Positions 1-64,000 of a stretch of DNA of 64,000 bases are shown in pieces. This DNA comes from Streptomyces globisporus (GTDB taxonomy: Bacteria > Actinomycetota > Actinomycetes > Streptomycetales > Streptomycetaceae), in assembly GCA_014649555.1 (NCBI GenBank), contig BMTG01000010.1:285144-349143 (forward strand), in the 5' to 3' direction. Position numbers and translations under genes: made by a program. The notes under the pieces are model-generated. The model did no database searches, was not told where the DNA came from, and saw only the letters and a list, made by a program, of their open reading frames with translations. Each line of letters starts with the position of its first letter. Positions within the stretch are counted from its first letter, which is position 1.

Positions 1-901
1 CGTCCTGGACATCGCCGAGCGGGTCCGCCGCACCAACCCGGACGCCTGGATCATCGACTTCACCAACCCGGTCGGCATCGTCACCCGCGCCCTCCTCCAG
101 GCCGGGCACAAGGCGGTCGGCCTGTGCAACGTGGCGATCGGCTTCCAGCGGAAGTTCGCCCGGTTGCTGGAGGTGGAGCCGGGCCAGGTGCATCTCGACC
201 ATGTCGGGCTCAACCATCTGAGCTGGGAGCTGGGGGTGCGCCTCGGCGGCCCGGACGGCGAGAACGTCCTGCCGAAGCTGCTCGCGGAGCACGGCGACGC
301 CATCGCGGACGACCTCCACATGCCACGCGAGCTGGTGGACCGGCTCGGCGTCGTCCCCTCCTACTACCTGCGCTACTTCTACGCCCACGACGAGGTGGTG
401 AGGGAGCTCGGCACCAAGCCCTCCCGGGCCGCCGAGGTCGCGGCGATGGAGAAGGAACTGCTCGCGATGTACGGCGACCCGGCGCTCGACGAGAAGCCCG
501 AGCTGCTCGCCAAGCGCGGCGGCGCGTTCTACTCCGAGGCGGCCGTGGACCTGGCGGCCTCACTGCTGGGCGACGGCGGCTCCCCCGTCCAGGTGGTCAA
601 CACGTACAACGACGGGACCCTGCCGTTCCTCCCGGACGACGCGGTGATCGAGGTGCAGGCCCGGGTCGGCCGCGACGGCGCCACACCGCTGGCCGTCCCG
701 GCGCTGGACCCGCTGTACGCCGGCCTCATCGCCAACGTCACGGCGTACGAGGACCTCGCCCTGGAAGCCGCGCTGCGCGGGGGCCGGGACCGGGTCTTCA
801 AGGCGTTGCTCGCCCACCCGCTGATCGGCCAGTTCGACTACGCCGAGGGCCTCACCGACCGGCTGATCGCCCACAACCGGGAGCACCTGGCGTGGGCGTG
901 A
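1..901 (+). CDS. GH4 6-phospho-glycosidase, 5' truncated by window edge
   Basis: The reading frame is open from base 2, so the true start lies left of the window. The visible 299 residues carry glycoside hydrolase family 4 hallmarks: DFTNPVGIVT (NAD-binding region), GLCNVAIGFQ with the metal-ligand Cys, HVGLNHLSWE with a metal-ligand His, GGAFYSEAA with the probable catalytic Tyr, and NTYNDGTLPFLPDDAV. GH4 enzymes use NAD+ and a divalent metal to cleave 6-phospho-beta- or alpha-glycosides by redox-assisted elimination; they are cytosolic. The sub-specificity cannot be read here. It overlaps the following sugar-kinase-like gene, so the pair is probably the distal end of a sugar-utilisation operon. 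Confidence 0.88.
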   Translation, partial: VLDIAERVRRTNPDAWIIDFTNPVGIVTRALLQAGHKAVGLCNVAIGFQRKFARLLEVEPGQVHLDHVGLNHLSWELGVRLGGPDGENVLPKLLAEHGDAIADDLHMPRELVDRLGVVPSYYLRYFYAHDEVVRELGTKPSRAAEVAAMEKELLAMYGDPALDEKPELLAKRGGAFYSEAAVDLAASLLGDGGSPVQVVNTYNDGTLPFLPDDAVIEVQARVGRDGATPLAVPALDPLYAGLIANVTAYEDLALEAALRGGRDRVFKALLAHPLIGQFDYAEGLTDRLIAHNREHLAWA

Positions 902-1866
902 GCGTGTCGGTCGTCGCCATCGACGCGGGCAACAGCAAGACCGATGTGGCACTGATCGGCGAGGACGGAACCGTGCTGGCCACGGCGCGCGGCGGCGGTT
1001 TCCAGCCGCCCGTGATCGGGGTGGAGGCGGCGGTCGACGTGCTGGCCGGGGTGCTGGAGCGGGCGGTCGCGGAGCTGCCCGCTCCGCCCGTCCTCTCCGG
1101 TCATGTCTCCGCTTGTCTGGCCAACGCCGACCTGCCGGTCGAAGAGGCCGAGTTGGCCGCAGCTCTGGAGTCGCGAGGGTGGGGCTCCTCGGTGGAGGTG
1201 CGCAACGACACCTTCGCGATCCTGCGCGCCGGGGTGGACGAGCCCCGGGGCGTCGCGGTGGTGTGCGGGGCAGGGATCAACTGCGTGGGTATGACCCCGG
1301 ACGGGCGGACCGCCCGCTTCCCCGCGATCGGGCGGATCTCCGGTGACTGGGGCGGCGGTTCGGGGCTTGCGGACGAGGCGCTGTGGTTCGCCGCGCGCGC
1401 CGAGGACGGACGGGGCGAGGCTTCGGAGCTGGCCCGCGCGCTGCCGCGCCATTTCGGGCTCGACTCGATGTACGGGCTGATCGAGGCGCTGCACCGGGGT
1501 GTTGTCCCGTCGGCACGGCGGCACGAGCTGACGCCGGTGCTGTTCGCCACGGCGGAGGCCGGGGACCCGGTGGCGGCCGCGCTGGTGAAGCGGCAGGCGC
1601 ACGAGGTGGTGGCGATGGCCGCGGTCGCCCTGGACCGCCTCGGTCTGCTGGAGGAGGAGGTTCCGGTGCTGCTGGGCGGCAGTGTGCTGGCCGCGCGGCA
1701 CCCGCAGCTCAACGACCGGATCGCCGCGCTGCTGGCGGCCCGCGCCCCGAAGGCCGAGGTGCGCGTCGTGTCCGAGCCGCCGGTACTGGGCGCGGCGCTG
1801 CTGGGCCTGGACCGGACGGGCGCGGGTCCGGAGGTCCACCGGAGGCTGCGCGCGCGGTACGCCTGA
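892..1866 (+). CDS. BadF/BadG-type sugar kinase, N-acetylglucosamine-kinase-like
   Basis: About 324 residues of the ASKHA ATPase fold. The N-terminal phosphate-1 motif reads AIDAGNSKTDVALIG, followed by a second-lobe motif VVCGAGINCVGM and ISGDWGGGSGLADEA, as in N-acetylglucosamine kinases and BadF-type ATPases. The C-terminal adenosine motif region is VPVLLGGSVL. Start: GTG at 892 sits 8 nt after GGGAG (879-883); GTG at 898, which overlaps the upstream TGA as GTGA, and GTG at 904 are alternatives. It is coupled to the GH4 gene, suggesting phosphorylation of an amino sugar or of a sugar released by that enzyme. The exact substrate is inference. Confidence 0.8.
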   Translation: MGVSVSVVAIDAGNSKTDVALIGEDGTVLATARGGGFQPPVIGVEAAVDVLAGVLERAVAELPAPPVLSGHVSACLANADLPVEEAELAAALESRGWGSSVEVRNDTFAILRAGVDEPRGVAVVCGAGINCVGMTPDGRTARFPAIGRISGDWGGGSGLADEALWFAARAEDGRGEASELARALPRHFGLDSMYGLIEALHRGVVPSARRHELTPVLFATAEAGDPVAAALVKRQAHEVVAMAAVALDRLGLLEEEVPVLLGGSVLAARHPQLNDRIAALLAARAPKAEVRVVSEPPVLGAALLGLDRTGAGPEVHRRLRARYA

Positions 1867-2177
1867 GGGTTCCGGTACACCGCTCGTCGGGGAAACGCCG
1901 CGGAAACGTCCCTCCACGCAGACCGCGTGGAGGGACGCCTCTCGTTCGCGCCTCGTTCGCTCCTCGTACGGGTGAACGACTGGCGTACGAGGGGCGCGAG
2001 GGAACCGATCGGGGTTCTGGAACGTGTACCTGATGGGAAGCCCGTTCGCTTATGGGGATGTATCCGGGCACGTTGTGCTGCTTGCCTTGATCGGCCGCGT
2101 CCGCCCTGATCGAATGCGGGGACTGATGACGGGGACAGGACGGGGACCCAACTGTCAGTGACCGAGGGGGAGGTCGA
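1867..2177. other. Intergenic region upstream of the GlnX-PknG operon
   Basis: A 311-bp non-coding stretch. It starts with the strong hairpin described separately and ends with the ribosome-binding purine tract GAGGGGGAGG (about 2164-2173) of the GTG at 2178. The promoter of the seven-gene operon should lie here, but I could not identify a convincing -35/-10 pair. Short ORFs in it lack codon bias and ribosome-binding sites. Confidence 0.5.
1907..1937 (+). terminator. Strong hairpin terminator after the sugar kinase gene
   Basis: A perfect 13-bp stem (1907-1919 pairing with 1925-1937) with a 5-nt loop, 40 bp after the TGA at 1866. There is no poly-T tail, which is usual for actinobacterial terminators. 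Confidence 0.7.
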
Positions 2178-3563
2178 GTGACACACCCGCCGAGCGGCGG
2201 CTCGCAGACGCTGCGTACGCCGGACCCGGTGTCCGGGACGGTCGGCGTGCCCGCACAGCGCACCACGTGGACCACGCAGGCGCAGCGCCTGCGTGCCGTG
2301 GCGACCACCGAGCCCGGCCGGCTCCAGATCATCGGGGCCGTCCTGGCCCTGCTGGTCGTCGCGTTCGGCGCGGTGACCACGCTGGAGATATCGCAGCGGG
2401 CCTCCTCGGCCGACGACGTGGTCAGCCGCAGCCAGCCGCTCAGCGCCGACGCGGCGGACATCTACCGCTTCCTGGCGGACGCGGACACCACGGCGGCCAG
2501 TGGGTTCCTCGCGGGGGCGCAGGAGCCCGAGGCGGTGCAGGAGCAGTATCGCAAGGACATCGAGGAGGCGGCCCGGCTGCTGGTGAAGGCGTCGGGGAGC
2601 ACCGACTCCGCCAGTGCGTCCAGCCGGGAGATAGCCACCCTCAACAAGCTGCTCCCGGTGTACACGGGCCTGATCGAGCGCGCCCGCGCCAACAACCGCC
2701 AGGGCCTGCCGCTGGGCGGCGCCTATCTCCGGTACGCCAACCAGAAGATGACCGGCGAGATGCTCCCCGCCGCCGAGCGGCTGTACGCGGCGGAGACGGG
2801 GCGGCTGGAGAGCGACTCGGCCGACGCCCGGCAGTGGCCGCTGTGGTCGATCGGCGCCGGGATCGTCGTGCTGGGCGCGCTGGGGTGGATGCAGCGGCGC
2901 ACCTACCGCCGGACGAACCGGGTGCTGAACCACGGGCTGCTGGCGGCGACGGCCGCCGCCTCGGTGGTGGTGCTCTGGCTGGCCGTGGGGCACACGGTGG
3001 CGCGCGCGGAGCTGCGGTCGGCGATGGTGCACGGGCAGGAGTCGCTGGATGTCCTCAACGACGCCCGGATCAACTCCCTGAAGGCACGTGCCAACGAGAA
3101 CCTCACCTTGGTGGCGCGGGGCGCGGTGCTGACGCCCGACGGCTCCGCCGACCAGTACGAGGCGGACTACGGCTCGGGGATGAAGGCGCTGAAGGCGCAG
3201 CTGGAGAAGGCCGAGCGGCTCGCGGACGACGACAGCGGGAGCGCGCCGGTGGCCACGGCGGCGGACGGCGTGGCGCAGTGGCAGGCGCGGCACCGGGAGG
3301 CCCGGGCCACGGACGACCGGGGCGACTACGACGGCGCGCTGGCGCAGATCATCGGGACGGAGAAATCCACCGGGCAGTCCTTCCAGCAGGTGGACGCCGC
3401 GCTGGAGAAGGCGCTCGCCCATGAGCAGGGCGAGTTCGCCTCGGCGGCGAAGGACGGGCGCGGGGCCCTGCGGGGCCTGCCGACCGGCGCCGCGGCCCTG
3501 GCGGTGCTGGGGGCCGTCGCCGTCATCGTCGGGGTCAACCGCAGGCTCTCGGAGTACCGGTGA
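2178..3563 (+). CDS. glnX: GlnX-like membrane sensor protein
   Basis: A 461-residue membrane protein with four predicted transmembrane segments near residues 51-69, 223-239, 253-271 and 437-455. Between TM1 and TM2, and between TM3 and TM4, lie two long helical, charged extracytoplasmic regions, like four-helix-bundle sensor domains. This topology, together with an adjacent glutamate-type binding protein and PknG, matches GlnX of the mycobacterial glnX-glnH-pknG locus, which relays amino-acid availability to PknG. There is no kinase, HAMP or other cytosolic output domain, so signalling presumably goes through neighbours. GTG 2178 is preceded by GAGGGGGAGG. The assignment rests on topology and synteny rather than motifs. 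Confidence 0.75.
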   Translation: MTHPPSGGSQTLRTPDPVSGTVGVPAQRTTWTTQAQRLRAVATTEPGRLQIIGAVLALLVVAFGAVTTLEISQRASSADDVVSRSQPLSADAADIYRFLADADTTAASGFLAGAQEPEAVQEQYRKDIEEAARLLVKASGSTDSASASSREIATLNKLLPVYTGLIERARANNRQGLPLGGAYLRYANQKMTGEMLPAAERLYAAETGRLESDSADARQWPLWSIGAGIVVLGALGWMQRRTYRRTNRVLNHGLLAATAAASVVVLWLAVGHTVARAELRSAMVHGQESLDVLNDARINSLKARANENLTLVARGAVLTPDGSADQYEADYGSGMKALKAQLEKAERLADDDSGSAPVATAADGVAQWQARHREARATDDRGDYDGALAQIIGTEKSTGQSFQQVDAALEKALAHEQGEFASAAKDGRGALRGLPTGAAALAVLGAVAVIVGVNRRLSEYR

Positions 3564-3574
3564 GAGGGGCAGCG

Positions 3575-4609
3575 ATGAGCAGGTCGAAGGACCGGCCCGG
3601 GCGCGGCGGCCTGCGCGGCTGGGGCGGGGTGACGGGGATGGCGGTGGCGTGCGCGGTCACCGCCGCGGTCACGCTGCTGCCGCTGGCCCACCACAACGGC
3701 GGATCGGCCGGGGCGGGCACCTCGGGCGGGGTGATGACGGCCGACCGGACCCGGGCCGAGGCGTGCACGGAGCCGGAGGCGAGCCTGCCCGCGTCCGGCT
3801 CCGACGGGCCGAACATCGACAGGATCAAGGAGCGCGGCAAGCTGATAGCGGGCGTCGACCAGAACAGCTTCCGCTGGGGCTACCGCAATCCGGAGAGCGG
3901 GGCTCTGGAGGGGTTCGACATCGATCTGGTGCGGGCCATCGCCGACGACCTCCTGGGCGACCCGGACGCGGTGATCTTCCGGGCCATCCCCACCAACCAG
4001 CGCATCGCCGCCCTGGAGAACGACCGGGTCGACGTCGTCGTGCGGACGATGACGATCAACTGCAAGCGGCTGGAGCAGGTCTCCTTCTCCACCGCCTACT
4101 TCCAGGCAGGACAGCAGGTGCTCGCCCCGAAGGAGTCGCCGATCACCGGCTACGACTCCTCGCTGAAGGGCAAGCGGGTCTGCTCGGCCGAGGGCTCGAC
4201 GGCGTACGAGGCGCTGGAGGAGAAGTCCTTCGGGGCGCTCTACAAGGACGACTTCGACGGCACAGAGCGCGACCCGGACCGGCTGACCGTGCCCAACCAG
4301 CTGGACTGCCTGGTGCGGCTCCAGCTCGGCGAGGTCGACGCGGTCGTCACGGACAACGCCCTGGCGGCCGGGCAGGCGGCGCAGGACCCGGCGGTGGAGC
4401 TCAAGGGGAAGGACCCGTTCACCACGGAGTACTACGGCGTCGCCACGAAGAAGGGCTCCGACGATCTGGTGGCCCGGGTCAACAAGGTCCTCGTCGACTA
4501 CCGGGCGGGCGGCAAGGACAGCGCCTGGATGCGGTCCTACGAGAAGTGGCTGGCGACCGGCCTGCCCGGGATCACCGCACCGCCCGCCCCCAAGTACCGC
4601 ACCGACTGA
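3575..4609 (+). CDS. glnH: GlnH-like amino-acid-binding protein
   Basis: A 344-residue periplasmic-binding-protein type 2 (SBP_bac_3) protein. After a cytosolic arginine-rich start there is one membrane segment at about residues 19-37, then the binding fold beginning IDRIKERGKLIAGVDQNSFR and continuing GFDIDLVRAIADDLLG, NQRIAALENDRVDVVVRTMT and LQLGEVDAVVTDNALAAG. I see no clear lipobox Cys, so it looks like a signal-anchored or secreted protein rather than the lipoprotein seen in mycobacteria. ATG 3575 is used because GAGAGGGG (about 3562-3569) precedes it; a GTG at 3560 overlaps the upstream stop. No transporter permease or ATPase is adjacent, which fits a sensing role over uptake. Confidence 0.82.
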   Translation: MSRSKDRPGRGGLRGWGGVTGMAVACAVTAAVTLLPLAHHNGGSAGAGTSGGVMTADRTRAEACTEPEASLPASGSDGPNIDRIKERGKLIAGVDQNSFRWGYRNPESGALEGFDIDLVRAIADDLLGDPDAVIFRAIPTNQRIAALENDRVDVVVRTMTINCKRLEQVSFSTAYFQAGQQVLAPKESPITGYDSSLKGKRVCSAEGSTAYEALEEKSFGALYKDDFDGTERDPDRLTVPNQLDCLVRLQLGEVDAVVTDNALAAGQAAQDPAVELKGKDPFTTEYYGVATKKGSDDLVARVNKVLVDYRAGGKDSAWMRSYEKWLATGLPGITAPPAPKYRTD

Positions 4610-4741
4610 CCCCGCGGCACCTGCGCCGCGGCACCGTGCACCACAGCAGCGAACCGACCGGAACGAGCGGGCCGGAGCAGACCGAAGCAGACCGATCCCG
4701 CCGGGCCCTCCGGCCCTGCGGGGAGAGCGGAGAGGTGATCG

Positions 4742-6094
4742 ATGGGCGTCGCGGGATCCTTCCCCAGCTTCGCGGGGAGGCCCCCCGGACCGGTCATGGA
4801 CCGGGAGGAGGCGGACCGTGCGCTGGCCCGGCTCGGGGCGGAGCACGAGGCCATCGAGACCTCGCTCCTCGCGCTCCAGGACCATGCCGGGCGCCGGCTC
4901 CTGGAGGGCGCCGAGCTGACCGGCGTCACCCGGGAGCGCTGGGCCTCGACCGAGCAGTCGATCACCCTCCTGTGGGGGTATTTCGACGCGTACGCGGGGG
5001 CGCTGTCCGAGGCCCGCGAGATCCGTGCGCGCCGCCGCCATCCGAACCGGGAGGACCTCTCCGCGCTGACCGAGCTGCTGCGCGGCGAGTCGGTCACCGT
5101 CGCCAATCCGGGTGCGGTGCCGCCGCCTTCGGCCGACGGTCCGGCCCGGCTCTCCGAGCGGTTCTCGCTCCAGGAGCTGGTCGCCCGGATGAACGAGCTG
5201 TACGCCAGGTCCCTGGACATGGTCGTCGCCTCCGACTCCGTCTGGTCGGCGCTGCCCGCCCGGATCGACCTGCTCGCGGCCGAGCTGCACCGGACGCGTT
5301 CGCTGGCGCACTCGGTGGGGGTGCGGCCCGGTGAGCACCCGGCCGGGGACGATCTGGCGGAGATCACCGAGGAGCTGACGACGCTGCGGGTACAGGTGAT
5401 CTCGGACCCGCTGGCGTTCTGGCTGCCGGGTCCCGGCAGCGCCGCGCCCGGCGGCGGCCGCCCCGACACCTCGCGCTACGACCGGGCCGCCCGCGCCCTG
5501 GAGGACGTACGGCGCGAGATCGAGGCGGTGCTCGCGGTCCGGCAGGACGCGGAGGCGCGCCTGGTGCGGCTGCGGGACGTGCTCTCACGGGCCGACCGCA
5601 CCCTGACGGAGGCGCGGGCGGCGCGCGGCGAGGTGCTGGCGAAGATCGCCGCATCCGAGGTGCCCGCGGTCAGCGGTCCGCCGACCGCTCTCCAGGAGCG
5701 TCTGGCGACCGCCTCCGACCACCGCCGGCACGCCCAGTGGCACCGGCTGTCGCCGCTGCTGGAGGCCTTGGAGCAGGAGGCCGAGGACGAACTGCTGCGT
5801 GCCCGTGAGTCGTTGACCTCGGTGACCGCGCCGCTGGCGGTCCGCGCCGAGCTGCGCGGCCGGCTCGACGCGTACAAGGCGAAGGTGGCCCGGCACGGCC
5901 TGGCGGAGGATCCGCTGCTGATCGAGCGGTACGACGCGGCGCGCCGCATGCTGTGGAGTGCGCCGTGCGATCTGCGGGTCGCCGAGCAGGCCGTCCTGCG
6001 TTACCAGCACGCGGTCGCGGAGTCGCTGCCGTCGCGCCGGCCCGACGGACCACAGGGTGGGCAAGGCGCGGGCGAACAGGGGGAATCACGATGA
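4742..6094 (+). CDS. Helical protein of unknown function in the PknG operon
   Basis: A 450-residue cytosolic protein with no domain I recognise. It is rich in Glu, Arg, Ala and Leu, with heptad-like stretches around residues 20-110, 240-330 and 340-430, so a largely alpha-helical or coiled-coil structure is likely. There is no signal peptide or membrane segment. ATG 4742 follows GGAGAGG (4729-4735); an internal in-frame ATG at 4796 has no such site. Its stop overlaps the PknG start as ATGA, so the two are translationally coupled. Its position between the membrane sensor genes and the kinase suggests an adaptor role, which is inference only. Confidence 0.7.
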   Translation: MGVAGSFPSFAGRPPGPVMDREEADRALARLGAEHEAIETSLLALQDHAGRRLLEGAELTGVTRERWASTEQSITLLWGYFDAYAGALSEAREIRARRRHPNREDLSALTELLRGESVTVANPGAVPPPSADGPARLSERFSLQELVARMNELYARSLDMVVASDSVWSALPARIDLLAAELHRTRSLAHSVGVRPGEHPAGDDLAEITEELTTLRVQVISDPLAFWLPGPGSAAPGGGRPDTSRYDRAARALEDVRREIEAVLAVRQDAEARLVRLRDVLSRADRTLTEARAARGEVLAKIAASEVPAVSGPPTALQERLATASDHRRHAQWHRLSPLLEALEQEAEDELLRARESLTSVTAPLAVRAELRGRLDAYKAKVARHGLAEDPLLIERYDAARRMLWSAPCDLRVAEQAVLRYQHAVAESLPSRRPDGPQGGQGAGEQGESR

Positions 6095-8952
6095 GTACGC
6101 AGTGCCAGCGCCCCGCGTGCGAGGGGACATACGAGGACATGGGCGGCGGTGAGCTGTACTGCGACACCTGCGGTCTGGCTCCGGTCGTCTCGCCGACGGG
6201 CATGGTCTCCTCGCCGCCGACCGGGATCGCCGGGGGCGGCCGGGCCAGCAGCCGGGACAGTTCCTCGCAGCGCTCCAGCTCCCGTGCCTCCGCCCGGTCC
6301 TCGTCCCGTTCGTCGACCTCGCGCCGCTCCGTCTCCGGCCGGCTGTCGCGTTCGCTGTCCGGGGCGTCGACCTCCCGTTCGGTCTCGGTGCGCTCCTCCG
6401 GCTCGACGTCGGCGGCCTCGGCCCGGGGGCGGCTCGGCGTCGGCCTGGTGGAGGTCCCGGACGTACCCCGGCCCGATCCGCGTACGGCGGTGATGGAGCG
6501 GGCGGAGGTGCCCGAGCGCAAGCGGTTCTGCTCCCGTTCGGACTGCGGGGCCCCGGTGGGCCGTTCGCGCGGTGAGCGGCCGGGCCGCACCGAGGGGTTC
6601 TGCACCAAGTGCGGCCACCCGTACTCCTTCGTGCCGAAGCTGACCGGCGGCGACATCGTGCACGGCCAGTACGAGGTCGTGGGCTGTCTGGCGCACGGCG
6701 GTCTCGGCTGGGTGTATCTCGCGGTGGACCGGGCCGTCTCCGACCGCTGGGTGGTCCTCAAGGGCCTGCTGGACACCGGGGACCAGGACGCGATGGCCGC
6801 CGCGATCTCCGAGCGCCGCTTCCTCGCCGAGATCGAGCACTCCAACATCGTGCGGATCTACAACTTCGTCGAGCACCTGGACCAGCGCACCGGCTCCCTC
6901 GACGGCTACATCGTCATGGAGTACGTCGGCGGCAAGGCCCTCAAGGAGATCGCCAACGAGCGCCGCACCCCGGCCGGGAAGCGTGACCCGCTGCCGGTGG
7001 AGCAGGCCTGCGCGTACGGGATCGAGGCCCTGGAGGCGCTCGGTCATCTGCACAGCCGCAATCTGCTCTACTGCGACTTCAAGGTCGACAACGCGATCCA
7101 GACCGAGGACCAGCTCAAGCTGATCGACATGGGCGCGGTGCGCCGGATGGACGACGAGGAGTCCGCGATCTACGGCACCGTCGGCTACCAGGCCCCCGAG
7201 GTGGCGGAGCTGGGCCCGTCGGTCGCCTCCGACCTGTACACGGTGGCCCGGACGCTGGCGGTCCTCACGTTCGACTTCCAGGGGTACACGAACGTCTTCG
7301 TGGACTCGCTGCCGGACCCGGACACCATCGAGGTGTTCCGCACCTACGAGTCGTTCTACCGGCTGCTGGTGCGGGCCACCGACCCGGACCCGGCCCGGCG
7401 GTTCGGCTCGGCCGCGGAGATGGCCGAGCAGCTGACGGGGGTGCTGCGGGAGGTCGTGGCCCTGCAGACCGGCCGGCCGCGCCCGGCCCTGTCGACGCTG
7501 TTCGGCGCGGAACTGCGCGTGGTCGACACGGAGTTGTTCGCCCCGCAGACGGACGACGTCTCGCAGCTGGGCGGCCGGGACACCGGCTCCGGGCGGGTCG
7601 GGCCGCTGGGCCGCCGCAAGGGCCGCGGTGGCCGGCCGGCCGGCATTCCCGCGCAGGGCGGCGGCGCGGGGCGGGTCCACGGCGGTGCGGCTCCGGTCGC
7701 GCCGGGGGCCGTGACGTCCGCGGTGGCCGGGGCGCTGCCGGTGGGCACGCAGCCGTCCGGCCCGGCGGGGGGTCACGCGGTGGGCGCCGCTCCCCTGGCC
7801 GTGCCGCCGACCCATGTCCGGGGCTCCGCGCCGGGCGGCGCGGACCCGCTCCCGTACGTTCCCCCGGCGCACGCGCCTGTTCCGGCGCCCCGGGCGCCCG
7901 ACCAGGCCCCGGGCGCCGGACCGTACGCCACCGGTCCCTCGGCCGGACCGTACGTCCAGACCGCCCCGGCCGGACCGTACGGCCCCGGCGGCGGTGTCCG
8001 GCTCGCCCCGTTCGACGCCCCGGCCACCGCGTTGGCGCTGCCGGTCCCCCGGGTCGACGCGATGGACCCGAACGCCGGTTTCCTCGCGGGACTGATGGCC
8101 TCCGCCCCGGCCGAGCTGATCACCGCCCTGCACACGGTCCCCGTCCCCTCGCTGGAGACCCGGCTGCGGGAGCTGCGGGCCCGGCTGGAGATGCGGGAGC
8201 CGGATGCGGCCGCGCGTGCGCTGACCACCCTGGAGGGTGAACACGCGGACGACTGGCGGGTCGTCTGGTATCGGGGGGTCACCTCGCTGGTGACCGGAGA
8301 CCACGAGACGGCGGCGCTCTCCTTCGACGCGGTCTATGACGCGTTCCCCGGCGAGATGGCGCCCAAGCTGGCGCTCGGGATCTGTGCGGAGGTGCTGGGC
8401 CAGCTGGACAACGCCGCCGAGTACTACCGGCTGGTGTGGGCGACCGATCCCGGGTTCGTCAGCGCCGCGTTCGGCCTGGCCCGGGTGCAGATCGCCGCCG
8501 GGGAGCGGGGTGCGGCGGTGAGCACTCTGGAGTCGGTGCCGGAGGCCTCGATCCACTACACGGCGGCACGGGTCGCCACCGTCCGGGCGCGGCTGCGCGA
8601 GCGCTCGCACCGGGAACCGCTGCTGACGGATCTGTCGGCCGCCGGGGTCCAGGTGACCGCCCTGGACGCCTTCGGTCTGGACCCGGTGCGGCACGAGCAG
8701 TTGTCGACGGAGGTACTGGGCAAGGCGCTCGACTGGGTACTCTCCGGTAGTCCCGGTGTCCCGGGGCCGGGTAGTCCGGACGCCGGTCCGCCGGATGCAC
8801 GGAAGCTGCTCGGCACCGAACTGACCGAGCGGGGGCTGCGGTTCGGGCTGGAGCGCTCGTACCGGATGCTCGCCCGGCTCGCTCAGCGGGGCGACGAGAG
8901 GATCGAACTGGTGGAGCGGGCCAACCGTTTCCGCCCCCGGACGTGGGTGTGA
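6091..8952 (+). CDS. pknG: PknG-type serine/threonine protein kinase
   Basis: A 953-residue soluble kinase, longer than mycobacterial PknG (about 750). Domains in order: N-terminal zinc ribbon (CQRPAC...CDTC, residues about 5-27); serine/arginine-rich segment (about 45-135); rubredoxin-like CSRSDC...CTKC (about 150-175); kinase domain (about 190-450); Gly/Pro/Ala-rich linker (about 490-650); TPR-like helical C-terminus (about 660-950). Lys224 is in VVLKGL. The catalytic loop is YCDFKVDN with Asp329, and the metal motif is DMG with Asp346, so it is a non-RD kinase as PknG is. PknG kinases act on FHA-domain regulators and control nitrogen and carbon metabolism. The start overlaps the upstream stop as ATGA. 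Confidence 0.93.
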   Translation: MSTQCQRPACEGTYEDMGGGELYCDTCGLAPVVSPTGMVSSPPTGIAGGGRASSRDSSSQRSSSRASARSSSRSSTSRRSVSGRLSRSLSGASTSRSVSVRSSGSTSAASARGRLGVGLVEVPDVPRPDPRTAVMERAEVPERKRFCSRSDCGAPVGRSRGERPGRTEGFCTKCGHPYSFVPKLTGGDIVHGQYEVVGCLAHGGLGWVYLAVDRAVSDRWVVLKGLLDTGDQDAMAAAISERRFLAEIEHSNIVRIYNFVEHLDQRTGSLDGYIVMEYVGGKALKEIANERRTPAGKRDPLPVEQACAYGIEALEALGHLHSRNLLYCDFKVDNAIQTEDQLKLIDMGAVRRMDDEESAIYGTVGYQAPEVAELGPSVASDLYTVARTLAVLTFDFQGYTNVFVDSLPDPDTIEVFRTYESFYRLLVRATDPDPARRFGSAAEMAEQLTGVLREVVALQTGRPRPALSTLFGAELRVVDTELFAPQTDDVSQLGGRDTGSGRVGPLGRRKGRGGRPAGIPAQGGGAGRVHGGAAPVAPGAVTSAVAGALPVGTQPSGPAGGHAVGAAPLAVPPTHVRGSAPGGADPLPYVPPAHAPVPAPRAPDQAPGAGPYATGPSAGPYVQTAPAGPYGPGGGVRLAPFDAPATALALPVPRVDAMDPNAGFLAGLMASAPAELITALHTVPVPSLETRLRELRARLEMREPDAAARALTTLEGEHADDWRVVWYRGVTSLVTGDHETAALSFDAVYDAFPGEMAPKLALGICAEVLGQLDNAAEYYRLVWATDPGFVSAAFGLARVQIAAGERGAAVSTLESVPEASIHYTAARVATVRARLRERSHREPLLTDLSAAGVQVTALDAFGLDPVRHEQLSTEVLGKALDWVLSGSPGVPGPGSPDAGPPDARKLLGTELTERGLRFGLERSYRMLARLAQRGDERIELVERANRFRPRTWV

Positions 8953-8954
8953 AG

Positions 8955-10448
8955 ATGTCTCAGAGCCACCAGCAGCCCGCCCTGTCGAAGTGCCCCGGCT
9001 GCGACGAACCGCCGGCCGCGGGCGACCTGTTCTGCGGGGCGTGCGGCTACGACCTCTCGGCCGTGCCCGCGCGCCCAGGTGACCGGCCCACGATGGCCAT
9101 CACCGTGCCCCCTGCCGCCCCGGAAGCGCCGGCTGCTCCGGTCGCGTCGGCCGGCCAGGCGGCGCCGGCAGCGTCGGGCGCGGAGGCCGTGCGGTGGCCC
9201 GCCGCCACGGAGACCGACAGCTCGGACGTGCCCGCGCCCGTGCACCGTCCGTCGGATCTGCCGGGGACGGACTCGGGCGGCAGGCCCCTGGCGGAGCAGG
9301 AACAGGTCCAGGGGCCGGGTGCGGCGGCCGGGCAGGGCGCGCCGGTCGGGCCCGGGCCGGAGCCCGTCGGCGGTCCTGAGCCCTCGGCCGTTCCGGTGCG
9401 CCACGACGACCGGGCGGAGCCGGGCGGTGCGGAGCACTCCGGTGACTTCGCGCTGGCCGCGCCCGATCCCCGTACGGCCGAGCACGCCGCGGCGGCCGCC
9501 GCTCCCACCGCCGGGGGGAAGGTCTGTGTGGCCTGCCGCTCCGGCCGGGTGGACCCCGACGGCTACTGCGAGAACTGCGGGCACGCCCAGCCCCGTGAGC
9601 GCGACCACATGGAGCAGGAGCTCGGCTCGGTGGCCGCGGTGAGCGACCGGGGCCTGCGCCATCACCGCAACGAGGACTCCTTCGCGGTGTCCTCGACCGC
9701 GCTGCCGGACGGTTCGCCCGCCGTCGTCGCGATCGTCTGCGACGGCGTCTCCTCGGCGAGCCGCCCCGACGAGGCGTCGGCCGCCGCCGCGAACGCCGCC
9801 AACGAGTCACTGCTGGCTTCCCTGCCGCGCGGTACGCATCCGCAGCAGGCGATGCACGAGGCGATCGTCGCCGCGTCCGAGGCGGTCAACGCCCTGGCGC
9901 AGGAGCCGGCCGGGGCGATGGAGCACGACGCGCACCGCCACCAGAACGCCCCGGCCTGCACCCTGGTCGGCGCGGTCATGGCGGGCGAGCTGCTGATCGT
10001 CGGCTGGGTCGGCGACAGCCGGGTCTACTGGGTGCCCGAGGACCGGAGCCGGCCGACCGCCCGGCTCACCGAGGACGACTCCTGGGCCGCGCAGATGGTG
10101 GCGGCCGGCCTGATGAACGAGGCGGAGGCGTACGCGGACGAGCGCGCCCACGCCATCACCGGCTGGCTCGGCGCCGACGCGTACGAACTGGAGCCGCACA
10201 CCGCCGCGTTCAAGCCGGACCGGCCGGGCCTGGTCGTCGTGTGCACGGACGGCCTGTGGAACTACGCCGAGTCCGCCGAGGAGATGGCCGCCGCGGTCCC
10301 GGCCGACGCCCAGGAACACCCGTTGCGCGGCGCCCAGGTGCTCGTCGGACACGCGCTCGACGGCGGGGGCCACGACAACGTAACAGTGGCACTTCTGCCG
10401 TTCGCCGTCCGGCCGCAAGGGGCAGGATCGGCCTGCGAAACCGTTTGA
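8955..10448 (+). CDS. PP2C-family protein phosphatase with zinc ribbons
   Basis: A 497-residue soluble protein. An N-terminal zinc ribbon (Cys13, 16, 27, 30) is followed by a Pro/Ala/Gly-rich linker, a second ribbon (CVAC...CENC, near residue 190) and a PPM/PP2C catalytic domain from about 218. Conserved motifs are RNEDS, IVCDGVSSA, GWVGDSRVYW, VVCTDGLWNY and GGHDNVTVALL, which supply the metal-binding aspartates. PP2C enzymes remove phosphate from Ser/Thr. Lying 2 bp after pknG, it is the obvious candidate to reverse PknG phosphorylation. ATG 8955 is chosen; the in-frame GTG at 8943 lies inside pknG. Confidence 0.92.
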   Translation: MSQSHQQPALSKCPGCDEPPAAGDLFCGACGYDLSAVPARPGDRPTMAITVPPAAPEAPAAPVASAGQAAPAASGAEAVRWPAATETDSSDVPAPVHRPSDLPGTDSGGRPLAEQEQVQGPGAAAGQGAPVGPGPEPVGGPEPSAVPVRHDDRAEPGGAEHSGDFALAAPDPRTAEHAAAAAAPTAGGKVCVACRSGRVDPDGYCENCGHAQPRERDHMEQELGSVAAVSDRGLRHHRNEDSFAVSSTALPDGSPAVVAIVCDGVSSASRPDEASAAAANAANESLLASLPRGTHPQQAMHEAIVAASEAVNALAQEPAGAMEHDAHRHQNAPACTLVGAVMAGELLIVGWVGDSRVYWVPEDRSRPTARLTEDDSWAAQMVAAGLMNEAEAYADERAHAITGWLGADAYELEPHTAAFKPDRPGLVVVCTDGLWNYAESAEEMAAAVPADAQEHPLRGAQVLVGHALDGGGHDNVTVALLPFAVRPQGAGSACETV

Positions 10449-10467
10449 GCCTCAAGGAGCCGACCAG

Positions 10468-11823
10468 ATGGCCAACTTCTCCAAGTCGCAGGTGCCGCAG
10501 TTCTCCGTCGAGGTCTACCAGAACGCGTTCCTGCCCGAGGGCGGCCGTGAGGTCAACGCGATCGTCACCGTGACCTCGACCGGCGGCGGCACCACCGGCG
10601 GGATACCGCTGGCGGACGCGGCACCCGCGTACGGGGCGGGGCAGGGACCCGGCGCGGCCGTGGTGCTGATGGTCGACTGCTCCGGCTCGATGGACTACCC
10701 GCCGACGAAGATGCGCAACGCGCGCGACGCGACGGCCGCGGCCATCGACACGCTGCGGGAGGGGACCCAATTCGCGGTGGTCGCCGGAACGCATGTGGCG
10801 AAGGACGTCTATCCGGGCAACGGGCGGCTCGCGATCGCCGACGCGCAGACGAAGGCGCAGGCCAAAGAGGCCCTGCGGAAGCTGAGCGCGGGCGGAGGCA
10901 CCGCGATCGGCACCTGGCTGCGGCTGGCGGACCGGCTGCTGAACTCCGCCGACGTCGCCATCCGGCACGGCATCCTGCTGACCGACGGCCGCAACGAGCA
11001 CGAGTCGCCCGAGGACCTGCGGGCGGCCCTGGACTCCTGCGCGGGCCGGTTCACCTGCGACGCCCGCGGGGTCGGCACCGACTGGGAGGTGAAGGAGGTC
11101 ACCGGCGTAGCCGCCGCCCTCCTCGGCACGGCCGACATCGTCGCCGACCCCTCGGGCCTGGCCGCGGACTTCACGCGGATGATGGAGAACGCCATGGGCA
11201 AGGAGGTCGCGGACGTCTCGCTGCGGCTCTGGACCCCGGTGGGCGTGGAGATCCGGTTCGTGAAGCAGGTCGCACCGACCGTCGCCGACCTGACCGCCCG
11301 GCGCACCGAGGCGAACGCCCGGGCCGGGGACTACCCGACCGGTTCCTGGGGCGACGAGTCCCGCGACTACCACGTGTGCGTCCTGGTGCCGGAGGCCGGG
11401 ATCGGCCAGGAGATGCTGGCGGCCCGGGTCTCGCTGATCCTGCCCGACCCCTCCGGCGCGGGCACGCCGCAGACGCTGTCGCAGGGGCTCGTACGGGCCG
11501 TGTGGACGGACGACATGGTGGCGTCGACCTCGATCAATCCGCAGGTCGCGCACTACACGGGTCAGGCGGAACTGGCACAAGTCATCCAGCAGGGGCTGGA
11601 CGCACGCAAGTCGGGCGACTTCGACGGCGCGACGGCGAAGCTGGGCCGTGCGGTGCAGCTGGCGTCGGCGTCCGGGAACCAGGACACCGCGAAGCTGCTT
11701 TCGAAGGTGGTCGACGTCGTCGATGCCGCGACAGGTACTGTGCGACTGAAGGCGAAGGTCGCGGAAGCGGACGAGATGACCCTCGAAACGCGCTCCACCA
11801 AGACCGTTCGCGTCAAGAAGTAG
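10468..11823 (+). CDS. Cytosolic von Willebrand factor A domain protein
   Basis: A 451-residue protein with a VWA domain from about residue 63. The metal-ion-dependent adhesion site is intact: DCSGSMD (Asp70, Ser72, Ser74), GGTAIG for the conserved Thr, and ILLTDGRNEH. There is no signal peptide or membrane segment, so it should act in the cytosol. The C-terminal third contains a helical region rich in Ala and Lys. ATG 10468 is preceded by AAGGAG with 9-nt spacing and follows the phosphatase gene by 19 bp. Cytosolic VWA proteins usually scaffold complexes; here a role in presenting kinase or phosphatase substrates is plausible but unproven. Confidence 0.85.
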   Translation: MANFSKSQVPQFSVEVYQNAFLPEGGREVNAIVTVTSTGGGTTGGIPLADAAPAYGAGQGPGAAVVLMVDCSGSMDYPPTKMRNARDATAAAIDTLREGTQFAVVAGTHVAKDVYPGNGRLAIADAQTKAQAKEALRKLSAGGGTAIGTWLRLADRLLNSADVAIRHGILLTDGRNEHESPEDLRAALDSCAGRFTCDARGVGTDWEVKEVTGVAAALLGTADIVADPSGLAADFTRMMENAMGKEVADVSLRLWTPVGVEIRFVKQVAPTVADLTARRTEANARAGDYPTGSWGDESRDYHVCVLVPEAGIGQEMLAARVSLILPDPSGAGTPQTLSQGLVRAVWTDDMVASTSINPQVAHYTGQAELAQVIQQGLDARKSGDFDGATAKLGRAVQLASASGNQDTAKLLSKVVDVVDAATGTVRLKAKVAEADEMTLETRSTKTVRVKK

Positions 11824-11909
11824 CACAAAGCGATCACCTCGCGGTCAACGCACCGCGACCGACAGCATGCGGCCTCCGGGGCCGGTAGAGGAGAGGGGGA
11901 AGCGCCGAC

Positions 11910-13358
11910 ATGCCGACCTGCCCGAACGGACACCAGTCGGGTTCCGAGGACTGGTGCGAGGTCTGCGGACACCGCATGACGACCGGCGGTGCGCCCGCGG
12001 GCGCGGTGCCCCCGCCGCCTCCTCCGCCGCCCGCGCCCGGTTACGGCTACCCGCAGCCGGGCTCCGGCACCGGTGGCGGACAGCCCACCATGCAGGCGGA
12101 GCTCTGCCCGCAGTGCCGTACGCCGCGTGAGGCGATGGCGCCGTTCTGCGAGGAATGCCGCTGGAACTTCCTCACCAACACGGCGACCTCCTACACACCG
12201 CTGGCCCCGCAGCACAGCACGCCCAGCGGCCCGCCGCCCGGCCTCAACCTGCCGCCCGGCTTCCAGGCACAGGGCCCCGGCGGTCAGCCCGGCCCCGGTG
12301 GTCCAGGCGGCCCTGGTGGCCCCGGTGGTCCCGGTGCGCAGGGCGGTCCGCCCGGCGCTCCGCAGCCGCGCGACCCGTTCGACTACCAGGGCTCGCGGCC
12401 CTCGCAGGTGAACCGCCCCGCCGAGCCGCTCACCCCTGAGCAGAACGGTCCCCAGGGGAACAGCGGTCCGCAGGGGAACGGCGGCCAGGGCGGTCCTCCG
12501 CAGTCGTTCCAGCAGGGGCCCCCGCCGTCCTCGTTCCAGCAGCAGGGCCCGCCGTCGGCGCGTTCGCCGTTCGAGCCGCAGCAATCCGCTCCGTCGCCGT
12601 TCGAACCGCAGCAGTCGGCTCCGTCGCCGTTCGAGCCGCAGCAGGCCTCGCCCTTCGCGCCGCCGCAGCAGCATCAGCAGTCGGCGCCGCCCGCGCCTCC
12701 GCAGTCGTCGGGGCACACCGGCGGGGACGACTGGATGCTGTCGCCGCCCTCCCAGGCGCAGCAGCCGCAGCCGCCCCAGCAGTTCCAGCAGCCGGGCCCC
12801 CACCAGGGCCAGGGCCAGCCGGGTCACCCGGGCCAGGGTCAGCGGCACGGGCAGGACCAGGGGTACGACCAGGGCCAGCAGCACGGGCAGGACCAGGGAT
12901 ACGACCAGGGCCAGCAGCACGGCGTGCCCGGCCAGGGCAGGCCGCAGCAGCCCGCCACCTGGACCGCCGTGATCGCCCCGGACCGTGCGTACTTCCTCGC
13001 GATGATGCAGCGCAGCGGCCCCGAGGCGACCGGGCTGAACCTGCCCGCGTACTCCCCGGAGCAGCGCCTTCCGCTCACCGGCAGCCAGGTCACCATCGGG
13101 CGTCGCCGGCAGAGCACCGGCGAGTCCCCGGACGTCGATCTGTCGGTGCCCCCGGAGGACCCGGGCGTCTCGCACCAGCACGCGGTGCTGGTGCAGCAGC
13201 CCGACGGCGGCTGGGCGGTCGTCGACCAGAACTCCACCAACGGCACCACGCTGAACGGCGCCGAGGAGCCGATCCAGCCCTACGTCCCCGTGCCGCTCCA
13301 GGACGGCGACCAGGTGCACGTCGGGGCCTGGACGACGATCACGGTCCGCCGGGACTGA
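11910..13358 (+). CDS. Zinc-ribbon and FHA domain protein
   Basis: A 482-residue protein. It has two N-terminal zinc ribbons (CPNGHQSGSEDWCEVCGH near residue 4 and CPQCRTPREAMAPFCEEC near 70), then about 270 residues of Pro/Gln/Gly-rich low complexity with two tandem repeats. A C-terminal FHA domain (about 385-480) has TIGRRRQSTGE, VSHQHAVL and NSTNGTTLNG, the conserved phosphothreonine-binding Arg, Ser, His and Asn positions. FHA domains read phosphothreonine, so this is the probable output or scaffold of the adjacent kinase and phosphatase. It differs from mycobacterial GarA in size and in its linker. ATG 11910 follows GGAGAGGGGGA. Confidence 0.9.
   Translation: MPTCPNGHQSGSEDWCEVCGHRMTTGGAPAGAVPPPPPPPPAPGYGYPQPGSGTGGGQPTMQAELCPQCRTPREAMAPFCEECRWNFLTNTATSYTPLAPQHSTPSGPPPGLNLPPGFQAQGPGGQPGPGGPGGPGGPGGPGAQGGPPGAPQPRDPFDYQGSRPSQVNRPAEPLTPEQNGPQGNSGPQGNGGQGGPPQSFQQGPPPSSFQQQGPPSARSPFEPQQSAPSPFEPQQSAPSPFEPQQASPFAPPQQHQQSAPPAPPQSSGHTGGDDWMLSPPSQAQQPQPPQQFQQPGPHQGQGQPGHPGQGQRHGQDQGYDQGQQHGQDQGYDQGQQHGVPGQGRPQQPATWTAVIAPDRAYFLAMMQRSGPEATGLNLPAYSPEQRLPLTGSQVTIGRRRQSTGESPDVDLSVPPEDPGVSHQHAVLVQQPDGGWAVVDQNSTNGTTLNGAEEPIQPYVPVPLQDGDQVHVGAWTTITVRRD
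12567..12645 (+). repeat. In-frame 30-bp repeat in FHA-protein linker
   Basis: About three copies of a 30-bp unit encoding PFEPQQSAPS, differing by silent changes. It adds to the disordered linker between the zinc ribbons and the FHA domain. Confidence 0.75.
12842..12925 (+). repeat. In-frame 42-bp tandem repeat in FHA-protein linker
   Basis: Two nearly identical 42-bp units encoding HGQDQGYDQGQQ-type sequence (14 residues each), differing by one base (GGG/GGA). The near identity implies a recent duplication. Confidence 0.8.
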
Positions 13359-13380
13359 TACCGCCGGGCCGGCACGCGCG

Positions 13381-13428
13381 GGAGCCGAGCACACACCGGG
13401 CCCGCGCAGGAGCCCGAGCACACACCGG
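13381..13428. repeat. Direct repeat pair between convergent genes
   Basis: Two near-identical 20-bp copies (13381-13400 and 13409-13428, containing GAGCACACACCGG) lie between the convergent FHA and PCMT genes. No coding role is seen. Confidence 0.6.
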
Positions 13429-13446
13429 TCCCGGCAGGACGCCGGT

Positions 13447-13479
13447 GCTCGCCGCCGCCTTCACCGGCCGGCGGCGAGC
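13447..13479. terminator. Hairpin between convergent genes
   Basis: A perfect 11-bp stem, GCTCGCCGCCG (13447-13457) with CGGCGGCGAGC (13469-13479), and an 11-nt loop. It lies 89 bp after the FHA gene and includes the last codons of the oppositely oriented methyltransferase gene. A bidirectional terminator is likely. Confidence 0.5.
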
Positions 13480-14465
13480 GGCCAGGTGTAGGGGCCCTGC
13501 GGGTCGTCGAGCCAGGCCCACTGCCGCCCCTGGCCGACCGTGATGCCGTACCTCTCCCGCTGCGGACGCCCCTCGCGCTCCCAGAGGGAGAGGGCCTCGT
13601 GCGGATCGAGGGTGCCCGCGGTCAGCGTCAGGAGGAACCGGAACAGGTCGTCCCCGGCCACCCGACGCGGCAGTCCGCCGAGGTGCGGCAGCCCGTCGGC
13701 CGGCGGCAGCGCCCCGCGCAGGGGCACGAAGTACGCCGGGGTGTGCAGGAAGTGCCCTTCGGCGCGCGGTCCGTGCGCCGTCGCACGGACCTCCAGCAGG
13801 ACGAGACCGGTGGCGAGCGGCGCGAGGATCAACGCCCCCGGACGGCACTGTTCCGGCCAGCTCTGCGGTACGGAGGGCAGGGTGCAGGTCGCGATGATCC
13901 GGTCGTACGGGGCGCGCTCCGGGCAGCCCCGGGCCCCGTCACCGGTGATCACCTTCGGGTGGTACCCGGCCGCCGCGAGGTGGGCGCGGGCCGACTCCGT
14001 GATCTCCGGGTCCAGATCGACGCTGGTCACGGCGGGGTCGCCGAGCCGGTGGGCGAGGAGGGCCGCGTTGTAGCCGGGGCCGGTGCCGATCTCCAGGACC
14101 GTGTGTCCGTCCGCCACATCGAGGGCGTCGAGCATCAGGGCCATCAGGGACGGCTGGCTGGAGGACGAGACGAGTTCGCCGTCCTTGAGGCAGGTGGCCA
14201 GCGCCCCGTCCGCGTACACCCCGTGCAGCCAGCGTGAGCGTTGTCCGGGGTCGGCGCCTTCGGCCCCGAGGCGTTCGTAGCCCCCGATCCCGTGCACGTA
14301 GAAGAACGGCACGAACAGATGGCGGGGCACCTCGGCGAAGGCGGTGCGCCAGGCGGGATCGGTGAGTCCGCCCCGCGCGACGATCTCCCGCACGAGGGCG
14401 TCCCGCGCCGCGTCGGCCTCGGCGTCGGGGGCGGACGGGGAGGGGCCCTGCCGGTGTGCACCCAT
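13461..14465 (-). CDS. PCMT-like methyltransferase
   Basis: A 334-residue soluble class I SAM-dependent methyltransferase. The region before the SAM site, LFVPFFYVHGIGGY, resembles protein-L-isoaspartate O-methyltransferases, and motif I is HTVLEIGTGPGYNAALLAHR, followed by SVDLDPEITESAR and PYDRIIATCTLPSVPQSW. PCMT repairs isoaspartyl residues in aged proteins; paralogues in actinomycetes also modify peptides, so the substrate is uncertain. The C-terminal extension (last 100 residues or so) is beyond the catalytic core. ATG 14465 is preceded by GTGGAG; an upstream in-frame start would overlap the divergent globin gene. Confidence 0.8.
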   Translation of the reverse strand: MGAHRQGPSPSAPDAEADAARDALVREIVARGGLTDPAWRTAFAEVPRHLFVPFFYVHGIGGYERLGAEGADPGQRSRWLHGVYADGALATCLKDGELVSSSSQPSLMALMLDALDVADGHTVLEIGTGPGYNAALLAHRLGDPAVTSVDLDPEITESARAHLAAAGYHPKVITGDGARGCPERAPYDRIIATCTLPSVPQSWPEQCRPGALILAPLATGLVLLEVRATAHGPRAEGHFLHTPAYFVPLRGALPPADGLPHLGGLPRRVAGDDLFRFLLTLTAGTLDPHEALSLWEREGRPQRERYGITVGQGRQWAWLDDPQGPYTWPLAAGR

Positions 14466-14577
14466 GTCTCCACTGTCCTGTGCCGGAGGCGTGGGGGCGA
14501 GAGGGAGCGCTGCCCCGGTCCCGGACGTTGGTCCTAGGACCGCTGACCTCGGGCGGTACGTCTGCGACCATGGACGG

Positions 14578-14982
14578 GTGACTGAGATTCCGCGCGACAC
14601 GCTTCAGGAGCAGACCTTCTACGAGCAGGTCGGCGGCGAGGCGACCTTCCGGCGCCTGGTCCACCGCTTCTACGAGGGCGTGGCGGGCGACGAGCTGCTG
14701 CGGCCGATGTACCCGGAGGAGGATCTGGGCCCGGCCGAGGAGCGGTTCGCGCTGTTCCTGATGCAGTACTGGGGCGGCCCGCGCACCTACAGCGACCACC
14801 GGGGCCACCCGCGGCTGCGGATGCGGCACGCGCCGTTCCGGGTGGACCGCGCGGCCCATGACGCCTGGCTCGCCCATATGCGGGTCGCGCTGGACGAGCT
14901 GGGGCTCGCGCCGGAGCACGAGCGGCAGCTGTGGGACTACCTGACGTACGCCGCGGCCTCGATGGTCAACACCGCGGACTGA
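14578..14982 (+). CDS. glbO: Group II truncated haemoglobin (trHbO)
   Basis: A 134-residue 2-on-2 globin. Visible features are YEQVGGEATFRRLVHRFYEG, MYPEED, LFLMQYWGGPRTYSD with the conserved Trp-Gly, and RMRHAPF containing the proximal His. Group II proteins bind O2 and other diatomic ligands and take part in redox or nitric oxide chemistry near the membrane. GTG 14578 gives the usual family length and lacks a strong ribosome-binding site. It diverges from the PCMT-like gene across 112 bp and is followed by about 200 bp before the ABC transporter genes. Confidence 0.93.
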   Translation: MTEIPRDTLQEQTFYEQVGGEATFRRLVHRFYEGVAGDELLRPMYPEEDLGPAEERFALFLMQYWGGPRTYSDHRGHPRLRMRHAPFRVDRAAHDAWLAHMRVALDELGLAPEHERQLWDYLTYAAASMVNTAD

Positions 14983-15181
14983 TCACTCCCGGACGTCGGC
15001 GGATCACCGGCCAGCGGCGAACGGCGAGCGGCCACGTGAACGTTCTGTGACCGAACGCCTCCGGAATTCGACGCTCCACCTCCGGATAACGATCACGATC
15101 GCATCAAGGTGCGCCTGTAAGCGGTTACCGAAACCCGGGTGCCTCTGAAAGCATCACCGGTACGTCGGGGGGCGTGCGCGT

Positions 15182-18100
15182 GTGGTGTTTCGGGGGCTGG
15201 GGGATCAGGTGACGGGTTTCGTCCTTCTGCGGGTGCGGGCTCATCGCCTGTTGCTCTCCGCGGCCGTCCTCGCCGTCCTGCTGACCACCTCCGTCCTGGC
15301 CGCGCTCACCGCGTTCTCGGGTTCCGTCGGGGACGCGGCCCTGCGCCATACGCTCACGCACCGGTCGGCCGCGTCCGCCGCTCTCGTCGTGTCCGCGTCG
15401 GTCGACCACGAACAGCGCGCGGAGGCCGACGAGGCCGTCCGCAAGGCCTCCCGCGACGCCTTCGACGGGCTGCCCGTGACCGTGGGGAAACTGGAGAGTT
15501 CGGGGTCGTACGCGCTGCCGCGGAGCCTCCAGGACCCGGCCGCCCGGCGCGGCGATCCGGACCTCACCCACTTCGCCGCCCTCGACCGCGACCGGGTGCG
15601 GATCACGGAGGGCAGGGCGCCCGCGGCCTCCGACGGCACCGGCCCCGTACAGGTCGCGCTGCCCGTCGTCGCCGCCGAGGCGCTGAAGCTGAAGCCGGGC
15701 GCGCGGCTCACCGTCACCGACCGGCTGCGGAACGACAAGAAGCAGCGGGTCCTGGTCACCGGTGTCTACGAGGCGGCCGACCGGGCCGACCCGTACTGGC
15801 AGTTGGACCCGCTCGGCGGGCGCGGAGTGCGCAAGCTCGCCTTCACGACGTACGGCCCGCTGCTCACCGACCCCTCGGTCCTCGCCTCGGGCGCGCTCGG
15901 CGGCGGGCAGACGTCCTGGCTGGCGGCCGCCGACTTCTCCACGCTGACCACCGGCTCCATGGCGGGGCTGCGGGACGCGTCGGCGGGCGCCCCGAAGGCG
16001 CTGGCGGCCGCACCGGTGTTCAAGGCCGGTGTCACCGCGCGGATGTCGCTGCCGACCGTGCTCGACCAGCTCGACCGGGCACTGCTGGTCTCCCGTTCCA
16101 CGCTGATGATCGTCGCGGTGCAGCTGGTGCTGCTCGCCGCGTACGCCCTGCTGCTCGTGGCCCGGCTGCTGAACAGCGAGCGGGACGGCGAGCGGGAACT
16201 GCTGCGGGCCCGGGGCGGTTCCCGTGGCCGGATCACCTCGTTCGCCGCGATCGAGGCGCTGCTGCTGGCCGTGCCCGCCGCCGTGGTCGCCCCGCTGCTC
16301 GCGGGGCCGCTGACCGGACTGCTGGCCGAGCGCAGCGCCCTGTCCCGGATCGGTCTCGACGTCGGCGCGGCCTCGACCGGGACCGTGTGGCTGGTCTCCG
16401 CGGCCGTCGCGCTGGCCTGCGCCCTGGCGGTGGTGGCCCCGTCGCTGACGGCCGGGGCGGGCGGGCGCCGGACCCGGGCCGCTTCGCTGCCGGGGCCGGT
16501 GCGGGCGGGCGCGGACCTCGGGCTGCTGCTGATCGCGGGGGTGGCGTACTGGCAGCTGGACCGGCAGGCCGGCGGCGGGGCGCTCACCGGCGACCGGGCG
16601 GGCAACCTCGGGATCGACCCCCTGCTGGTCACCGCCCCGGCCCTCGCGCTGCTCGCCGGAACGGTCCTCACGCTGCGGCTGCTGCCGCCCGCCGCGAGGC
16701 TCGCGGAACGGCGTGCGGCCAAGGGCCGGGGGCTGCCCGCGGCCCTGGCGGGCTGGCAGTTCAGCCGCCGACCGCTGCGCGGCGCGGGTCCGGTGCTGCT
16801 GCTGGTCCTGTCGGTCGCGATGGGCATGCTGGCGATCGGCCAGAGTGCATCGTGGAACCGTTCGCAGTCCGACCAGGCCGACTTCGGCTCCGGCGCCTCG
16901 GTCCGGCTGGTCGGCGGGCACGGCAGCGGTCCGGCGTCGGCCGGGATCTACAGCGGCCTGGACGGGGTGCGGCAGGCGGCCCCCGCCCACCGGACGACGG
17001 TGGAGGCCTCCGGGGGGCGCACGGCCGAGATCCTCGCCCTGGACACCGCCCACGCGGACGAGGCGATGCTGATGCGCTCCGACCTCGCCGGCGGAAGCCC
17101 GCGCCGGGTGTTCGACACCATCGCCCCGCAGCCGGCCCCGCGCCCCGGGCTCGTCCTCCCGAAGGACAGCACCCGGGTCACGATGGACCTGCGGATCACC
17201 ACGGTGTCGCCGAAGCGCTCCGAGGCCGCCCCCGGCACATCGCCGCCGGTGGTCACCGTGCTCCTGGAGGACCGTTACGGCCTCCCCTACCGGTTCCTGG
17301 CCGGCCCCGTGCCCGTGGACGGCCGCCCGGTCCCGGTGTCGTTCGCGGTGTCGGCGGCGGGCGGTCTGGCCGTGACCGGTATCGAGGTGGACGACGAACC
17401 GCCGTACGGCCGGGCGGAGAAGCGCCGGGTCACGGTGAGCGACGTCCGCGTGGTCACGGGATCCGGCGACGACAAAGCGTCGGGCTCCGGATCCCCCGAA
17501 GGATCTGAAGGCTCCACAGGCTCCGAGGACTCCGCAGGCCAGGGACGCCCGGAGCGCCCGGTACCGGTCTCCGGATCAGTGCGCTGGGACGCGTCCATGG
17601 CGCTCACCGTGAGCGGTGACAGCCGGCCGGGCGCGACGCCGGTGCGCAACGGGACTTCGGGCCTGCCGGACTTCACGTACGCCACCGGGGTGAGCAGCGA
17701 GGACACCTGGGAGCCGACCACCAGCACCCTGCGGATCACCGCCGCCCGGCCGAAGGCCGCGCCGCTCAAGGCGGTCGCGACGGACGCCTATCTGAAGAGC
17801 ACGAACGCGAAGCTCGGGGACGAGATCGACCTCACCCTGGCCGGGAACACCGTCCGGGTGACCCTGGCGGACGTGGTGCGCCGGCTGCCGACCACCGGGG
17901 CCGCCGAGCTGTCCGGCGCCGCGGACCCGGCGCAGTACGGCGGCGCGCTGCTGCTGGACCTCAAGGCCGTCACCGAGCTCCTGGCCGGGCGGACGACGGC
18001 CACCATCGAGGCGACCGAGTGGTGGCTGAGCGCCGACCCCGGCGACGCCCCGAAGGTCGCCGCCGCCCTGCGCGCGCTGCCGGACACCGACCCGGCCCAG

Positions 18101-18577
18101 GTGCTGGTCCGGGCCGAGGCCGCCCGGCAGCTGGTGGACGACCCGCTGGGCGCGGGGCCGCAGTCGGCGCTGCCCGCCGTCGCGGTGGTCGCCGCCGCGC
18201 TGGCGGCGGTGGGCTTCGCGGTCAGCGCCTCGGGCTCCCGGCGCGAACGGGCGGCGGAGCTCGGCGTGTTGCGGGCGCTCGGCGCCCCGCGCCGCCGGCT
18301 GGCCCGGATGATCGCCGCCGAACAGGGTGTGCTGATCGCCCTCGCTCTGCTGATCGGGCTCGGCATCGGCACGGTGCTGACCCGGGCCGTCGTCCCGCTC
18401 ATCGTCCTGACCGGGCAGGCGGACCGGCCCGTTCCGCCGGTGCTGGTCGAGCTGCCCGCCGGGCAGGTCGCCGCGCTGCTGGCCGGGGTCGCCGCCCTGC
18501 CGCTCGTGATCGTCGCGACGATGGCGCTGCGCCGCGGGGACCCGGCGGTCACACTGCGCCACCAGGGGGACCACTGA
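15182..18577 (+). CDS. FtsX-family ABC transporter permease, large
   Basis: A 1131-residue membrane protein. TM1 is at about 20-45, followed by an extracytoplasmic MacB-like domain, then a block of FtsX-type helices (about 300-450, with RARGGSRGRITSFAAIEALL, the typical cytosolic loop). A second, very large extracytoplasmic domain (about 545-990) precedes a second FtsX block (about 1000-1120) with ELGVLRALGAPRRRL. Gly/Ser-rich stretch near residues 760-785 is disordered. Such duplicated FtsX permeases export lipids or peptides or act on the envelope. Start GTG 15182 or 15185 is uncertain. It is separated by 1 bp from the next permease. Confidence 0.88.
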   Translation: MVFRGLGDQVTGFVLLRVRAHRLLLSAAVLAVLLTTSVLAALTAFSGSVGDAALRHTLTHRSAASAALVVSASVDHEQRAEADEAVRKASRDAFDGLPVTVGKLESSGSYALPRSLQDPAARRGDPDLTHFAALDRDRVRITEGRAPAASDGTGPVQVALPVVAAEALKLKPGARLTVTDRLRNDKKQRVLVTGVYEAADRADPYWQLDPLGGRGVRKLAFTTYGPLLTDPSVLASGALGGGQTSWLAAADFSTLTTGSMAGLRDASAGAPKALAAAPVFKAGVTARMSLPTVLDQLDRALLVSRSTLMIVAVQLVLLAAYALLLVARLLNSERDGERELLRARGGSRGRITSFAAIEALLLAVPAAVVAPLLAGPLTGLLAERSALSRIGLDVGAASTGTVWLVSAAVALACALAVVAPSLTAGAGGRRTRAASLPGPVRAGADLGLLLIAGVAYWQLDRQAGGGALTGDRAGNLGIDPLLVTAPALALLAGTVLTLRLLPPAARLAERRAAKGRGLPAALAGWQFSRRPLRGAGPVLLLVLSVAMGMLAIGQSASWNRSQSDQADFGSGASVRLVGGHGSGPASAGIYSGLDGVRQAAPAHRTTVEASGGRTAEILALDTAHADEAMLMRSDLAGGSPRRVFDTIAPQPAPRPGLVLPKDSTRVTMDLRITTVSPKRSEAAPGTSPPVVTVLLEDRYGLPYRFLAGPVPVDGRPVPVSFAVSAAGGLAVTGIEVDDEPPYGRAEKRRVTVSDVRVVTGSGDDKASGSGSPEGSEGSTGSEDSAGQGRPERPVPVSGSVRWDASMALTVSGDSRPGATPVRNGTSGLPDFTYATGVSSEDTWEPTTSTLRITAARPKAAPLKAVATDAYLKSTNAKLGDEIDLTLAGNTVRVTLADVVRRLPTTGAAELSGAADPAQYGGALLLDLKAVTELLAGRTTATIEATEWWLSADPGDAPKVAAALRALPDTDPAQVLVRAEAARQLVDDPLGAGPQSALPAVAVVAAALAAVGFAVSASGSRRERAAELGVLRALGAPRRRLARMIAAEQGVLIALALLIGLGIGTVLTRAVVPLIVLTGQADRPVPPVLVELPAGQVAALLAGVAALPLVIVATMALRRGDPAVTLRHQGDH

Positions 18578-18578
18578 C

Positions 18579-21449
18579 ATGAGGGACGGCAAGCGGGCGG
18601 CGAGCGCCCCCTGGATACGGACCCGGCTGCGTACCGCACCGGGCGCGGCGGTGGCCCTCGCGGTGCTGGTGCTGGTGACGGCGTTCCTCGCCGCGGCGTT
18701 CCCGCGGGCCGTGGACGCGTACGAGACGAAGGGGCTCCGCCACGACATCCGGCTGGCCGACGCGGGGCGCAGCGCCGTGGAGGTCTCCCGCCCCCAGCCC
18801 GGACTGGAACTGCCACGGGAACAGCGGGAGGCCGGAGTACGGACGCCCGAGCTGAAGCGGATCGGCGGTGCGCTCGGCAAGGCCCTGCCCGAACCGCTGC
18901 GCGCGGACATGTCGTCCGTGGCGTACGGCCTGCGCACCATGAAGCCGGTGCTCGCGACCGAGCCGTGGCTGCCGAGGCCCGACACGGTGCCGCCGCAGCT
19001 CTCGTACACGGCGCAGACGGGGCTGAAGGAGCATGCCCGGCTGGTCAAGGGGGCCTGGCCGACGACGCCCGACGCGGTGACGGCCGGCTCGCGTGCGGTG
19101 CGGGGCGCGGTCACCGAGGAGACGGCGGCCGCGCTGAACATGAAGGTCGGCTCGACCCTCCGACTGCCCACCGCCGTCGGGGGTCCGCTGACGGTGACCA
19201 TCACGGGCATCCTCGCCCCGCGCGACCCGGGCGGCAGCTACTGGTCCGCCGATCCGCTGGTGCGCACCCCGTCCCTGATCCCGGACCCCGCGAGCCCCTT
19301 CCCGCAGAACTACTGGACCGGCACCGTCCTGCTGGCCGAGGACGCCGGTCCCGCGCTCCTCGCCACCGCCACCGAACCGTCCCTGTTCTGGCGGTTCCCG
19401 CCCGACCCGTCCGAACTCACCGGCCCCGACGGCACCCGGCTGACGGCCGTCGTCAACTCGCTGGAGAGCGGCCCCGGGCTGCTGAAGGTGCGGGCGATCG
19501 CCGGGGACACGGCGGAGGTCCTCACCGGGCTCGGGCACATCGTGCAGGCCAACGCGCGGATGCGGGACGCGATCAGCCCCGTGATCGCGGTTGCCGCCCT
19601 CGGCATCGGCTCCGTGGCGGCCGTGGTCCTGGTGATGACGGGCGCCCTGATCGCCGCCCGCCGCAAGGCCGAACTGGCCCTGATGCGCTCGCGCGGCGGC
19701 TCGCTGCGCGGCATCGGCGGCCGACTGCTCGCGGAGACCGCGGTGACCGTGGTGCCCGCGAGCGCACTCGGACTGCTCCTCGCGGTCCTGGCCGTGGGCG
19801 AGGGCCGCTGGTGGCCGGCGGCACTGGCGGCGACCGGTGTCGGGCTCCTCGTCTGTGTCGCGCTGCCGCTGCGGACGACGCTCCAGCACATCCGGCCCAC
19901 CCTGCACGGCGCCCGCGAGGACATGGTGAGCGCCCGGCCCTCGCGTCGGCGGACCGTCGCCGAACTGACCCTGCTGGTGCTGGCGGTCGGCGCGGTGACG
20001 GCGCTGCGCCGTCGCGGTACGTCCGGCGGCGGCACCGATCTGCTGGTCAGCGGCGCACCCGTGCTGGTCGCGCTGATCGCGGCGCTGGTGCTGGTGCGGC
20101 TCTATCCGCTGCCCCTGCGGCTCGCCGCGCGCCCCATGGCCCGGCTGCGCGGGGCGATCGGCTTCCTGTCGCTGGCCCGCGCCGGGCGCTCCTCAGCGGG
20201 CGGGGCGCTGCCGCTGCTCGCCCTGCTGCTCGCGCTGGCCACGGCGGCGTTCGGCGGTTCGGTGATCGCCGGCATCGGGGACGCGCGGGACGACGCGGCG
20301 CTGACTGCCGTCGGCGCGGACGCCCGGATCAGCGGCAGGAGCGAGCGGGCGGCCCTGCCCGACGAACTGGTCCGCACGGCGCGCGACCTGGACGGGGTGC
20401 GGAACGCGGCCCCACTGCGGATCGAGTTCGGCGTGACCATGCCGGAGACGGCGGCCGGTGACGGCGGGGCGGGCAGTGGCCCGGACGACAGCGGTACGGA
20501 TACGGGTCCGGGCGCGGACACCGGTGGCGGCGACGCGGCCGGGGCGAGGGCCACGACCATGGTGGGCGTCGACCCGGCCTCGTACACCCGGCTGGCCCGC
20601 ACGACCGGGCTGCCGGACTTCCCGAGCGGCCTGCTGAAGGCCACCGGCCCCTCGGCACCGCTGTCCGAAGGCGCGGAGTCCGGCCCGGAGCGGGTACTGC
20701 CGGTCATCGCCTCCCCGGCGGTGGCGGCCCGGCTGGGCAAGGAGCAGCACGCGGTCGACACCCTCTCCGGGAACTTCAAGGTCCAGGTGGTGGGCACCGT
20801 CGAGCGGGTGGCGTCGCTCGCCTCCACGAACTTCCTGATCGTCAACTCCGCCTCCCTGGAGGAGCGGGCGCCCACCACGCTGCTGCTCACCGGTGCCCCC
20901 GACCCGGGGAAGCTGCGCGCGGCTGCCGACGGGAACGGCGAGGAGTTCGTCGTACAGCTGCGTTCCGAGGAGCGCGCGCGGTATGTGAACACCCCGATGC
21001 AGGCGGGGGCCGAGCGGATCTATCTGGCGGCCGTCGCGGCGGGCGCCGGATACGCGCTGCTGGCCGTTCTGCTGTCGCTGCTCCAGACCGCGCCCGAGCG
21101 CAAGACACTGCTGGCGCGGCTGCGGACGATGGGGCTCACCACCGGGCAGGGCAGGCGGCTGCTGGCCTTCGAGGCGACCCCGCAGGCGCTGCTGGCGGCG
21201 GGCGGCGGGCTGCTCACCGGCTGGGCGACCATCGTCCTGCTCTCCCCCGGCATCGATCTGGTGCCACTCGCGCTCGCGGGCGTCGCCGGATCGGACACGA
21301 GCCCCGTCACGCTGCGCGCCGACCTCTGGTCGCTGGCGCTGCCGGCCGCCGGGGTGGTGGCGCTCGCCGCCGCGGTCGCGGGTGTGCAGGCGTGGTGGGC
21401 GAGCCGCCGCGGATCGATCACCGAACTCAGGGCAGGAGACTCCCGATGA
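18579..21449 (+). CDS. FtsX-family ABC transporter permease
   Basis: A 956-residue membrane protein paired with the preceding permease. It has an N-terminal membrane helix (about 18-45), an extracytoplasmic domain, a central FtsX block with LMRSRGGSLRGIGGRLLAET (about 365-385), a second extracytoplasmic domain that includes a Gly/Asp-rich insert (near 625-650), and C-terminal helices with LLARLRTMGLTTGQGRRLLA (about 843-862). The two permeases and the ATPase form one transcription unit. Substrate is unknown. Confidence 0.87.
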   Translation: MRDGKRAASAPWIRTRLRTAPGAAVALAVLVLVTAFLAAAFPRAVDAYETKGLRHDIRLADAGRSAVEVSRPQPGLELPREQREAGVRTPELKRIGGALGKALPEPLRADMSSVAYGLRTMKPVLATEPWLPRPDTVPPQLSYTAQTGLKEHARLVKGAWPTTPDAVTAGSRAVRGAVTEETAAALNMKVGSTLRLPTAVGGPLTVTITGILAPRDPGGSYWSADPLVRTPSLIPDPASPFPQNYWTGTVLLAEDAGPALLATATEPSLFWRFPPDPSELTGPDGTRLTAVVNSLESGPGLLKVRAIAGDTAEVLTGLGHIVQANARMRDAISPVIAVAALGIGSVAAVVLVMTGALIAARRKAELALMRSRGGSLRGIGGRLLAETAVTVVPASALGLLLAVLAVGEGRWWPAALAATGVGLLVCVALPLRTTLQHIRPTLHGAREDMVSARPSRRRTVAELTLLVLAVGAVTALRRRGTSGGGTDLLVSGAPVLVALIAALVLVRLYPLPLRLAARPMARLRGAIGFLSLARAGRSSAGGALPLLALLLALATAAFGGSVIAGIGDARDDAALTAVGADARISGRSERAALPDELVRTARDLDGVRNAAPLRIEFGVTMPETAAGDGGAGSGPDDSGTDTGPGADTGGGDAAGARATTMVGVDPASYTRLARTTGLPDFPSGLLKATGPSAPLSEGAESGPERVLPVIASPAVAARLGKEQHAVDTLSGNFKVQVVGTVERVASLASTNFLIVNSASLEERAPTTLLLTGAPDPGKLRAAADGNGEEFVVQLRSEERARYVNTPMQAGAERIYLAAVAAGAGYALLAVLLSLLQTAPERKTLLARLRTMGLTTGQGRRLLAFEATPQALLAAGGGLLTGWATIVLLSPGIDLVPLALAGVAGSDTSPVTLRADLWSLALPAAGVVALAAAVAGVQAWWASRRGSITELRAGDSR

Positions 21450-22465
21450 CCTCGTCCACCGAGACGGCAGGCACGGCCCGCGCGGCCGAGACGACGCTGG
21501 CGGAGCTGGAGCGGCGGGCCACGGCCCGCCGGGACCGCCCCTCCTACGGGCACGACGCGCTGATCGCCTGCGACCGGGTGGTGCGGATCTTCACCACGGA
21601 CGGGGTGGAGGTGCAGGCCCTCCAGGGCCTCGATCTGCTGGTCACCGAGGGCGAGTTGATGGCCCTGGTGGGGGCGTCGGGCAGCGGCAAGTCGACGCTG
21701 ATGAACATCCTGGCGGGGCTGGACGTGCCGACGGCGGGCTCGGCGAAGGTCGCGGGATGCGATCTGCTGTCGATGGGCCCGAAGGAACGGCTGCGCTACC
21801 GGCGGGACGTGGTCGGGTTCGTCTGGCAGCAGACCGCCCGCAATCTGCTGCCGTATCTCACCGCGATCCAGAACATCACCCTGCCCATGCAGTTGCGCGG
21901 CGGGGGGAGCAAGCGCGAACGGGCCGCCCGCGCCGAGTCGTTGCTCGCCATGCTCGACATCGCGGACTGCCGCGACCGGCGGCCCCAGCAGCTCTCCGGC
22001 GGTCAGCAGCAGCGGGTGGCGATCGCGGTGGCGCTGGCCAACAACCCGTCCGTGCTGCTGGCGGACGAGCCGACCGGTGAGCTGGACTCGGCCACCGGGG
22101 AGCAGGTCTTCGCCGCGTTCCGGCGCGCCAACGAGGAGTTGGGCACCTCGATCGTGATCGTCACCCATGACCAGGCGGTCGCGAACGAGGTGCGGCGTAC
22201 GGTCGCCATCCGCGACGGCCGTACGTCCTCCGAGGTGCTGCGCCGCACGGAGGTGGACGCGGCGACGGGCCAGGAGTCCCAGGTGGCCCGGGAGTACGCG
22301 ATGCTCGACCGGGCGGGGCGGCTCCAGCTGCCCGCGGACTACACGCAGGCGCTGGGCATGGAGCACCGGGTGCTGCTGGAGCTGGAGCAGGACCACATCG
22401 GCGTCTGGCCGGACGCGCACGGGGCGTCGGAGGACGGTCCGGCGGAGAACGCACCGGAGAAGTAG
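21446..22465 (+). CDS. ABC transporter ATPase (MacB/LolD type)
   Basis: A 339-residue ATPase. Walker A is GASGSGKST, the Q-loop region is WQQTARNLLPY, the signature is LSGGQQQRVA, Walker B is VLLADEPTGELD, and the switch His is in IVTHDQ. The GELD form after Walker B is typical of MacB/LolD/FtsE ATPases that work with FtsX-type permeases. An N-terminal extension of about 40 residues and a C-terminal extension of about 70 are beyond the core. The start overlaps the upstream stop as ATGA, with GGCAGGAGA upstream. It energises the two large permeases. Confidence 0.93.
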   Translation: MTSSTETAGTARAAETTLAELERRATARRDRPSYGHDALIACDRVVRIFTTDGVEVQALQGLDLLVTEGELMALVGASGSGKSTLMNILAGLDVPTAGSAKVAGCDLLSMGPKERLRYRRDVVGFVWQQTARNLLPYLTAIQNITLPMQLRGGGSKRERAARAESLLAMLDIADCRDRRPQQLSGGQQQRVAIAVALANNPSVLLADEPTGELDSATGEQVFAAFRRANEELGTSIVIVTHDQAVANEVRRTVAIRDGRTSSEVLRRTEVDAATGQESQVAREYAMLDRAGRLQLPADYTQALGMEHRVLLELEQDHIGVWPDAHGASEDGPAENAPEK

Positions 22466-22504
22466 CGGCGGTCGGGCGGCCCTTCAGCCACGCCCGGCGA
22501 CCGC

Positions 22505-23227
22505 TCAGCCGCGCCCGACGGAGAGGCTGAGCCCGCCGGGCCCGCCCAGGCCGCCGGCCGGGTCGCGGCGCAGCGCGATGGAGCCGAAGGGTGTCCGCAG
22601 CCGCAGCCAGCCGCCCGTACCGCCGGCCGCGAACAGCGAGACGGGGAAGCCGGGGTCGGGGCGGAGGAAGCCGAGGGACTGGGCGGCGTGCACGGCGCGC
22701 AGGGGAAGGTCCGTGGTGCCGACCGGCCGGGACCAGATCTCGCGGCCGATCCGGTCGCGTTCGGCGCGGGTGCGCGACTCCTCGGGCAGCGCCTCGTCCC
22801 GCGTACGGAATTCGGCGACGGCCTCGTGGAGGGCGACGCGCAGCGCGTCCGGGGCGGGCAGCCCCGCCTGCTCCTGCCAGGGCCCCCGGGGCGGCAGGAC
22901 GCCGGTCCAGGGCGGTCCGGTGACGGGAGCGGGCAGCGCACCGCCCCGCTCCCCCGGGCCCCCGCCGTCGCCGGAGACGTCGAGGGACTCCAGCAGCTCC
23001 CCGGCCGACACCGTGACGTCGAGCGTCTCGGGGCGGGCCAGGCGGGCGGTGCGGATGGCGAGGACCTCGAAGGAGGGCGGGCGGCCGAACACGGCCAGCG
23101 CGTCGCCGCCCGCCTGCAACCGGACCGCGGCGGCCCGGTCGTAGTGGAGCAGCCGGCCGAGGAAGGCGGCGAGATCCGCCGCCTCCCTCGGGTCGGCGAA
23201 CTGCAGCGACTGCACGGGCACGGTCAT
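22505..23227 (-). CDS. Conserved protein of unknown function
   Basis: A 240-residue soluble protein I do not recognise. It begins VPVQSLQFADPREAADLAAFLGRLLHYD, and has RLQAGGDALAVFGRPPSFEVLAIRT and a Gly/Pro-rich middle. There is no signal peptide, membrane helix or enzyme motif that I can see. Its ATG overlaps the thioesterase stop (ATGA), so it is the third gene of an ettA-thioesterase operon. Confidence 0.7.
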   Translation of the reverse strand: MTVPVQSLQFADPREAADLAAFLGRLLHYDRAAAVRLQAGGDALAVFGRPPSFEVLAIRTARLARPETLDVTVSAGELLESLDVSGDGGGPGERGGALPAPVTGPPWTGVLPPRGPWQEQAGLPAPDALRVALHEAVAEFRTRDEALPEESRTRAERDRIGREIWSRPVGTTDLPLRAVHAAQSLGFLRPDPGFPVSLFAAGGTGGWLRLRTPFGSIALRRDPAGGLGGPGGLSLSVGRG

Positions 23228-23646
23228 GCCGCGGCGGGCTCCTCTGCCAGGTACTGCTGGAGGAAGAGCTTCTCCTCGGCGGAGATCCGCCGGGGCCGCT
23301 CCGCCGCCAGGTCGTACGGCACGACGACGGTCGAGGCGCGTACGTACACCTGCTCGGGGTCCTTGATCTCATAGGCGATCGTCAGGGACGCGGCGCCTAT
23401 CTTCGTGACCCACGACTCGACGGTCACCGGCTCGTGCCGGTGGACCAGCGGCCGCACGTAGTCGATCTCGTGCCGGGCCACGACGGACCCGCCCGAGAAC
23501 GACGGGGAACCGTCCCCGGGCGCCAGCCGGAACATGAAGTCGATGCGCGCCTCCTCCAGGTAGCGGAGGAAGACCACGTTGTTGACGTGGCCGAAGGCAT
23601 CCATGTCCGACCAGCGCAGGGGGCAGCTGTAGAGGTGACGAGCCAA
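23224..23646 (-). CDS. Acyl-CoA thioesterase, 4HBT hotdog fold
   Basis: A 140-residue hotdog-fold protein with the 4-hydroxybenzoyl-CoA thioesterase motif RWSDMDAFGHVNNVVFLRYL, where the Asp is the catalytic residue, then EEARIDFM and YVRPL. It probably hydrolyses acyl-CoA esters; the chain-length preference cannot be read. The longest reading frame extends into the ettA coding region and lacks support. I choose the TTG at 23646, 5 bp after the ettA stop with GAGG upstream, which gives the usual family N-terminus (ARHLYSCPLRWSD). Confidence 0.85.
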   Translation of the reverse strand: MARHLYSCPLRWSDMDAFGHVNNVVFLRYLEEARIDFMFRLAPGDGSPSFSGGSVVARHEIDYVRPLVHRHEPVTVESWVTKIGAASLTIAYEIKDPEQVYVRASTVVVPYDLAAERPRRISAEEKLFLQQYLAEEPAAA

Positions 23647-23651
23647 GACGA

Positions 23652-25316
23652 TCAGCCTCGCGTGAGCTTCTTGTACGTGGCGCGGTGCGGGCGGGCCGCG
23701 TCCGCACCGAGACGCTCGATCTTGTTCTTCTCGTACGACTCGAAGTTGCCCTCGAACCAGTACCACTTGGAGTCACCCTCGTAGGCGAGGATGTGCGTGG
23801 CGACCCGGTCCAGGAACCAGCGGTCGTGGGAGATGACCACGGCCGCACCGGGGAACTCCAGCAGCGCGTTCTCGAGCGAGGACAGGGTCTCCACGTCGAG
23901 GTCGTTGGTGGGCTCGTCGAGGAGCAGCAGGTTGCCGCCCTCCTTGAGCGTCAGCGCCAGGTTGAGGCGGTTGCGCTCACCACCGGAGAGGACGCCCGCC
24001 GGCTTCTGCTGGTCCGGGCCCTTGAAGCCGAACGCGGAGACGTAGGCGCGGGACGGCATCTCGACCTGGCCGACGTTGATGTAGTCCAGCTCGTCCGAGA
24101 CGACGGCCCAGAGCGTCTTCTTCGGGTCGATGTTGGCGCGGGACTGGTCGACGTAGGAGATCTTGACCGTGTCGCCGATCTTGACCGAGCCGCTGTCGGG
24201 GGTCTCCAGGCCCTGGATCATCTTGAACAGCGTGGTCTTGCCCGCGCCGTTCGGACCGATGACGCCGACGATGCCGTTACGGGGCAGCGTGAACGACAGG
24301 TCGTCGATGAGGACCTTGTCACCGAAGGCCTTCGAGAGGTTCTCGACCTCGACCACGATGGAACCGAGCCGGGGGCCCGGCGGGATCTGGATCTCCTCGA
24401 AGTCCAGCTTCCGCATCTTGTCGGCCTCGGCCGCCATCTCCTCGTACCGGGCGAGCCGGGCCTTGGACTTGGTCTGGCGCCCCTTGGCGTTCGACCGCAC
24501 CCACTCCAGCTCCTCCTTGAGGCGCTTCTGGCGCTTCTCGTCCTTGCGGCCCTCGACCTTGAGGCGGGTGGCCTTCTTGTCGAGGTAGGTGGAGTAGTTG
24601 CCCTCGTAGGGGATCGCGCGGCCGCGGTCGAGTTCGAGGATCCACTCGGCGACGTTGTTGAGGAAGTACCGGTCGTGGGTGACGGCGACGACGGCACCCG
24701 CGTACTTCGAGAGGTGCTGCTCCAGCCAGTTCACCGACTCGGCGTCCAGGTGGTTGGTGGGCTCGTCGAGGAGGAGCAGGTCCGGGGCCTCGATGAGGAG
24801 CTTGCAGAGCGCCACGCGGCGCTTCTCGCCACCGGAGAGGTTGGTGACCGGCCAGTCGCCGGGCGGGCAGCCCAGGGCGTCCATGGCCTGCTCCAGCTGG
24901 GCGTCCAGGTCCCACGCGTTGGCGTGGTCCAGGTCCTCCTGGAGCTTGCCCATCTCCTCCATCAGCGCGTCGGAGTAGTCGGTCGCCATCAGCTCGGCGA
25001 CCTCGTTGAAGCGGTGGAGCTTCCCCATGATCTCGGCGGCGCCGTCCTGGACGTTCTCCAGGACGGTCTTCGACTCGTCGAGCTTCGGCTCCTGCATGAG
25101 GATGCCGACGGTGAAGCCGGGCGACAGGAACGCGTCGCCGTTGGACGGCTGCTCCAGACCCGCCATGATCTTCAGCACCGTGGACTTACCGGCGCCGTTG
25201 GGGCCCACGACACCGATCTTCGCGCCGGGCAGGAAGTTCAGGTTGACGTCATCGAGAATCACCTTGTCGCCGTGCGCTTTGCGCGTCTTGCGCATGGTGT
25301 AGATGTACTCAGCCAA
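23652..25316 (-). CDS. ettA: ABC-F ATPase, energy-dependent translational throttle EttA
   Basis: A 554-residue soluble protein with two ABC domains, the family length. It begins AEYIYTMRKTRKAHGDKVIL, as EttA does. Domain 1 has GPNGAGKST, LSGGEKRRVAL and LLLLDEPTNHLD; the linker (P-site tRNA-interaction motif) is rich in Lys/Arg (KVEGRKDEKRQKRLKEELEW); domain 2 has GPNGAGKTT, LSGGERNRLNLA and LLLLDEPTNDLD. EttA binds the ribosomal E site and gates the first peptide bond according to ADP/ATP. The start is TTG 25316; the longer frame with an upstream ATG adds a non-conserved leader. Confidence 0.95.
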   Translation of the reverse strand: MAEYIYTMRKTRKAHGDKVILDDVNLNFLPGAKIGVVGPNGAGKSTVLKIMAGLEQPSNGDAFLSPGFTVGILMQEPKLDESKTVLENVQDGAAEIMGKLHRFNEVAELMATDYSDALMEEMGKLQEDLDHANAWDLDAQLEQAMDALGCPPGDWPVTNLSGGEKRRVALCKLLIEAPDLLLLDEPTNHLDAESVNWLEQHLSKYAGAVVAVTHDRYFLNNVAEWILELDRGRAIPYEGNYSTYLDKKATRLKVEGRKDEKRQKRLKEELEWVRSNAKGRQTKSKARLARYEEMAAEADKMRKLDFEEIQIPPGPRLGSIVVEVENLSKAFGDKVLIDDLSFTLPRNGIVGVIGPNGAGKTTLFKMIQGLETPDSGSVKIGDTVKISYVDQSRANIDPKKTLWAVVSDELDYINVGQVEMPSRAYVSAFGFKGPDQQKPAGVLSGGERNRLNLALTLKEGGNLLLLDEPTNDLDVETLSSLENALLEFPGAAVVISHDRWFLDRVATHILAYEGDSKWYWFEGNFESYEKNKIERLGADAARPHRATYKKLTRG

Positions 25317-25441
25317 GAGAAACCGTCCGGCAGCAATAGAGGTGTGGGCAGATACACCCATCTTGCCTGACACCCGCCCCCGGACGGAAACCCGTCCACC
25401 CACCGGCACCGGAACCCCGGTCACCACTTGTGGAGGGGTGT

Positions 25442-26935
25442 TCACTCACCGTCGGTGTGCGGCTTCTTCCTGCGGAGGGCGAAGACCGCGCCACCGCCCA
25501 CGACGAGCAGTCCGATGGCGACGGCGGCGAGCATCGGGGTGGCACTGGAGCCACCCGTGGCGGCGAGGTCGCCCTCAAGACCCGACGAGGCCGAGCCGGT
25601 CGTGGCCGGGACGGACCGCTCGGCGCTCTGCGTGCCGACGTCGTTGCCCGCGCCGCCCGCCTCCTCGCTCGCCTGCTCCAGGACGCTGCCGCTGGTGGCG
25701 CAGTCCAGCACCCCGGTGAAGGTACGGCTGAACCCGGCGGGCCCGGTGACGGTGACGTCGTACGCCTGGTCCTCGGCGACGGGGACGGTGACCGTGCTGG
25801 TCCCCCCGGCGGCGACGGTGTGCTCCTCACCGGCCAGCTCGAAGGTGAACGGCTCGTCGCCCCGGTTGGCGGCCGTGACGTCCACCCCGCCCTTCGCGCA
25901 GTTCTTCCGGGCGGTCACCGCGGGGGCGGCGCCGGTCTCGGCCCAGGTGGCGGTGGCCCGGGCGGAGACGGTCGACTCGCTGGAACCGGCCAGGATCTGG
26001 GTCTGGGTGCGGCCCGTCCCGGCGAAGGCCCGGCCGACCGGTACGGAGGTGGTGGCCTGGACGGTCAGCGACGCGGTGCCGTCCGCGGTGTCCTTCGGCA
26101 CGGCGAAGTAGAGCCGGTCGCCGTCGGACGCCTCGGTGACCGGGGCCCCCTTCTTGTCGGTGACCCGGACGCCGCTGGCGGCCGCGTCCACCGGGGGCGA
26201 CACCGAGACCTGGCCCGCGGCGGTGCGGACGGTCACGGGACCGATCGGCTCTCCGGCCCGGCCGGAGACGGCGGCCGGCTCCAGGGTCAGCGAGGTCCGG
26301 GGCTCCTTCTCCTGACGGGCGCTGCGCTGCAGCCAGTCGGCGAGCTTCTCCGCCTGCTTGTCCGACGCGGTGACGTCGGCGTTGTCCGAGTAGCGCCAGA
26401 TGGCGACCTGGGTGCCGGCGGCGGCGGTCCGCTCCGTCAGCGGGCCGGTACCGGCCGCATCGGCGAGCGCGGCCAGGTCGTCGACCTGCGGGTAGGAGTG
26501 CTGGAGGATCCAGCGGATCTTCCCCGCGTTCCGGTTGGTGCCGAGCGAGGTCTCGGCCCAGGGGGTCTCCAGGTACTTCGCCTGGTCCTGGGTGGGGTTG
26601 TGGAGGTCGATGCAGTAGGTCTTGAGCTTGCCGCCGCCGTCCACGGTCATCTCGAACAGTCCGGCGGGCAGTTCCTGGGTCCGGGCGGGCGCGCCGCCCT
26701 CCCCTGCGATGCGGAGCACGGCGCTGTCGAAGGTCTTCAGTCCGTCGAGCACGGCGGCCGCGCCGCCGTGCTGCCGACTGGTGTCGTCGGCGGCCGCAGG
26801 TCCGGCGCCGACGAGCGCGGCGGCCGCGACGAGACCGGAGACCAGCAGCACGGCGACCGGGCGGAGGATCCCGCGGCCGGGGTCCGCTCCTGTCGTGCCG
26901 GACGACGCAGCGGACGCTGAAGGCGCAGAAAACAC
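25442..26935 (-). CDS. Thioester-domain surface protein with LAATG sortase signal
   Basis: A 497-residue secreted protein. It has a Sec signal peptide (hydrophobic PVAVLLVSGLVAAAALVG, cleavage near 49/50 after GPAAA), a thioester domain with TYCIDLHN (Cys108) and TQVAIWRYSD (Gln176), Ig-like beta-rich repeats (about 200-430), and a C-terminal LAATG (457-461), membrane helix and RRKK tail. In thioester domains, Cys and Gln form an internal thioester that can bond covalently to host or surface amines. LAXTG is the class E sortase motif of Streptomyces, so the protein should be attached to the cell wall. GTG 26935 is preceded by GGAGGGG. Confidence 0.9.
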   Translation of the reverse strand: MFSAPSASAASSGTTGADPGRGILRPVAVLLVSGLVAAAALVGAGPAAADDTSRQHGGAAAVLDGLKTFDSAVLRIAGEGGAPARTQELPAGLFEMTVDGGGKLKTYCIDLHNPTQDQAKYLETPWAETSLGTNRNAGKIRWILQHSYPQVDDLAALADAAGTGPLTERTAAAGTQVAIWRYSDNADVTASDKQAEKLADWLQRSARQEKEPRTSLTLEPAAVSGRAGEPIGPVTVRTAAGQVSVSPPVDAAASGVRVTDKKGAPVTEASDGDRLYFAVPKDTADGTASLTVQATTSVPVGRAFAGTGRTQTQILAGSSESTVSARATATWAETGAAPAVTARKNCAKGGVDVTAANRGDEPFTFELAGEEHTVAAGGTSTVTVPVAEDQAYDVTVTGPAGFSRTFTGVLDCATSGSVLEQASEEAGGAGNDVGTQSAERSVPATTGSASSGLEGDLAATGGSSATPMLAAVAIGLLVVGGGAVFALRRKKPHTDGE

Positions 26936-27074
26936 AGAATTCCCCTCCGGGCGAGGCCCTCGCGCGTGGTGCGCGTGTGGGGAATGCCTCGCCTGCAGAC
27001 CCAAGTGACCCGTGAGCACTGGGAATCCTAAAGAACGGGCCGAGGTGAGTCCCCCGAACTGTCCTTCGCCAACC

Positions 27075-27089
27075 ATTCCGAATCGGAAT
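27075..27089. promoter_or_regulatory. Perfect dyad upstream of the surface-protein gene
   Basis: ATTCCG-AAT-CGGAAT, a 15-bp perfect inverted repeat, lies 140 bp upstream of the thioester protein start and just past the end of ssbB. It could be an operator; no regulator is identified. Confidence 0.35.
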
Positions 27090-27133
27090 CGTTATCGCGG
27101 GATGGCTCCCGAACGCGTCGCCGAACAGTCTTT

Positions 27134-27595
27134 TCAGGACACTGCGGCCATTGCGCCGACCTGTTCCCGTTCTTTCGGCGACTCCTCCGTGTCGCCGTCC
27201 GTGACGCGCTCCGGACGCTCCGTCAGATGCGGTTCCATCCTGGGCGCCCGGCGGAAGGCGGACGTTCCCCGGCTCAGGTCGTGACCGACGGCGACGGCCT
27301 CGACATCGACGAACGTCCTTCGCTGACCGGCCTGTTCCTCCTCGCGGACCTTCAACCGGCCATGCACGACCAGGGGTTCCCCGACCGAAACGGAACCGGC
27401 GAGATTCGCGGCGAGCGTCCGCCAGGACCAGACGGTGTAGAAGCTGGTGCGGCCGTCGGCCCAGAGCTGTTTCTCGCGGTCCCAGCGGCGCGGAGTGACG
27501 GCGAAACGGAATCGCGCCATTCCTCCGGTGGCCGTCTCCCGGAAGTCCACCGCGGTCGCCGCGTTACCCACCAGGGTCACCAAGGTCTCGTTCAT
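27134..27595 (-). CDS. ssbB: Single-stranded DNA-binding protein paralogue, SsbB-like
   Basis: A 153-residue OB-fold protein: ETLVTLVGNAATAVDFRET, ARFRFAVTPRRWD, FYTVWSWRTLAANLAGSV and GEPLVVHGRLKVRE match the SSB family. The C-terminus lacks the acidic DDDIPF tip that recruits replication proteins and ends GAMAAVS. This is the feature of SsbB, the second SSB of Streptomyces, linked to chromosome segregation in sporulation. Its location beside the dynamin pair fits such a role. Confidence 0.88.
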   Translation of the reverse strand: MNETLVTLVGNAATAVDFRETATGGMARFRFAVTPRRWDREKQLWADGRTSFYTVWSWRTLAANLAGSVSVGEPLVVHGRLKVREEEQAGQRRTFVDVEAVAVGHDLSRGTSAFRRAPRMEPHLTERPERVTDGDTEESPKEREQVGAMAAVS

Positions 27596-27697
27596 TTCCG
27601 CCCCCGCTTTCCTCGCACCGCGCGTACCTCGTCGTACCGCGGTGTCGTACGCACTCCATGGTGGGCGCCGGAAAGGAATCGCGTCGGGGCCTGTGGA

Positions 27698-29554
27698 CTA
27701 CCGGCCGGTTGTGGAAAACTCCGTCACCGTCACGTACCGCTCGCGCACTTCCCGGTAGCGCACCAGCTCGGCCGCGACCGGGTCCAGGACCCTGGCCCGG
27801 CCGCAGCCGGCCGCGGCCTCGCGCAGCCGCCGCTCGGCGTCCTGCCCGTACCGTCTGGCCGGTCCCCGGATGGCCGCGGCGCAGGCCCACTCGACCAGCG
27901 GGCCGCCGACGACACCGGCCAGCATGATGAGCGCGGGGGTGACGAGCCCCGGCTCCAGGACGCCGATGATCTGGCCGACCAGCCACAGGCCGCCGAAGAT
28001 CTGCAGGAGCGTCATCGACGCCTGGGCCAGCACCGCGGCCGGCCACCACTTCGGCCGGGGCGGCTTGGGCGGCCGTCCGCCGAGCTGGGGGACCGTGCTC
28101 CTCCCCGTCTCCGTCCCCCCGCCCCGCTTCGACGCGCCGGGGGTCCCGGCCTTGGCCGCCAGTTCGTCCAGCGCCTCGGGCAGCCCCTGCGCCCCGGTGA
28201 ACGCGGCCTCGCGCACCGCCTGCGCCCAGGGTCCCGGCAGCCCGTCGGCGGCGTCGTCCGCGACGATCCGCACCGCCTGCTCGACCCGCTGCCGGGCCGT
28301 CAGCTCCTCCTCGGGCGGGGTGAGCGCCTGGCCCATCCGGTCGAGGCTGCCGGGCAGGCCCCGGTTCTCGTACCAGCGCCAGAGCCGCAGCCACGGCGTC
28401 CCGCAGGCCCGGCTCGCGTTGCGGCGCCACTCCCGCTCGGCGGCCTGTCCGGCGGCCGCCGCGCCTACGGCGTCGGCCAGCCGGTCGGTGAACTCCTCGC
28501 GGGCCCGCTCGCCGAGACCGGGCCGCCCGTCGGCGACGTACACCTTGCGCAGCCGGGCCGCCGCCGCGTCGACGTCGGCGGAGAGGCGGCGGGTGGCGGC
28601 GGTGCGGTCCGAGACGAACCGGCCGATCATCTCGCGGAGTTCGGGGACCCCGTCGCCGGTGAGCGCGGACAGGGACATGACGGTGGCGCCGGGTTCGCCG
28701 TGCTCGCCGAGCGCGATGCCGTCCTCGTCGAGGAGGCGGCGGAGGTCGTCGAGGACGAGGTCGGCGGCCTCGCCGGGCAGCCGGTCGGTCTGGTTGAGAA
28801 CGACGAAGGTGACCTCCGCGTGTCCGGCGAGCGGGCGCAGATAGCGCTCGTGGAGGGCGGCGTCCGCGTACTTCTCGGGGTCGACGACCCAGATCACCGC
28901 ATCGACCAGGGCCAGCACCCGGTCCACCTGGTCGCGGTGCTCGGTGGCCGCCGAGTCGTGGTCGGGCAGGTCGACCAGGACGAGCCCCTGGAGCGCCTCG
29001 TCGAACGCGGCGGGCCCCGGGTGGGGCCTGCGCCGCAGCCGCCCGGGGACGGCGAGGCGGTCCAGCAGTCCCGCCGCCCCGTCGGTCCAGCTGCACGCGA
29101 TGGGCTGGGAGGTGGTGGGGCGGCGCAGTCCGGTGTCGGAGATGGGGGCCCCGGCGAGCGCGTTGAACAGGGTCGACTTCCCGCTGCCGGTGGCTCCGGC
29201 GACGGCGATGACCGTGTGCCGGGAGGAGAGCCGCTGCCGGGCCGCGGCCTCGTCCAGGACGCGGCCCGCCTCGGCGAGGGTCTCCCGGTCGAGGCGGGCG
29301 CGGGAGAGTCCGACGAGTTCGCGCAGGGCGTCGAGCCGGGTGGGCAGCGGTCCGTCGGCGGGGGCGTACGCCTCGACCTGCGGCTCCGCGTCGTCCTCGG
29401 CGGGCGTGGGCGGCGCGGTCTCCTCCGCATCCCGGGCCTCGGCCGCGGCCGCGCGGCGGGCGATGAGCCCGTCGTCCCAGCGCCCGTCCGCGCGCCCGTC
29501 CGGCTTCCCCGTGCCGTCGCCCTTGCCGTGGTCCTCGTCCGTGACGGCAGTCAT
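27698..29554 (-). CDS. dynB: Dynamin-like GTPase DynB
   Basis: A 618-residue protein with an acidic, disordered N-terminus (about 1-85) and a large GTPase domain: G1 [19 protein letters not shown] near residue 118, G3 [10 protein letters not shown], and a G4-like VLNQTD. After a helical region come two hydrophobic segments (about 500-553: [20 protein letters not shown] and [18 protein letters not shown]), so it is membrane-bound. In Streptomyces, DynA and DynB are adjacent dynamin-like proteins that stabilise FtsZ rings in sporulation septa, with the membrane helices in DynB. ATG 29554 overlaps the dynA stop by 4 bp and has GGAGAGG upstream. Confidence 0.85.
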
Positions 29555-31194
29555 CGCTGCCACCTCTCCTTCTGCAGTACGGAAAGCGCGGCGATCAGTT
29601 CGGCCTGGGGTTCGGGGGCGACGTCGAGCGCGTCGAGCGGGGCGAGGCGGCGTTCGCGTTCGCCGCCGAGGACCTGGTCGAGCGTGGTCGTCAGCTGCTC
29701 GCCGCCCTTGTCGCGGAGGCGCAGCGCGCCCTGGGCGCCGATGCGTTCGGCGAGCTGCTCCCCCGCCGCCCGGGCGCGCCGCCCGCCGAGCAGGGCGGCC
29801 GCGAGGAGCGCTGCGACGTTCTCGGGGGCGGGCGCCACGCTGCGGTCGAGCTGGCGCACCTCCTCATCGGCCAGCTCCTCCAGGACCCGGCGCCACCGGC
29901 GTACGGCGACGGCGATCCGTCCTTCGACGTCCTCGGCGGGCCCCCAGCCCCCGGCCTCCCGTCCGGCGCCCTCGAACCGGAACAGGGCCCCGGCGGGTTC
30001 GCGGCGCCAGTGGGTGCGGATCTGTTCGTCGGCGGCGGAGACCGAGCACTGGAGCAGGGCCACCAGGCTGTCGACGAGGGCTTCGAGGAGTTCCTCGGGC
30101 GAGCTGTAGAGGGGGTGGCCGCGCCACCGGGTCCGCGCGTCCCCGGAGAGCACCGCCCCGTTCTTCAGGCGGCGGCGGATCCGGGCGGCTTCCTTGCCGT
30201 ACGCCTCGTCGACCGCCGCGGTGAGCCGTACGGAGGCGGCGTACTGGGCGGCGACGGCGGAGGCCAGGGCGGGCATCCGTACGTTGAGCGACTCGATGAC
30301 GCCGGAGGCCGTACGCCCCACCGCCTGCTGCCGGGCGGCGGGGTCCTGGGCCCGGTGGGCGAGCCAGGCGCGCAGCGGGGCGACGGCGCTGGCGGGGAGC
30401 AGTCCGCTGCCGCCGCCGGTGGACTCGGGCAGTTCGGGGATGGTGAAGCGGGGCACGTCCCCGAGTCCGGACCGGGTCAGCAGGGCCGCGTACTGCCGGG
30501 ACACCTCGGCGATCACCTGGTGGGGCACCCGGTCGAGGACGGTGACGAGGGCGGCGTCGTACTCCTTCGCCGTACGCAGCAGATGCCAGGGCACGGCGTC
30601 GGCGTAGCGCGATGCGGTGGTGACCATGACCCAGACGTCGGCGGCGCAGATGAGTTCGGCGGCGAGGACGCGGTTGCGGACGACGAGCGAGTCGATGTCG
30701 GGGGCGTCCAGGATGGCGAGCCCGCGGGGCAGGCTGAGCGCGGTCTCCACCCGCAGGGCGGCCTCGCCGTCCTCGCCACGCACGGCGAGGTCGTCGAGCC
30801 CGTCGGGGTCGGGCGTCTGGCCCGGCGGCAGCCAGATCCGGGTGAGCTGCGGCAGCACCCGTACGCCCGCGAACCAGTGGTGGTCGTCCGGGTGGCAGAC
30901 CAGCACCGGGGTCCGGGTGGTGGGCCGCAGAACCCCGGCCTCGCTGACCCGGCACCCCACCAGCGAGTTGACCAGGGTGGACTTCCCGGCCCCGGTGGAT
31001 CCGCCGATCACGGCGAGCAGCGGCGCCTCGGGGTCCTTGAGGCGCGGCAGGAGGTAGTCGTCGAGCTGGGCGAGGAGTTCGACCCTGGTCTGCCGGGCGC
31101 GTTCGGCCCCCGGCAGGGGCAGTGGGAGACGCACGGCGGCGACACGGTCGCGCAGGGCGGAAAGTGCGTCGATGAGCTGAGGCCGTACGTCCAT
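29551..31194 (-). CDS. dynA: Dynamin-like GTPase DynA
   Basis: A 547-residue GTPase without membrane segments. G1 is [19 protein letters not shown] (near residue 65), switch II is [11 protein letters not shown], and the base-recognition region is VTVLDR. The C-terminal half is helical. It is first in a two-gene operon with the membrane-anchored paralogue, consistent with the DynA/DynB septation pair. ATG 31194 is preferred by sequence conservation; a GTG at 31203 is in frame and neither has a clear Shine-Dalgarno sequence. Further upstream starts would add a poorly conserved leader. Confidence 0.83.
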
Positions 31195-31500
31195 GGTCAC
31201 CACATGCGAAGAATGCCCAATTTTGGAGCCTTTTTGAAGCGTATAGACCCCTCTGCGCGGCGGATCCACCCTCTGGACAGAGTCAGGACAGAGGGGACGA
31301 GTGGGGCAGGGGCATAACGAGTGCACAACACCCGGCGCGTGGTAGGCGAAAAGCGCTGCGGGAATCGCACCTACCTGCGATTATCGGTTCGCTTCACCGA
31401 ACCTCCACAACGTGCCACGCAGGTGAAGCAACCGGGTCCAGGGGATCGGAGCCCTATCCTTGTCCCGGCACGGCCACGGAACCACCGATCAGGACTCCCG
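31195..31500. other. Divergent intergenic region between dynA and tRNA-Arg
   Basis: A 306-bp gap. It must hold the dynA promoter (reverse strand) and the tRNA promoter (forward strand). A TATCCT element at 31455-31460 is a possible tRNA -10, without a convincing -35. The AT-rich patch near 31213-31245 is unusual for this region and may be the dynA promoter. No gene is seen. Confidence 0.4.
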
Positions 31501-31576
31501 GCCCCCGTAGCTCAGTGGATAGAGCAGGCGCCTTCTAAGCGCTTGGCCGCAGGTTCGAGTCCTGCCGGGGGCGCCA
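31501..31576 (+). tRNA. tRNA-Arg, anticodon UCU
   Basis: The cloverleaf folds fully. Acceptor stem GCCCCCG (31501-31507) pairs with CGGGGGC (31566-31572); D stem GCTC/GAGC; anticodon stem GGCGC/GCGCT with loop CTTCTAA, anticodon TCT at 31534-31536; T stem GCAGG/CCTGC with loop TTCGAGT. The discriminator is G31573 and CCA (31574-31576) is encoded. It reads AGA/AGG codons, which are rare in such genomes. Confidence 0.96.
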
Positions 31577-31593
31577 CCGACCGCACGACCGTG

Positions 31594-31616
31594 AGGCCCT
31601 CCGCGCAGGAGGGCCT
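31594..31616 (+). terminator. Hairpin terminator after tRNA-Arg
   Basis: A perfect 9-bp stem (AGGCCCTCC 31594-31602, GGAGGGCCT 31608-31616) with a 5-nt loop, 18 bp after the CCA. Confidence 0.7.
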
Positions 31617-31684
31617 TTCGTCGGTCCGGGGGACGTTAGCGGGCCCGGCGTCATGGCGGCGTAAGCGACGGCGACCCGCCCTCT

Positions 31685-32440
31685 CTACACATCCCGCCGC
31701 CGGAGCAGCACCAGCGCCCCCAGCGCGAGCGCCGTCGTGTACGCGGCCACCAGGAGCAGGGAGGGCCAGGGGCCCAGGCTGCCCACCGTGTCGGCGGCGG
31801 CGTCCGAGGTCTGGATGAGCTTCTCCAGGGCGGCCGTCGGGGAGAGGCCGGCGATCCAGCGTTCCGCGTCGCCGAAGAGCGGGCCGAACAGGGACGGCAG
31901 GAGCAGCAGGCCGATCACCGTGGTGACCGCCCCTGCGGAGTGGCGTACGAGGGTGCCGACGGCGAGGCCCAGTACGGCGGCGACCGCGAAGGACGCGGCG
32001 ATCCCGAACAGGGCGGGCAGCGGATCGCCCTGGGCGTACCTGCCCTCGGGCAGCAGGGCGTCGCCGAGCAGGTAGGCGAGCGTGCAGGAGGCCAGGGCGA
32101 GGACGTACATCACGCCCGCCACCAGCGCGGCCTTGGCGGCGAGGACCGTGGAGCGGCGGGGGCGGGCCGCGAACGTCGTCCGGATGGTGCCGCTGCTGTA
32201 CTCCCCTGTCATCACCAGCGCGCCCACCACCGCCGCCAGCATCTGGGCGACGACGGAGAGCGTGAGGCTGCCGCCCAGGACCGTGTCGTCGGACTGGAGG
32301 CTTCCGGTCGTGGCGACGAACACCGCGCCCAGAACGGGCAGTAGGGCGGTCGCCACCGTCGTCCACACCGTGGAGCGCACGCTGCGGAACTTGATCCACT
32401 CGTAGGCCAGGGCCTGGGATCCGAGAACGGATGTCGTCAT
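31685..32440 (-). CDS. ABC-2 type transporter permease
   Basis: A 251-residue membrane protein with about six helices. It begins with a cytosolic EWIKFRSVRSTVWT motif, typical of ABC-2 permeases in actinomycetes, followed by MTGEYSSGTIRTTFAARPRR, the usual coupling-helix region. Paired with the ATPase upstream; the start overlaps its stop as ATGA. The substrate is unknown; similar systems export antibiotics or lipids. Confidence 0.88.
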   Translation of the reverse strand: MTTSVLGSQALAYEWIKFRSVRSTVWTTVATALLPVLGAVFVATTGSLQSDDTVLGGSLTLSVVAQMLAAVVGALVMTGEYSSGTIRTTFAARPRRSTVLAAKAALVAGVMYVLALASCTLAYLLGDALLPEGRYAQGDPLPALFGIAASFAVAAVLGLAVGTLVRHSAGAVTTVIGLLLLPSLFGPLFGDAERWIAGLSPTAALEKLIQTSDAAADTVGSLGPWPSLLLVAAYTTALALGALVLLRRRDV

Positions 32441-33441
32441 CGGACTGTCTCCTTCGGGCTGGGCGCGGCGGGGCGGTCGTCGGTGGACCGGTCCTCGGTG
32501 GACCGGTCCACGGTGGACCGGTCCACCGTGGACCGGTCCTCCGTGCGGTACTCGACCGAGGACTGCGAGAGCGCCGTGTAGACCTCCTCCAGGGAGGAGT
32601 GGGCGGGGGTGAGTTCGTGGACGGCGACGCCGTGGTCGCGGGCCAGGTCGCCGATGGCGGCGGCGTCCGGCCCTTCGACCCGCCAGCCGCCCGTGGGCTC
32701 CAGGCGGACCTGTGCCCCCGCCGTCTCCAGCAGGGCCCGGAGCTTCTCGGGTTCGGGGGACCGTACGAGGGTGTGCGCGCGGGAGTTGGTCTCGATGAAG
32801 TCGCGCATGGTCGTGTCGGCGAGGAGCCGGCCCTGTCCGATCACCACGATGTGGTCGGCCGTCAGTTCCATCTCGCTCATGAGGTGGCTGGAGAGGAAGA
32901 CCGTGCGGCCCTCCGCCGCCAGCGAGCGCATCAGTCCCCGGATCCAGCGGATGCCCTCGGTGTCGAGGCCGTTGACCGGTTCGTCGAGGATCAGCACCTC
33001 CGGGTCCCCGATCAGCGCCGCCGCGATCCCGAGCCGCTGGCCCATGCCGAGCGAGAAGCCCTTGGTGCGCCGGCGGGCCGCCTCCTCAGGCAGCCCGACC
33101 AGGTCGAGGACCTCCTCGACGCGGTGGCGCGGGATGCCGTTGCTCGCGGCGAGTCCGGCCAGGTGGTGGTAGGCGGAGCGGCCGCCGTGGACGCCCTTGG
33201 CATCCAGCAGCGAGCCGACCGCCCGCAGCGGTACGGGCAGGTCCGCGTAGGCCTTGCCGCCCACGGTGACCCGTCCCGCGGTCGCGGAGTCAAGGCCGAG
33301 GATCAGGCGCATGGTGGTCGATTTGCCGGCGCCGTTCGGGCCGAGGAAGCCGGTTACGCGGCCGGGCCGGACGGTGAAGGACAGCCGGTCCACGGCGGTC
33401 CGGTCGCCGTAGCGTTTGGTGAGTTCCGTTGCTTCGATCAT
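32437..33441 (-). CDS. ABC-2 type transporter ATPase
   Basis: A 334-residue ATPase: Walker A GPNGAGKST, signature region FSLGMGQRLGIAAAL, Walker B VLILDEPVNGLD, and SSHLMSEMELTADHI. It carries a C-terminal tail of (V/E)DRST repeats. ATG 33441 starts MIEATELTKRYGD, the normal N-terminus for the family; the longer frame upstream is not conserved. It works with the downstream permease. The upstream two-component genes may regulate it, but a hairpin separates the units. Confidence 0.92.
   Translation of the reverse strand: MIEATELTKRYGDRTAVDRLSFTVRPGRVTGFLGPNGAGKSTTMRLILGLDSATAGRVTVGGKAYADLPVPLRAVGSLLDAKGVHGGRSAYHHLAGLAASNGIPRHRVEEVLDLVGLPEEAARRRTKGFSLGMGQRLGIAAALIGDPEVLILDEPVNGLDTEGIRWIRGLMRSLAAEGRTVFLSSHLMSEMELTADHIVVIGQGRLLADTTMRDFIETNSRAHTLVRSPEPEKLRALLETAGAQVRLEPTGGWRVEGPDAAAIGDLARDHGVAVHELTPAHSSLEEVYTALSQSSVEYRTEDRSTVDRSTVDRSTEDRSTDDRPAAPSPKETVR
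32479..32547 (-). repeat. 15-bp tandem repeat in the ATPase C-terminus
   Basis: About five units of a 15-bp sequence containing GGACCGGTCC, itself a palindrome, encode (V/E)DRST at the end of the ATPase. In-frame copy-number change is likely. Confidence 0.8.
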
Positions 33442-33492
33442 GCGGCCGACGCTACGAGCGGGCCCCCGATCGCGAATCCTCCGCCGGGAGCC

Positions 33493-33520
33493 GGGGGCTA
33501 CTCCCGCCGGAGTAGCCCCC
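33493..33520 (-). terminator. Hairpin after the NarL-type response regulator
   Basis: A perfect 12-bp stem (33493-33504 with 33509-33520) and 4-nt loop lies 3 bp after the regulator stop and 52 bp before the ATPase start, so the two-component and transporter genes may be separate or attenuated units. Confidence 0.65.
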
Positions 33521-33523
33521 GCT

Positions 33524-34192
33524 TCAGCGTTCGCCTGCTCTGACCAGGCCCGTTTCATAGGCCATGACCACCAGCTGGGCGCGGTCGCGGGCGCCCAGCT
33601 TCGTCATGGTCCGGCTGACGTGGGTCTTCGCGGTCAACGGGCTCATGATCAGCGCCCGGCCGATCTCCTCGTTGGACAGTCCGGCAGCGACGAGCGCCAT
33701 CACCTCCCGCTCCCGGCCGGTCAGCACCGCGAGCCGTTCGGCGCCCGCCGCCTCGGGGGCCTTCAGCCGGGCGAACTCCTCGATCACCTGGCGGGTGACG
33801 GCGGGGGCGAGCAGGCTTAGGCCCGCCGCGACCGTGCGGATCGCGGTGCGCAGGTCGTCCGGCTCGATGTCCTTGAGCAGAAAGCCCGCAGCGCCGTGGC
33901 GGAGGGCCTCGAAGACGTAGGCGTCGACCTGGTACGTGGTGAGCATGACCACGCGGACCTGGTCGAGCGAGCGGTCCTCGGCGATCCGGCGGGTGGCCTC
34001 CAGGCCGTCGACGCCGGGCATCCGGACGTCCATCAGCACGACGTCCGGGCGGGTCGTCCGGACCGCCTCGACGGCCCGGGCCCCGTCGGCCGCCTCCGCG
34101 ACGACGACCAGGTCGTCGGTGAGGTCGAGGAGGGCGCGGAATCCGGCCCGTACGACGGTCTGGTCGTCGGCGAGGACCACACGGACGGTCAT
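33524..34192 (-). CDS. NarL/LuxR-type response regulator
   Basis: A 222-residue regulator. The receiver domain has VVLADDQTVVRAGF, the phospho-acceptor Asp55 in VVLMDVRMPG, and the conserved Lys in FLLKDIEP. The C-terminal LuxR-type HTH reads LTGREREVMALVAAGLSNEE and KTHVSRTMTKLGARDR. It overlaps the sensor kinase stop as ATGA. The kinase and this regulator form a two-component pair; the likely target is the adjacent ABC-2 exporter, by position. Confidence 0.93.
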   Translation of the reverse strand: MTVRVVLADDQTVVRAGFRALLDLTDDLVVVAEAADGARAVEAVRTTRPDVVLMDVRMPGVDGLEATRRIAEDRSLDQVRVVMLTTYQVDAYVFEALRHGAAGFLLKDIEPDDLRTAIRTVAAGLSLLAPAVTRQVIEEFARLKAPEAAGAERLAVLTGREREVMALVAAGLSNEEIGRALIMSPLTAKTHVSRTMTKLGARDRAQLVVMAYETGLVRAGER

Positions 34193-35364
34193 GAGGCCGC
34201 TCCTTCCGTCGGCAGTTCTGCGCGGACGCGGAATCCGCCGCCCGGCACCGGGCCGTGCCGGACGCCGCCGCCCACCGCGACCGCCCGCTCCCGCATGCCG
34301 ATCAGGCCGAAGCCCCGCTCGGAGTCCGGGGCGGCGGGCGGCCGCGCCGATGGCCCCTCGTCGACCACCTCGACGATCAGCCGACCACCCTCGCAGGTCA
34401 CCGACACGGCGGCCTGCCGTGCCGCGGAGTGCTTCACCACGTTCGTCAGCGCCTCCTGCACGATCCGGTACGCCGTGGCCTCCACGACCGCCGGAAGCGA
34501 GGCGTCCCCGGTGTCCCGCCGCAGACTGACCCGTACGCCCCCCGCCTCGACCCCTGCGACCAGGTCGTCCAGCTGGTCGAGGCGGGGCGCCGGGGCCGTG
34601 GACTCCGCCGCGCGCAGCACGGACAGTGTGGCGCGCAGTTCCCGTACGGCCTCCTTGCCCGATGCGCGCACCTGGGTCATCGCCTGCCGCGACACCTCCG
34701 GCGCGGCGTCCAGCGCGTCCAGGGCCACGCCGGCCTGCACGGTCATCGCGCTCACCGTGTGGGCGAGGATGTCGTGGATCTCCCGGGCGACCCGCACCCG
34801 CTCCTGGCGGACCCGGCGGGCGGCCTCCCGTTCGCGGTCCTCCTCGGCGCGGGCGGCGCGCGCCGCGTACTCCGCGAGCAGTTCCCGGCGGGTCCGCACC
34901 ACCTCGCCCAGGAGCAGCGGGACGAGCGGCCAGACCATCTCCAGGACGGGCAGCCCCTGCGGGTTGACCACGTCCCGGCCGACCTTCAGCGCCACGAGGC
35001 CGGAGACCGTCGCGGCGATGGCCCCGGTCCACAGGGTGCGCCGGCGGTCCCCCAGCACCGCGACCGTGTACAGCGCCACGATCACGGGGAGGTTCAGCAG
35101 CTCGCCGATGTGCCCGTGCAGCGCCCACCCGGCGCAGGCCGCCCCGGTCACGCAGACCACCGGAACGGGCCAACGGCGCCGGCAGGCGAGCGCCGCCAGG
35201 GAGACCACGAGGAGGGCCCAGGTCAGCGCGTCGGCCTGCCGGTAGCCGGGCTCGTTGACGGCCGCGTCGGCGGTGGTGAACGCCCCCACCACCGCCACCA
35301 CCAGCAGATCCGCGACGATCGGCGGCAGAGCCCGCACCCGGGCGGCCAGGCGGTCCAAGGTCAT
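34189..35364 (-). CDS. NarL-family sensor histidine kinase
   Basis: A 391-residue membrane kinase. Five or so membrane helices fill residues 15-155, then a coiled linker, a HisKA_3 dimerisation domain with EIHDILAHTVSAMTVQ (His197), and an HATPase_c domain (NVVKHSA..., GFGLIGMRERA). The external loops are very short, so it probably senses an intramembrane cue such as a cell-wall-active compound. ATG 35364 is just after GAGGGGGTG; an in-frame GTG precedes it. Confidence 0.92.
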   Translation of the reverse strand: MTLDRLAARVRALPPIVADLLVVAVVGAFTTADAAVNEPGYRQADALTWALLVVSLAALACRRRWPVPVVCVTGAACAGWALHGHIGELLNLPVIVALYTVAVLGDRRRTLWTGAIAATVSGLVALKVGRDVVNPQGLPVLEMVWPLVPLLLGEVVRTRRELLAEYAARAARAEEDREREAARRVRQERVRVAREIHDILAHTVSAMTVQAGVALDALDAAPEVSRQAMTQVRASGKEAVRELRATLSVLRAAESTAPAPRLDQLDDLVAGVEAGGVRVSLRRDTGDASLPAVVEATAYRIVQEALTNVVKHSAARQAAVSVTCEGGRLIVEVVDEGPSARPPAAPDSERGFGLIGMRERAVAVGGGVRHGPVPGGGFRVRAELPTEGAAS

Positions 35365-35713
35365 CACCCCCTCACGGTAGGAGGCACGGCCTCCGGCCGC
35401 ATACGCCGACGGGAGTAGGGCGATGCGTCCGACGGCCGCGACCTTCGGGCAGGAGTTCGGACATACCCGGACGGGAGTTCGGGTGCGATGAAACCTTCCG
35501 CCGGGCGGGACGTTCGTCAGGGCATGGGAGCGGGCAAATCGATCAGGTGGGCTCCGAAAGGCGGAATCCCCTCCCGCAGGACCGGCCCCCCGCTCCGTCC
35601 CGTCACCCGGCGGGCATTCGCGACCCCGTGCCGCCGCCCGTCCACCCGGTCCCGCCGCCCGCACACCGAAGCGCCTGCGTGAAACACGCACCATCAGGGA
35701 AAGGAGCGCCGCG
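35365..35713. other. Divergent intergenic region, kinase/amidase
   Basis: A 349-bp gap between divergent genes. It holds a direct repeat of GACGGGAGT (about 35408-35416 and 35470-35478), each followed by a GGG...GATG block, and GGAGTTCGG copies near 35452 and 35474. A small ORF (35488-35682) has no ribosome-binding site or codon bias and is not accepted. Confidence 0.45.
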
Positions 35714-36589
35714 ATGGCGACGCCGCTGTCCGCCGACAAGCTGCTCAAAGCCCTCCGCGACGAAGGCCTCCACGTCGTCGAACACCGGAGCTGGCGTACC
35801 AACAACCGGAACCACAAGGGTCCCTGGGGACCGACGCACGGGGTGATGATCCATCACACGGTCACCTCGGGCACCGCGTCCTCCGTCGAGCTCTGCTACA
35901 ACGGCCACTCCGCCCTGCCGGGACCGCTCTGCCACGGTGTCATCGCCAAGGACGGGACCGTCCACCTCGTGGGGAACGGGCGGGCGAACCACGCCGGGCT
36001 CGGCGACGACGACGTTCTGCGCGCCGTCATCGCGGAGAAGGCGCTGCCCCCGGACAACGAGGCCAACACCGACGGCAACCGGCACTTCTACGGCTTCGAG
36101 TGCGTCAACCTGGGTGACGGGAAGGATCCCTGGCCGGCCGCCCAGTTGCTGGCGATCGAGCGGGCCGCCGCCGCCGTCTGCCGGGCGCACGGCTGGTCCG
36201 AGCGGTCGGTGATCGGGCACCTGGAGTGGCAGCCGGGCAAGGTCGATCCGCGCGGCTTCACGATGAACTCGATGCGCACGCGGGTCGGCAAGCGGCTGGA
36301 CGGCGCCCCGGACGGCCCCTCCAAGCCGCCGCCGAAGCCGACGTACGAGCCGTTCCCCGGGGCCGCGTTCTTCAAGGTCGGCCGGAACAGCGCCGTCATC
36401 ACGGCGATGGGCAAGCGTCTGGTGGCCGAGGGCTGCGGCCGGTACACGGTGGGCCCAGGACCGGCCTGGTCCGAGGCCGACCGGAAGTCGTACGCCGCCT
36501 GGCAGCGCAAGCTGGGCTACTCGGGCGGCGACGCGGACGGCATTCCCGGGAAGAGCAGTTGGGACCGGCTCAAGGTGCCCAACGTGTGA
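35714..36589 (+). CDS. N-acetylmuramoyl-L-alanine amidase, endolysin-like
   Basis: A 291-residue enzyme. The amidase_2/PGRP domain (about 20-195) has GVMIHHTVTSG (zinc ligand His47 or 48), GVIAKDGTVHLVGNG, FYGFECVNLG, and IGHLEWQPGKVDPRG (His169, Asp178). It cleaves the bond between MurNAc and L-Ala. A Pro-rich linker leads to a C-terminal peptidoglycan-binding-like domain (about 213-291). No signal peptide or membrane segment is present, which is the organisation of Streptomyces phage endolysins. No holin or phage genes are adjacent. AGGGAAAGGAG precedes ATG 35714. Confidence 0.88.
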   Translation: MATPLSADKLLKALRDEGLHVVEHRSWRTNNRNHKGPWGPTHGVMIHHTVTSGTASSVELCYNGHSALPGPLCHGVIAKDGTVHLVGNGRANHAGLGDDDVLRAVIAEKALPPDNEANTDGNRHFYGFECVNLGDGKDPWPAAQLLAIERAAAAVCRAHGWSERSVIGHLEWQPGKVDPRGFTMNSMRTRVGKRLDGAPDGPSKPPPKPTYEPFPGAAFFKVGRNSAVITAMGKRLVAEGCGRYTVGPGPAWSEADRKSYAAWQRKLGYSGGDADGIPGKSSWDRLKVPNV

Positions 36590-36687
36590 CACCCGGGAGG
36601 GCGGCCCGGCTCACGCTCTCCGGGAAGCTCCGGACGAGCGCGAGCCGGGCCGCCGCACGCGGATCAGCGGTCAGCTGTCTCAGTGGC

Positions 36688-38219
<1,532 letters not shown>

Positions 38220-38482
38220 AGGGACTCCTTCTGCTGGAACGTTCGCTGCGACGGTGACGGGCGGACAGACAGCGGGAAAGCGCTGTCTGCCCGTCACCGT
38301 GGCGTACTTGTCTGACACGGAAGCGGAGGAGATCGAGTGGCCACTCGCACCCCTTCAGACGGGCTCACCGGGCGAAGGGTTGTGCCGGGTAGGCCAGTTC
38401 ACGCTCGCGCCGCCCTCTAGGGTTTCTCCGCGGTACCGGTGATCTGCCGGTGGTCCGCCGGTGGATTCCGAGGGACGGTGCG

Positions 38483-39061
38483 ATGACGACCGAGGTACGA
38501 ACGGTGCAGGCCGGCGCGGTGATCCGGTACGTCGGCGGCATCCGCGACGTGTACGCGAGCGCCTTCTCCGCCCCGCCCTGGCACGAGGATCCGGCGGGGG
38601 CCGACCTCTATGCGGAACGGCTCGCCCGGGACGCGCTCCGGCCCGGGTTCACGGCGGCGGTGGCGACGGCCGGAGGGACGGTAACCGGTTTCGCCACGGC
38701 CTGGATCACCCCGGAGGTCTTTCCGGCCGACCGCAGTTACGGGCAGGTCGCGGAGGCCCTCGGGCCGGGGCGTACGCGGGCGTGGCTGTGCGGCGCGTTG
38801 GAGGTGAACGAGCTGGCGGTCGCCCCGGAGGCACACGGCGGCGGGCTCGGTGCGGCGCTGCTGGACGCGGTGACGGGGCCCGCCCCGGGCGGCCGTTGCT
38901 GGCTGCTGACCTCCGTGCGGGCCGAGGCGGCCCTGCGCCTGTACGAGCGGACCGGCTGGCAGCGGGTCGGTACACCCGTGCCGGGGAAGGCCGCCCTGGT
39001 GGTGCTGCTCGGCCCCCGGCATCCGGGGCGGGAGGAGGCCGGGGGCGGGGACGGCCGGTAG
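38483..39061 (+). CDS. GNAT N-acetyltransferase
   Basis: A 192-residue acetyltransferase. The acetyl-CoA-binding core is LEVNELAVAPEAHGGGLGAALL followed by WLLTSVRAEAALRLYERTGW, as in GNAT enzymes. Substrate unknown. ATG 38483 follows GAGGGAC. It converges on the DUF1772 gene with a 15-bp gap. Confidence 0.85.
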   Translation: MTTEVRTVQAGAVIRYVGGIRDVYASAFSAPPWHEDPAGADLYAERLARDALRPGFTAAVATAGGTVTGFATAWITPEVFPADRSYGQVAEALGPGRTRAWLCGALEVNELAVAPEAHGGGLGAALLDAVTGPAPGGRCWLLTSVRAEAALRLYERTGWQRVGTPVPGKAALVVLLGPRHPGREEAGGGDGR

Positions 39062-39076
39062 ACCCGCCCCGGGGCC

Positions 39077-39544
39077 CTACAGCGCGACGGCCAGCAGCAC
39101 GAACGCCGCCAGCGAGAGCACCGTGCGCACCCGGTGCAGCATGTTCCAGCGGGACTCGAAGGCCGCGCGGGCCGCGCTGTCGTCGCCGCCCTCGGAGGCG
39201 GCGAGGGCGTTGTTGAGCGGGATGTTCCCGGCGACGGTGATCAGATGGCCCACGACCGAACAGATCAGCGCCGCCAGGATGGCCGGACCCGCCACCCCGT
39301 CGTGCTCGCCGAGGCCCATGAAGAACGCGGCGGCGGGCAGCGCGACGACGCCGAGGAACAGGACCAGGAAGACCGGGCCGGGGACCTTCTCGTTGAAGCG
39401 GCGCATGGCCGCGGAGAACTGCTCGTCCGTCAGTTCGGCGAGGCCGGGCATGATCCCGGTCAGGAAGGTCAGCATGAAGCCCGCGTAGAGGCCGGTGACG
39501 ATCGTGGCGAGCACCACGAGGAGGGAGGTCATGGCGGACATCAT
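39077..39544 (-). CDS. DUF1772 (anthrone-oxygenase-like) membrane protein
   Basis: A 155-residue membrane protein with four helices: TSLLVVLATIVTGLYAGFML, VFLVLFLGVVALPAAAFFMG, ILAALICSVVGHLITVAGN and a C-terminal helix. The pattern TVAGNIPLNNALA...FESRWNMLH...RT is characteristic of DUF1772, a family that includes some anthrone oxygenases. Function here is unknown. Starts at 39544, 39541 or 39532 are all possible; none has a strong ribosome-binding site. Confidence 0.8.
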   Translation of the reverse strand: MMSAMTSLLVVLATIVTGLYAGFMLTFLTGIMPGLAELTDEQFSAAMRRFNEKVPGPVFLVLFLGVVALPAAAFFMGLGEHDGVAGPAILAALICSVVGHLITVAGNIPLNNALAASEGGDDSAARAAFESRWNMLHRVRTVLSLAAFVLLAVAL

Positions 39545-39699
39545 GGCCCGGGAGGCCGGTTCGCAGGACGCATTTTCGAGCGACCGCGCAGCCCGACGCG
39601 CCCGCCCGCACCGGGGGCGGGCCCGGTGCGGGCGGGGTCGGGAGCACGCGGCCCCCGGCCCGCACCGTCCCCGGTCCGGGCCGATGCGGGCGATCCGCC

Positions 39700-41412
39700 T
39701 CAGCCGATCTCGCCCTCGCTCGGTTCCGGTTCGTCGTCCGTCCCGGCTCCGCGCCGGAGCCGGTCCGCCTGGCCGATGGCCGTGGCCAGTTTCTCCACCG
39801 CGCTGTCCTCCGTCGACTCCGCCAGTCCGGATGCCCGGGAGGCGAGTTCGCCGAGCCGGGGCGCGCCGGGCAGGTCGCCTCCGCGCAGCTGGTCGGCGAA
39901 ATAGGCGGCCACGGCGGCGACTTGGAGCCGGTCGTTCTCGCCGCCCCAGAGGTTTCCGTCGACCGCCCCGGTCGTGACGGTCCCGGTCTCCTCCTGGGCC
40001 TCGCGGGTCTTGGGGTCGAGCCAGCGGACCGTCGCCCTGGCCACCGTGCCGGACGCGCCCTCGCGCAGCCGTACGGCGTACAGAGCGGTCACGGTATGGC
40101 CGGGGCCGACCTCGCCGCCGTCGACGCTGTCGTCACGGAAGTCCTCGTCGGCGACCTTGCGGTTCTCGTAGCCGATCAGCCGGAACTGCTGCACGTTCTT
40201 CCGGTCGAACGCCACCTGGGCCTTGGCGTCACGGGCCCGGATCTCCAGGTGGGCGGGAAGCTGGTCGACGAAGACCTTGCGGGCCTGCGTCTCGTCGCCG
40301 ACGTACGTGGTGTTCCCGTCGCCCTTGTTCGTGAGCTGCTCCATGAACGCGTCGCCGTAGTCGCTGCCGACACCGACGCCGAAGAGGGTGATGCCGTACT
40401 CGCGACGAGCCGAGTCGATCTTCTTCAGGATGCCTTCGGCCTCGGTGTCGCCGGTGTTGGCGAGGGCATCGGAGAGGAGCACGACCCGGTTGGTGGCGCC
40501 TTCGCGGTGGCCCTCGACCGACTCCTCGTAGCCGCGAGTGATGCCCGCCTCGACGTTGGTGGACTGGGCCGGCTCCATCTCCGCCACCACGTCCTTGATC
40601 CGGTTCCGGTTGCCCTTGACCCGGGTCATCGGCAGCCGGGTCTCCGCCTCGTTGCTGAAGGTGACCAGGGAGAGGGAGTCGTCGTCGCGCAGTTCGTCGG
40701 TGAGGATGGTCAGGGACTTCCGGACCAGGTCCAGGCGGCCGGTCTCGGACATGGACCCCGAGATGTCGACGACGAACGTCAGCGCGGCGGGCGGCCGTTC
40801 GGAGGCGGGCGGCGACGCCTTCGTGGCCAGGCCGACCCGCAGCAGCGACCAGTCGGAGGCTCCGGTTCCGCCTCCCCCGCCCGTCCCTGAGCCGATCCGC
40901 GCTCCGTCGACGTTGACCGAGAATCCGTTGCCCTCGGGCCGTTCGTACCCCTGGCGGAAGCTGTTGACGAACTCCTCGGGGCGTACGTCCTCGGCCGCGG
41001 GCAGCCGGCCGTCGCCGAGGGTGCGGCGCGCATAGCCGTAGCTGGCGGTGTCCACGTCCAGGGCGAAGGTGGAGAGGTAGTCGGGCGCCTTGACGTCCGG
41101 CGCGGCGGAGGCCCCGGACTCGGCGTCCCCCTCCGGTGCGGCCGACCGGCCGGTCTCGGGCGCCACCGCGTCCGGCGCGGGCTGTCCGCCGCCGGTCGAG
41201 CTCTGTCCCTTGCGCGAGCCGGAGCTCACATCGCGCGTGCTGCTCGATCCGCCGTCGGAGGCGCTGCAAGCGCTGAGCGCCATGGCACCCGCGAGCAGGA
41301 GCGCCACGGCCCCCGCCCGGCGGCCTCCTGCCCGGCTCCCCACCGGGCCTCTCGCCGGGCTTCCCGCCGGGTCTCCCGCCCGCTTCTCATGTCGTCGGCC
41401 GGCCTGGTTCAT
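39700..41412 (-). CDS. VWA-domain lipoprotein, YfbK-like
   Basis: A 570-residue lipoprotein. The lipobox is LSAC with Cys49 after a hydrophobic stretch. A disordered Ser/Gly/Pro-rich region leads to a VWA N-terminal domain (ALDVDTASYGYARRTLGDG), a VWA domain with intact MIDAS DISGSM (Asp216, Ser218, Ser220), and a C-terminal DUF3520-type region ending in an acidic tail. This architecture matches YfbK/Ca-activated chloride channel-like proteins on the outer face of the membrane. Function is not established. ATG 41412 has a GTGGGGGG tract upstream. Confidence 0.88.
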   Translation of the reverse strand: MNQAGRRHEKRAGDPAGSPARGPVGSRAGGRRAGAVALLLAGAMALSACSASDGGSSSTRDVSSGSRKGQSSTGGGQPAPDAVAPETGRSAAPEGDAESGASAAPDVKAPDYLSTFALDVDTASYGYARRTLGDGRLPAAEDVRPEEFVNSFRQGYERPEGNGFSVNVDGARIGSGTGGGGGTGASDWSLLRVGLATKASPPASERPPAALTFVVDISGSMSETGRLDLVRKSLTILTDELRDDDSLSLVTFSNEAETRLPMTRVKGNRNRIKDVVAEMEPAQSTNVEAGITRGYEESVEGHREGATNRVVLLSDALANTGDTEAEGILKKIDSARREYGITLFGVGVGSDYGDAFMEQLTNKGDGNTTYVGDETQARKVFVDQLPAHLEIRARDAKAQVAFDRKNVQQFRLIGYENRKVADEDFRDDSVDGGEVGPGHTVTALYAVRLREGASGTVARATVRWLDPKTREAQEETGTVTTGAVDGNLWGGENDRLQVAAVAAYFADQLRGGDLPGAPRLGELASRASGLAESTEDSAVEKLATAIGQADRLRRGAGTDDEPEPSEGEIG

Positions 41413-41550
41413 GCGTAACCCCCCACGTCGTCACAGTGTCCTCGACACCTGTGAATGTGACGTACGGGGCTGCCGACCGGAGTCGACGAAAGCGTTGCGG
41501 AACCATCTCGATGCGGCAACAGCGGGCGGGAAACCGGCGGAACATCAGGT

Positions 41551-42462
41551 TCAGGACACGATGTCCTTACGACTGAACCCGCGGAAGGCCAGCGCGAACA
41601 GGATCAGGGCATAGGTCACTGATACGGCCGCGCCCTTGATCATGCCGCCCCACTCCAACTGCGGCTGGAGCGCGTCGGCCCAGGCGAACTGCCAGTGCGC
41701 GGGCAGGAAGTCGCGCCAGGAGCCGAGTGCGGTCACCGCGTCGAGCACATTGCCGACGATGGTGAGGAAGACCGCGCCGCCGACCGCGCCGAGCGGCGCG
41801 TCCGTCTTGGTGGAGAGCCAGAACGCCAGCCCCGCCGTGACCAGTTGGGAGACGAAGATGAACGCCACGACGAGCGCGAGGCGCGGCACGGTGTCCCCGG
41901 CGGACAGGGCTCCCCCGGTCGGCAGTTTCAGCGGCCCCCACCCGTAGGCCGCCGTCCCCGCCGCCAGCGCGACGACCGGCAGCAGCACCATCGCGGCGAG
42001 GCTGAAGCCGAGCGCGACGACGAGCTTGGACCACAGCAGCCGTACGCGCGGCACCGGCGCGGCGAGCAGATAGCGCAGGGACGACCAGCTCGCCTCGGAG
42101 GCCACGGTGTCCCCGCAGAACAGGGCCACCGGGATCACCAGCAAAAAACCGGCCGAGACGAACAGCGAGGTGGCCGCGAAGTTGGCCGCGGACTCGGTCG
42201 CCACATCCATCAGGTTGATCCGGCTGCCGCCGCCCCGCCCTCCGCCGCCGTCCTCGCCGTCCGGCGTGCCGCCGATCGCGAAGGCGATGATCAGGATGAA
42301 GGGGAGGGCGGTGAGCACCCCGCCCATGAGCAGGGTGCGGCGGCGGCGCAGCTGCCGCATGGCCTCGACGCGGAGCGGAAGCGTCCGCCCGGCGCGGTAG
42401 CCCGCAGCCTCCGGGTGTTCGCTCGCCACCCGGGCCTCGGGCGGCTGGACGGGGGCGCTCAT
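41551..42462 (-). CDS. ABC-2 type transporter permease
   Basis: A 303-residue membrane protein with about six helices. It begins with a cytosolic region and LRVEAMRQLRRRRTLLMGGV, then a Gly-rich extracytoplasmic loop, a helix followed by FCGDTVASEASWSSLRYLL (the coupling segment typical of ABC-2 permeases), and LLAAPVPRVRLLWSK. The start overlaps the stop of the hydrolase-ATPase fusion (ATGA), so they form one exporter. Confidence 0.88.
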   Translation of the reverse strand: MSAPVQPPEARVASEHPEAAGYRAGRTLPLRVEAMRQLRRRRTLLMGGVLTALPFILIIAFAIGGTPDGEDGGGGRGGGSRINLMDVATESAANFAATSLFVSAGFLLVIPVALFCGDTVASEASWSSLRYLLAAPVPRVRLLWSKLVVALGFSLAAMVLLPVVALAAGTAAYGWGPLKLPTGGALSAGDTVPRLALVVAFIFVSQLVTAGLAFWLSTKTDAPLGAVGGAVFLTIVGNVLDAVTALGSWRDFLPAHWQFAWADALQPQLEWGGMIKGAAVSVTYALILFALAFRGFSRKDIVS

Positions 42463-45113
42463 GCTGCTCCTCCGGAGATCAGGGTGAGGAAGGCGTCCTC
42501 CAGGCGGCGGTGCGGTCCGACGCCGGTGACCGGGACGTCGAGCCGGACCAGGTCGGCGACGAGCCGCGAGGTGGTGGCCCCGTCCAGGCGGACGAGCAGC
42601 CCGCGCCGGTCGTCGGTGGCGACGGCGGAGCCGATGCCCGGCAGGGCGGCGATCTTCTCCGCGAGCGGTTCGGACACCTCCTCTGCCGTGGTCACCAGGA
42701 TCATGTCGCCGGAGCCGGTGATCTCGGCGACCGGACCGGCCTGCACGAGCCGGCCCCGGTCCATGACGACCAGGTGGGTGCAGGACTGCTCGACCTCCGA
42801 GAGGAGGTGGCTGGAGACGATGACGGTCCGGCCCCCGGCCGCGTACCGGATCATCACGTCCCGCATCTCGCGGATCTGCGGCGGGTCGAGCCCGTTGGTC
42901 GGCTCGTCGAGGATCAGCAGGTCCGGCATGCCGAGCATGGCCTGCGCGATGGCGAGCCGCTGCCGCATGCCCTGTGAGTACGTCCGTACGGCACGGGCCA
43001 GCGCGTCGCCGAGGCCCGCGATCTCCAGAGCTTCGTCGATGTGGGAGTCCTCGGCGGGGCGGCCGGTGGCCTGCCAGTACAGGTCGAGGTTGGCGCGCCC
43101 GGAGAGGTGCGGCAGGAAGCCCGCGCCCTCCACGAACGCCCCGACCCGGGACAGCACCGGGGCGCCGGGCCGGATGGCCTGCCCGAAGACGCGGATCTCG
43201 CCCTCGTCGGGGGTGATGAGCCCCATGAGCATCCGCAGCGTGGTCGTCTTGCCCGCGCCGTTGGGCCCGAGGAGCCCGAGCACCTGGCCCTTCTCGACGC
43301 GGAAGGACAGCTCGCGCACGGCGTACCGGTCGACGGACTTGGCGTACTTCTTCGAGAGCCCGGTGATCTGGAGCGGTACGTCGGCGAGTTCCGGGTCCGG
43401 GGCGGGCGTCGCGGTCCGCCGCCGGGCGGTGATCAGGAGTGCGGCCGCGATGACGAGCGCGGCGGCCGGGAGACCCCAGGTCCACCACGGGAGGGCGGCC
43501 GCTGCGGTCTTCACGGCGGGTGCGGTGGGGACGGTCAGCGGTCCGTCGAGGGTCACGTTGTACGTGGCGGGCTCGGCCGGGGAGGCGTAACCGAGGTCCG
43601 TCGCGGAGAACACGAGGCGCAGCCGGTGTCCGGAGTCGAACTCGTGGTCCACGGCGGGCAGGGCCAGCTCGACCGGCTTGCCCTGCTGGTCGGGGGTGAT
43701 CCGGTAGGGGGCGACGAGCTGGTGGGGCAGCACCTGCTGCCGGCCGTCCGGCGACACGTCGTACACCTTGCCGAAGAGCACCGCGTCCCGGTCGCCGTCG
43801 GCCTTGACGTTCACCGTGACGGTGGGTGTGCCGGTGATGCGTACGGAAGTGTCCAGCGGCGCGGACTCGAACCGGCCGAACTGTCCGGGGAAGTCGAGCG
43901 AGAGCCCGACGCCGAGGGAGGAGAGCTGGGCGAGTCCGCCGCCGACGCCGGGCACGGCGGAGATGGCGGGCGGCGCGGCCCCGGCCGGATTGCGGAAGGT
44001 CTTCGTGCCGCCGCCGAGCGCGATGTCCCGGCCGCCGCTGCGCAGCCCCGGGTAGGTGTCGCTGCTCGCCCCGCGCAGGAGGGCGGCGCCGTCGGTGGAG
44101 TCGACGCCTCCGGTGCGGGTGACGCGGAAGGCGGGCCCGGTGGCGGCGCCGGTGTCCTTCTTGAGATACCGGTCGAACCAGTCCCCGACCCGCCCTTCGA
44201 CGCGCCCGGTCTCGCTGTCGCCGCCGTCGTGGCCGCCGGAGATCCAGTCGACGGAGACGGGTGCGCCGTTGGCGCTGATGGCCTTCTGCATGGCGTCGGC
44301 CTGGCCGAGCGGGAAGAGGGAGTCGGACTGCCCCTGAAGAAGGAGCGAGGGGACCTTGATGCGGTCGGCGACGGCGGATGGCGAACGCTCGGTGAGGAGC
44401 TTCACGGCCTCGGCGTCGGGCTTGCCGCTGACGGCAACGCGCTCGTACATCTCGCAGAGCTGCTTCTCGAACCTTTCGCAGCCGCCGCCGGTGGTGATGA
44501 AGATCCCGGCCCAGAGCTTCTTGAAGACCCCGCCGGGGAAGAGGGCGTCCGCCAGGTTCCAGTACGTGATCACGGGGGCTATGGCGTCGACGCGCTCGTC
44601 GTGCCCGGCGGCCAGCAGGGAGACGGCCCCGCCGTAGGAGGCCCCGGTGAGACCGACCCGGGGATCGCCCTTCTTGTCCAGCTCCACCTCGGGCCGGGCC
44701 GCGAGCCAGTCGATGAGCCGGGAGACGTCCTTGACCTCGTGGTCGGGGTCGTTGAGGGAGATCTCTCCGCCGGACTTCCCGAAGCCGCGCGCCGACCAGG
44801 TCAGCACGGCGTATCCGTCGGCGGCCAGCTTCTCGGCCTGGGCCCGGACGTCGTTCTTGCTGCCGCCGAAGCCGTGCCCGATGAGCACGGCGGGCCGCTT
44901 ACCGGAACCCTTGGCATGGAAGTACGAGGTGTCGATCGGCACCCCGTCCATGCGCAGGATCCGGTCCTCGCGCTGCACGGCGGGCGAGCCGTCGTCGGCG
45001 ACGGCGGACCAGGTGCCGCCGCCCACGAGCACGGCGAGCGCGGCGCCGACCGCGGCCCACCGGGCAGGGGTACGGGGCAGCAGGCGCCGCCATCGAGCAG
45101 TAGGGGTCTCCAT
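42459..45113 (-). CDS. Extracellular S15-type hydrolase fused to ABC transporter ATPase
   Basis: An 884-residue fusion. A signal-anchor (about 20-38) is followed by an alpha/beta hydrolase of the X-Pro dipeptidyl-peptidase/CocE type (about 50-320) with nucleophile GASYGG (Ser159), Asp264 in QGQSDSLF and His295 in SGGHDGG. A jelly-roll domain (about 330-525) and a transmembrane helix (about 543-563) follow, then an ATPase: GPNGAGKT (616-623), SQGMRQR (713-719), LLILDEPTNGLD (732-743) and SSHL (767-770). The predicted topology places the hydrolase outside and the ATPase inside. Peptidase, esterase or other hydrolase activity is undetermined. The permease gene overlaps its end. Confidence 0.9.
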   Translation of the reverse strand: METPTARWRRLLPRTPARWAAVGAALAVLVGGGTWSAVADDGSPAVQREDRILRMDGVPIDTSYFHAKGSGKRPAVLIGHGFGGSKNDVRAQAEKLAADGYAVLTWSARGFGKSGGEISLNDPDHEVKDVSRLIDWLAARPEVELDKKGDPRVGLTGASYGGAVSLLAAGHDERVDAIAPVITYWNLADALFPGGVFKKLWAGIFITTGGGCERFEKQLCEMYERVAVSGKPDAEAVKLLTERSPSAVADRIKVPSLLLQGQSDSLFPLGQADAMQKAISANGAPVSVDWISGGHDGGDSETGRVEGRVGDWFDRYLKKDTGAATGPAFRVTRTGGVDSTDGAALLRGASSDTYPGLRSGGRDIALGGGTKTFRNPAGAAPPAISAVPGVGGGLAQLSSLGVGLSLDFPGQFGRFESAPLDTSVRITGTPTVTVNVKADGDRDAVLFGKVYDVSPDGRQQVLPHQLVAPYRITPDQQGKPVELALPAVDHEFDSGHRLRLVFSATDLGYASPAEPATYNVTLDGPLTVPTAPAVKTAAAALPWWTWGLPAAALVIAAALLITARRRTATPAPDPELADVPLQITGLSKKYAKSVDRYAVRELSFRVEKGQVLGLLGPNGAGKTTTLRMLMGLITPDEGEIRVFGQAIRPGAPVLSRVGAFVEGAGFLPHLSGRANLDLYWQATGRPAEDSHIDEALEIAGLGDALARAVRTYSQGMRQRLAIAQAMLGMPDLLILDEPTNGLDPPQIREMRDVMIRYAAGGRTVIVSSHLLSEVEQSCTHLVVMDRGRLVQAGPVAEITGSGDMILVTTAEEVSEPLAEKIAALPGIGSAVATDDRRGLLVRLDGATTSRLVADLVRLDVPVTGVGPHRRLEDAFLTLISGGAA

Positions 45114-45245
45114 CCCTCGACCCTAAACGGAGGACGCAAGCCGGTTGCGTGCCGCCAGGGTGAAGTGCGCGGCCTCCCTGAGAGGTACGGTGCGCCTCGC
45201 CCGTACTCCGGACGCGGTACGGAATTTCTGCCCCGGGAGGCCATT

Positions 45246-45680
45246 GTGGACATTCGCCCCGCTTCGACCGTCGCGGAGCTCCTGGCCGCCGGCCATCTCT
45301 TCGACGCCGCGCCCCGCGAGGAGTGGGCGGCCCGCTTCCTCGCCGCGGACGGTCATGTGCTGCTGATCGCGTACGTGGACGGCGTCCCGGCGGGCTTCGT
45401 CTCGGGCATCGAGATGCTGCACCCGGACAAGGGCACGGAGATGTGCCTGTACGAACTCGCCGTCGACGACCCGTTCCGCCGCCGGGGCATCGGCGGGGCC
45501 CTGACCCGGGCGCTGGTGGACCTCGCCCGGGAGCGGGGGTGCTACGACGTGTGGGTCGGGGTGGAACCGGACAACGAGGCGGCGCTCGCCACGTACCGGT
45601 CGACGGGGGCGGGTGACGACGGGCGGTTCGCGATGCTGGTGTGGGAGTTCGGGGGCGGCACGAACGGGAGTCAACCCTGA
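45246..45680 (+). CDS. GNAT acetyltransferase, AAC(3)-I-like
   Basis: A 144-residue acetyltransferase. It has MCLYELAVDDPFRRRGIGGALTRALVD, the GNAT acetyl-CoA motif, and the pattern ALATYRSTGAGDDG, resembling aminoglycoside 3-N-acetyltransferases of class I. Small GNATs of this kind act on aminoglycosides, amines or protein N-termini; resistance is not demonstrated. GTG 45246 follows GGGAGG by 5-6 nt. It diverges from the hydrolase-ABC fusion across 132 bp. Confidence 0.8.
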   Translation: MDIRPASTVAELLAAGHLFDAAPREEWAARFLAADGHVLLIAYVDGVPAGFVSGIEMLHPDKGTEMCLYELAVDDPFRRRGIGGALTRALVDLARERGCYDVWVGVEPDNEAALATYRSTGAGDDGRFAMLVWEFGGGTNGSQP

Positions 45681-45749
45681 CGTTCGTCGGGGGGTGCTCC
45701 TGACGTTCGGCCCCCGCGCCGGGCGGTCGTCCCTCCGTACGTTCGCCGC

Positions 45750-46736
45750 ATGGCACAGCACACACATCAACACCACTGGCCCGCGCGGCTGTTCGGATCG
45801 TTCGCCCTGGTGGCGACGGCGGCGGCCGTGATCACGATGCTCTCCCCGGGAGGGCTGGGGCGGCCCGGCCCGACCGAGGTCACGGACGGGGCGTCCGTGT
45901 CCGCGTACCGCTCGCTGACGGAGGCGGTCGGCGACGCCCCGGGGTGGCTGGGCCACCTGCTGGAGCTGTCGTCGGAGGCCACGCTGATCGTCCTCGGTCT
46001 GCTGCTGCTCGGGGTCTGCTGGACCGCCCTGCGGCGACGGGATCCGGACGCGGTGGCGGGGGCCGTACTCATCGGCGCCGGGACCGTGGTGGCGTACGCC
46101 GTCAGCGAGGCGCTGAAGCTGGTCGTCGACGAGGAGCGGCCGTGCCGGGCGCTGGACGGCGCCGAGGCGGTCGCCGCGTGCCCGGAACCGGGCGACTGGT
46201 CGTTCCCGAGCAACCACGCCACCCTGGCCGCCGCCCTCGCGGTCGGGCTGGCCGTACGGCGGCCCCGACTGGCCGTGGTGACCTTGCCGTTGGCGGTGGC
46301 GGCGGCGCTGCTGCGGGTCCTGGTGGGGGTCCACTATCCGCACGACGTGATCGCGGGCGCACTGCTCGGCGGTGCGGTGGTCGCCGCGGTGCTCCTGGTG
46401 CTGGTGCGCCCCGCCGGTCTGCTCGTCTCAGCGGTGCTCGGGCGGTGGTGGGGGCAGAATGCCGGCCTCGTGGGCGACGACGGCGGCCGCGGCCCGGTTG
46501 TCGACGCCGAGGCGGGCCAGGACGGAGCTGACGTGCGCCTTGACCGTGCCTTCGACCAGGTGCAGCCGCCGGGCGATCTGCCCGTTGGACAGTCCGCCGC
46601 CGAGGTGCGCCAGCACCTCGCGCTCCCTGGGCGTCAGCCCGGCGACCCGCTCCCGGGCGGCGCCCCGCCGTTCGGCCAGGGCCCCGGCCCCGGTGGACGC
46701 GAGGTGCGCGACCACCCGGGCGGCGACCTTCGGTGA
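45750..46736 (+). CDS. PAP2-family phosphatase with antisense-overlapping tail
   Basis: A membrane phosphatase with about six helices. The conserved PAP2 motifs are KLVVDEERPCR (C1), SFPSNHATL (C2) and RVLVGVHYPHDVIAGALLGG (C3). It probably removes phosphate from lipid phosphates such as undecaprenyl pyrophosphate or phosphatidic acid. The family core ends near nucleotide 46450. The frame then runs another 290 bp, with a hydrophilic Gly/Pro/Gln-rich tail antisense to the response regulator gene and no conserved content, so the true end or a sequence error is uncertain. Total length 328 residues. Confidence 0.85.
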   Translation: MAQHTHQHHWPARLFGSFALVATAAAVITMLSPGGLGRPGPTEVTDGASVSAYRSLTEAVGDAPGWLGHLLELSSEATLIVLGLLLLGVCWTALRRRDPDAVAGAVLIGAGTVVAYAVSEALKLVVDEERPCRALDGAEAVAACPEPGDWSFPSNHATLAAALAVGLAVRRPRLAVVTLPLAVAAALLRVLVGVHYPHDVIAGALLGGAVVAAVLLVLVRPAGLLVSAVLGRWWGQNAGLVGDDGGRGPVVDAEAGQDGADVRLDRAFDQVQPPGDLPVGQSAAEVRQHLALPGRQPGDPLPGGAPPFGQGPGPGGREVRDHPGGDLR

Positions 46737-47144
46737 CAGGTAGGCGGCGCCGTCGGCCACGGCCCGCACCCCGGCGAGCAGTTCCTCGGGCTCGCCGGAC
46801 TTGATCAGGAATCCTGCGGCCCCGACGCCCAGCGCCCGCAGGATGTAATCGTCCTCGCCGAAGGTGGTCAGCATGACGACGCCGGTGCCGGGCAGGGTGC
46901 GCCGGATCTCGGCGGCGGCGTCGATGCCGTCGGTACGCGGCATCCTCACGTCGAGGACGGCGACGTGCGGGCGGTGCGCCCGGACCAGTTCCACGGCCTC
47001 GTGCCCGTCCGCCGCCTCGGCGACGACCTCGATGCCCGGGTCGGTGGCGAGCACGGCGCGTACACCGGCCCGGATCATGGGCTCGTCGTCGGCGACGAGC
47101 ACCCGGATCGGTCCGGCCACCGTCGCCGTACCGTCCCTGCTCAT
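46428..47144 (-). CDS. NarL/LuxR-type response regulator
   Basis: A 238-residue regulator. Receiver motifs are VLVADDEPMIRAGV, Asp65 in VAVLDVRMPR, MLTTFGEDDYI and Lys in FLIKSGEPEE. The LuxR-type HTH reads LTPREREVLAHLGGGLSNGQ and KAHVSSVLARLGVDNRA. It is 7 bp after the sensor kinase gene. Its 3' 309 bp overlap the PAP2 frame on the other strand. Confidence 0.93.
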   Translation of the reverse strand: MSRDGTATVAGPIRVLVADDEPMIRAGVRAVLATDPGIEVVAEAADGHEAVELVRAHRPHVAVLDVRMPRTDGIDAAAEIRRTLPGTGVVMLTTFGEDDYILRALGVGAAGFLIKSGEPEELLAGVRAVADGAAYLSPKVAARVVAHLASTGAGALAERRGAARERVAGLTPREREVLAHLGGGLSNGQIARRLHLVEGTVKAHVSSVLARLGVDNRAAAAVVAHEAGILPPPPPEHR

Positions 47145-47151
47145 CGGGCGC

Positions 47152-48735
47152 TCACGGCGTCAGCGCGTCGCGGGAGACCAGCCTGCCGTCCCGGAAGCAG
47201 AGCCGGTACGCGTCGCCGGACCGGTCGTCGAAGCGGTCGGCCGTCATCGCGTAGAACTCGCACGTCACTCCCTGCTTCTGGCGTTCCTCCGATGCCGCGC
47301 CCGTCGGCCGCGCCGCCGACTGCCGGTCCGGCAGCACCTTTTCGATCTCCGACCGATCCTGCCCCACCCGCAGCCGGGCGTAGTCGCCCGGGGCGAGGAC
47401 GGACCGGGACGCGGCCACCGTCTCCCACGTCCCCACCACGGCGAGCAGCACCGCGCCCGCCGCCAGCGGCACCGTCAGCGCGGTGAGCAGGGTGCGGCGG
47501 ACGCGCCGCCTGGCCCGCCGGTAGCCCGGAGGTGCGGGGCTCTCCCGGTGGCCGGCGGGTCGCGGCGGTATCTGCGCGGGGGCGCGGTGGGGCAGCCGGG
47601 CGGCGACGGTGAAGCCGCCGTCGCGGGGACCGTGGTCGAGAGACCCGCCGACGAGCCGGACGCGTTCGTCCAGCCCGATGAGCCCGCGTCCGCCGTTGCC
47701 GGAGGGCGGGGCGGACGGTTGCCGGGCCGGTGGGCCGGGCGGCCGCGCGGACGGCGGGCCGGGGAGGTGCGCGGCCGGTTGCCCCGACCGTACGCCCGCC
47801 CCGGCAGCGGGGGCTCCGTTGCGGACCGCCACCCGGGTCTCCGTCGCCGTGTGCCGGAGTTCGACGCTCACGGACGCGCCGGGCGCGTGCTTGGCCGCGT
47901 TGGTCAGGGCCTCCTGCACGACCCGGTGCGCGGCGCGCCCGACGGTGGGCGGCAGCCCCGACGCGTCGCCGTCCACGGTGAGTTCGACCGGGAGCCCGGA
48001 GGCGGCCGCGTCGGCGACGAGCCGGGCAATGTCGGAGTCCCCCGGAGCCCGGGGAGGGCTCTCGCTCTCCTCGCGGAGGACGCCGACGACCTCGCCGAGG
48101 CGTTCCACCGCTGCCGCCGCCCTGCCCCGGATGTCCTGGGCGGCCCGCCGGTGCTGCTCGTCCAGCCCGGGCGCCAGTTTCAGGGCCCCGGCCGACAGGG
48201 CGATCAGACTCAGATCGTGGCCCAGGACGTCGTGCATGTCCTGGGCGATCCGGGCCCGCTCCAGCAGCCGCGCCTGCTCGGCGACCAACTGCCTCTCCCG
48301 TTCCATCTGTTCGGCCCGCTCCCAGCCGGCCCGGACCAGCTCCCGGTACTGGCGGGAGAACCGCCCCACGAACCAGGGCACCAGCACGGCGAGGACGACG
48401 ACGGCGACGAACTGCGTCGCGAGGGCGAGCAGGGACGGCACGACGGTCACCGCCGCCGCCCCGGCCACCAGGGCCCCGGCCAGGAACAGGACGACGGTCC
48501 TGCCGCGCCCGGGCCCCCGCCCGGCGGCGAACGCGGCGACCGCGGTCGGCAGGCCCCACCACCACCCCACCAGGCTCAGCGCGCCGAACGCCGCAATGGC
48601 GGGCACCAGCAGACCCCCCGGGTCCGCCCACCGCAGTCCTGGCCGCCCGCGGGCCGTCCTCTTCACGAGGGAGAAGCTGTTCACGAGGGAGAGGTTACGG
48701 AGACCGGGGAGCCGTCCGGCACTGCCGAAAGTCAC
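47152..48735 (-). CDS. NarL-family sensor kinase with C-terminal extracytoplasmic domain
   Basis: A 527-residue kinase. Membrane helices occupy about 40-122. HisKA_3 contains QDMHDVLGHDLSLIAL (His168), and the HATPase region has QEALTNAAKHAPG and GLIGLDERVRLVGGSL. After a Pro-rich stretch, residues 415-436 form another membrane helix, followed by about 90 extracytoplasmic residues with DYARLRVGQDRSEIEKVLPD, which resembles SmpA/BLIP-like small domains and contains two cysteines (492 and 513). This tail is unusual. GTG 48735 overlaps the upstream DUF4291 stop as GTGA. Confidence 0.85.
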   Translation of the reverse strand: MTFGSAGRLPGLRNLSLVNSFSLVKRTARGRPGLRWADPGGLLVPAIAAFGALSLVGWWWGLPTAVAAFAAGRGPGRGRTVVLFLAGALVAGAAAVTVVPSLLALATQFVAVVVLAVLVPWFVGRFSRQYRELVRAGWERAEQMERERQLVAEQARLLERARIAQDMHDVLGHDLSLIALSAGALKLAPGLDEQHRRAAQDIRGRAAAAVERLGEVVGVLREESESPPRAPGDSDIARLVADAAASGLPVELTVDGDASGLPPTVGRAAHRVVQEALTNAAKHAPGASVSVELRHTATETRVAVRNGAPAAGAGVRSGQPAAHLPGPPSARPPGPPARQPSAPPSGNGGRGLIGLDERVRLVGGSLDHGPRDGGFTVAARLPHRAPAQIPPRPAGHRESPAPPGYRRARRRVRRTLLTALTVPLAAGAVLLAVVGTWETVAASRSVLAPGDYARLRVGQDRSEIEKVLPDRQSAARPTGAASEERQKQGVTCEFYAMTADRFDDRSGDAYRLCFRDGRLVSRDALTP

Positions 48736-49352
48736 ATGGCCGGCGCCGGGAAACCGTCCCGCACCGGCCGGGGCGCCGCGAGGTCGAGCGGCGTCTCCAC
48801 GGGCAGCAGGGCGGCGGCCCGCTCCCGCTCCCCCGCCCGGACCGCCGCGTGCACCTCGCGGGCGAGCGGGGTGACGTCGCGTACGGAGACGGTCCACTCG
48901 TCCGCGTACCGCCGGGACGCCTCGCCGCTCAGCCCCAGCTGGAGGGAGCGGTACGGGAGCGGGTTCAGGTCGAGGTCGCGTTCGGGGTCCCACTGCACCC
49001 GGGCGGGGGCGGTGCGCAGGCTGCGCTGCCAGGAGGCCTGGTCCGGGTGGACACCGCGTACGTAATGGGAGAGTTCGGCGTGGGCGAGGGCCCATTCCAG
49101 ACCGGCCCGCTCGATCTCGACGGCGAGGACGACCTCCTGCCCCTCCTTGGTGCCCCAGCCGCAGCGGTACATCATCCACAGGAAGCTGGGCTTGATCCAG
49201 GTCATCCGGTCCCGCTTCCACTCGGCGGGGAACCGTCCGTCGCGGGCGGCGGGGAGGCCGATGGCCGGCCGGTACGCCTGGTAGACGGTGACCGTGGTGG
49301 CGGTGTGGAGCGCGCGGATCTGGTGGCGGGGCGGGACGGGCGGGGTGTTCAT
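48732..49352 (-). CDS. DUF4291 family protein
   Basis: A 206-residue soluble protein with the DUF4291 hallmark AEWKRDRMTWIKPSFLWMMY and the pattern VQWDPERDLDLNPLPYRSLQLGL. No biochemical role is established in my knowledge. ATG 49352 is chosen; a GTG at 49373 adds seven residues. Its stop overlaps the sensor kinase start. Confidence 0.85.
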   Translation of the reverse strand: MNTPPVPPRHQIRALHTATTVTVYQAYRPAIGLPAARDGRFPAEWKRDRMTWIKPSFLWMMYRCGWGTKEGQEVVLAVEIERAGLEWALAHAELSHYVRGVHPDQASWQRSLRTAPARVQWDPERDLDLNPLPYRSLQLGLSGEASRRYADEWTVSVRDVTPLAREVHAAVRAGERERAAALLPVETPLDLAAPRPVRDGFPAPAM

Positions 49353-49435
49353 GTGCCCCAGGATGCGGGACACGGCCGCGCCCGGGCATCCGGATTTCGC
49401 CGGAGGCCCGGGCGCGGCCGGGGGGGGTGCGTCGG

Positions 49436-50938
49436 TCAGTGGTTGCGCGGGAAGCCGAGGTCGACGCCGGCCGGGGCGTCGGCCGGGTCGGGCCAGCGGG
49501 TGGTGGTGACCTTGCCGCGGGTGTAGAAGTGCACGCCGTCGTTGCCGTAGATGTGGTGGTCGCCGAAGAGCGAGTCCTTCCAGCCGCCGAAGGAGTGGTA
49601 GCCCACGGGGACCGGGATCGGCACGTTGACGCCGACCATGCCGGCCTGGATCTCCAGCTGGAAGCGGCGGGCCGCGCCGCCGTCACGGGTGAAGATCGCG
49701 GTGCCGTTGCCGAACGGCGAGGCGTTCATGAGGGCGACGCCGTCCTCGTACGTGTCCACGCGGAGCACGCACAGCACCGGGCCGAAGATCTCGTCCTTGT
49801 AGGCGTCGGAGTCGGTGGAGACCTTGTCCAGGAGGGACAGGCCGATCCAGTGCCCGTCCTCGAAGCCCTCGACCGTGTGGCCCGTGCCGTCGAGGACGAC
49901 CTCCGCGCCCTGGGCTGCGGCGCCCGTGACGTACGAGGCGACCTTGTCGCGGTGGACGGCGGTGATCAGGGGGCCCATCTCGGAGGTGGGGTCGTTGCCG
50001 GGGCCGATCTTGATCTTCTCGGCGCGCTCGCGGATCTTCGCGACCAGCTCGTCGCCGATCGCGCCGACCGCGACGACCGCGGAGATCGCCATGCAGCGCT
50101 CACCGGCGGAGCCGTACGCCGCCGAGACCGCCGCGTCGGCGGCCGCGTCCAGGTCGGCGTCCGGGAGGACGAGCATGTGGTTCTTCGCGCCGCCGAGCGC
50201 CTGGACGCGCTTGCCGTTGGCGGAGGCGGTGGCGTGGATGTAGCGGGCGATGGGGGTGGAGCCGACGAAGGAGACGGCCGCCACGTCGGGGTGGTTGAGC
50301 AGGCCGTCCACCGCGATCTTGTCACCGTGCAGGACGTTGAGCACGCCGTCCGGAAGGCCCGCCTCGGACGCCAGCTCGGCCAGCAGGTTCGCGGCCGACG
50401 GGTCCTTCTCGCTCGGCTTCAGCACGAACGTGTTGCCGCAGGCGATGGCCAGCGGGAACATCCACATCGGCACCATGGCCGGGAAGTTGAACGGGGTGAT
50501 GCCCGCGACCACGCCCAGCGACTGGCGGATCGAGGAGACGTCGACCCGGTTGGAGACCTGGGTGGACAGCTCGCCCTTGAGCTGCGTGGTGATCCCGCAC
50601 GCCAGCTCGACGATCTCCAGACCGCGGGCGACCTCGCCCAGCGCGTCCGAGTGCACCTTGCCGTGCTCGGCGGTGATCAGCGCGGCGATGTCGTCGCGGT
50701 GGGCGTCGAGCAGCGCGCGGTAGCGGAAGAGGACGGCGGTGCGCTGGGCGAGCGAGGAGGTGCCCCAGGTGGCGTACGCGGCCTTCGCCGCCGCCACGGC
50801 CGCGTCGACCTCCTCCACGGAGGCCAGCGCGACCTGCGTGGTGACCGCGCCGGTGGCCGGGTCGGTGACGGGACCGTACTGGCCCGACGTGCCCTCCACT
50901 GTCTTGCCGCCGATCCAGTGGTTGACGGTCTTCGTCAT
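49436..50938 (-). CDS. mmsA: Methylmalonate-semialdehyde dehydrogenase (acylating)
   Basis: A 500-residue aldehyde dehydrogenase: PFNFPAMVPMWMFPLAIACG, KPSEKDP, GSTPIARYI and SAGERCMAISAVV with catalytic Cys282 are specific to MmsA/IolA. It converts malonate semialdehyde, the last inositol intermediate, or methylmalonate semialdehyde from valine, to acetyl-CoA or propionyl-CoA. ATG 50938 is preceded by AAGGAG with 8-nt spacing. It ends the iolC-aldolase-iolB-iolD-mmsA run on the minus strand (41-bp gap after iolD), supporting an inositol role here. Confidence 0.95.
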   Translation of the reverse strand: MTKTVNHWIGGKTVEGTSGQYGPVTDPATGAVTTQVALASVEEVDAAVAAAKAAYATWGTSSLAQRTAVLFRYRALLDAHRDDIAALITAEHGKVHSDALGEVARGLEIVELACGITTQLKGELSTQVSNRVDVSSIRQSLGVVAGITPFNFPAMVPMWMFPLAIACGNTFVLKPSEKDPSAANLLAELASEAGLPDGVLNVLHGDKIAVDGLLNHPDVAAVSFVGSTPIARYIHATASANGKRVQALGGAKNHMLVLPDADLDAAADAAVSAAYGSAGERCMAISAVVAVGAIGDELVAKIRERAEKIKIGPGNDPTSEMGPLITAVHRDKVASYVTGAAAQGAEVVLDGTGHTVEGFEDGHWIGLSLLDKVSTDSDAYKDEIFGPVLCVLRVDTYEDGVALMNASPFGNGTAIFTRDGGAARRFQLEIQAGMVGVNVPIPVPVGYHSFGGWKDSLFGDHHIYGNDGVHFYTRGKVTTTRWPDPADAPAGVDLGFPRNH

Positions 50939-50979
50939 GACGTACTCCTTCAGACTTCGGGCAGGCGCGGGGGCTGGTC

Positions 50980-52968
50980 TCACAGGTGGCGGCGTCGGGC
51001 GGCGACCTGGCGGTCGTACTCCTCCCGGGCCTTCACCGCCGCCGGTCGGCTCGCGGTTTCGGCTACCGGAACATCCCACCACGCCTGCGCCGGAGGGGGG
51101 CCCGACACTGTGTCGGGCGTTTCGGTCTCGACGTAGACACAAGTGGGGCCCTCCGCGTCGCGGGCCTCGGAGAGGGCTTTGCGCAGGTCGTCGACGGTGG
51201 CGGCGCGCAGGACCCGCAGGCCGAGGGAGGCGGCGTTGGCGGCCAGGTCGACGGGGAGCGGCGGGCCGGTGAAGCCGCCGTCGGCGTCGCGGTGGCGGTA
51301 GGCGGTGCCGAAGCCTTCGGCGCCGACCGACGCGGAGAGTCCGCCGATGGAGGCGTACCCGTGGTTCTGGAGAATCAGCAGTTTCAGCGGCAGGTTCTCC
51401 TGGACGGCGGTGACGATCTCGGTGGGGTTCATCAGATACGTGCCGTCGCCGACCAGGGCCCAGACCGGGCGGTGCTCCCGGCTGCGGGCTCCGGTGGCGA
51501 GCAGGACGCCGATCGCGGCCGGGATCTCGTAGCCCATGCAGGAGTAGCCGTACTCCACGTGGTACTGGTCGCGGGAGCGGGTCCGCCAGAGCTTGTGGAG
51601 GTCGCCGGGGAGGGAGCCGGCGGCGTTGATGAGGATGTCCTCCTCGGTGACCAGGGTGTCCAGGAGGCCGAGGACCTGGGTCTGGGTGGGGCGCGCGGTG
51701 GGGTCGGGGGTGGCGAAGGATGCCTCGACCCGTTCCTCCCACGCCTCCTTCGCGCCGGTGTACTCCGTCTCGTACGCCGGATCGACCCGGTAGCCGCGTC
51801 CGGCGAGCGCCGCCGTAAGCGCCTCCAAACCCGCGCGGGCGTCGGCGACCAGGGGGAGAGCGGCCAGCTTGTGGGCGTCGAAGGCGGTGATGTTGAGGTG
51901 GAGGAAGCGGACGGCCGGGTCGGCGAAGAGGGTGCCGGATGCGGTGGTGAAGTCGGAGAAGCGGGTGCCGATGCCGATGACCAGGTCGGCGGTGCGGGCC
52001 AGCTCGTCGGCGGTGGCGGTGCCGGTGTGGCCGATGCCGCCGACGTCGGCGGGGTGGTCGTGGCGGAGCGCGCCCTTGCCCGCCTGGGTGGAGGCGACCG
52101 GGATGCGGGTCGCGGCGGTGAACGCGGCGAGCGTCTCCTCGGCGGCGCTGTGCCGAACCCCGCCGCCCGCGACGATGAGGGGGCGGCGGGCGGAGCGGAT
52201 CGCCCGTACCGCCGTCTCCAGCTCGTACGTGTCGGGCGCGGGCCTGCGGATGTGCCAGTCGCGCTCGGCGAAGAACTCCTCCGGCCAGTCGTACGCCTCC
52301 GCCTGCACGTCCTGCGGCAGCGCGAGCGTGACGGCACCGGTCTCGGCGGGGTCGGCGAGGACCCGCATCGCCTGGAGGGCGGCCGGGATCAGCGCCTCCG
52401 GCCGGGTGATCCGGTCGAAGTAGCGCGAGACCGGCCGCAGACAGTCGTTGACCGACACGTCACCGGCGTACGCCACTTCGAGCTGTTGCAGTACGGGGTC
52501 GGCGGGCCGGGTCGCGAAGGTGTCGCCGGGCAGGAGCAGGACGGGCAGGCGGTTGATCGTGGCGAGGGCGGCCCCGGTGACGAGGTTGGTGGCCCCCGGC
52601 CCGATGGACGTGGTCACCGCGTGCGCGGAGAGCCGCCCCGACTGACGGGCGTACCCCACGGCCGCGTGCACCATGGCCTGTTCGTTGCGGCCCTGGAGGT
52701 ACGGCATGCGGTGCGCGGTGCCGTTCCCTCCGTGGCCCGCCTCCACGAGCGCCTGTCCGATGCCCGCGACATTGCCGTGGCCGAAGATGCCCCAGGTGGC
52801 GCTGATCAGCCGCTGCCGGCGGCCGTCGCGCTCGGTGTACTGCCGGGCCAGAAAGGTGACCAGGGCCTGAGCGGTGGTCAGACGGCGGGTGGCGGCCGGG
52901 CTCTTGGGGCTCTCAGGGCTCGCGGGACTCGCGGAACGTGCGGGGCTCGCGGGACTCGTCGGGCTCAA
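50980..52968 (-). CDS. iolD: 3D-(3,5/4)-trihydroxycyclohexane-1,2-dione hydrolase IolD
   Basis: A 662-residue ThDP-dependent enzyme: ISATWGIFGHGNVAGIGQAL, MPYLQGRNEQAMVHAAVGYA, TTSIGPGATNLVTGAALAT, and the ThDP motif VGDGTYLMNPTEI. IolD opens the cyclohexane ring to give 5-deoxy-glucuronate. The start is TTG 52968, preceded by GGAGGT at 7-nt spacing and overlapping the iolB stop as TTGA. The first 27 residues are a Ser/Pro/Ala-rich repeat not seen in the family core. It is encoded between iolB and mmsA. Confidence 0.94.
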   Translation of the reverse strand: MSPTSPASPARSASPASPESPKSPAATRRLTTAQALVTFLARQYTERDGRRQRLISATWGIFGHGNVAGIGQALVEAGHGGNGTAHRMPYLQGRNEQAMVHAAVGYARQSGRLSAHAVTTSIGPGATNLVTGAALATINRLPVLLLPGDTFATRPADPVLQQLEVAYAGDVSVNDCLRPVSRYFDRITRPEALIPAALQAMRVLADPAETGAVTLALPQDVQAEAYDWPEEFFAERDWHIRRPAPDTYELETAVRAIRSARRPLIVAGGGVRHSAAEETLAAFTAATRIPVASTQAGKGALRHDHPADVGGIGHTGTATADELARTADLVIGIGTRFSDFTTASGTLFADPAVRFLHLNITAFDAHKLAALPLVADARAGLEALTAALAGRGYRVDPAYETEYTGAKEAWEERVEASFATPDPTARPTQTQVLGLLDTLVTEEDILINAAGSLPGDLHKLWRTRSRDQYHVEYGYSCMGYEIPAAIGVLLATGARSREHRPVWALVGDGTYLMNPTEIVTAVQENLPLKLLILQNHGYASIGGLSASVGAEGFGTAYRHRDADGGFTGPPLPVDLAANAASLGLRVLRAATVDDLRKALSEARDAEGPTCVYVETETPDTVSGPPPAQAWWDVPVAETASRPAAVKAREEYDRQVAARRRHL
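52896..52966 (-). repeat. 9-bp-unit degenerate repeat at the iolD N-terminus
   Basis: Repeats of GGGCTCGCG-like units, reading as Ser-Pro-Ala/Ser repeats in IolD residues 1-25. It starts at the coding start. Confidence 0.65.
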
Positions 52969-53960
52969 GGCGTTACCTCCGGGCCGGGCGACGGATGCGC
53001 CGTGTAGAGCGGGAGTCTGGCGTCGATCGGCTGGTCTGGCCAGGTGTCGCGGATCCACCGGTGGTCGGGATGGTCGCGGATCAGCCAGGCGCGCTCCTCC
53101 CCCGGCCCGGCCATCACGTTGAGGTAGTACAGCGTCCGGCCGGGCGGGGCGATGGACGGGCCGTGCCAGCCGTCGGGGATGAGGACCACGTCACCGCCGC
53201 GGACTTCGGCGAGGACGTCCGTACCGCCGTCGCGCGACGGGGAGACCCGGTGGTAGCCGAGACCGCCGTCCTGCACCTCGAAGTAGTAGATCTCCTCCAG
53301 TTCGCACTCCTCGCCCGGCACGTGCTCGTCGTGTTTGTGGGGCGGGTAGGAGGACCAGTTGCCGCCGGGGGTGATGACCTCGACGGCGATCAGCCGGTCG
53401 CAGTCGAAGGTGCCGGCGGCGGCGAAGTTGTTCACCTGGCGGGAGCAGGTCCCGGAGCCGCGCAGCTCGACGGGTACCTCCGGCGCGGGGCCGTAGCGAG
53501 CGGGGAGTCGTCGCTCGCACTTCGCTCCTGCCAGGGCGAAGCGGCCTCCTGCGCCGGAGGAGATCTCTGCGCGGGCGCCGCGCGGTACGTAGGCGAAGTC
53601 GGAGACCCCGCTGAACACACTCTCCCGGCCCCGCAGTTCAAAGGTCTCACCTGCGATACGCACCGTACAGCCACCGGCCAACGGCAGGACGATCCATTCG
53701 CTGTCTCCGGTGACGAGCGGGTGAACACCGCCCGGCTCCAGCTCCAGCACCCGCAGGGCGGAGCGGTCCCAGCCGGCGCCCTCGGGATCGATGTCGACCG
53801 CGTACGCCCCGCGCGCCGCGCTGCCGGACGGCAGGTGGAACCGGTGCTGTTCCCGGCCCTGGTTCCGGTCCCGGTGCTGTCCCTGGCCCGGGTGCTGTTC
53901 CTGGTCCCGGTGCTGTTCCTGGTCCTGGTGCTGTTCCTGGTCGGGGTGATCCGTCGTCAT
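52965..53960 (-). CDS. iolB: 5-deoxy-glucuronate isomerase IolB
   Basis: A 331-residue cupin-fold isomerase. The metal-binding segment is PPHKHDEH...CELEEIYYFEV and the second cupin has IPDGWHGPSIAPPG. It converts 5-deoxy-glucuronate to 5-dehydro-2-deoxy-gluconate. The family core begins around residue 40 (RFHLPSGSAARGAYAVDIDP). Before it is a Gln/His/Asp-rich tract made of 18-bp repeats. ATG 53960 overlaps the aldolase-like stop as ATGA. Confidence 0.93.
   Translation of the reverse strand: MTTDHPDQEQHQDQEQHRDQEQHPGQGQHRDRNQGREQHRFHLPSGSAARGAYAVDIDPEGAGWDRSALRVLELEPGGVHPLVTGDSEWIVLPLAGGCTVRIAGETFELRGRESVFSGVSDFAYVPRGARAEISSGAGGRFALAGAKCERRLPARYGPAPEVPVELRGSGTCSRQVNNFAAAGTFDCDRLIAVEVITPGGNWSSYPPHKHDEHVPGEECELEEIYYFEVQDGGLGYHRVSPSRDGGTDVLAEVRGGDVVLIPDGWHGPSIAPPGRTLYYLNVMAGPGEERAWLIRDHPDHRWIRDTWPDQPIDARLPLYTAHPSPGPEVTP
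53841..53945 (-). repeat. 18-bp tandem repeat at the iolB N-terminus
   Basis: Three to four 18-bp copies, encoding DQEQHR-type hexapeptides, plus degenerate copies, form residues about 6-38 of IolB, a low-complexity extension. Confidence 0.8.
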
Positions 53961-54868
53961 GGCCCTTCCCTACCCGGCCGCAGCAGCGATACGGCGGTGT
54001 CGACGGCGAGCGTCACGTCCCCGTCGACCGGGTAGAGCAGCGAGCGTCCCACGACCAGCCCCCGCACCGTGGGCAGCCGCAGTGCGTCGCGCCACTTCCC
54101 GTACGCGGCGTCCTGGTCGTCGCCGACCTCGCCGCCGAGCAGGACGGCGGGCAGCGTGGAGGCCTCCATCGCCCGGCCCATGGCGTCGGGGTCCTCGGTG
54201 ACGGGCACCTTCAGCCAGGTGTACGCGGACGTCCCGGCGAGGCCCGACGCGATGGCGATGGAGGTCGCCACGGCGGCGGCGCCGAGGTCGTTGCGGAGGC
54301 GCCCGTCGACACGGCGGCAGAGGAACGGTTCGACGAAGACGGGCAGCCGGTGGGCGGCCATCGCGTCGATGGTCCGGGCGGCGGTGTGCAGGGTGTCCAG
54401 CGAACCGGGGTCGTCGTGGTCGATGCGCAGGAGCAGCTTTCCCGCGTCGAACCCCTGCCGGACCAGGTCGTCGGGGCGGTAGCCGGTGAACCGGTCGTCG
54501 AGCTCGAAGGCCGCGCCCGCGAGACCGCCGCGGTTCATCGAGCCCATGACGACCTTGTCCTCCAGGGCTCCGAGCAGGAGGAGGTCGTCCAGGACGTCGG
54601 CCGATGCGAGCACCCCGTCGACCCCGGGGCGGGAGAGGGCGAGGCAGAGCCGTTCCAGCAGCTCGAAGCGGTTGGCCATGGCGAGGGACCGGTCCCCCAC
54701 GGCGAGCGCGCCGCGCGCGGGGTGGTCGGCCGCGATGATCATCAGCCGGTCGCCGGGGTGCCGGATCAGCCGCCGTCTCGTCCGTCGCGCGGCGGCCTCG
54801 GCAACGGCTTCGGGCCGCTCGGCGCGCAACCGGACGAGCGCGGAGAGGGAGGGCGCGAGCGGCGTCAT
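53957..54868 (-). CDS. Class I aldolase-like TIM barrel of the inositol cluster
   Basis: A 303-residue protein with RLMIIAADHPARGALAVGD, GVDGVLASADVLDDLLLLG, KLLLRIDHDDPGSLDTLHTA, VFVEPFLCR, TSAYTWLKVPVTED and VLLGGEVGDD. This matches the Cgl0159/DhnA-like beta/alpha-barrel aldolases found in actinobacterial iol clusters. The step after IolC needs cleavage of 2-deoxy-5-keto-gluconate-6-phosphate to dihydroxyacetone phosphate and malonate semialdehyde (IolJ in Bacillus). No other aldolase is in this cluster, so this is the best candidate. The start overlaps the iolC stop as ATGA. Confidence 0.82.
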   Translation of the reverse strand: MTPLAPSLSALVRLRAERPEAVAEAAARRTRRRLIRHPGDRLMIIAADHPARGALAVGDRSLAMANRFELLERLCLALSRPGVDGVLASADVLDDLLLLGALEDKVVMGSMNRGGLAGAAFELDDRFTGYRPDDLVRQGFDAGKLLLRIDHDDPGSLDTLHTAARTIDAMAAHRLPVFVEPFLCRRVDGRLRNDLGAAAVATSIAIASGLAGTSAYTWLKVPVTEDPDAMGRAMEASTLPAVLLGGEVGDDQDAAYGKWRDALRLPTVRGLVVGRSLLYPVDGDVTLAVDTAVSLLRPGREGP

Positions 54869-56052
54869 GAGCCCGCTCCGGTCCGGGGGGCCGTGGGGGC
54901 GTCGGGGCCGGCGGGAGGGGCTGCGGGCGCGGCTGGGGCAGCCGCAGGGGCCCTCCCGGCGCCCGGGGCGCCCGGGGCGCTGGGGCTGCCCGAGGAGGTC
55001 GGAGTCTCCGGAGCGGCCGCAACCCCCGAGGCGGCCCGCGACGCGAGGTCCGCCGTCACCGCACCCGCCGCGAGGGCCTCCTCGACCTCGTCCGGGAACG
55101 GCATCGCGGACGAGCAGGCGAGCCGGGAGGCGACGAGGGCGCCGGCCGCGTTCGCGTACCGCACGATGCGGTCCAGCGGCCATCCGGCGAGCAGCCCGTG
55201 GCAGAGCGCGCCCCCGAACGCGTCCCCGGCGCCGAGGCCGTTGACCACCTCGACCGGGAGCGGCGGGCAGTCGGCGGTGGTGCCGTCGCGGTGGACGGCG
55301 AGGACGCCCTTCGGCCCCTGTTTGACGACGGCGAGCTCCACCCCGGCCGCGAGCAGGGCCCGGGCGGCTGCGTACGGTTCGCGTTCGCCGGTCGCGACGG
55401 CGCACTCGTCGACGTTGCCGACGGCGACCGTGGCATGGGCCAGCGCCTCGCGGTACCGCGCGGGCGCCTCGGGGCTGTCGTCGCCCCCGTCCCAGAACAT
55501 GGGCCGCCAGTCGAGGTCGAAGACGGTCGCCGTACGCCGTGGGGCGCCCGGGCGGTCGGCCCGCTCCGCGCTCTCGCTGCGGGCGCGGAGGGCGGCCAGC
55601 GTCGCGGACCGGCTCGGCTCGGCGCTGAGTCCGGTGCCCGTCATCCAGAAGATCCTGGCGTCGCGCACGGCGTCCAGGTCGAGGTCCGGGGCGTGGATCT
55701 CCAGGTCGGGCGCCTTGGGCCGGCGGTAGAAGTACAGCGGGAAGTCGTCCGGCGGGAAGATCTCGCAGAAGGTGACCGGGGTCGGATACTCCGCGACGGC
55801 CGTCGCCCAGCGGGGGTCGACGCCGAACCGTTCCAGTTCCTGGTGGAGGTAGGCGCCGAAGGGGTCCTGCCCGGTCCGGGTGATGACGGCCGTACGCCGC
55901 CCCTGCCGGGCCGCCGCCACCGCGACGTTCGCCGGGGAACCGCCGAGGAACTTGCCGAACGTCTCGACCCGGGCGAGCGGTACCCCGACCTCCAGTGGGT
56001 AGAGGTCGACCCCGATCCGCCCCATGGTGATCACGTCGTACGGCTCAGGCAT
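54865..56052 (-). CDS. iolC: 5-dehydro-2-deoxygluconokinase IolC
   Basis: A 395-residue PfkB-family kinase: YDVITMGRIGVDLYP, GGSPANVAVAAARQG, GNVDECAVATGE and the catalytic-base motif VVNGLGAGDAFGGAL. It phosphorylates 5-dehydro-2-deoxygluconate. The last 55-60 residues (after about 337) are Ala/Pro/Gly/Ser-rich and outside the family core. ATG 56052 is preferred because GAAGGG lies at the right spacing; ATG 56058 is adjacent to it. It is first in the iolC-aldolase-iolB-iolD-mmsA operon, downstream of the promoter at 56117-56146. Confidence 0.93.
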   Translation of the reverse strand: MPEPYDVITMGRIGVDLYPLEVGVPLARVETFGKFLGGSPANVAVAAARQGRRTAVITRTGQDPFGAYLHQELERFGVDPRWATAVAEYPTPVTFCEIFPPDDFPLYFYRRPKAPDLEIHAPDLDLDAVRDARIFWMTGTGLSAEPSRSATLAALRARSESAERADRPGAPRRTATVFDLDWRPMFWDGGDDSPEAPARYREALAHATVAVGNVDECAVATGEREPYAAARALLAAGVELAVVKQGPKGVLAVHRDGTTADCPPLPVEVVNGLGAGDAFGGALCHGLLAGWPLDRIVRYANAAGALVASRLACSSAMPFPDEVEEALAAGAVTADLASRAASGVAAAPETPTSSGSPSAPGAPGAGRAPAAAPAAPAAPPAGPDAPTAPRTGAGS

Positions 56053-56116
56053 GCCCATCCCTTCGCACCACCGGCTCGCACCGCCGGTTCGCCCCACCGG
56101 TGGCCGGCTGGTCCCA

Positions 56117-56146
56117 GGTCTAGCCCTCCGCCCGGAACCCTGTCAA
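56117..56146 (-). promoter_or_regulatory. Probable iolC promoter
   Basis: Minus-strand TTGACA at 56146-56141, then 18 bp, then TAGACC at 56122-56117, resembling a vegetative actinobacterial promoter. The predicted RNA start near 56110 leaves about 58 nt to ATG 56052. The -35 lies in the left arm of the palindrome. Confidence 0.65.
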
Positions 56147-56180
56147 CATTTTGTCCGGACATTCGGACGAACCCTTGACA
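56141..56180. promoter_or_regulatory. 40-bp imperfect palindrome between iolC and iolE
   Basis: The outer arms are TGTCAA (56141-56146) and TTGACA (56175-56180); the inner arms are TTTGTCCG (56150-56157) and CGGACGAA (56164-56171). All are centred on 56160/56161, so the element is symmetrical. An overlapping perfect dyad, TGTCCGGACA, is at 56152-56161. It is a strong candidate operator for divergent control of the inositol genes, probably by a regulator encoded elsewhere. Confidence 0.65.
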
Positions 56181-56211
56181 CTCTTCCGTACGGGCCAGGA
56201 GGCTGGCCGTT

Positions 56212-57138
56212 ATGACCCCCTCCGTCCCCTCCTCGGCCCGCATCCGTATCGGCTCGGCCCCCGACTCCTGGGGCGTGTGGTTCCCCGACGACCCGCAGCA
56301 GGTGCCCTGGCAACGCTTCCTCGACGAGGTGGCCGAGGCCGGCTACGCGTGGATCGAGCTCGGCCCGTACGGCTATCTGCCCACCGATCCGGCCCGGTTG
56401 GCCGACGAGACGCGCGGCCGGGGGCTCACGGTCTCCGCCGGAACCGTCTTCACCGGACTGCACCACGGCCCGGACGTCTGGGACCGGACCTGGGCGCATG
56501 TCGCGGACATCGCCGCGCTGACCCGGGCCATGGGCGCCGAACACCTGGTCGTCATTCCCTCCTTCTGGCGCGACGACAAGACGGGCGAGGTGCTTGAGGA
56601 CCGCACGCTCACTCCCGCGCAGTGGCGCGATCTGACCGCGCAGACGGAGCGTCTCGGCCGGGAGGTGCGGGAGCGGTTCGGGCTGCGGATCGTCGTCCAC
56701 CCGCACGCCGACACCCACATCGACACCGAGGAGAACGTCAACCGCTTCCTCGACGCCACCGATCCGGACCTCGTCTCGCTCTGCCTGGACACCGGGCACT
56801 ACGCCTACTGCGGCGGAGACAGCGTCAAGCTCATCGAGACGTACGGGGAACGCATCGGCTACCTCCATCTCAAGCAGGTCGACCCGGAGATCCTGGCGGC
56901 GGTGGTGGCGGACGAGGTGCCGTTCGGCCCGGCGGTGGCCCGGGGCGTGATGTGCGAGCCGCCCGGCGGGGTCCCCGCCCTGGAACCGGTGCTGGACGCG
57001 GCGCGCGCCCTGGACGTCGACCTGTTCGCGATCGTGGAGCAGGACATGTACCCCTGCCCGCCGGACAAGCCGCTCCCCGTCGCGCGCCGCACCCGGGAGT
57101 TCCTCCGCTCCTGCGGACGCCCCGGCTCACCCCTCTGA
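56212..57138 (+). CDS. iolE: IolE/IolH-like sugar phosphate isomerase/epimerase
   Basis: A 308-residue AP-endonuclease-2-like TIM barrel: RIGSAPDSWGVWFPDDPQQV, EVAEAGYAWIELGPYGYLPT, HLVVIPSFWRDDKTGE, VHPHADTHIDTEENVNRFLD, LCLDTGHYAYCGG, YLHLKQVDPEI and EQDMYPC. The Glu, Asp, His and Glu metal-site pattern is present. In actinobacterial iol clusters such a protein acts as inosose dehydratase (IolE) or its partner IolH; which one cannot be decided here. AGGAGG precedes ATG 56212. Inositol dehydrogenase (iolG) is not in the window. Confidence 0.85.
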   Translation: MTPSVPSSARIRIGSAPDSWGVWFPDDPQQVPWQRFLDEVAEAGYAWIELGPYGYLPTDPARLADETRGRGLTVSAGTVFTGLHHGPDVWDRTWAHVADIAALTRAMGAEHLVVIPSFWRDDKTGEVLEDRTLTPAQWRDLTAQTERLGREVRERFGLRIVVHPHADTHIDTEENVNRFLDATDPDLVSLCLDTGHYAYCGGDSVKLIETYGERIGYLHLKQVDPEILAAVVADEVPFGPAVARGVMCEPPGGVPALEPVLDAARALDVDLFAIVEQDMYPCPPDKPLPVARRTREFLRSCGRPGSPL

Positions 57139-57222
57139 GCCCGGGGTCCGGGGGTCAGGGATCGGCGCTCAGGCCCCGGGCCCCCAGGCCCCCGGGACCG
57201 GGACCCGGGATCCAGCAGCGGA

Positions 57223-57747
57223 TCAGACCCCCGTACGTCCGTCCACGCGTTCGCGGATCAGGTCGGCGTGGCCGCAGTGCCGTGCGTACTCGCCGATCAT
57301 GTGCGTGTAGATCCAGCGCAGGGTGACCCGCGCACCCATGAACGGGCTGGTGTCGTCGAGCGCCCGCGGCGCGCAGATCTCCCGGGCCACCGCCACTTCC
57401 CCCTCCCACCGCGCGAGCGCCTGGGCACAGGTGGCGTCCTCGGCCAGCTCCCAGCCGCCTTCGCGGCCCTGGCTCCCGTCCCCGCCATCGGCCGGCGGGG
57501 CGAAGAACGGCGGGGCGTCCTCCTGCGCGAGCACCCGGCGGAACCAGTTGCGCTCGACCTCGGCCAGATGCTGGAGCAGTCCGAGCAGGGTGATCGGCGA
57601 GGGCGCCGCCGACGCCTCGCGCAGACCCTCTTCCGGCAGGTCGGCGCACTTCTGGGCAAGGGTGGCGCGGTAGAAGTCGAGCCAACTCTCCAAGGTGGTG
57701 CGTTCGTCGACGTCCAGCGGGGGCATCGGGCGTTCGGCAGTGCTCAT
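57223..57747 (-). CDS. DinB-like/DUF664 protein
   Basis: A 174-residue four-helix protein. DERTTLESWLDFYRATLAQK, LLGLLQHLAEVERNWFRRVL (metal His), and RWIYTHMIGEYARHCGHADL (His ligands) match the DinB/DUF664 family, which includes mycothiol-dependent enzymes in actinobacteria. Specific activity is unknown. The start is ATG 57747 or ATG 57756; neither has a strong ribosome-binding site. Confidence 0.83.
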   Translation of the reverse strand: MSTAERPMPPLDVDERTTLESWLDFYRATLAQKCADLPEEGLREASAAPSPITLLGLLQHLAEVERNWFRRVLAQEDAPPFFAPPADGGDGSQGREGGWELAEDATCAQALARWEGEVAVAREICAPRALDDTSPFMGARVTLRWIYTHMIGEYARHCGHADLIRERVDGRTGV

Positions 57748-57952
57748 GCTTTTCATCGTGGCACCCAGGTCTGACACCAGTCGCGCTTCATCCTTTCTGT
57801 CACAGCAGTAACCGTTTCGGGACACATATCTCCGTTACGCGGGTTTTCTGTCACAGCCGGTCGACAGCCCCACCCCGCCTGCCGCCCGGGGTCGTTCAAC
57901 CGAGCACAGGCTGAGTGATCGTCGGCTTGGTCAGTGCAGAGAGGTGTCACCG

Positions 57953-58143
57953 ATGACGGACAGAACGCTCTGGTCCTACAAGGACATTGCCGCGCACATC
58001 CAGGTCCAGCCGGACACCGTCCGCTCCTATCCAAGCACGGGCTCCTGCCCCCGCCCGACCAGGTGAAGAACGGGAAGCCGTACTGGTACGGGGACACCGT
58101 CCGCGCCTGGGTCGCCTCGCGCCCCCGCAACCGGGGGCGCTGA
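57953..58143 (+). pseudogene. Small excisionase-like HTH gene with a one-base frameshift
   Basis: ATG 57953 (after GAGAGG) starts TDRTLWSYKDIAAHIQVQPD and TVRSY, then the frame ends after 37 codons. The next frame continues KHGLLPPPDQVKNGKPYWYG and ends RNRGR at 58143. A full 63-residue protein requires one extra base at 58031-58032, where two bases (CC) separate TAT from AAG; an Arg codon such as CGC is expected. The reconstructed product is a winged-HTH/MerR-like protein of the kind common as small Streptomyces genes. Real mutation or sequencing error cannot be told apart. Confidence 0.8.
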
Positions 58144-58150
58144 CGCCCCG

Positions 58151-58906
58151 CTACCCCTGGCCGTCGGCCCTGCGGAAGAGGGCCGTCCAGAGGAACGGCT
58201 CCCCGAAGAGCGGGGATTCGGGCGCCTCGTCGTTCATCCGGCGCATGTCGATCTCCGTCAGCCCGGAGAAGACGTGGCGCAGCTCGTCGTCGGTGTAGGC
58301 GAGTCCGCCCTGCAGACCACCCGTCAGATAGAGATCGGAGTCCGGCAGTTCCGAGCCCATCCCGCCCTCTCCGGCGGCGAAGCAGGCGAGCGCGAAGTGG
58401 CCGCCGGGCGCCAGACAGCGCTCCAGAAGGGCGAGATAGCTGATCCGCCGGTGAGGTGGCAGATGGTGGAAGCAGCCCGAGTCGTAGATCAGGTCGTAGG
58501 GGCCGGTGAGGGCGGCCCCCGCCGCCGTCAGGGCGAACGCGTCACCTTGGTGGAACCGGACGGCTCCGGTCCCCGCCTTCTCGGCCCGCTCCCGGGCCCA
58601 GGCCAGCGCCGCCGGGGAGAGGTCGACCGCGTCGACGTCGAAGCCGAGCGCGGCCAGGTGGAGCGCGTTGCGGCCGGGCCCACAGCCGAGTTCGAGCGCA
58701 CGCCCCGGGGCGATCCGCCCTTGGCGGAGGTGGGCGTCGAGGTTCTCGTCGGGCTTGTCCGCGAAGAACGGCACCTCCCGTGAACGGTCCGCGTAGAACG
58801 CGTCCCACCAGGACGCTCCGCCGGGCGTCCACCGGTCCGCCTCCGGGGCGAACAGGCCGTCCATCAAAGCCAATACGTCATCGACCGTGGATACATTCCG
58901 GTCCAT
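58151..58906 (-). CDS. Class I SAM-dependent methyltransferase
   Basis: A 251-residue soluble methyltransferase. Motif I is RALELGCGPGRNALHLAALG, followed by VDAVDLSPAALAWAR and PYDLIYDSGCFHHLPPHRR, LAPGGHFALACFA. WWDAFYADR upstream resembles thiopurine/tellurite (TehB)-type methyltransferases. Substrate unknown. ATG 58906 follows AAAGGGGGC. Confidence 0.87.
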   Translation of the reverse strand: MDRNVSTVDDVLALMDGLFAPEADRWTPGGASWWDAFYADRSREVPFFADKPDENLDAHLRQGRIAPGRALELGCGPGRNALHLAALGFDVDAVDLSPAALAWARERAEKAGTGAVRFHQGDAFALTAAGAALTGPYDLIYDSGCFHHLPPHRRISYLALLERCLAPGGHFALACFAAGEGGMGSELPDSDLYLTGGLQGGLAYTDDELRHVFSGLTEIDMRRMNDEAPESPLFGEPFLWTALFRRADGQG

Positions 58907-59135
58907 CCGGGCCCCCTTTTCCGTTGAGGAAATTTTAGGCCGGATGAGCATGAAATCCCAGGTCAGAGACGATGTGCCGATGCCGCCCGCGGGCCTGTGG
59001 AGCCTCCCTGGCGGGCGGAGGAGCCGGGCCCCCGCCCGCCACCCGCCCGGTGGCGGACGGGCCGGTCCTGTCGCCTCCAGGGGGCATTCACGGCTTCCCC
59101 GAGGCCTCTTTCCGGGCGACTTTCCCGCGCGGGTC

Positions 59136-61496
59136 TCAGCGTCGCGCCGGTTCGCCGATATCCCTGCTGGTGCCCGATATCTCCTCGGTCTCCGCCGGAG
59201 ATTCCGGGTCCTCCACGCCGCCCCGGCCTGCCGGGTCCGGCACAGCGGCTTGGCCGACGGCCGGGGCGGCCTCCCCTTCGCTCAGGCCGAACCTGCGGTG
59301 GAAGGCCCGCAGGGGCGCGGGGGCCCACCAGGTGGAACGGCCCATCAGCTTCATCACCGCGGGGACCAGCAGACTGCGCACCACCATGGCGTCCATCAGG
59401 ACCGCGAGGGCGATGCCGAGCCCCAGCATCTTGGTGTTGGTGACCCGTGAGGTGCCGATGGCGACCATGACGACCGCGAGGATCACGGCGGCCGCGGTGA
59501 TCAGCCCGCCGGTGTGCCGGAGCCCGAAGGTGACGGAGTGCTCGTGGTCGCCGGTGCGGTCGTACTCCTCCTTGATCCGGGATATCAGGAAGACCCCGTA
59601 GTCCATGGAGAGTCCGAAGGCCACGCAGAACATCAGGACGGGCAGCGTCGTCTCGATGTCGCCCGTGCTGGTGAAGGCGAGCAGTCCGGAGAGGTTCCCG
59701 TCCTGGAAGACCCAGACCACCGCTCCGAACATCGCGGTCAGGCTGAGGGCGTTGAGCACGACCGCCTGGAGCGGGATGAGGACGCTGCCGGTGAGCAGGA
59801 AGACCAGGAGCAGCGTCGCGACCACGATGATCGCCAGGGCCCAGGGCAGCCGGTCGGCTATGGCGTCCTTGGAGTCGACGAGGACCGCTGCCGTGCCCGT
59901 GACCGAGAGGTCGAGGGAGGAGGCGGAGGGCACGGCCCTCAGGTCCCGTACGAGCTGTTGGGTCTCCTCGCCGACGGCTTCGCCCTTCGGCAGCACGCTG
60001 TAGTAGGCGGCGGGGCCCTCGGCGACCGGTCCTTCGACCCGCAGGACGCCGGGGAGCTGCTCGATCCGGCTCTTGAGGTCCGCGAGGTCGGCTCGGGAAC
60101 CCTGCCCCTCGGCCAGCACCTCCAGGCCGCCGCCGGGGCTCCCGGGGAACCCGTCGCGGATGTGTTCCTGGACGACCCGGGACTCCGCGGAGGCCGGGAG
60201 CTGGCGGTCGTCCGCCGTGCCGAACTTGACCCCGAGGAACGGCAGTCCGAGGAGGAGCAGCCCGACGGTCGTGACGATGGCGAAGACGGGCGCCCGGCGC
60301 ATCACCAGCGCACCCAGCCACGCCCACCCCCGGCCGGGCGACGCGTCGGCGCCACCGGCGGGACCAGCCCCGCGGCCATCGGCCGTAGCGCCCGCCGGGC
60401 CGGCCCCGGCCGTCGCGGCCTTCTTCCGGCGGCGGAGGAGCCGGCGCAGGTCCAGCGAGTTGATGCGAGGGCCGAGCAGCATGAGCGCCGCGGGCAGCAG
60501 GATCAGTGCGGCAGCGGCGGCCAGGAGGACCACGGCGATCCCGGCGTAGGCGAAGGAGCGCAGGAAGTACTGCGGGAAGACGAGCATGGCCGACAGGGAG
60601 ACCGCCACGGTCAGCGCGGAGAACAGCACCGTACGCCCGGCGGTCCGCAGCGTCGTGCCCACCGCCGTCCGGGTGTCCGCACCGGTCGCCAGCTCCTCGC
60701 GGAAGCGGCGGACGATGAACAGGGCGTAGTCGATGGCGAGTCCGAGGCCGAGGGCCGTGGTGAGGTTCATCGCGAAGACCGAGACGTCGGTGAACTCCGT
60801 CAGCCCTCGCAGCACGGCGTTGGTTCCGAGGATGGCGACGATGCCTACGGCGAGCGGCAGCATCGCGGCGACGGCGCTGCCGAAGACCATGACCAGCAGG
60901 ACGAGCGTCACCGGCAGGGCGATCAGCTCGGCCCGCAGCAGATCCTCCTGGATGATCGTCTGCATCTCGTGCTGCACGGCGACCGGCCCGCCGAGGGAGA
61001 CCGTCACCGGCCCCCGCTCCCCCGCGAAGGCCGGGGCCAGCCGGTCGAGCGCCTCGCCCGCGGTCTTCTCGTCGCCCCCGATCCGGGCGGCGATGATCGC
61101 CTCCTGACCGCCCTCGGAACGCAGGGCGGGCGACGCGGTCTCCCAGTAGGACCCGACGCCCGATATCCCCGGCTCGGCCTTCAACCGCTCCGCCAGACGG
61201 GTGGCCTCGGCGGCCACGGCCGGGTCGTCGACGCCCGCGGAGCCGCTGTCCACCAGCAGGAGCAGATTGGGCTGCGAGGCGGGGAACTCCCGGGCCAGCA
61301 CCTCCGTCGCGTACGTCGATTCGGCATCGGGGGCCTGCCAGCCGCCGCTGCCCATCCGGTCCGCCACCCCACTCCCGGCGAACACGGCGAGTGCGGTGAT
61401 CACCAGCGCGGCCAGCAGTGCGAGCCGCGGCCGGGCGGTGACGAACCGGGTCCAGCCGCCGACCGGGGGCGACGCGGAACGGTTGACTTCGGGCAT
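59136..61496 (-). CDS. MMPL-family RND transporter
   Basis: A 786-residue membrane protein with 11-12 helices and two extracytoplasmic domains. The two conserved proton-relay positions are GLGLAIDYALFIVRRFREEL and GLSMDYGVFLISRIKEEYDR. MMPL proteins export lipids, glycolipids or small molecules using proton motive force. It is divergent from a TetR gene across a double operator, so it is probably repressed by it and induced by a compound the exporter removes. ATG 61496 has AAGGGG upstream. Confidence 0.93.
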   Translation of the reverse strand: MPEVNRSASPPVGGWTRFVTARPRLALLAALVITALAVFAGSGVADRMGSGGWQAPDAESTYATEVLAREFPASQPNLLLLVDSGSAGVDDPAVAAEATRLAERLKAEPGISGVGSYWETASPALRSEGGQEAIIAARIGGDEKTAGEALDRLAPAFAGERGPVTVSLGGPVAVQHEMQTIIQEDLLRAELIALPVTLVLLVMVFGSAVAAMLPLAVGIVAILGTNAVLRGLTEFTDVSVFAMNLTTALGLGLAIDYALFIVRRFREELATGADTRTAVGTTLRTAGRTVLFSALTVAVSLSAMLVFPQYFLRSFAYAGIAVVLLAAAAALILLPAALMLLGPRINSLDLRRLLRRRKKAATAGAGPAGATADGRGAGPAGGADASPGRGWAWLGALVMRRAPVFAIVTTVGLLLLGLPFLGVKFGTADDRQLPASAESRVVQEHIRDGFPGSPGGGLEVLAEGQGSRADLADLKSRIEQLPGVLRVEGPVAEGPAAYYSVLPKGEAVGEETQQLVRDLRAVPSASSLDLSVTGTAAVLVDSKDAIADRLPWALAIIVVATLLLVFLLTGSVLIPLQAVVLNALSLTAMFGAVVWVFQDGNLSGLLAFTSTGDIETTLPVLMFCVAFGLSMDYGVFLISRIKEEYDRTGDHEHSVTFGLRHTGGLITAAAVILAVVMVAIGTSRVTNTKMLGLGIALAVLMDAMVVRSLLVPAVMKLMGRSTWWAPAPLRAFHRRFGLSEGEAAPAVGQAAVPDPAGRGGVEDPESPAETEEISGTSRDIGEPARR

Positions 61497-61569
61497 GGTG
61501 CGGTGTCCCCTTCACCGAGACCCGGGCAGCGCAGGGCAGCATGGGTCGGTCGTTGCCGTTTATCGTGGC

Positions 61570-61622
61570 AAACACGAGTAGTCGCTCGCGTTTCTCTAGA
61601 ATGCGAGCGACCACTCGCGTTT
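61570..61622. promoter_or_regulatory. Double TetR operator, 20-bp inverted arms
   Basis: Arms 61570-61589 and 61603-61622 are inverted repeats with 2 mismatches in 20, separated by 13 bp. Each arm contains a shorter dyad (GCGAG/CTCGC around TGGTCG), the form of a single TetR site, so two dimers may bind. It lies 73 bp upstream of the exporter gene and 32 bp upstream of the TetR GTG. Confidence 0.75.
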
Positions 61623-61654
61623 GTCAATCGCGTCATGAGAGCTGGGGATTGACC

Positions 61655-62398
61655 GTGCCGGAGGCCAAAGCCAACAAGACCGCCGCCGAGGCCGCCGTCG
61701 AAGCCGCCACCGGGGCCGCCGAGGACACCGCCGGCGAGACACCGGGCTCCGCCCGCCCGCGCCGACGCCGCCAGGCCCGCGGCGAGGCACGGATCGCCCA
61801 GCTGCTCCGGGCCGCCGCCGACGTCTTCTGCGCCAGCGGCTACACCGCGTCCAGCACCAACGCCATCGCCCGCGAGGCCGGGGTCTCACCGGGCACGCTC
61901 TACCAGTTCTTCCCGAACAAGGAGGCCATCGCCGTCGAGCTCGGGGACCGGCTGCTGGACCGCTGGCGGGACACCTACGGAGCCGCCTTCGCCCAGAGCC
62001 ACACGGAGCTGCCGCTCGATCGCATGCTGGACGCCGTCCTCGACCCGCTGATCGCCTTCAACTGCGAGAATCCGGCGTTCTTCGTCCTGATGCACGGCTC
62101 GGAGATCCCCGGACAGATCACCGAGGCGCACGACACGCTGCACGCCACGATGCTGACGCGGGTCGAATCGGTGCTCGCCGACTACCTCCCGGACATGCCC
62201 GCCCCCCAGATCCACCGCATCGCCGAGATGGCCTTCATGGTGTTCAAGGCCGGGCTGGACCTGATCATGGCCGCCGAGGGCGACGAGCGCGCGGCCTACA
62301 TCCAGGAGCTGAAGACGGTGATGTTCCGCTACTTGGATCCCCTGGTCGGCGACGACGCGTCGTGCCCGGCTCCGACGGAGCGCATCGATACCCCCTAG
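61655..62398 (+). CDS. TetR-family transcriptional regulator
   Basis: A 247-residue regulator. A disordered N-terminus (about 1-40) precedes the HTH: FCASGYTASSTNAIAREAGV and SPGTLYQFFPNKEAIAVELG. The C-terminal ligand domain is helical. It is divergent from the MMPL gene and probably represses both. GTG 61655 is chosen; TTG 61649 is an alternative. The last codons and the TAG stop overlap the copper operator of the next gene. Confidence 0.9.
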   Translation: MPEAKANKTAAEAAVEAATGAAEDTAGETPGSARPRRRRQARGEARIAQLLRAAADVFCASGYTASSTNAIAREAGVSPGTLYQFFPNKEAIAVELGDRLLDRWRDTYGAAFAQSHTELPLDRMLDAVLDPLIAFNCENPAFFVLMHGSEIPGQITEAHDTLHATMLTRVESVLADYLPDMPAPQIHRIAEMAFMVFKAGLDLIMAAEGDERAAYIQELKTVMFRYLDPLVGDDASCPAPTERIDTP

Positions 62399-62407
62399 GG
62401 GTATAGT
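62388..62407 (+). promoter_or_regulatory. CsoR-type copper operator and -10 of copZ
   Basis: ATACCCCCTAGGGGTAT (62388-62404) matches actinobacterial CsoR operators, with CCCCTAGGGG perfectly palindromic. A TATAGT -10 (62402-62407) overlaps its right edge. The operator overlaps the last codons of the tetR gene. Copper-responsive control of copZ is inferred. Confidence 0.8.
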
Positions 62408-62496
62408 ATGGGTGAGGCGGGGACGCCACGGGGGCCTCTGTGGCCCCACATGCCCCGCTGTGCCGCCCGAAACGTGTTCGCGAAGAGGAGAACGTC

Positions 62497-62814
62497 ATGA
62501 CCGCCGAGACCGACACCACGCCGTCCACCGGTTCCTGCTGCTCGCCCACCGGCTCCTGCCACGACGGTGCGGCCGACGTGCAGATCGAGCAGGCCGACTC
62601 GGTCACCACCGTGTACCAGGTCAAGGGCATGACCTGCGGACACTGCGAGGGGGCCGTGTCGGAGGAGATCTCCGGGATCGCGGGCGTCACCTCGGTCGCC
62701 GCCGTCGCCTCCACCGGCCTGGTCACCGTGACGTCCAAGGCCCCGCTGGCCGAGGACGCCGTCCGTGCCGCCGTGGACGAGGCCGGTTACGAGCTCCTCG
62801 GCCCGGCCGCCTGA
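62497..62814 (+). CDS. copZ: Copper chaperone CopZ, HMA domain
   Basis: A 105-residue protein. The HMA domain (about 38-104) has GMTCGHC with Cys47 and Cys50, which bind Cu(I) and pass it to CopA. The N-terminus has an extra GSCCSPTGSCHDG segment (three Cys and a His) not part of the HMA fold, possibly a second copper site. GAGGAG precedes ATG 62497. The CsoR-type operator is 93 bp upstream. Confidence 0.93.
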   Translation: MTAETDTTPSTGSCCSPTGSCHDGAADVQIEQADSVTTVYQVKGMTCGHCEGAVSEEISGIAGVTSVAAVASTGLVTVTSKAPLAEDAVRAAVDEAGYELLGPAA

Positions 62815-62860
62815 GCGCCGGCCCTCCGCCGCACCACCCGTCCGCCGTCGGGCCGGCCGC

Positions 62861-62876
62861 ACCAGTCGATACTGGT
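62861..62876 (+). promoter_or_regulatory. Perfect dyad between copZ and copA
   Basis: ACCAGT-CGAT-ACTGGT, a perfect 16-bp inverted repeat 39 bp upstream of the copA ATG, followed by GGGGTA (62877-62882), a copper-operator half-like sequence. It could be an operator or a weak hairpin. Confidence 0.35.
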
Positions 62877-62915
62877 GGGGTACGGCCCGATCTGCGTTTT
62901 CCAGGAGTTCCGGAC

Positions 62916-64000
62916 ATGGCCAGCACAGCAGCCCCCTTCCCGGCCGCCGACGCCTCCGAGGCCGAGCTCATGATCGGCGGGATGACCTGCGCTTCGTGCG
63001 CCGCCCGCGTCGAGAAGAAGCTCAACCGGATGGAGGGCGTCACCGCCACGGTGAACTACGCGACCGAGAAGGCCCGCGTCACCTTCGGGGAGGGGCTGGA
63101 GCTGGGGGATCTCGTCGCCACGGTCGAGAAGACCGGCTACACGGCCCGCCCCGTCGCCCAGCCGCCTGTTCCGCCCCCTGCACCCGCTCCTGAGGGCACC
63201 CGGGAGGCGCCCCCGGGACCAGCGGAGTTCACCCCGGAGCCCGCCCCGGCACCGACGCCGGAGTTCATGTCGGAGTCCGCCTCGGAGCCCACGGGGCAGC
63301 CCGCGCCGGAATCCACTGCGGAGCTGACGTCGCCATCCGCTTCGGAGTCCGCGCCGGATCCCACCCCCGACTCCGTCGCCCGGGACATCGAAGCCGAGCA
63401 GGAAGCCTCCCTCGCCGCGCTCCGTCAGCGCCTCGTCGTCTCCGCCGTGCTCGCCACCCCCGTCGTCCTGCTCGCCATGATCCCGGCGCTCCAGTTCGAC
63501 TCCTGGCAGTGGCTGAGCCTCACCCTCGCCGCGCCCGTCGCCGTCTGGGGTGGCCTGCCCTTCCACCGGGCCGCCTGGACGAACGCGAAGCACGGCGCGG
63601 CGACGATGGACACGCTGGTCTCGCTCGGCACGCTCGCCGCGTTCGGCTGGTCGTTGTGGGCCCTGTTCCTCGGCGACGCGGGCATGCCCGGTATGCGCCA
63701 CGGCTTCGACCTCACCGTCTCGCGCGCCGATGCCACTTCGACGATCTACCTGGAGGTGGCGGCCGGAGTCATCACGTTCATCCTGCTGGGCCGCTATCTG
63801 GAAGCCCGTGCGAAGCGGAAGTCCGGCGCGGCGCTGCGGGCGCTGATGCACCTCGGCGCGAAGGACGTCGCCGTACTGAGGGGAGGCAGGGAGGTACGGG
63901 TCCCGGCGGGCACGCTCGTCGTCGGCGACCGCTTCGTCGTACGTCCCGGGGAGAAGATCGCGACGGACGGGACCGTCGTCGAGGGCTCCTCCGCCGTGGA
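62916..64000 (+). CDS. copA: Copper P-type ATPase CopA, 3' truncated by window edge
   Basis: The first 361 residues are visible. An N-terminal HMA domain has GMTCASC (Cys25, Cys28). A roughly 70-residue Pro/Glu/Ser/Ala-rich linker (about 84-155) follows and is longer than usual for the family. Then come membrane helices (VVSAVLATPVVLLAMIPALQ and onward), the amphipathic platform with GGLPFHRAAW, TMDTLVSLGTLAAF, and the start of the actuator domain. The CPC motif, phosphorylation Asp and ATP-binding domain lie right of the window. It exports Cu(I). AGGAG precedes ATG 62916. Confidence 0.92.
   Translation, partial: MASTAAPFPAADASEAELMIGGMTCASCAARVEKKLNRMEGVTATVNYATEKARVTFGEGLELGDLVATVEKTGYTARPVAQPPVPPPAPAPEGTREAPPGPAEFTPEPAPAPTPEFMSESASEPTGQPAPESTAELTSPSASESAPDPTPDSVARDIEAEQEASLAALRQRLVVSAVLATPVVLLAMIPALQFDSWQWLSLTLAAPVAVWGGLPFHRAAWTNAKHGAATMDTLVSLGTLAAFGWSLWALFLGDAGMPGMRHGFDLTVSRADATSTIYLEVAAGVITFILLGRYLEARAKRKSGAALRALMHLGAKDVAVLRGGREVRVPAGTLVVGDRFVVRPGEKIATDGTVVEGSSAV

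Follow-up and report, generated by a model that had tools for sequence, protein, structure and literature searches.

An extended pknG operon in Streptomyces globisporus with a possible ArnAB-like phospho-switch

The seven co-directional genes on the plus strand at positions 2178–13,358 of the window (the whole 64,000-nucleotide stretch of Streptomyces globisporus DNA that was analyzed) are interpreted here as a full-length actinobacterial PknG system, in which PknG and a PP2C phosphatase would operate a further output, a switch resembling ArnAB; the reading is tentative and is held with somewhat less than even confidence. ORF calls and domain searches find all seven ORFs, with intact catalytic and binding residues, and together with the family matches they bear out the genes, limits, and order of the initial annotation. 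In the window glnX and glnH overlap by 4 bp, as do hel and pknG, and the gaps are 132 bp for glnH-hel, 2 bp for pknG-pp2c, 19 bp for pp2c-vwa, and 86 bp for vwa-fha; the spacing described earlier as 0–2 bp or overlapping thus holds around hel-pknG-pp2c. Across loci the median junction is −4 bp for glnX/glnH, hel/pknG, pknG/pp2c, and vwa/fha (the last over 104 loci), values that, like those for the window, rest on the start codon closest to the preceding stop, a choice that favors small gaps. The likely start of pknG is the ATG at 6091 rather than that of a longer ORF from 5953, and pp2c has an alternative GTG start at 8943. A sigma-70 scan of the locus, which says little at >70% G+C, returned no promoter-like sites.

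Same-strand genes for PP2C, VWA, and FHA proteins lie beside pknG at 103 of the 158 loci with a PknG call, an uneven sample that includes the best 80 of 592 relatives ranked to one query, and they occur in numerous actinobacterial families as well as in one Dormibacterota metagenome-assembled genome. The neighborhood is clearly conserved, as would be expected of the relay proposed in the initial annotation, and chance is excluded as the source of the gene set because so many loci conserve it. The class search gave 84 places over the Pfam cut-off, of which 80 were taken (79 fetched plus the window; G158, G167, G131, and G140 were left out), and a phylum search with PF16919 (25 of 296) gained little beyond it; two loci (L056 and L057) had no PknG call in the neighborhood survey. 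Neighborhood profiles were built from domain seeds with overlap removal, as a guard against shadow ORFs around pknG, where the DNA is G+C-rich. No two loci share identical PknG C-terminal 400 residues, and four pairs are 98–99% alike.

At the loci examined, only the glnX-glnH-pknG trio is kept, without PP2C, VWA, or FHA genes, in the Pseudonocardiaceae and in f4, a family termed Mycobacteriaceae-like from the tree and scores (families such as f1 and f4 carry codes without names). In a quick tree the trio lineages are nested among full-operon lineages, a placement on which the mycobacterial-type trio is best read as a reduced version of the fuller operon. The phosphatase and FHA genes had been regarded as a special addition at this locus, a view that does not survive the survey, as they are present in most of the surveyed pknG loci outside f4 and the Pseudonocardiaceae. 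Gene order varies: in family f15 and the Dormibacterota genome it is pknG-pp2c-vwa-fha-glnX-glnH, with much the same content, and three Streptomyces paralogue loci (L112–L114) have a PknG-like kinase with a VWA gene and without PP2C or FHA.

The first gene, glnX (2178–3563), encodes a 461-residue membrane sensor of the GlnX family that matches NF058618 with 483.6 bits (E 5.6e-145; cut-off 250) and does not reach the narrower equivalog NF041460 (190 bits, 780 needed); a crude hydropathy scan gives three membrane segments, and excerpts of PMC9769921 give four for Corynebacterium glutamicum GlnX. The product of glnH (3560–4609) is a family 3 solute-binding protein with an N-terminal hydrophobic segment (PF00497, 88.8 bits, E 3.3e-25); among solved structures it is closest to mycobacterial GlnH (6h1u, E 2.4e-47). 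By a simple pattern, a lipobox is present in none of 17 GlnH proteins of family f1; 10 of 12 from f4 have one. When the pocket residue numbers in excerpts of PMC6069109 are placed onto the present alignment, Arg147, Thr162, Arg169, and Asp250 are kept in the window protein, Ser164 is replaced by Thr, and Trp232 by Gln; position 232 is Trp in all 12 f4 and all three Pseudonocardiaceae proteins and Gln in all 17 from f1. As only conservative changes, or none, affect the residues that grip the amino and carboxyl groups, amino acid sensing is plausible, but the side-chain pocket is unlike the Asp/Glu-specific one; with Trp232 of that pocket absent, a carry-over of Asp/Glu specificity from mycobacteria was rejected.

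The third gene, hel (4742–6094), encodes an all-α protein for which no family was over cut-off in Pfam or NCBIfam, and 32 homologues likewise matched no Pfam family; its AF2 model consists of long helices (mean pLDDT 91.2) and, used as a query, gave no hit in the PDB at E≤0.001. A profile for hel (A2) gave matches in 46 of 196 class-sample genomes, 45 of which have PknG over the Pfam cut-off, the exception being borderline, although it should be noted that the profile was built from pknG-adjacent proteins, some from genomes later counted. PknG itself (6091–8952) comprises an N-terminal zinc-ribbon-like Cys motif, found by pattern in a stretch with no Pfam match, a Ser/Arg-rich linker, and rubredoxin (PF16919, 108 bits), Ser/Thr kinase (PF00069, 86 bits), and TPR (PF16918, 292 bits) domains, all three over cut-off; residues 639–951 form the PknG_TPR C terminus, and PDB entry 2pzi is matched with E 1.3e-162. 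The PP2C phosphatase encoded by pp2c (8955–10,448; PF13672, 50 bits, E 3.4e-13) scores 104.7 bits with NF033484, under its cut-off of 230, and has two N-terminal CxxC-CxxC zinc-ribbon-like motifs (Zn_ribbon_3, 20.8 bits, under the cut-off of 27). Its metal-binding Asp and Gly residues are 98–100% conserved in the 103 loci.

The structural likeness to the archaeal ArnA-ArnB pair is found in the last two genes. The vwa product (10,468–11,823) consists of a VWA domain, a β-sandwich, C-terminal helices, and a Ser/Thr-rich C-terminal tail, with VWA_3_C (PF18571) matched at 81 bits (E 4.6e-23), and its AF2 model (pLDDT 88.3) has an ArnB-type fold. In a Foldseek search 4fx5 came first (E 4e-62) and ArnB (8s05) next (E 4e-20); for 8s05 chains A and B the E values are 4e-20 and 4e-19, with TM scores of 0.61/0.71 and 0.62/0.72 and an rmsd of about 6. 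Entry 4FX5 is a VWA protein of Catenulispora acidiphila and a close relative (53% identity, TM 0.90/0.95), the likeness of which to archaeal vWA2 is noted in excerpts of PMC6509490 and again of PMC12852372. By sequence profile, 8s05 scores 28.2 bits (E 7.5e-6), over the VWA domain only, and comes fifth, after 4fx5 and three VWA proteins from animals; since the profile does not single out ArnB, the case for ArnB rests on the fold. The MIDAS residues (DxSxS, Thr, and Asp) are 97–98% conserved in the 103 loci. The tail motif [DE]TxSTKT[TV]R, which resembles the GarA ETTS site, is present by strict pattern in 85 of 114 proteins and missed in 29; it lies in a fairly confident region of the model (pLDDT 83), and its conservation may therefore be structural.

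The fha product (11,910–13,358) has N-terminal zinc-ribbon-like Cys motifs, with three CxxC pairs in the window protein, a long Gln/Pro-rich linker, and a C-terminal FHA domain (PF00498, 59 bits, E 6.7e-16); the DZR match, at 16.4 bits, is under its cut-off of 27.3. Among the 103 loci the binding Arg and Ser are invariant and the Asn is 99% conserved. With a putative zinc ribbon and a C-terminal FHA domain, the predicted architecture is ArnA-like. In excerpts of PMC12852372, PMC6509490, and PMC7472852, the phosphorylated form of ArnB is bound by ArnA, an FHA protein with a zinc finger, with ArnC phosphorylating and PP2A reversing according to nutrient state; the ArnA finger is there of the RanBP2 type. 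The likeness to the Sulfolobus system (kinases ArnC/ArnD, phosphatase PP2A) thus extends to a protein with VWA, β-sandwich, and C-terminal helices beside a zinc-finger-type FHA protein, to Hanks kinase and Ser/Thr phosphatase partners, and to a nutrient context. In contrast, the present system is bacterial, and has PknG with an outside sensor, PP2C in place of PP2A, a different finger type, and a weak, unspecific sequence similarity to ArnB. The word PknG does not occur in the ArnAB papers PMC6509490 and PMC12852372, and neither an ArnAB-PknG link nor a longer pknG operon was found in the literature searched.

Comparison with the glnX-glnH-pknG and GarA/OdhI system of Mycobacterium and Corynebacterium shows a GlnX, a family 3 binding protein, and a three-domain PknG in the same order, and a GarA with an ETTS motif encoded away from the operon. 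It differs here in four added genes (hel, pp2c, vwa, and fha), in an added ribbon-like motif on PknG and GarA, and in a GlnH that has neither a lipobox nor the Trp of the Asp/Glu pocket. GarA of the window's genome is encoded at G000:C15:6218-6550 (190.9 bits, with an OdhI model cut-off of 200; motif SETTSTISI). The operon FHA protein was considered as the strain's GarA and rejected, as it scores 25 bits against the OdhI cut-off of 200, has no ETTS, and GarA is encoded elsewhere. The "self-contained relay" of the initial annotation therefore holds in part: a sensor-kinase set is encoded with phosphatase, VWA, and FHA proteins, but the GarA target is not in the operon.

Ribbon-like Cys motifs, recognized by pattern, are common to PknG, PP2C, FHA, and GarA. 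A strict coupling of the PknG ribbon to VWA, suggested by a first count (the motif in 98 of 103 full loci versus 4 of 33 loci where PP2C, VWA, and FHA genes were all absent), was later rejected: by a looser pattern, ribbon-bearing PknGs without a neighboring VWA gene came to 6 of 68 (L061, L063, L066, L068, L166, and L194), and an ancestry-aware test of the link was not significant, with 7 independent pairs, of which 3.5 agreed in direction and none opposed it, and a median p of 0.25. The GarA ribbon is present in 25 of the 26 genomes where pknG has PP2C, at minimum, as a neighbor (G168 and G176 being without VWA and G033 at a contig end), in none of 11 three-gene genomes, and in 7 of 12 PknG-less genomes, GarA having been examined in 50 of 55 positive genomes. 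The PknGs without VWA and the PknG-less genomes indicate that the ribbons are not tied to the operon module. Zinc ribbons of such a type are common in bacteria.

The pathway that we infer, in all of its signaling steps, ligand, phosphosites, zinc binding, and docking, would run as follows. On the outer side of the membrane, GlnH would bind an amino acid or a related compound, and GlnX would relay the signal inward to activate PknG through the TPR and N-terminal ribbon. One output would be GarA, gating 2-oxoglutarate and glutamate metabolism as is known in relatives; the second would be a local phospho-switch in which PknG phosphorylates the Thr-rich C terminus of the VWA protein and the FHA domain of the zinc-ribbon protein clamps on, in the manner of ArnB and ArnA, with the operon PP2C reversing the phosphorylation. 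The helical protein may be a scaffold or adaptor, and the ribbons on PknG, PP2C, FHA, and GarA may be docking tags. The most serious alternative, itself doubtful, takes GarA as the sole real output, with PP2C resetting PknG and GarA, and with the FHA and VWA proteins as docking scaffolds for the kinase and GarA at the membrane, so that no ArnAB-like switch exists. It is consistent with a GarA in this genome that has both the ETTS motif and a zinc-ribbon-like motif, with the ribbon-like motifs of the four proteins, and with PknG-GarA/OdhI being established in relatives (excerpts of PMC6069109 and PMC8546545). However, a phosphothreonine reader with conserved binding residues and an ArnB-type fold point to a phospho-complex under regulation, not to passive scaffolding, and the presence of GarA in 14 of 15 tested genomes without PknG argues that it is not the operon's specific partner.

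A further reading is that glnX-glnH-pknG and pp2c-vwa-fha are two functional units, neighbors by descent that share transcription and no pathway. The halves are separable, as f4 and the Pseudonocardiaceae keep only the first and L112–L114 have the kinase and VWA gene without PP2C or FHA; nevertheless this is improbable, since 42 of the 46 VWA_3_C-positive genomes in the class sample also have PknG, rearranged operons keep most parts together, and the paralogous kinase still has its VWA neighbor.

Other known systems have similar enzyme sets. The type VI threonine phosphorylation pathway comprises PpkA, PppA, and Fha1, a kinase, PP2C, and FHA set with a membrane sensor, the sensor being of another family than GlnX/GlnH. 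Kinase, PP2C, FHA, and VWA domains likewise accompany a membrane sensor here, but VWA, which in excerpts of PMC1262709 sits on PpkA, is a separate protein, and membership was rejected on an FHA score far under the TagH cut-off (TIGR03354, 38.1 versus 120.25 bits). TerY-P triads (excerpts of PMC11090510) similarly have VWA, PP2C, and a zinc-ribbon Ser/Thr kinase in one locus; here, however, the kinase has its ribbon motif at the N terminus and TPR at the C terminus, a GlnH/GlnX sensor accompanies it, and the five window neighbors scanned include no defense, DNA-processing, type VI secretion, or TagQRST genes. Membership was rejected, as the C-terminal kinase ribbon is absent; the VWA protein gave no hit to a TerY-named model in Pfam or NCBIfam. 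Also rejected was an anti-phage system, for which PADLOC gave kinase-domain matches only and no family for hel, PP2C, VWA, or FHA. A TerY-P-like or type VI-like module for envelope or toxic-anion stress, with the GlnH sensor secondary, is quite improbable: its enzyme set resembles those of the triads (excerpts of PMC11090510 and PMC4978471) and that of the type VI pathway, and telA and AAA+ genes, which emerged from flanking-ORF clustering along with many shadow frames, lie upstream of glnX at 49 of 158 loci, but telA is near none of the 24 f1 loci, paralogues included, none was found in the window's genome, and the TerY, TagH, TPR, and PADLOC results stand against it.

The PknG literature searched concerns mycobacteria and corynebacteria and a three-gene operon. 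According to the survey this is not the usual form, as PP2C, VWA, and FHA genes are added at the majority of the pknG loci surveyed, those of Streptomyces among them. The operon offers candidate answers as to which phosphatase opposes PknG, what role PknG has besides GarA, and what purpose the VWA structure 4FX5 serves. A broader proposal, which is speculative and rather unlikely, is that most actinobacterial PknG systems hold an ArnAB-type switch, with kinase, phosphatase, reader, and GarA ribbon-docked on a VWA hub, and that the mycobacterial and corynebacterial pathway is a remnant minus hub, reader, dedicated phosphatase, and ribbons. If the likeness to ArnAB is true, an archaeal nutrient switch would have a bacterial counterpart with a defined sensor.

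The seven co-directional genes claimed by the initial annotation are borne out, in that seven plus-strand genes extend from 2178 to 13358 and their profile matches give the families stated: GlnX, the family 3 binding protein GlnH, PknG (with rubredoxin, kinase, and TPR domains), PP2C, a VWA protein with VWA_3_C, and an FHA protein; profile searches of the window proteins assigned no family to the helical protein, Hel. In this genome of 8.2 Mb and 58 contigs, a BadF-type ATPase gene (898–1866) lies upstream of the operon and a convergent, minus-strand gene for a PCMT-type methyltransferase (13461–14600) lies downstream, together with a plus-strand bacterial globin gene (within 13461–14982). A long FtsX-like permease gene occupies 15182–18577; the 99-nt tRNA-Gly called by ARAGORN inside it (18201–18299) is probably false.

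The initial annotation looked to the gene neighborhood in related genomes for corroboration, and this neighborhood is conserved across many families. Among 160 pknG regions (80 from a class survey that includes the window and 80 named, the best 80 of 592 relatives), a PknG call was obtained in 158, and same-strand PP2C, VWA, and FHA genes adjoin pknG in 103 of these loci. Such full sets are seen in Streptomycetaceae, Nocardioidaceae, Kribbellaceae, Kineosporiaceae, Cellulomonadaceae, Promicromonosporaceae, Intrasporangiaceae, Microbacteriaceae, Propionibacteriaceae, Beutenbergiaceae, Micromonosporaceae, Acidimicrobiia, several further families, and one Dormibacterota MAG. The other 55 comprise 18 main-type loci with sufficient flank and none of the three genes (13 in the Mycobacteriaceae-like family f4, 3 in Pseudonocardiaceae, L068, and L166), 4 main-type loci with part of the set, 14 loci cut by a contig end (of which 11 show some of the set and 3 show no member of it), and 19 copies that are paralogous or score low (7 carrying some of the genes, 12 lacking all of them). 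The median junction is −4 bp for glnX/glnH (n = 124), pknG/pp2c (n = 118), hel/pknG (n = 104), and vwa/fha (n = 104), it being noted that the script takes whichever start codon lies closest to the preceding stop and is thereby biased toward small gaps. The content is largely kept in family f15 and in the Dormibacterota MAG, with the order altered to (hel-)pknG-pp2c-vwa-fha-glnX-glnH and some parts missing from some f15 loci.

Across 196 class genomes, PknG_TPR exceeds the cut-off in 65; VWA_3_C is present in 46, 42 of them PknG genomes, and the Hel profile also matches 46, of which 45 have PknG and the single exception is borderline (E 6.6e-4). These VWA_3_C and Hel tallies are genome counts in which a few matches sit apart from pknG. 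Both profiles are absent from all 16 f4 genomes with PknG.

At 49 of the 158 loci, glnX is preceded on its own strand by a telA (toxic anion resistance) gene and a gene for an AAA+ ATPase (AAA_lid_6) (for example, L120:2956–6510), and in 48 of the 49 the AAA+ stop falls 54–201 bp ahead of the GlnX domain. Nine-gene loci of this kind occur in, for example, Cellulomonadaceae, Nocardioidaceae, Kribbellaceae, Kineosporiaceae, and Intrasporangiaceae; neither gene is found at the 24 loci of the window's group, and a search of the window's genome gave no TelA. Paralogous loci are also seen. In three from Streptomyces (L112–L114), a second PknG-like kinase adjoins a second VWA protein, whose C terminus in L112 gives a zinc-ribbon match just below the cut-off (25.2 of 27 bits) and whose tails in L113 and L114 also bear CxxC. 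Within the region scanned, another distant PknG-like kinase of the window's genus (L058, L059, L098, and L099) shows neither a rubredoxin nor a ribbon Cys pattern; it lacks VWA, FHA, and PP2C neighbors, and the only GlnX-like matches nearby are very weak (24–31 bits). A second pknG in family f16 (L081, L083, L087, L092, L097, and L117) is read in the opposite direction to its glnH and glnX and is not accompanied by PP2C, VWA, or FHA.

The three-gene glnX-glnH-pknG arrangement is described as conserved in Actinomycetales, citing STRING, in the passages of PMC6069109 consulted; its text contains neither "phosphatase" nor "vWA", although its Figure 2B may show neighbors. The literature consulted also includes PMC8546545, PMC9769921, PMC12321487, and PMC1262709, and the titles, abstract openings, and passages of the open-licence literature yielded no account of pknG with neighboring genes for PP2C, VWA, or FHA. 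A quick tree was made for 88 PknGs, with a midpoint root drawn next to the distant Streptomyces paralogues and several deep forks supported below 95. In it, the window PknG groups with those of named Streptomyces (L181 and L199; SH-aLRT 100), alongside a clade with Kitasatospora, so that the window is probably from Streptomyces, and the three-gene loci of f4 and Pseudonocardiaceae are nested among full-operon lineages. The minimum numbers of changes (PP2C 6, VWA 10, FHA 9) do not separate gain from loss, but loss is favored because absence is scattered within full lineages whereas presence extends to very distant ones; the textbook three-gene operon is therefore probably a reduced form. In the same tree L129, a record titled Streptomyces sp. 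SID13031, joins Kribbella soli (SH-aLRT 100) and is probably misnamed or misassigned.

At the positions that we take to be those of binding and catalysis, conservation across the 103 full loci is 100% (Arg), 100% (Ser), and 99% (Asn) for the phosphothreonine site of FHA, 98–100% for the metal-binding Asp/Gly of PP2C, 97–98% for the MIDAS of VWA, and 98, 100, and 100% for the VLK Lys, catalytic Asp, and DxG Asp of PknG; judged by these residues, the four genes are not decayed. The solved structure nearest to the window GlnH is mycobacterial GlnH (6h1u, E 2.4e-47). When pocket residues from the passages of PMC6069109 are placed on this alignment, Arg147, Thr162, Arg169, and Asp250 are kept, Ser164 is replaced by Thr, and Trp232, reported there to touch the ligand side chain, by Gln. 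Among 127 GlnH proteins, Trp occupies this position in 17 (12/12 in f4, 3/3 in Pseudonocardiaceae, and 2 others), Gln in 17/17 of the window's group, and His, Asp, Tyr, or others elsewhere. The ligand is thus likely to be amino-acid-like, but specificity for Asp/Glu should not be assumed. GlnH of the window's genus has an N-terminal hydrophobic segment (window 3560–3700) and no lipobox pattern (absent from 17/17 proteins of the group), whereas the GlnH of relatives is a lipoprotein.

For the VWA protein, whose AF2 model has a pLDDT of 88.3, the best fold match is 4fx5 of Catenulispora acidiphila (53% identity), followed by the archaeal ArnAB complex 8s05 (E 4e-20, TM 0.61/0.71) and the ArnB paralogue 5a8j, which among the matches listed outrank inter-alpha-inhibitor, Sec23/24, integrins, and others. 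The likeness to ArnB is weaker by sequence profile, 8s05 being matched in the VWA domain only (E 7.5e-6), with 4fx5 and three VWA proteins from animals ranking above it. According to passages of PMC6509490, PMC12852372, and PMC7472852, ArnA is a zinc-finger FHA protein whose finger holds unphosphorylated ArnB; the FHA domain then binds phosphorylated Thr residues of the C-terminal helical bundle of ArnB. ArnC carries out the phosphorylation and PP2A undoes it, and starvation loosens the tight complex. The operon has similar parts: an ArnB-type VWA protein, a neighboring FHA protein with ribbon cysteines, a Hanks kinase, a Ser/Thr phosphatase, and a nutrient sensor. A C-terminal motif, [DE]TxSTKT[TV]R, is present in 85 of 114 VWA homologues, several of the other 29 having near variants, and paralogues lack it; this Thr cluster, in a moderately confident region of the model, looks like GarA's ETTS site and is a candidate for phosphorylation. 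That 4FX5 resembles the archaeal proteins was previously reported in PMC6509490 and PMC12852372, neither of whose texts mentions PknG, and joint discussion of ArnAB and PknG was not found in titles, abstract openings, or passages of the open-licence literature.

A single clear homologue of GarA/OdhI is present in the window's genome, on a different contig from the operon (190.9 bits, the next FHA match being 53.9); it bears SETTSTISI and a zinc ribbon. Of 56 genomes tested, 55 have GarA/OdhI; since these include 14 of 15 without PknG, other kinases may serve it there. The GarA ribbon, read in 50 of the 55, is present in 25/26 genomes with PP2C beside pknG, in the one genome (1/1) that has PknG without any of the three genes, in 0/11 three-gene genomes, and in 7/12 without PknG. 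An N-terminal ribbon motif on PknG occurs in 68 of 88 tree rows, 62/64 with a VWA neighbor (L095, one of the remaining two, shows a ribbon by eye) and 6/24 without; three-gene loci have a ribbon on neither PknG nor GarA, except for the PknG of Kibdelosporangium (L194). This pattern hints that the ribbons may have a common role in docking, but in an ancestry-aware comparison the association of PknG ribbon with VWA is not significant (7 independent pairs, 3.5 concordant, 0 discordant, median p 0.25).

The gene set and its broad conservation are solid observations, and because of this linkage PP2C, VWA, and FHA are likely to act together with PknG. We hypothesize that the seven-gene operon contains an ArnAB-like switch and that zinc ribbons may serve in docking.
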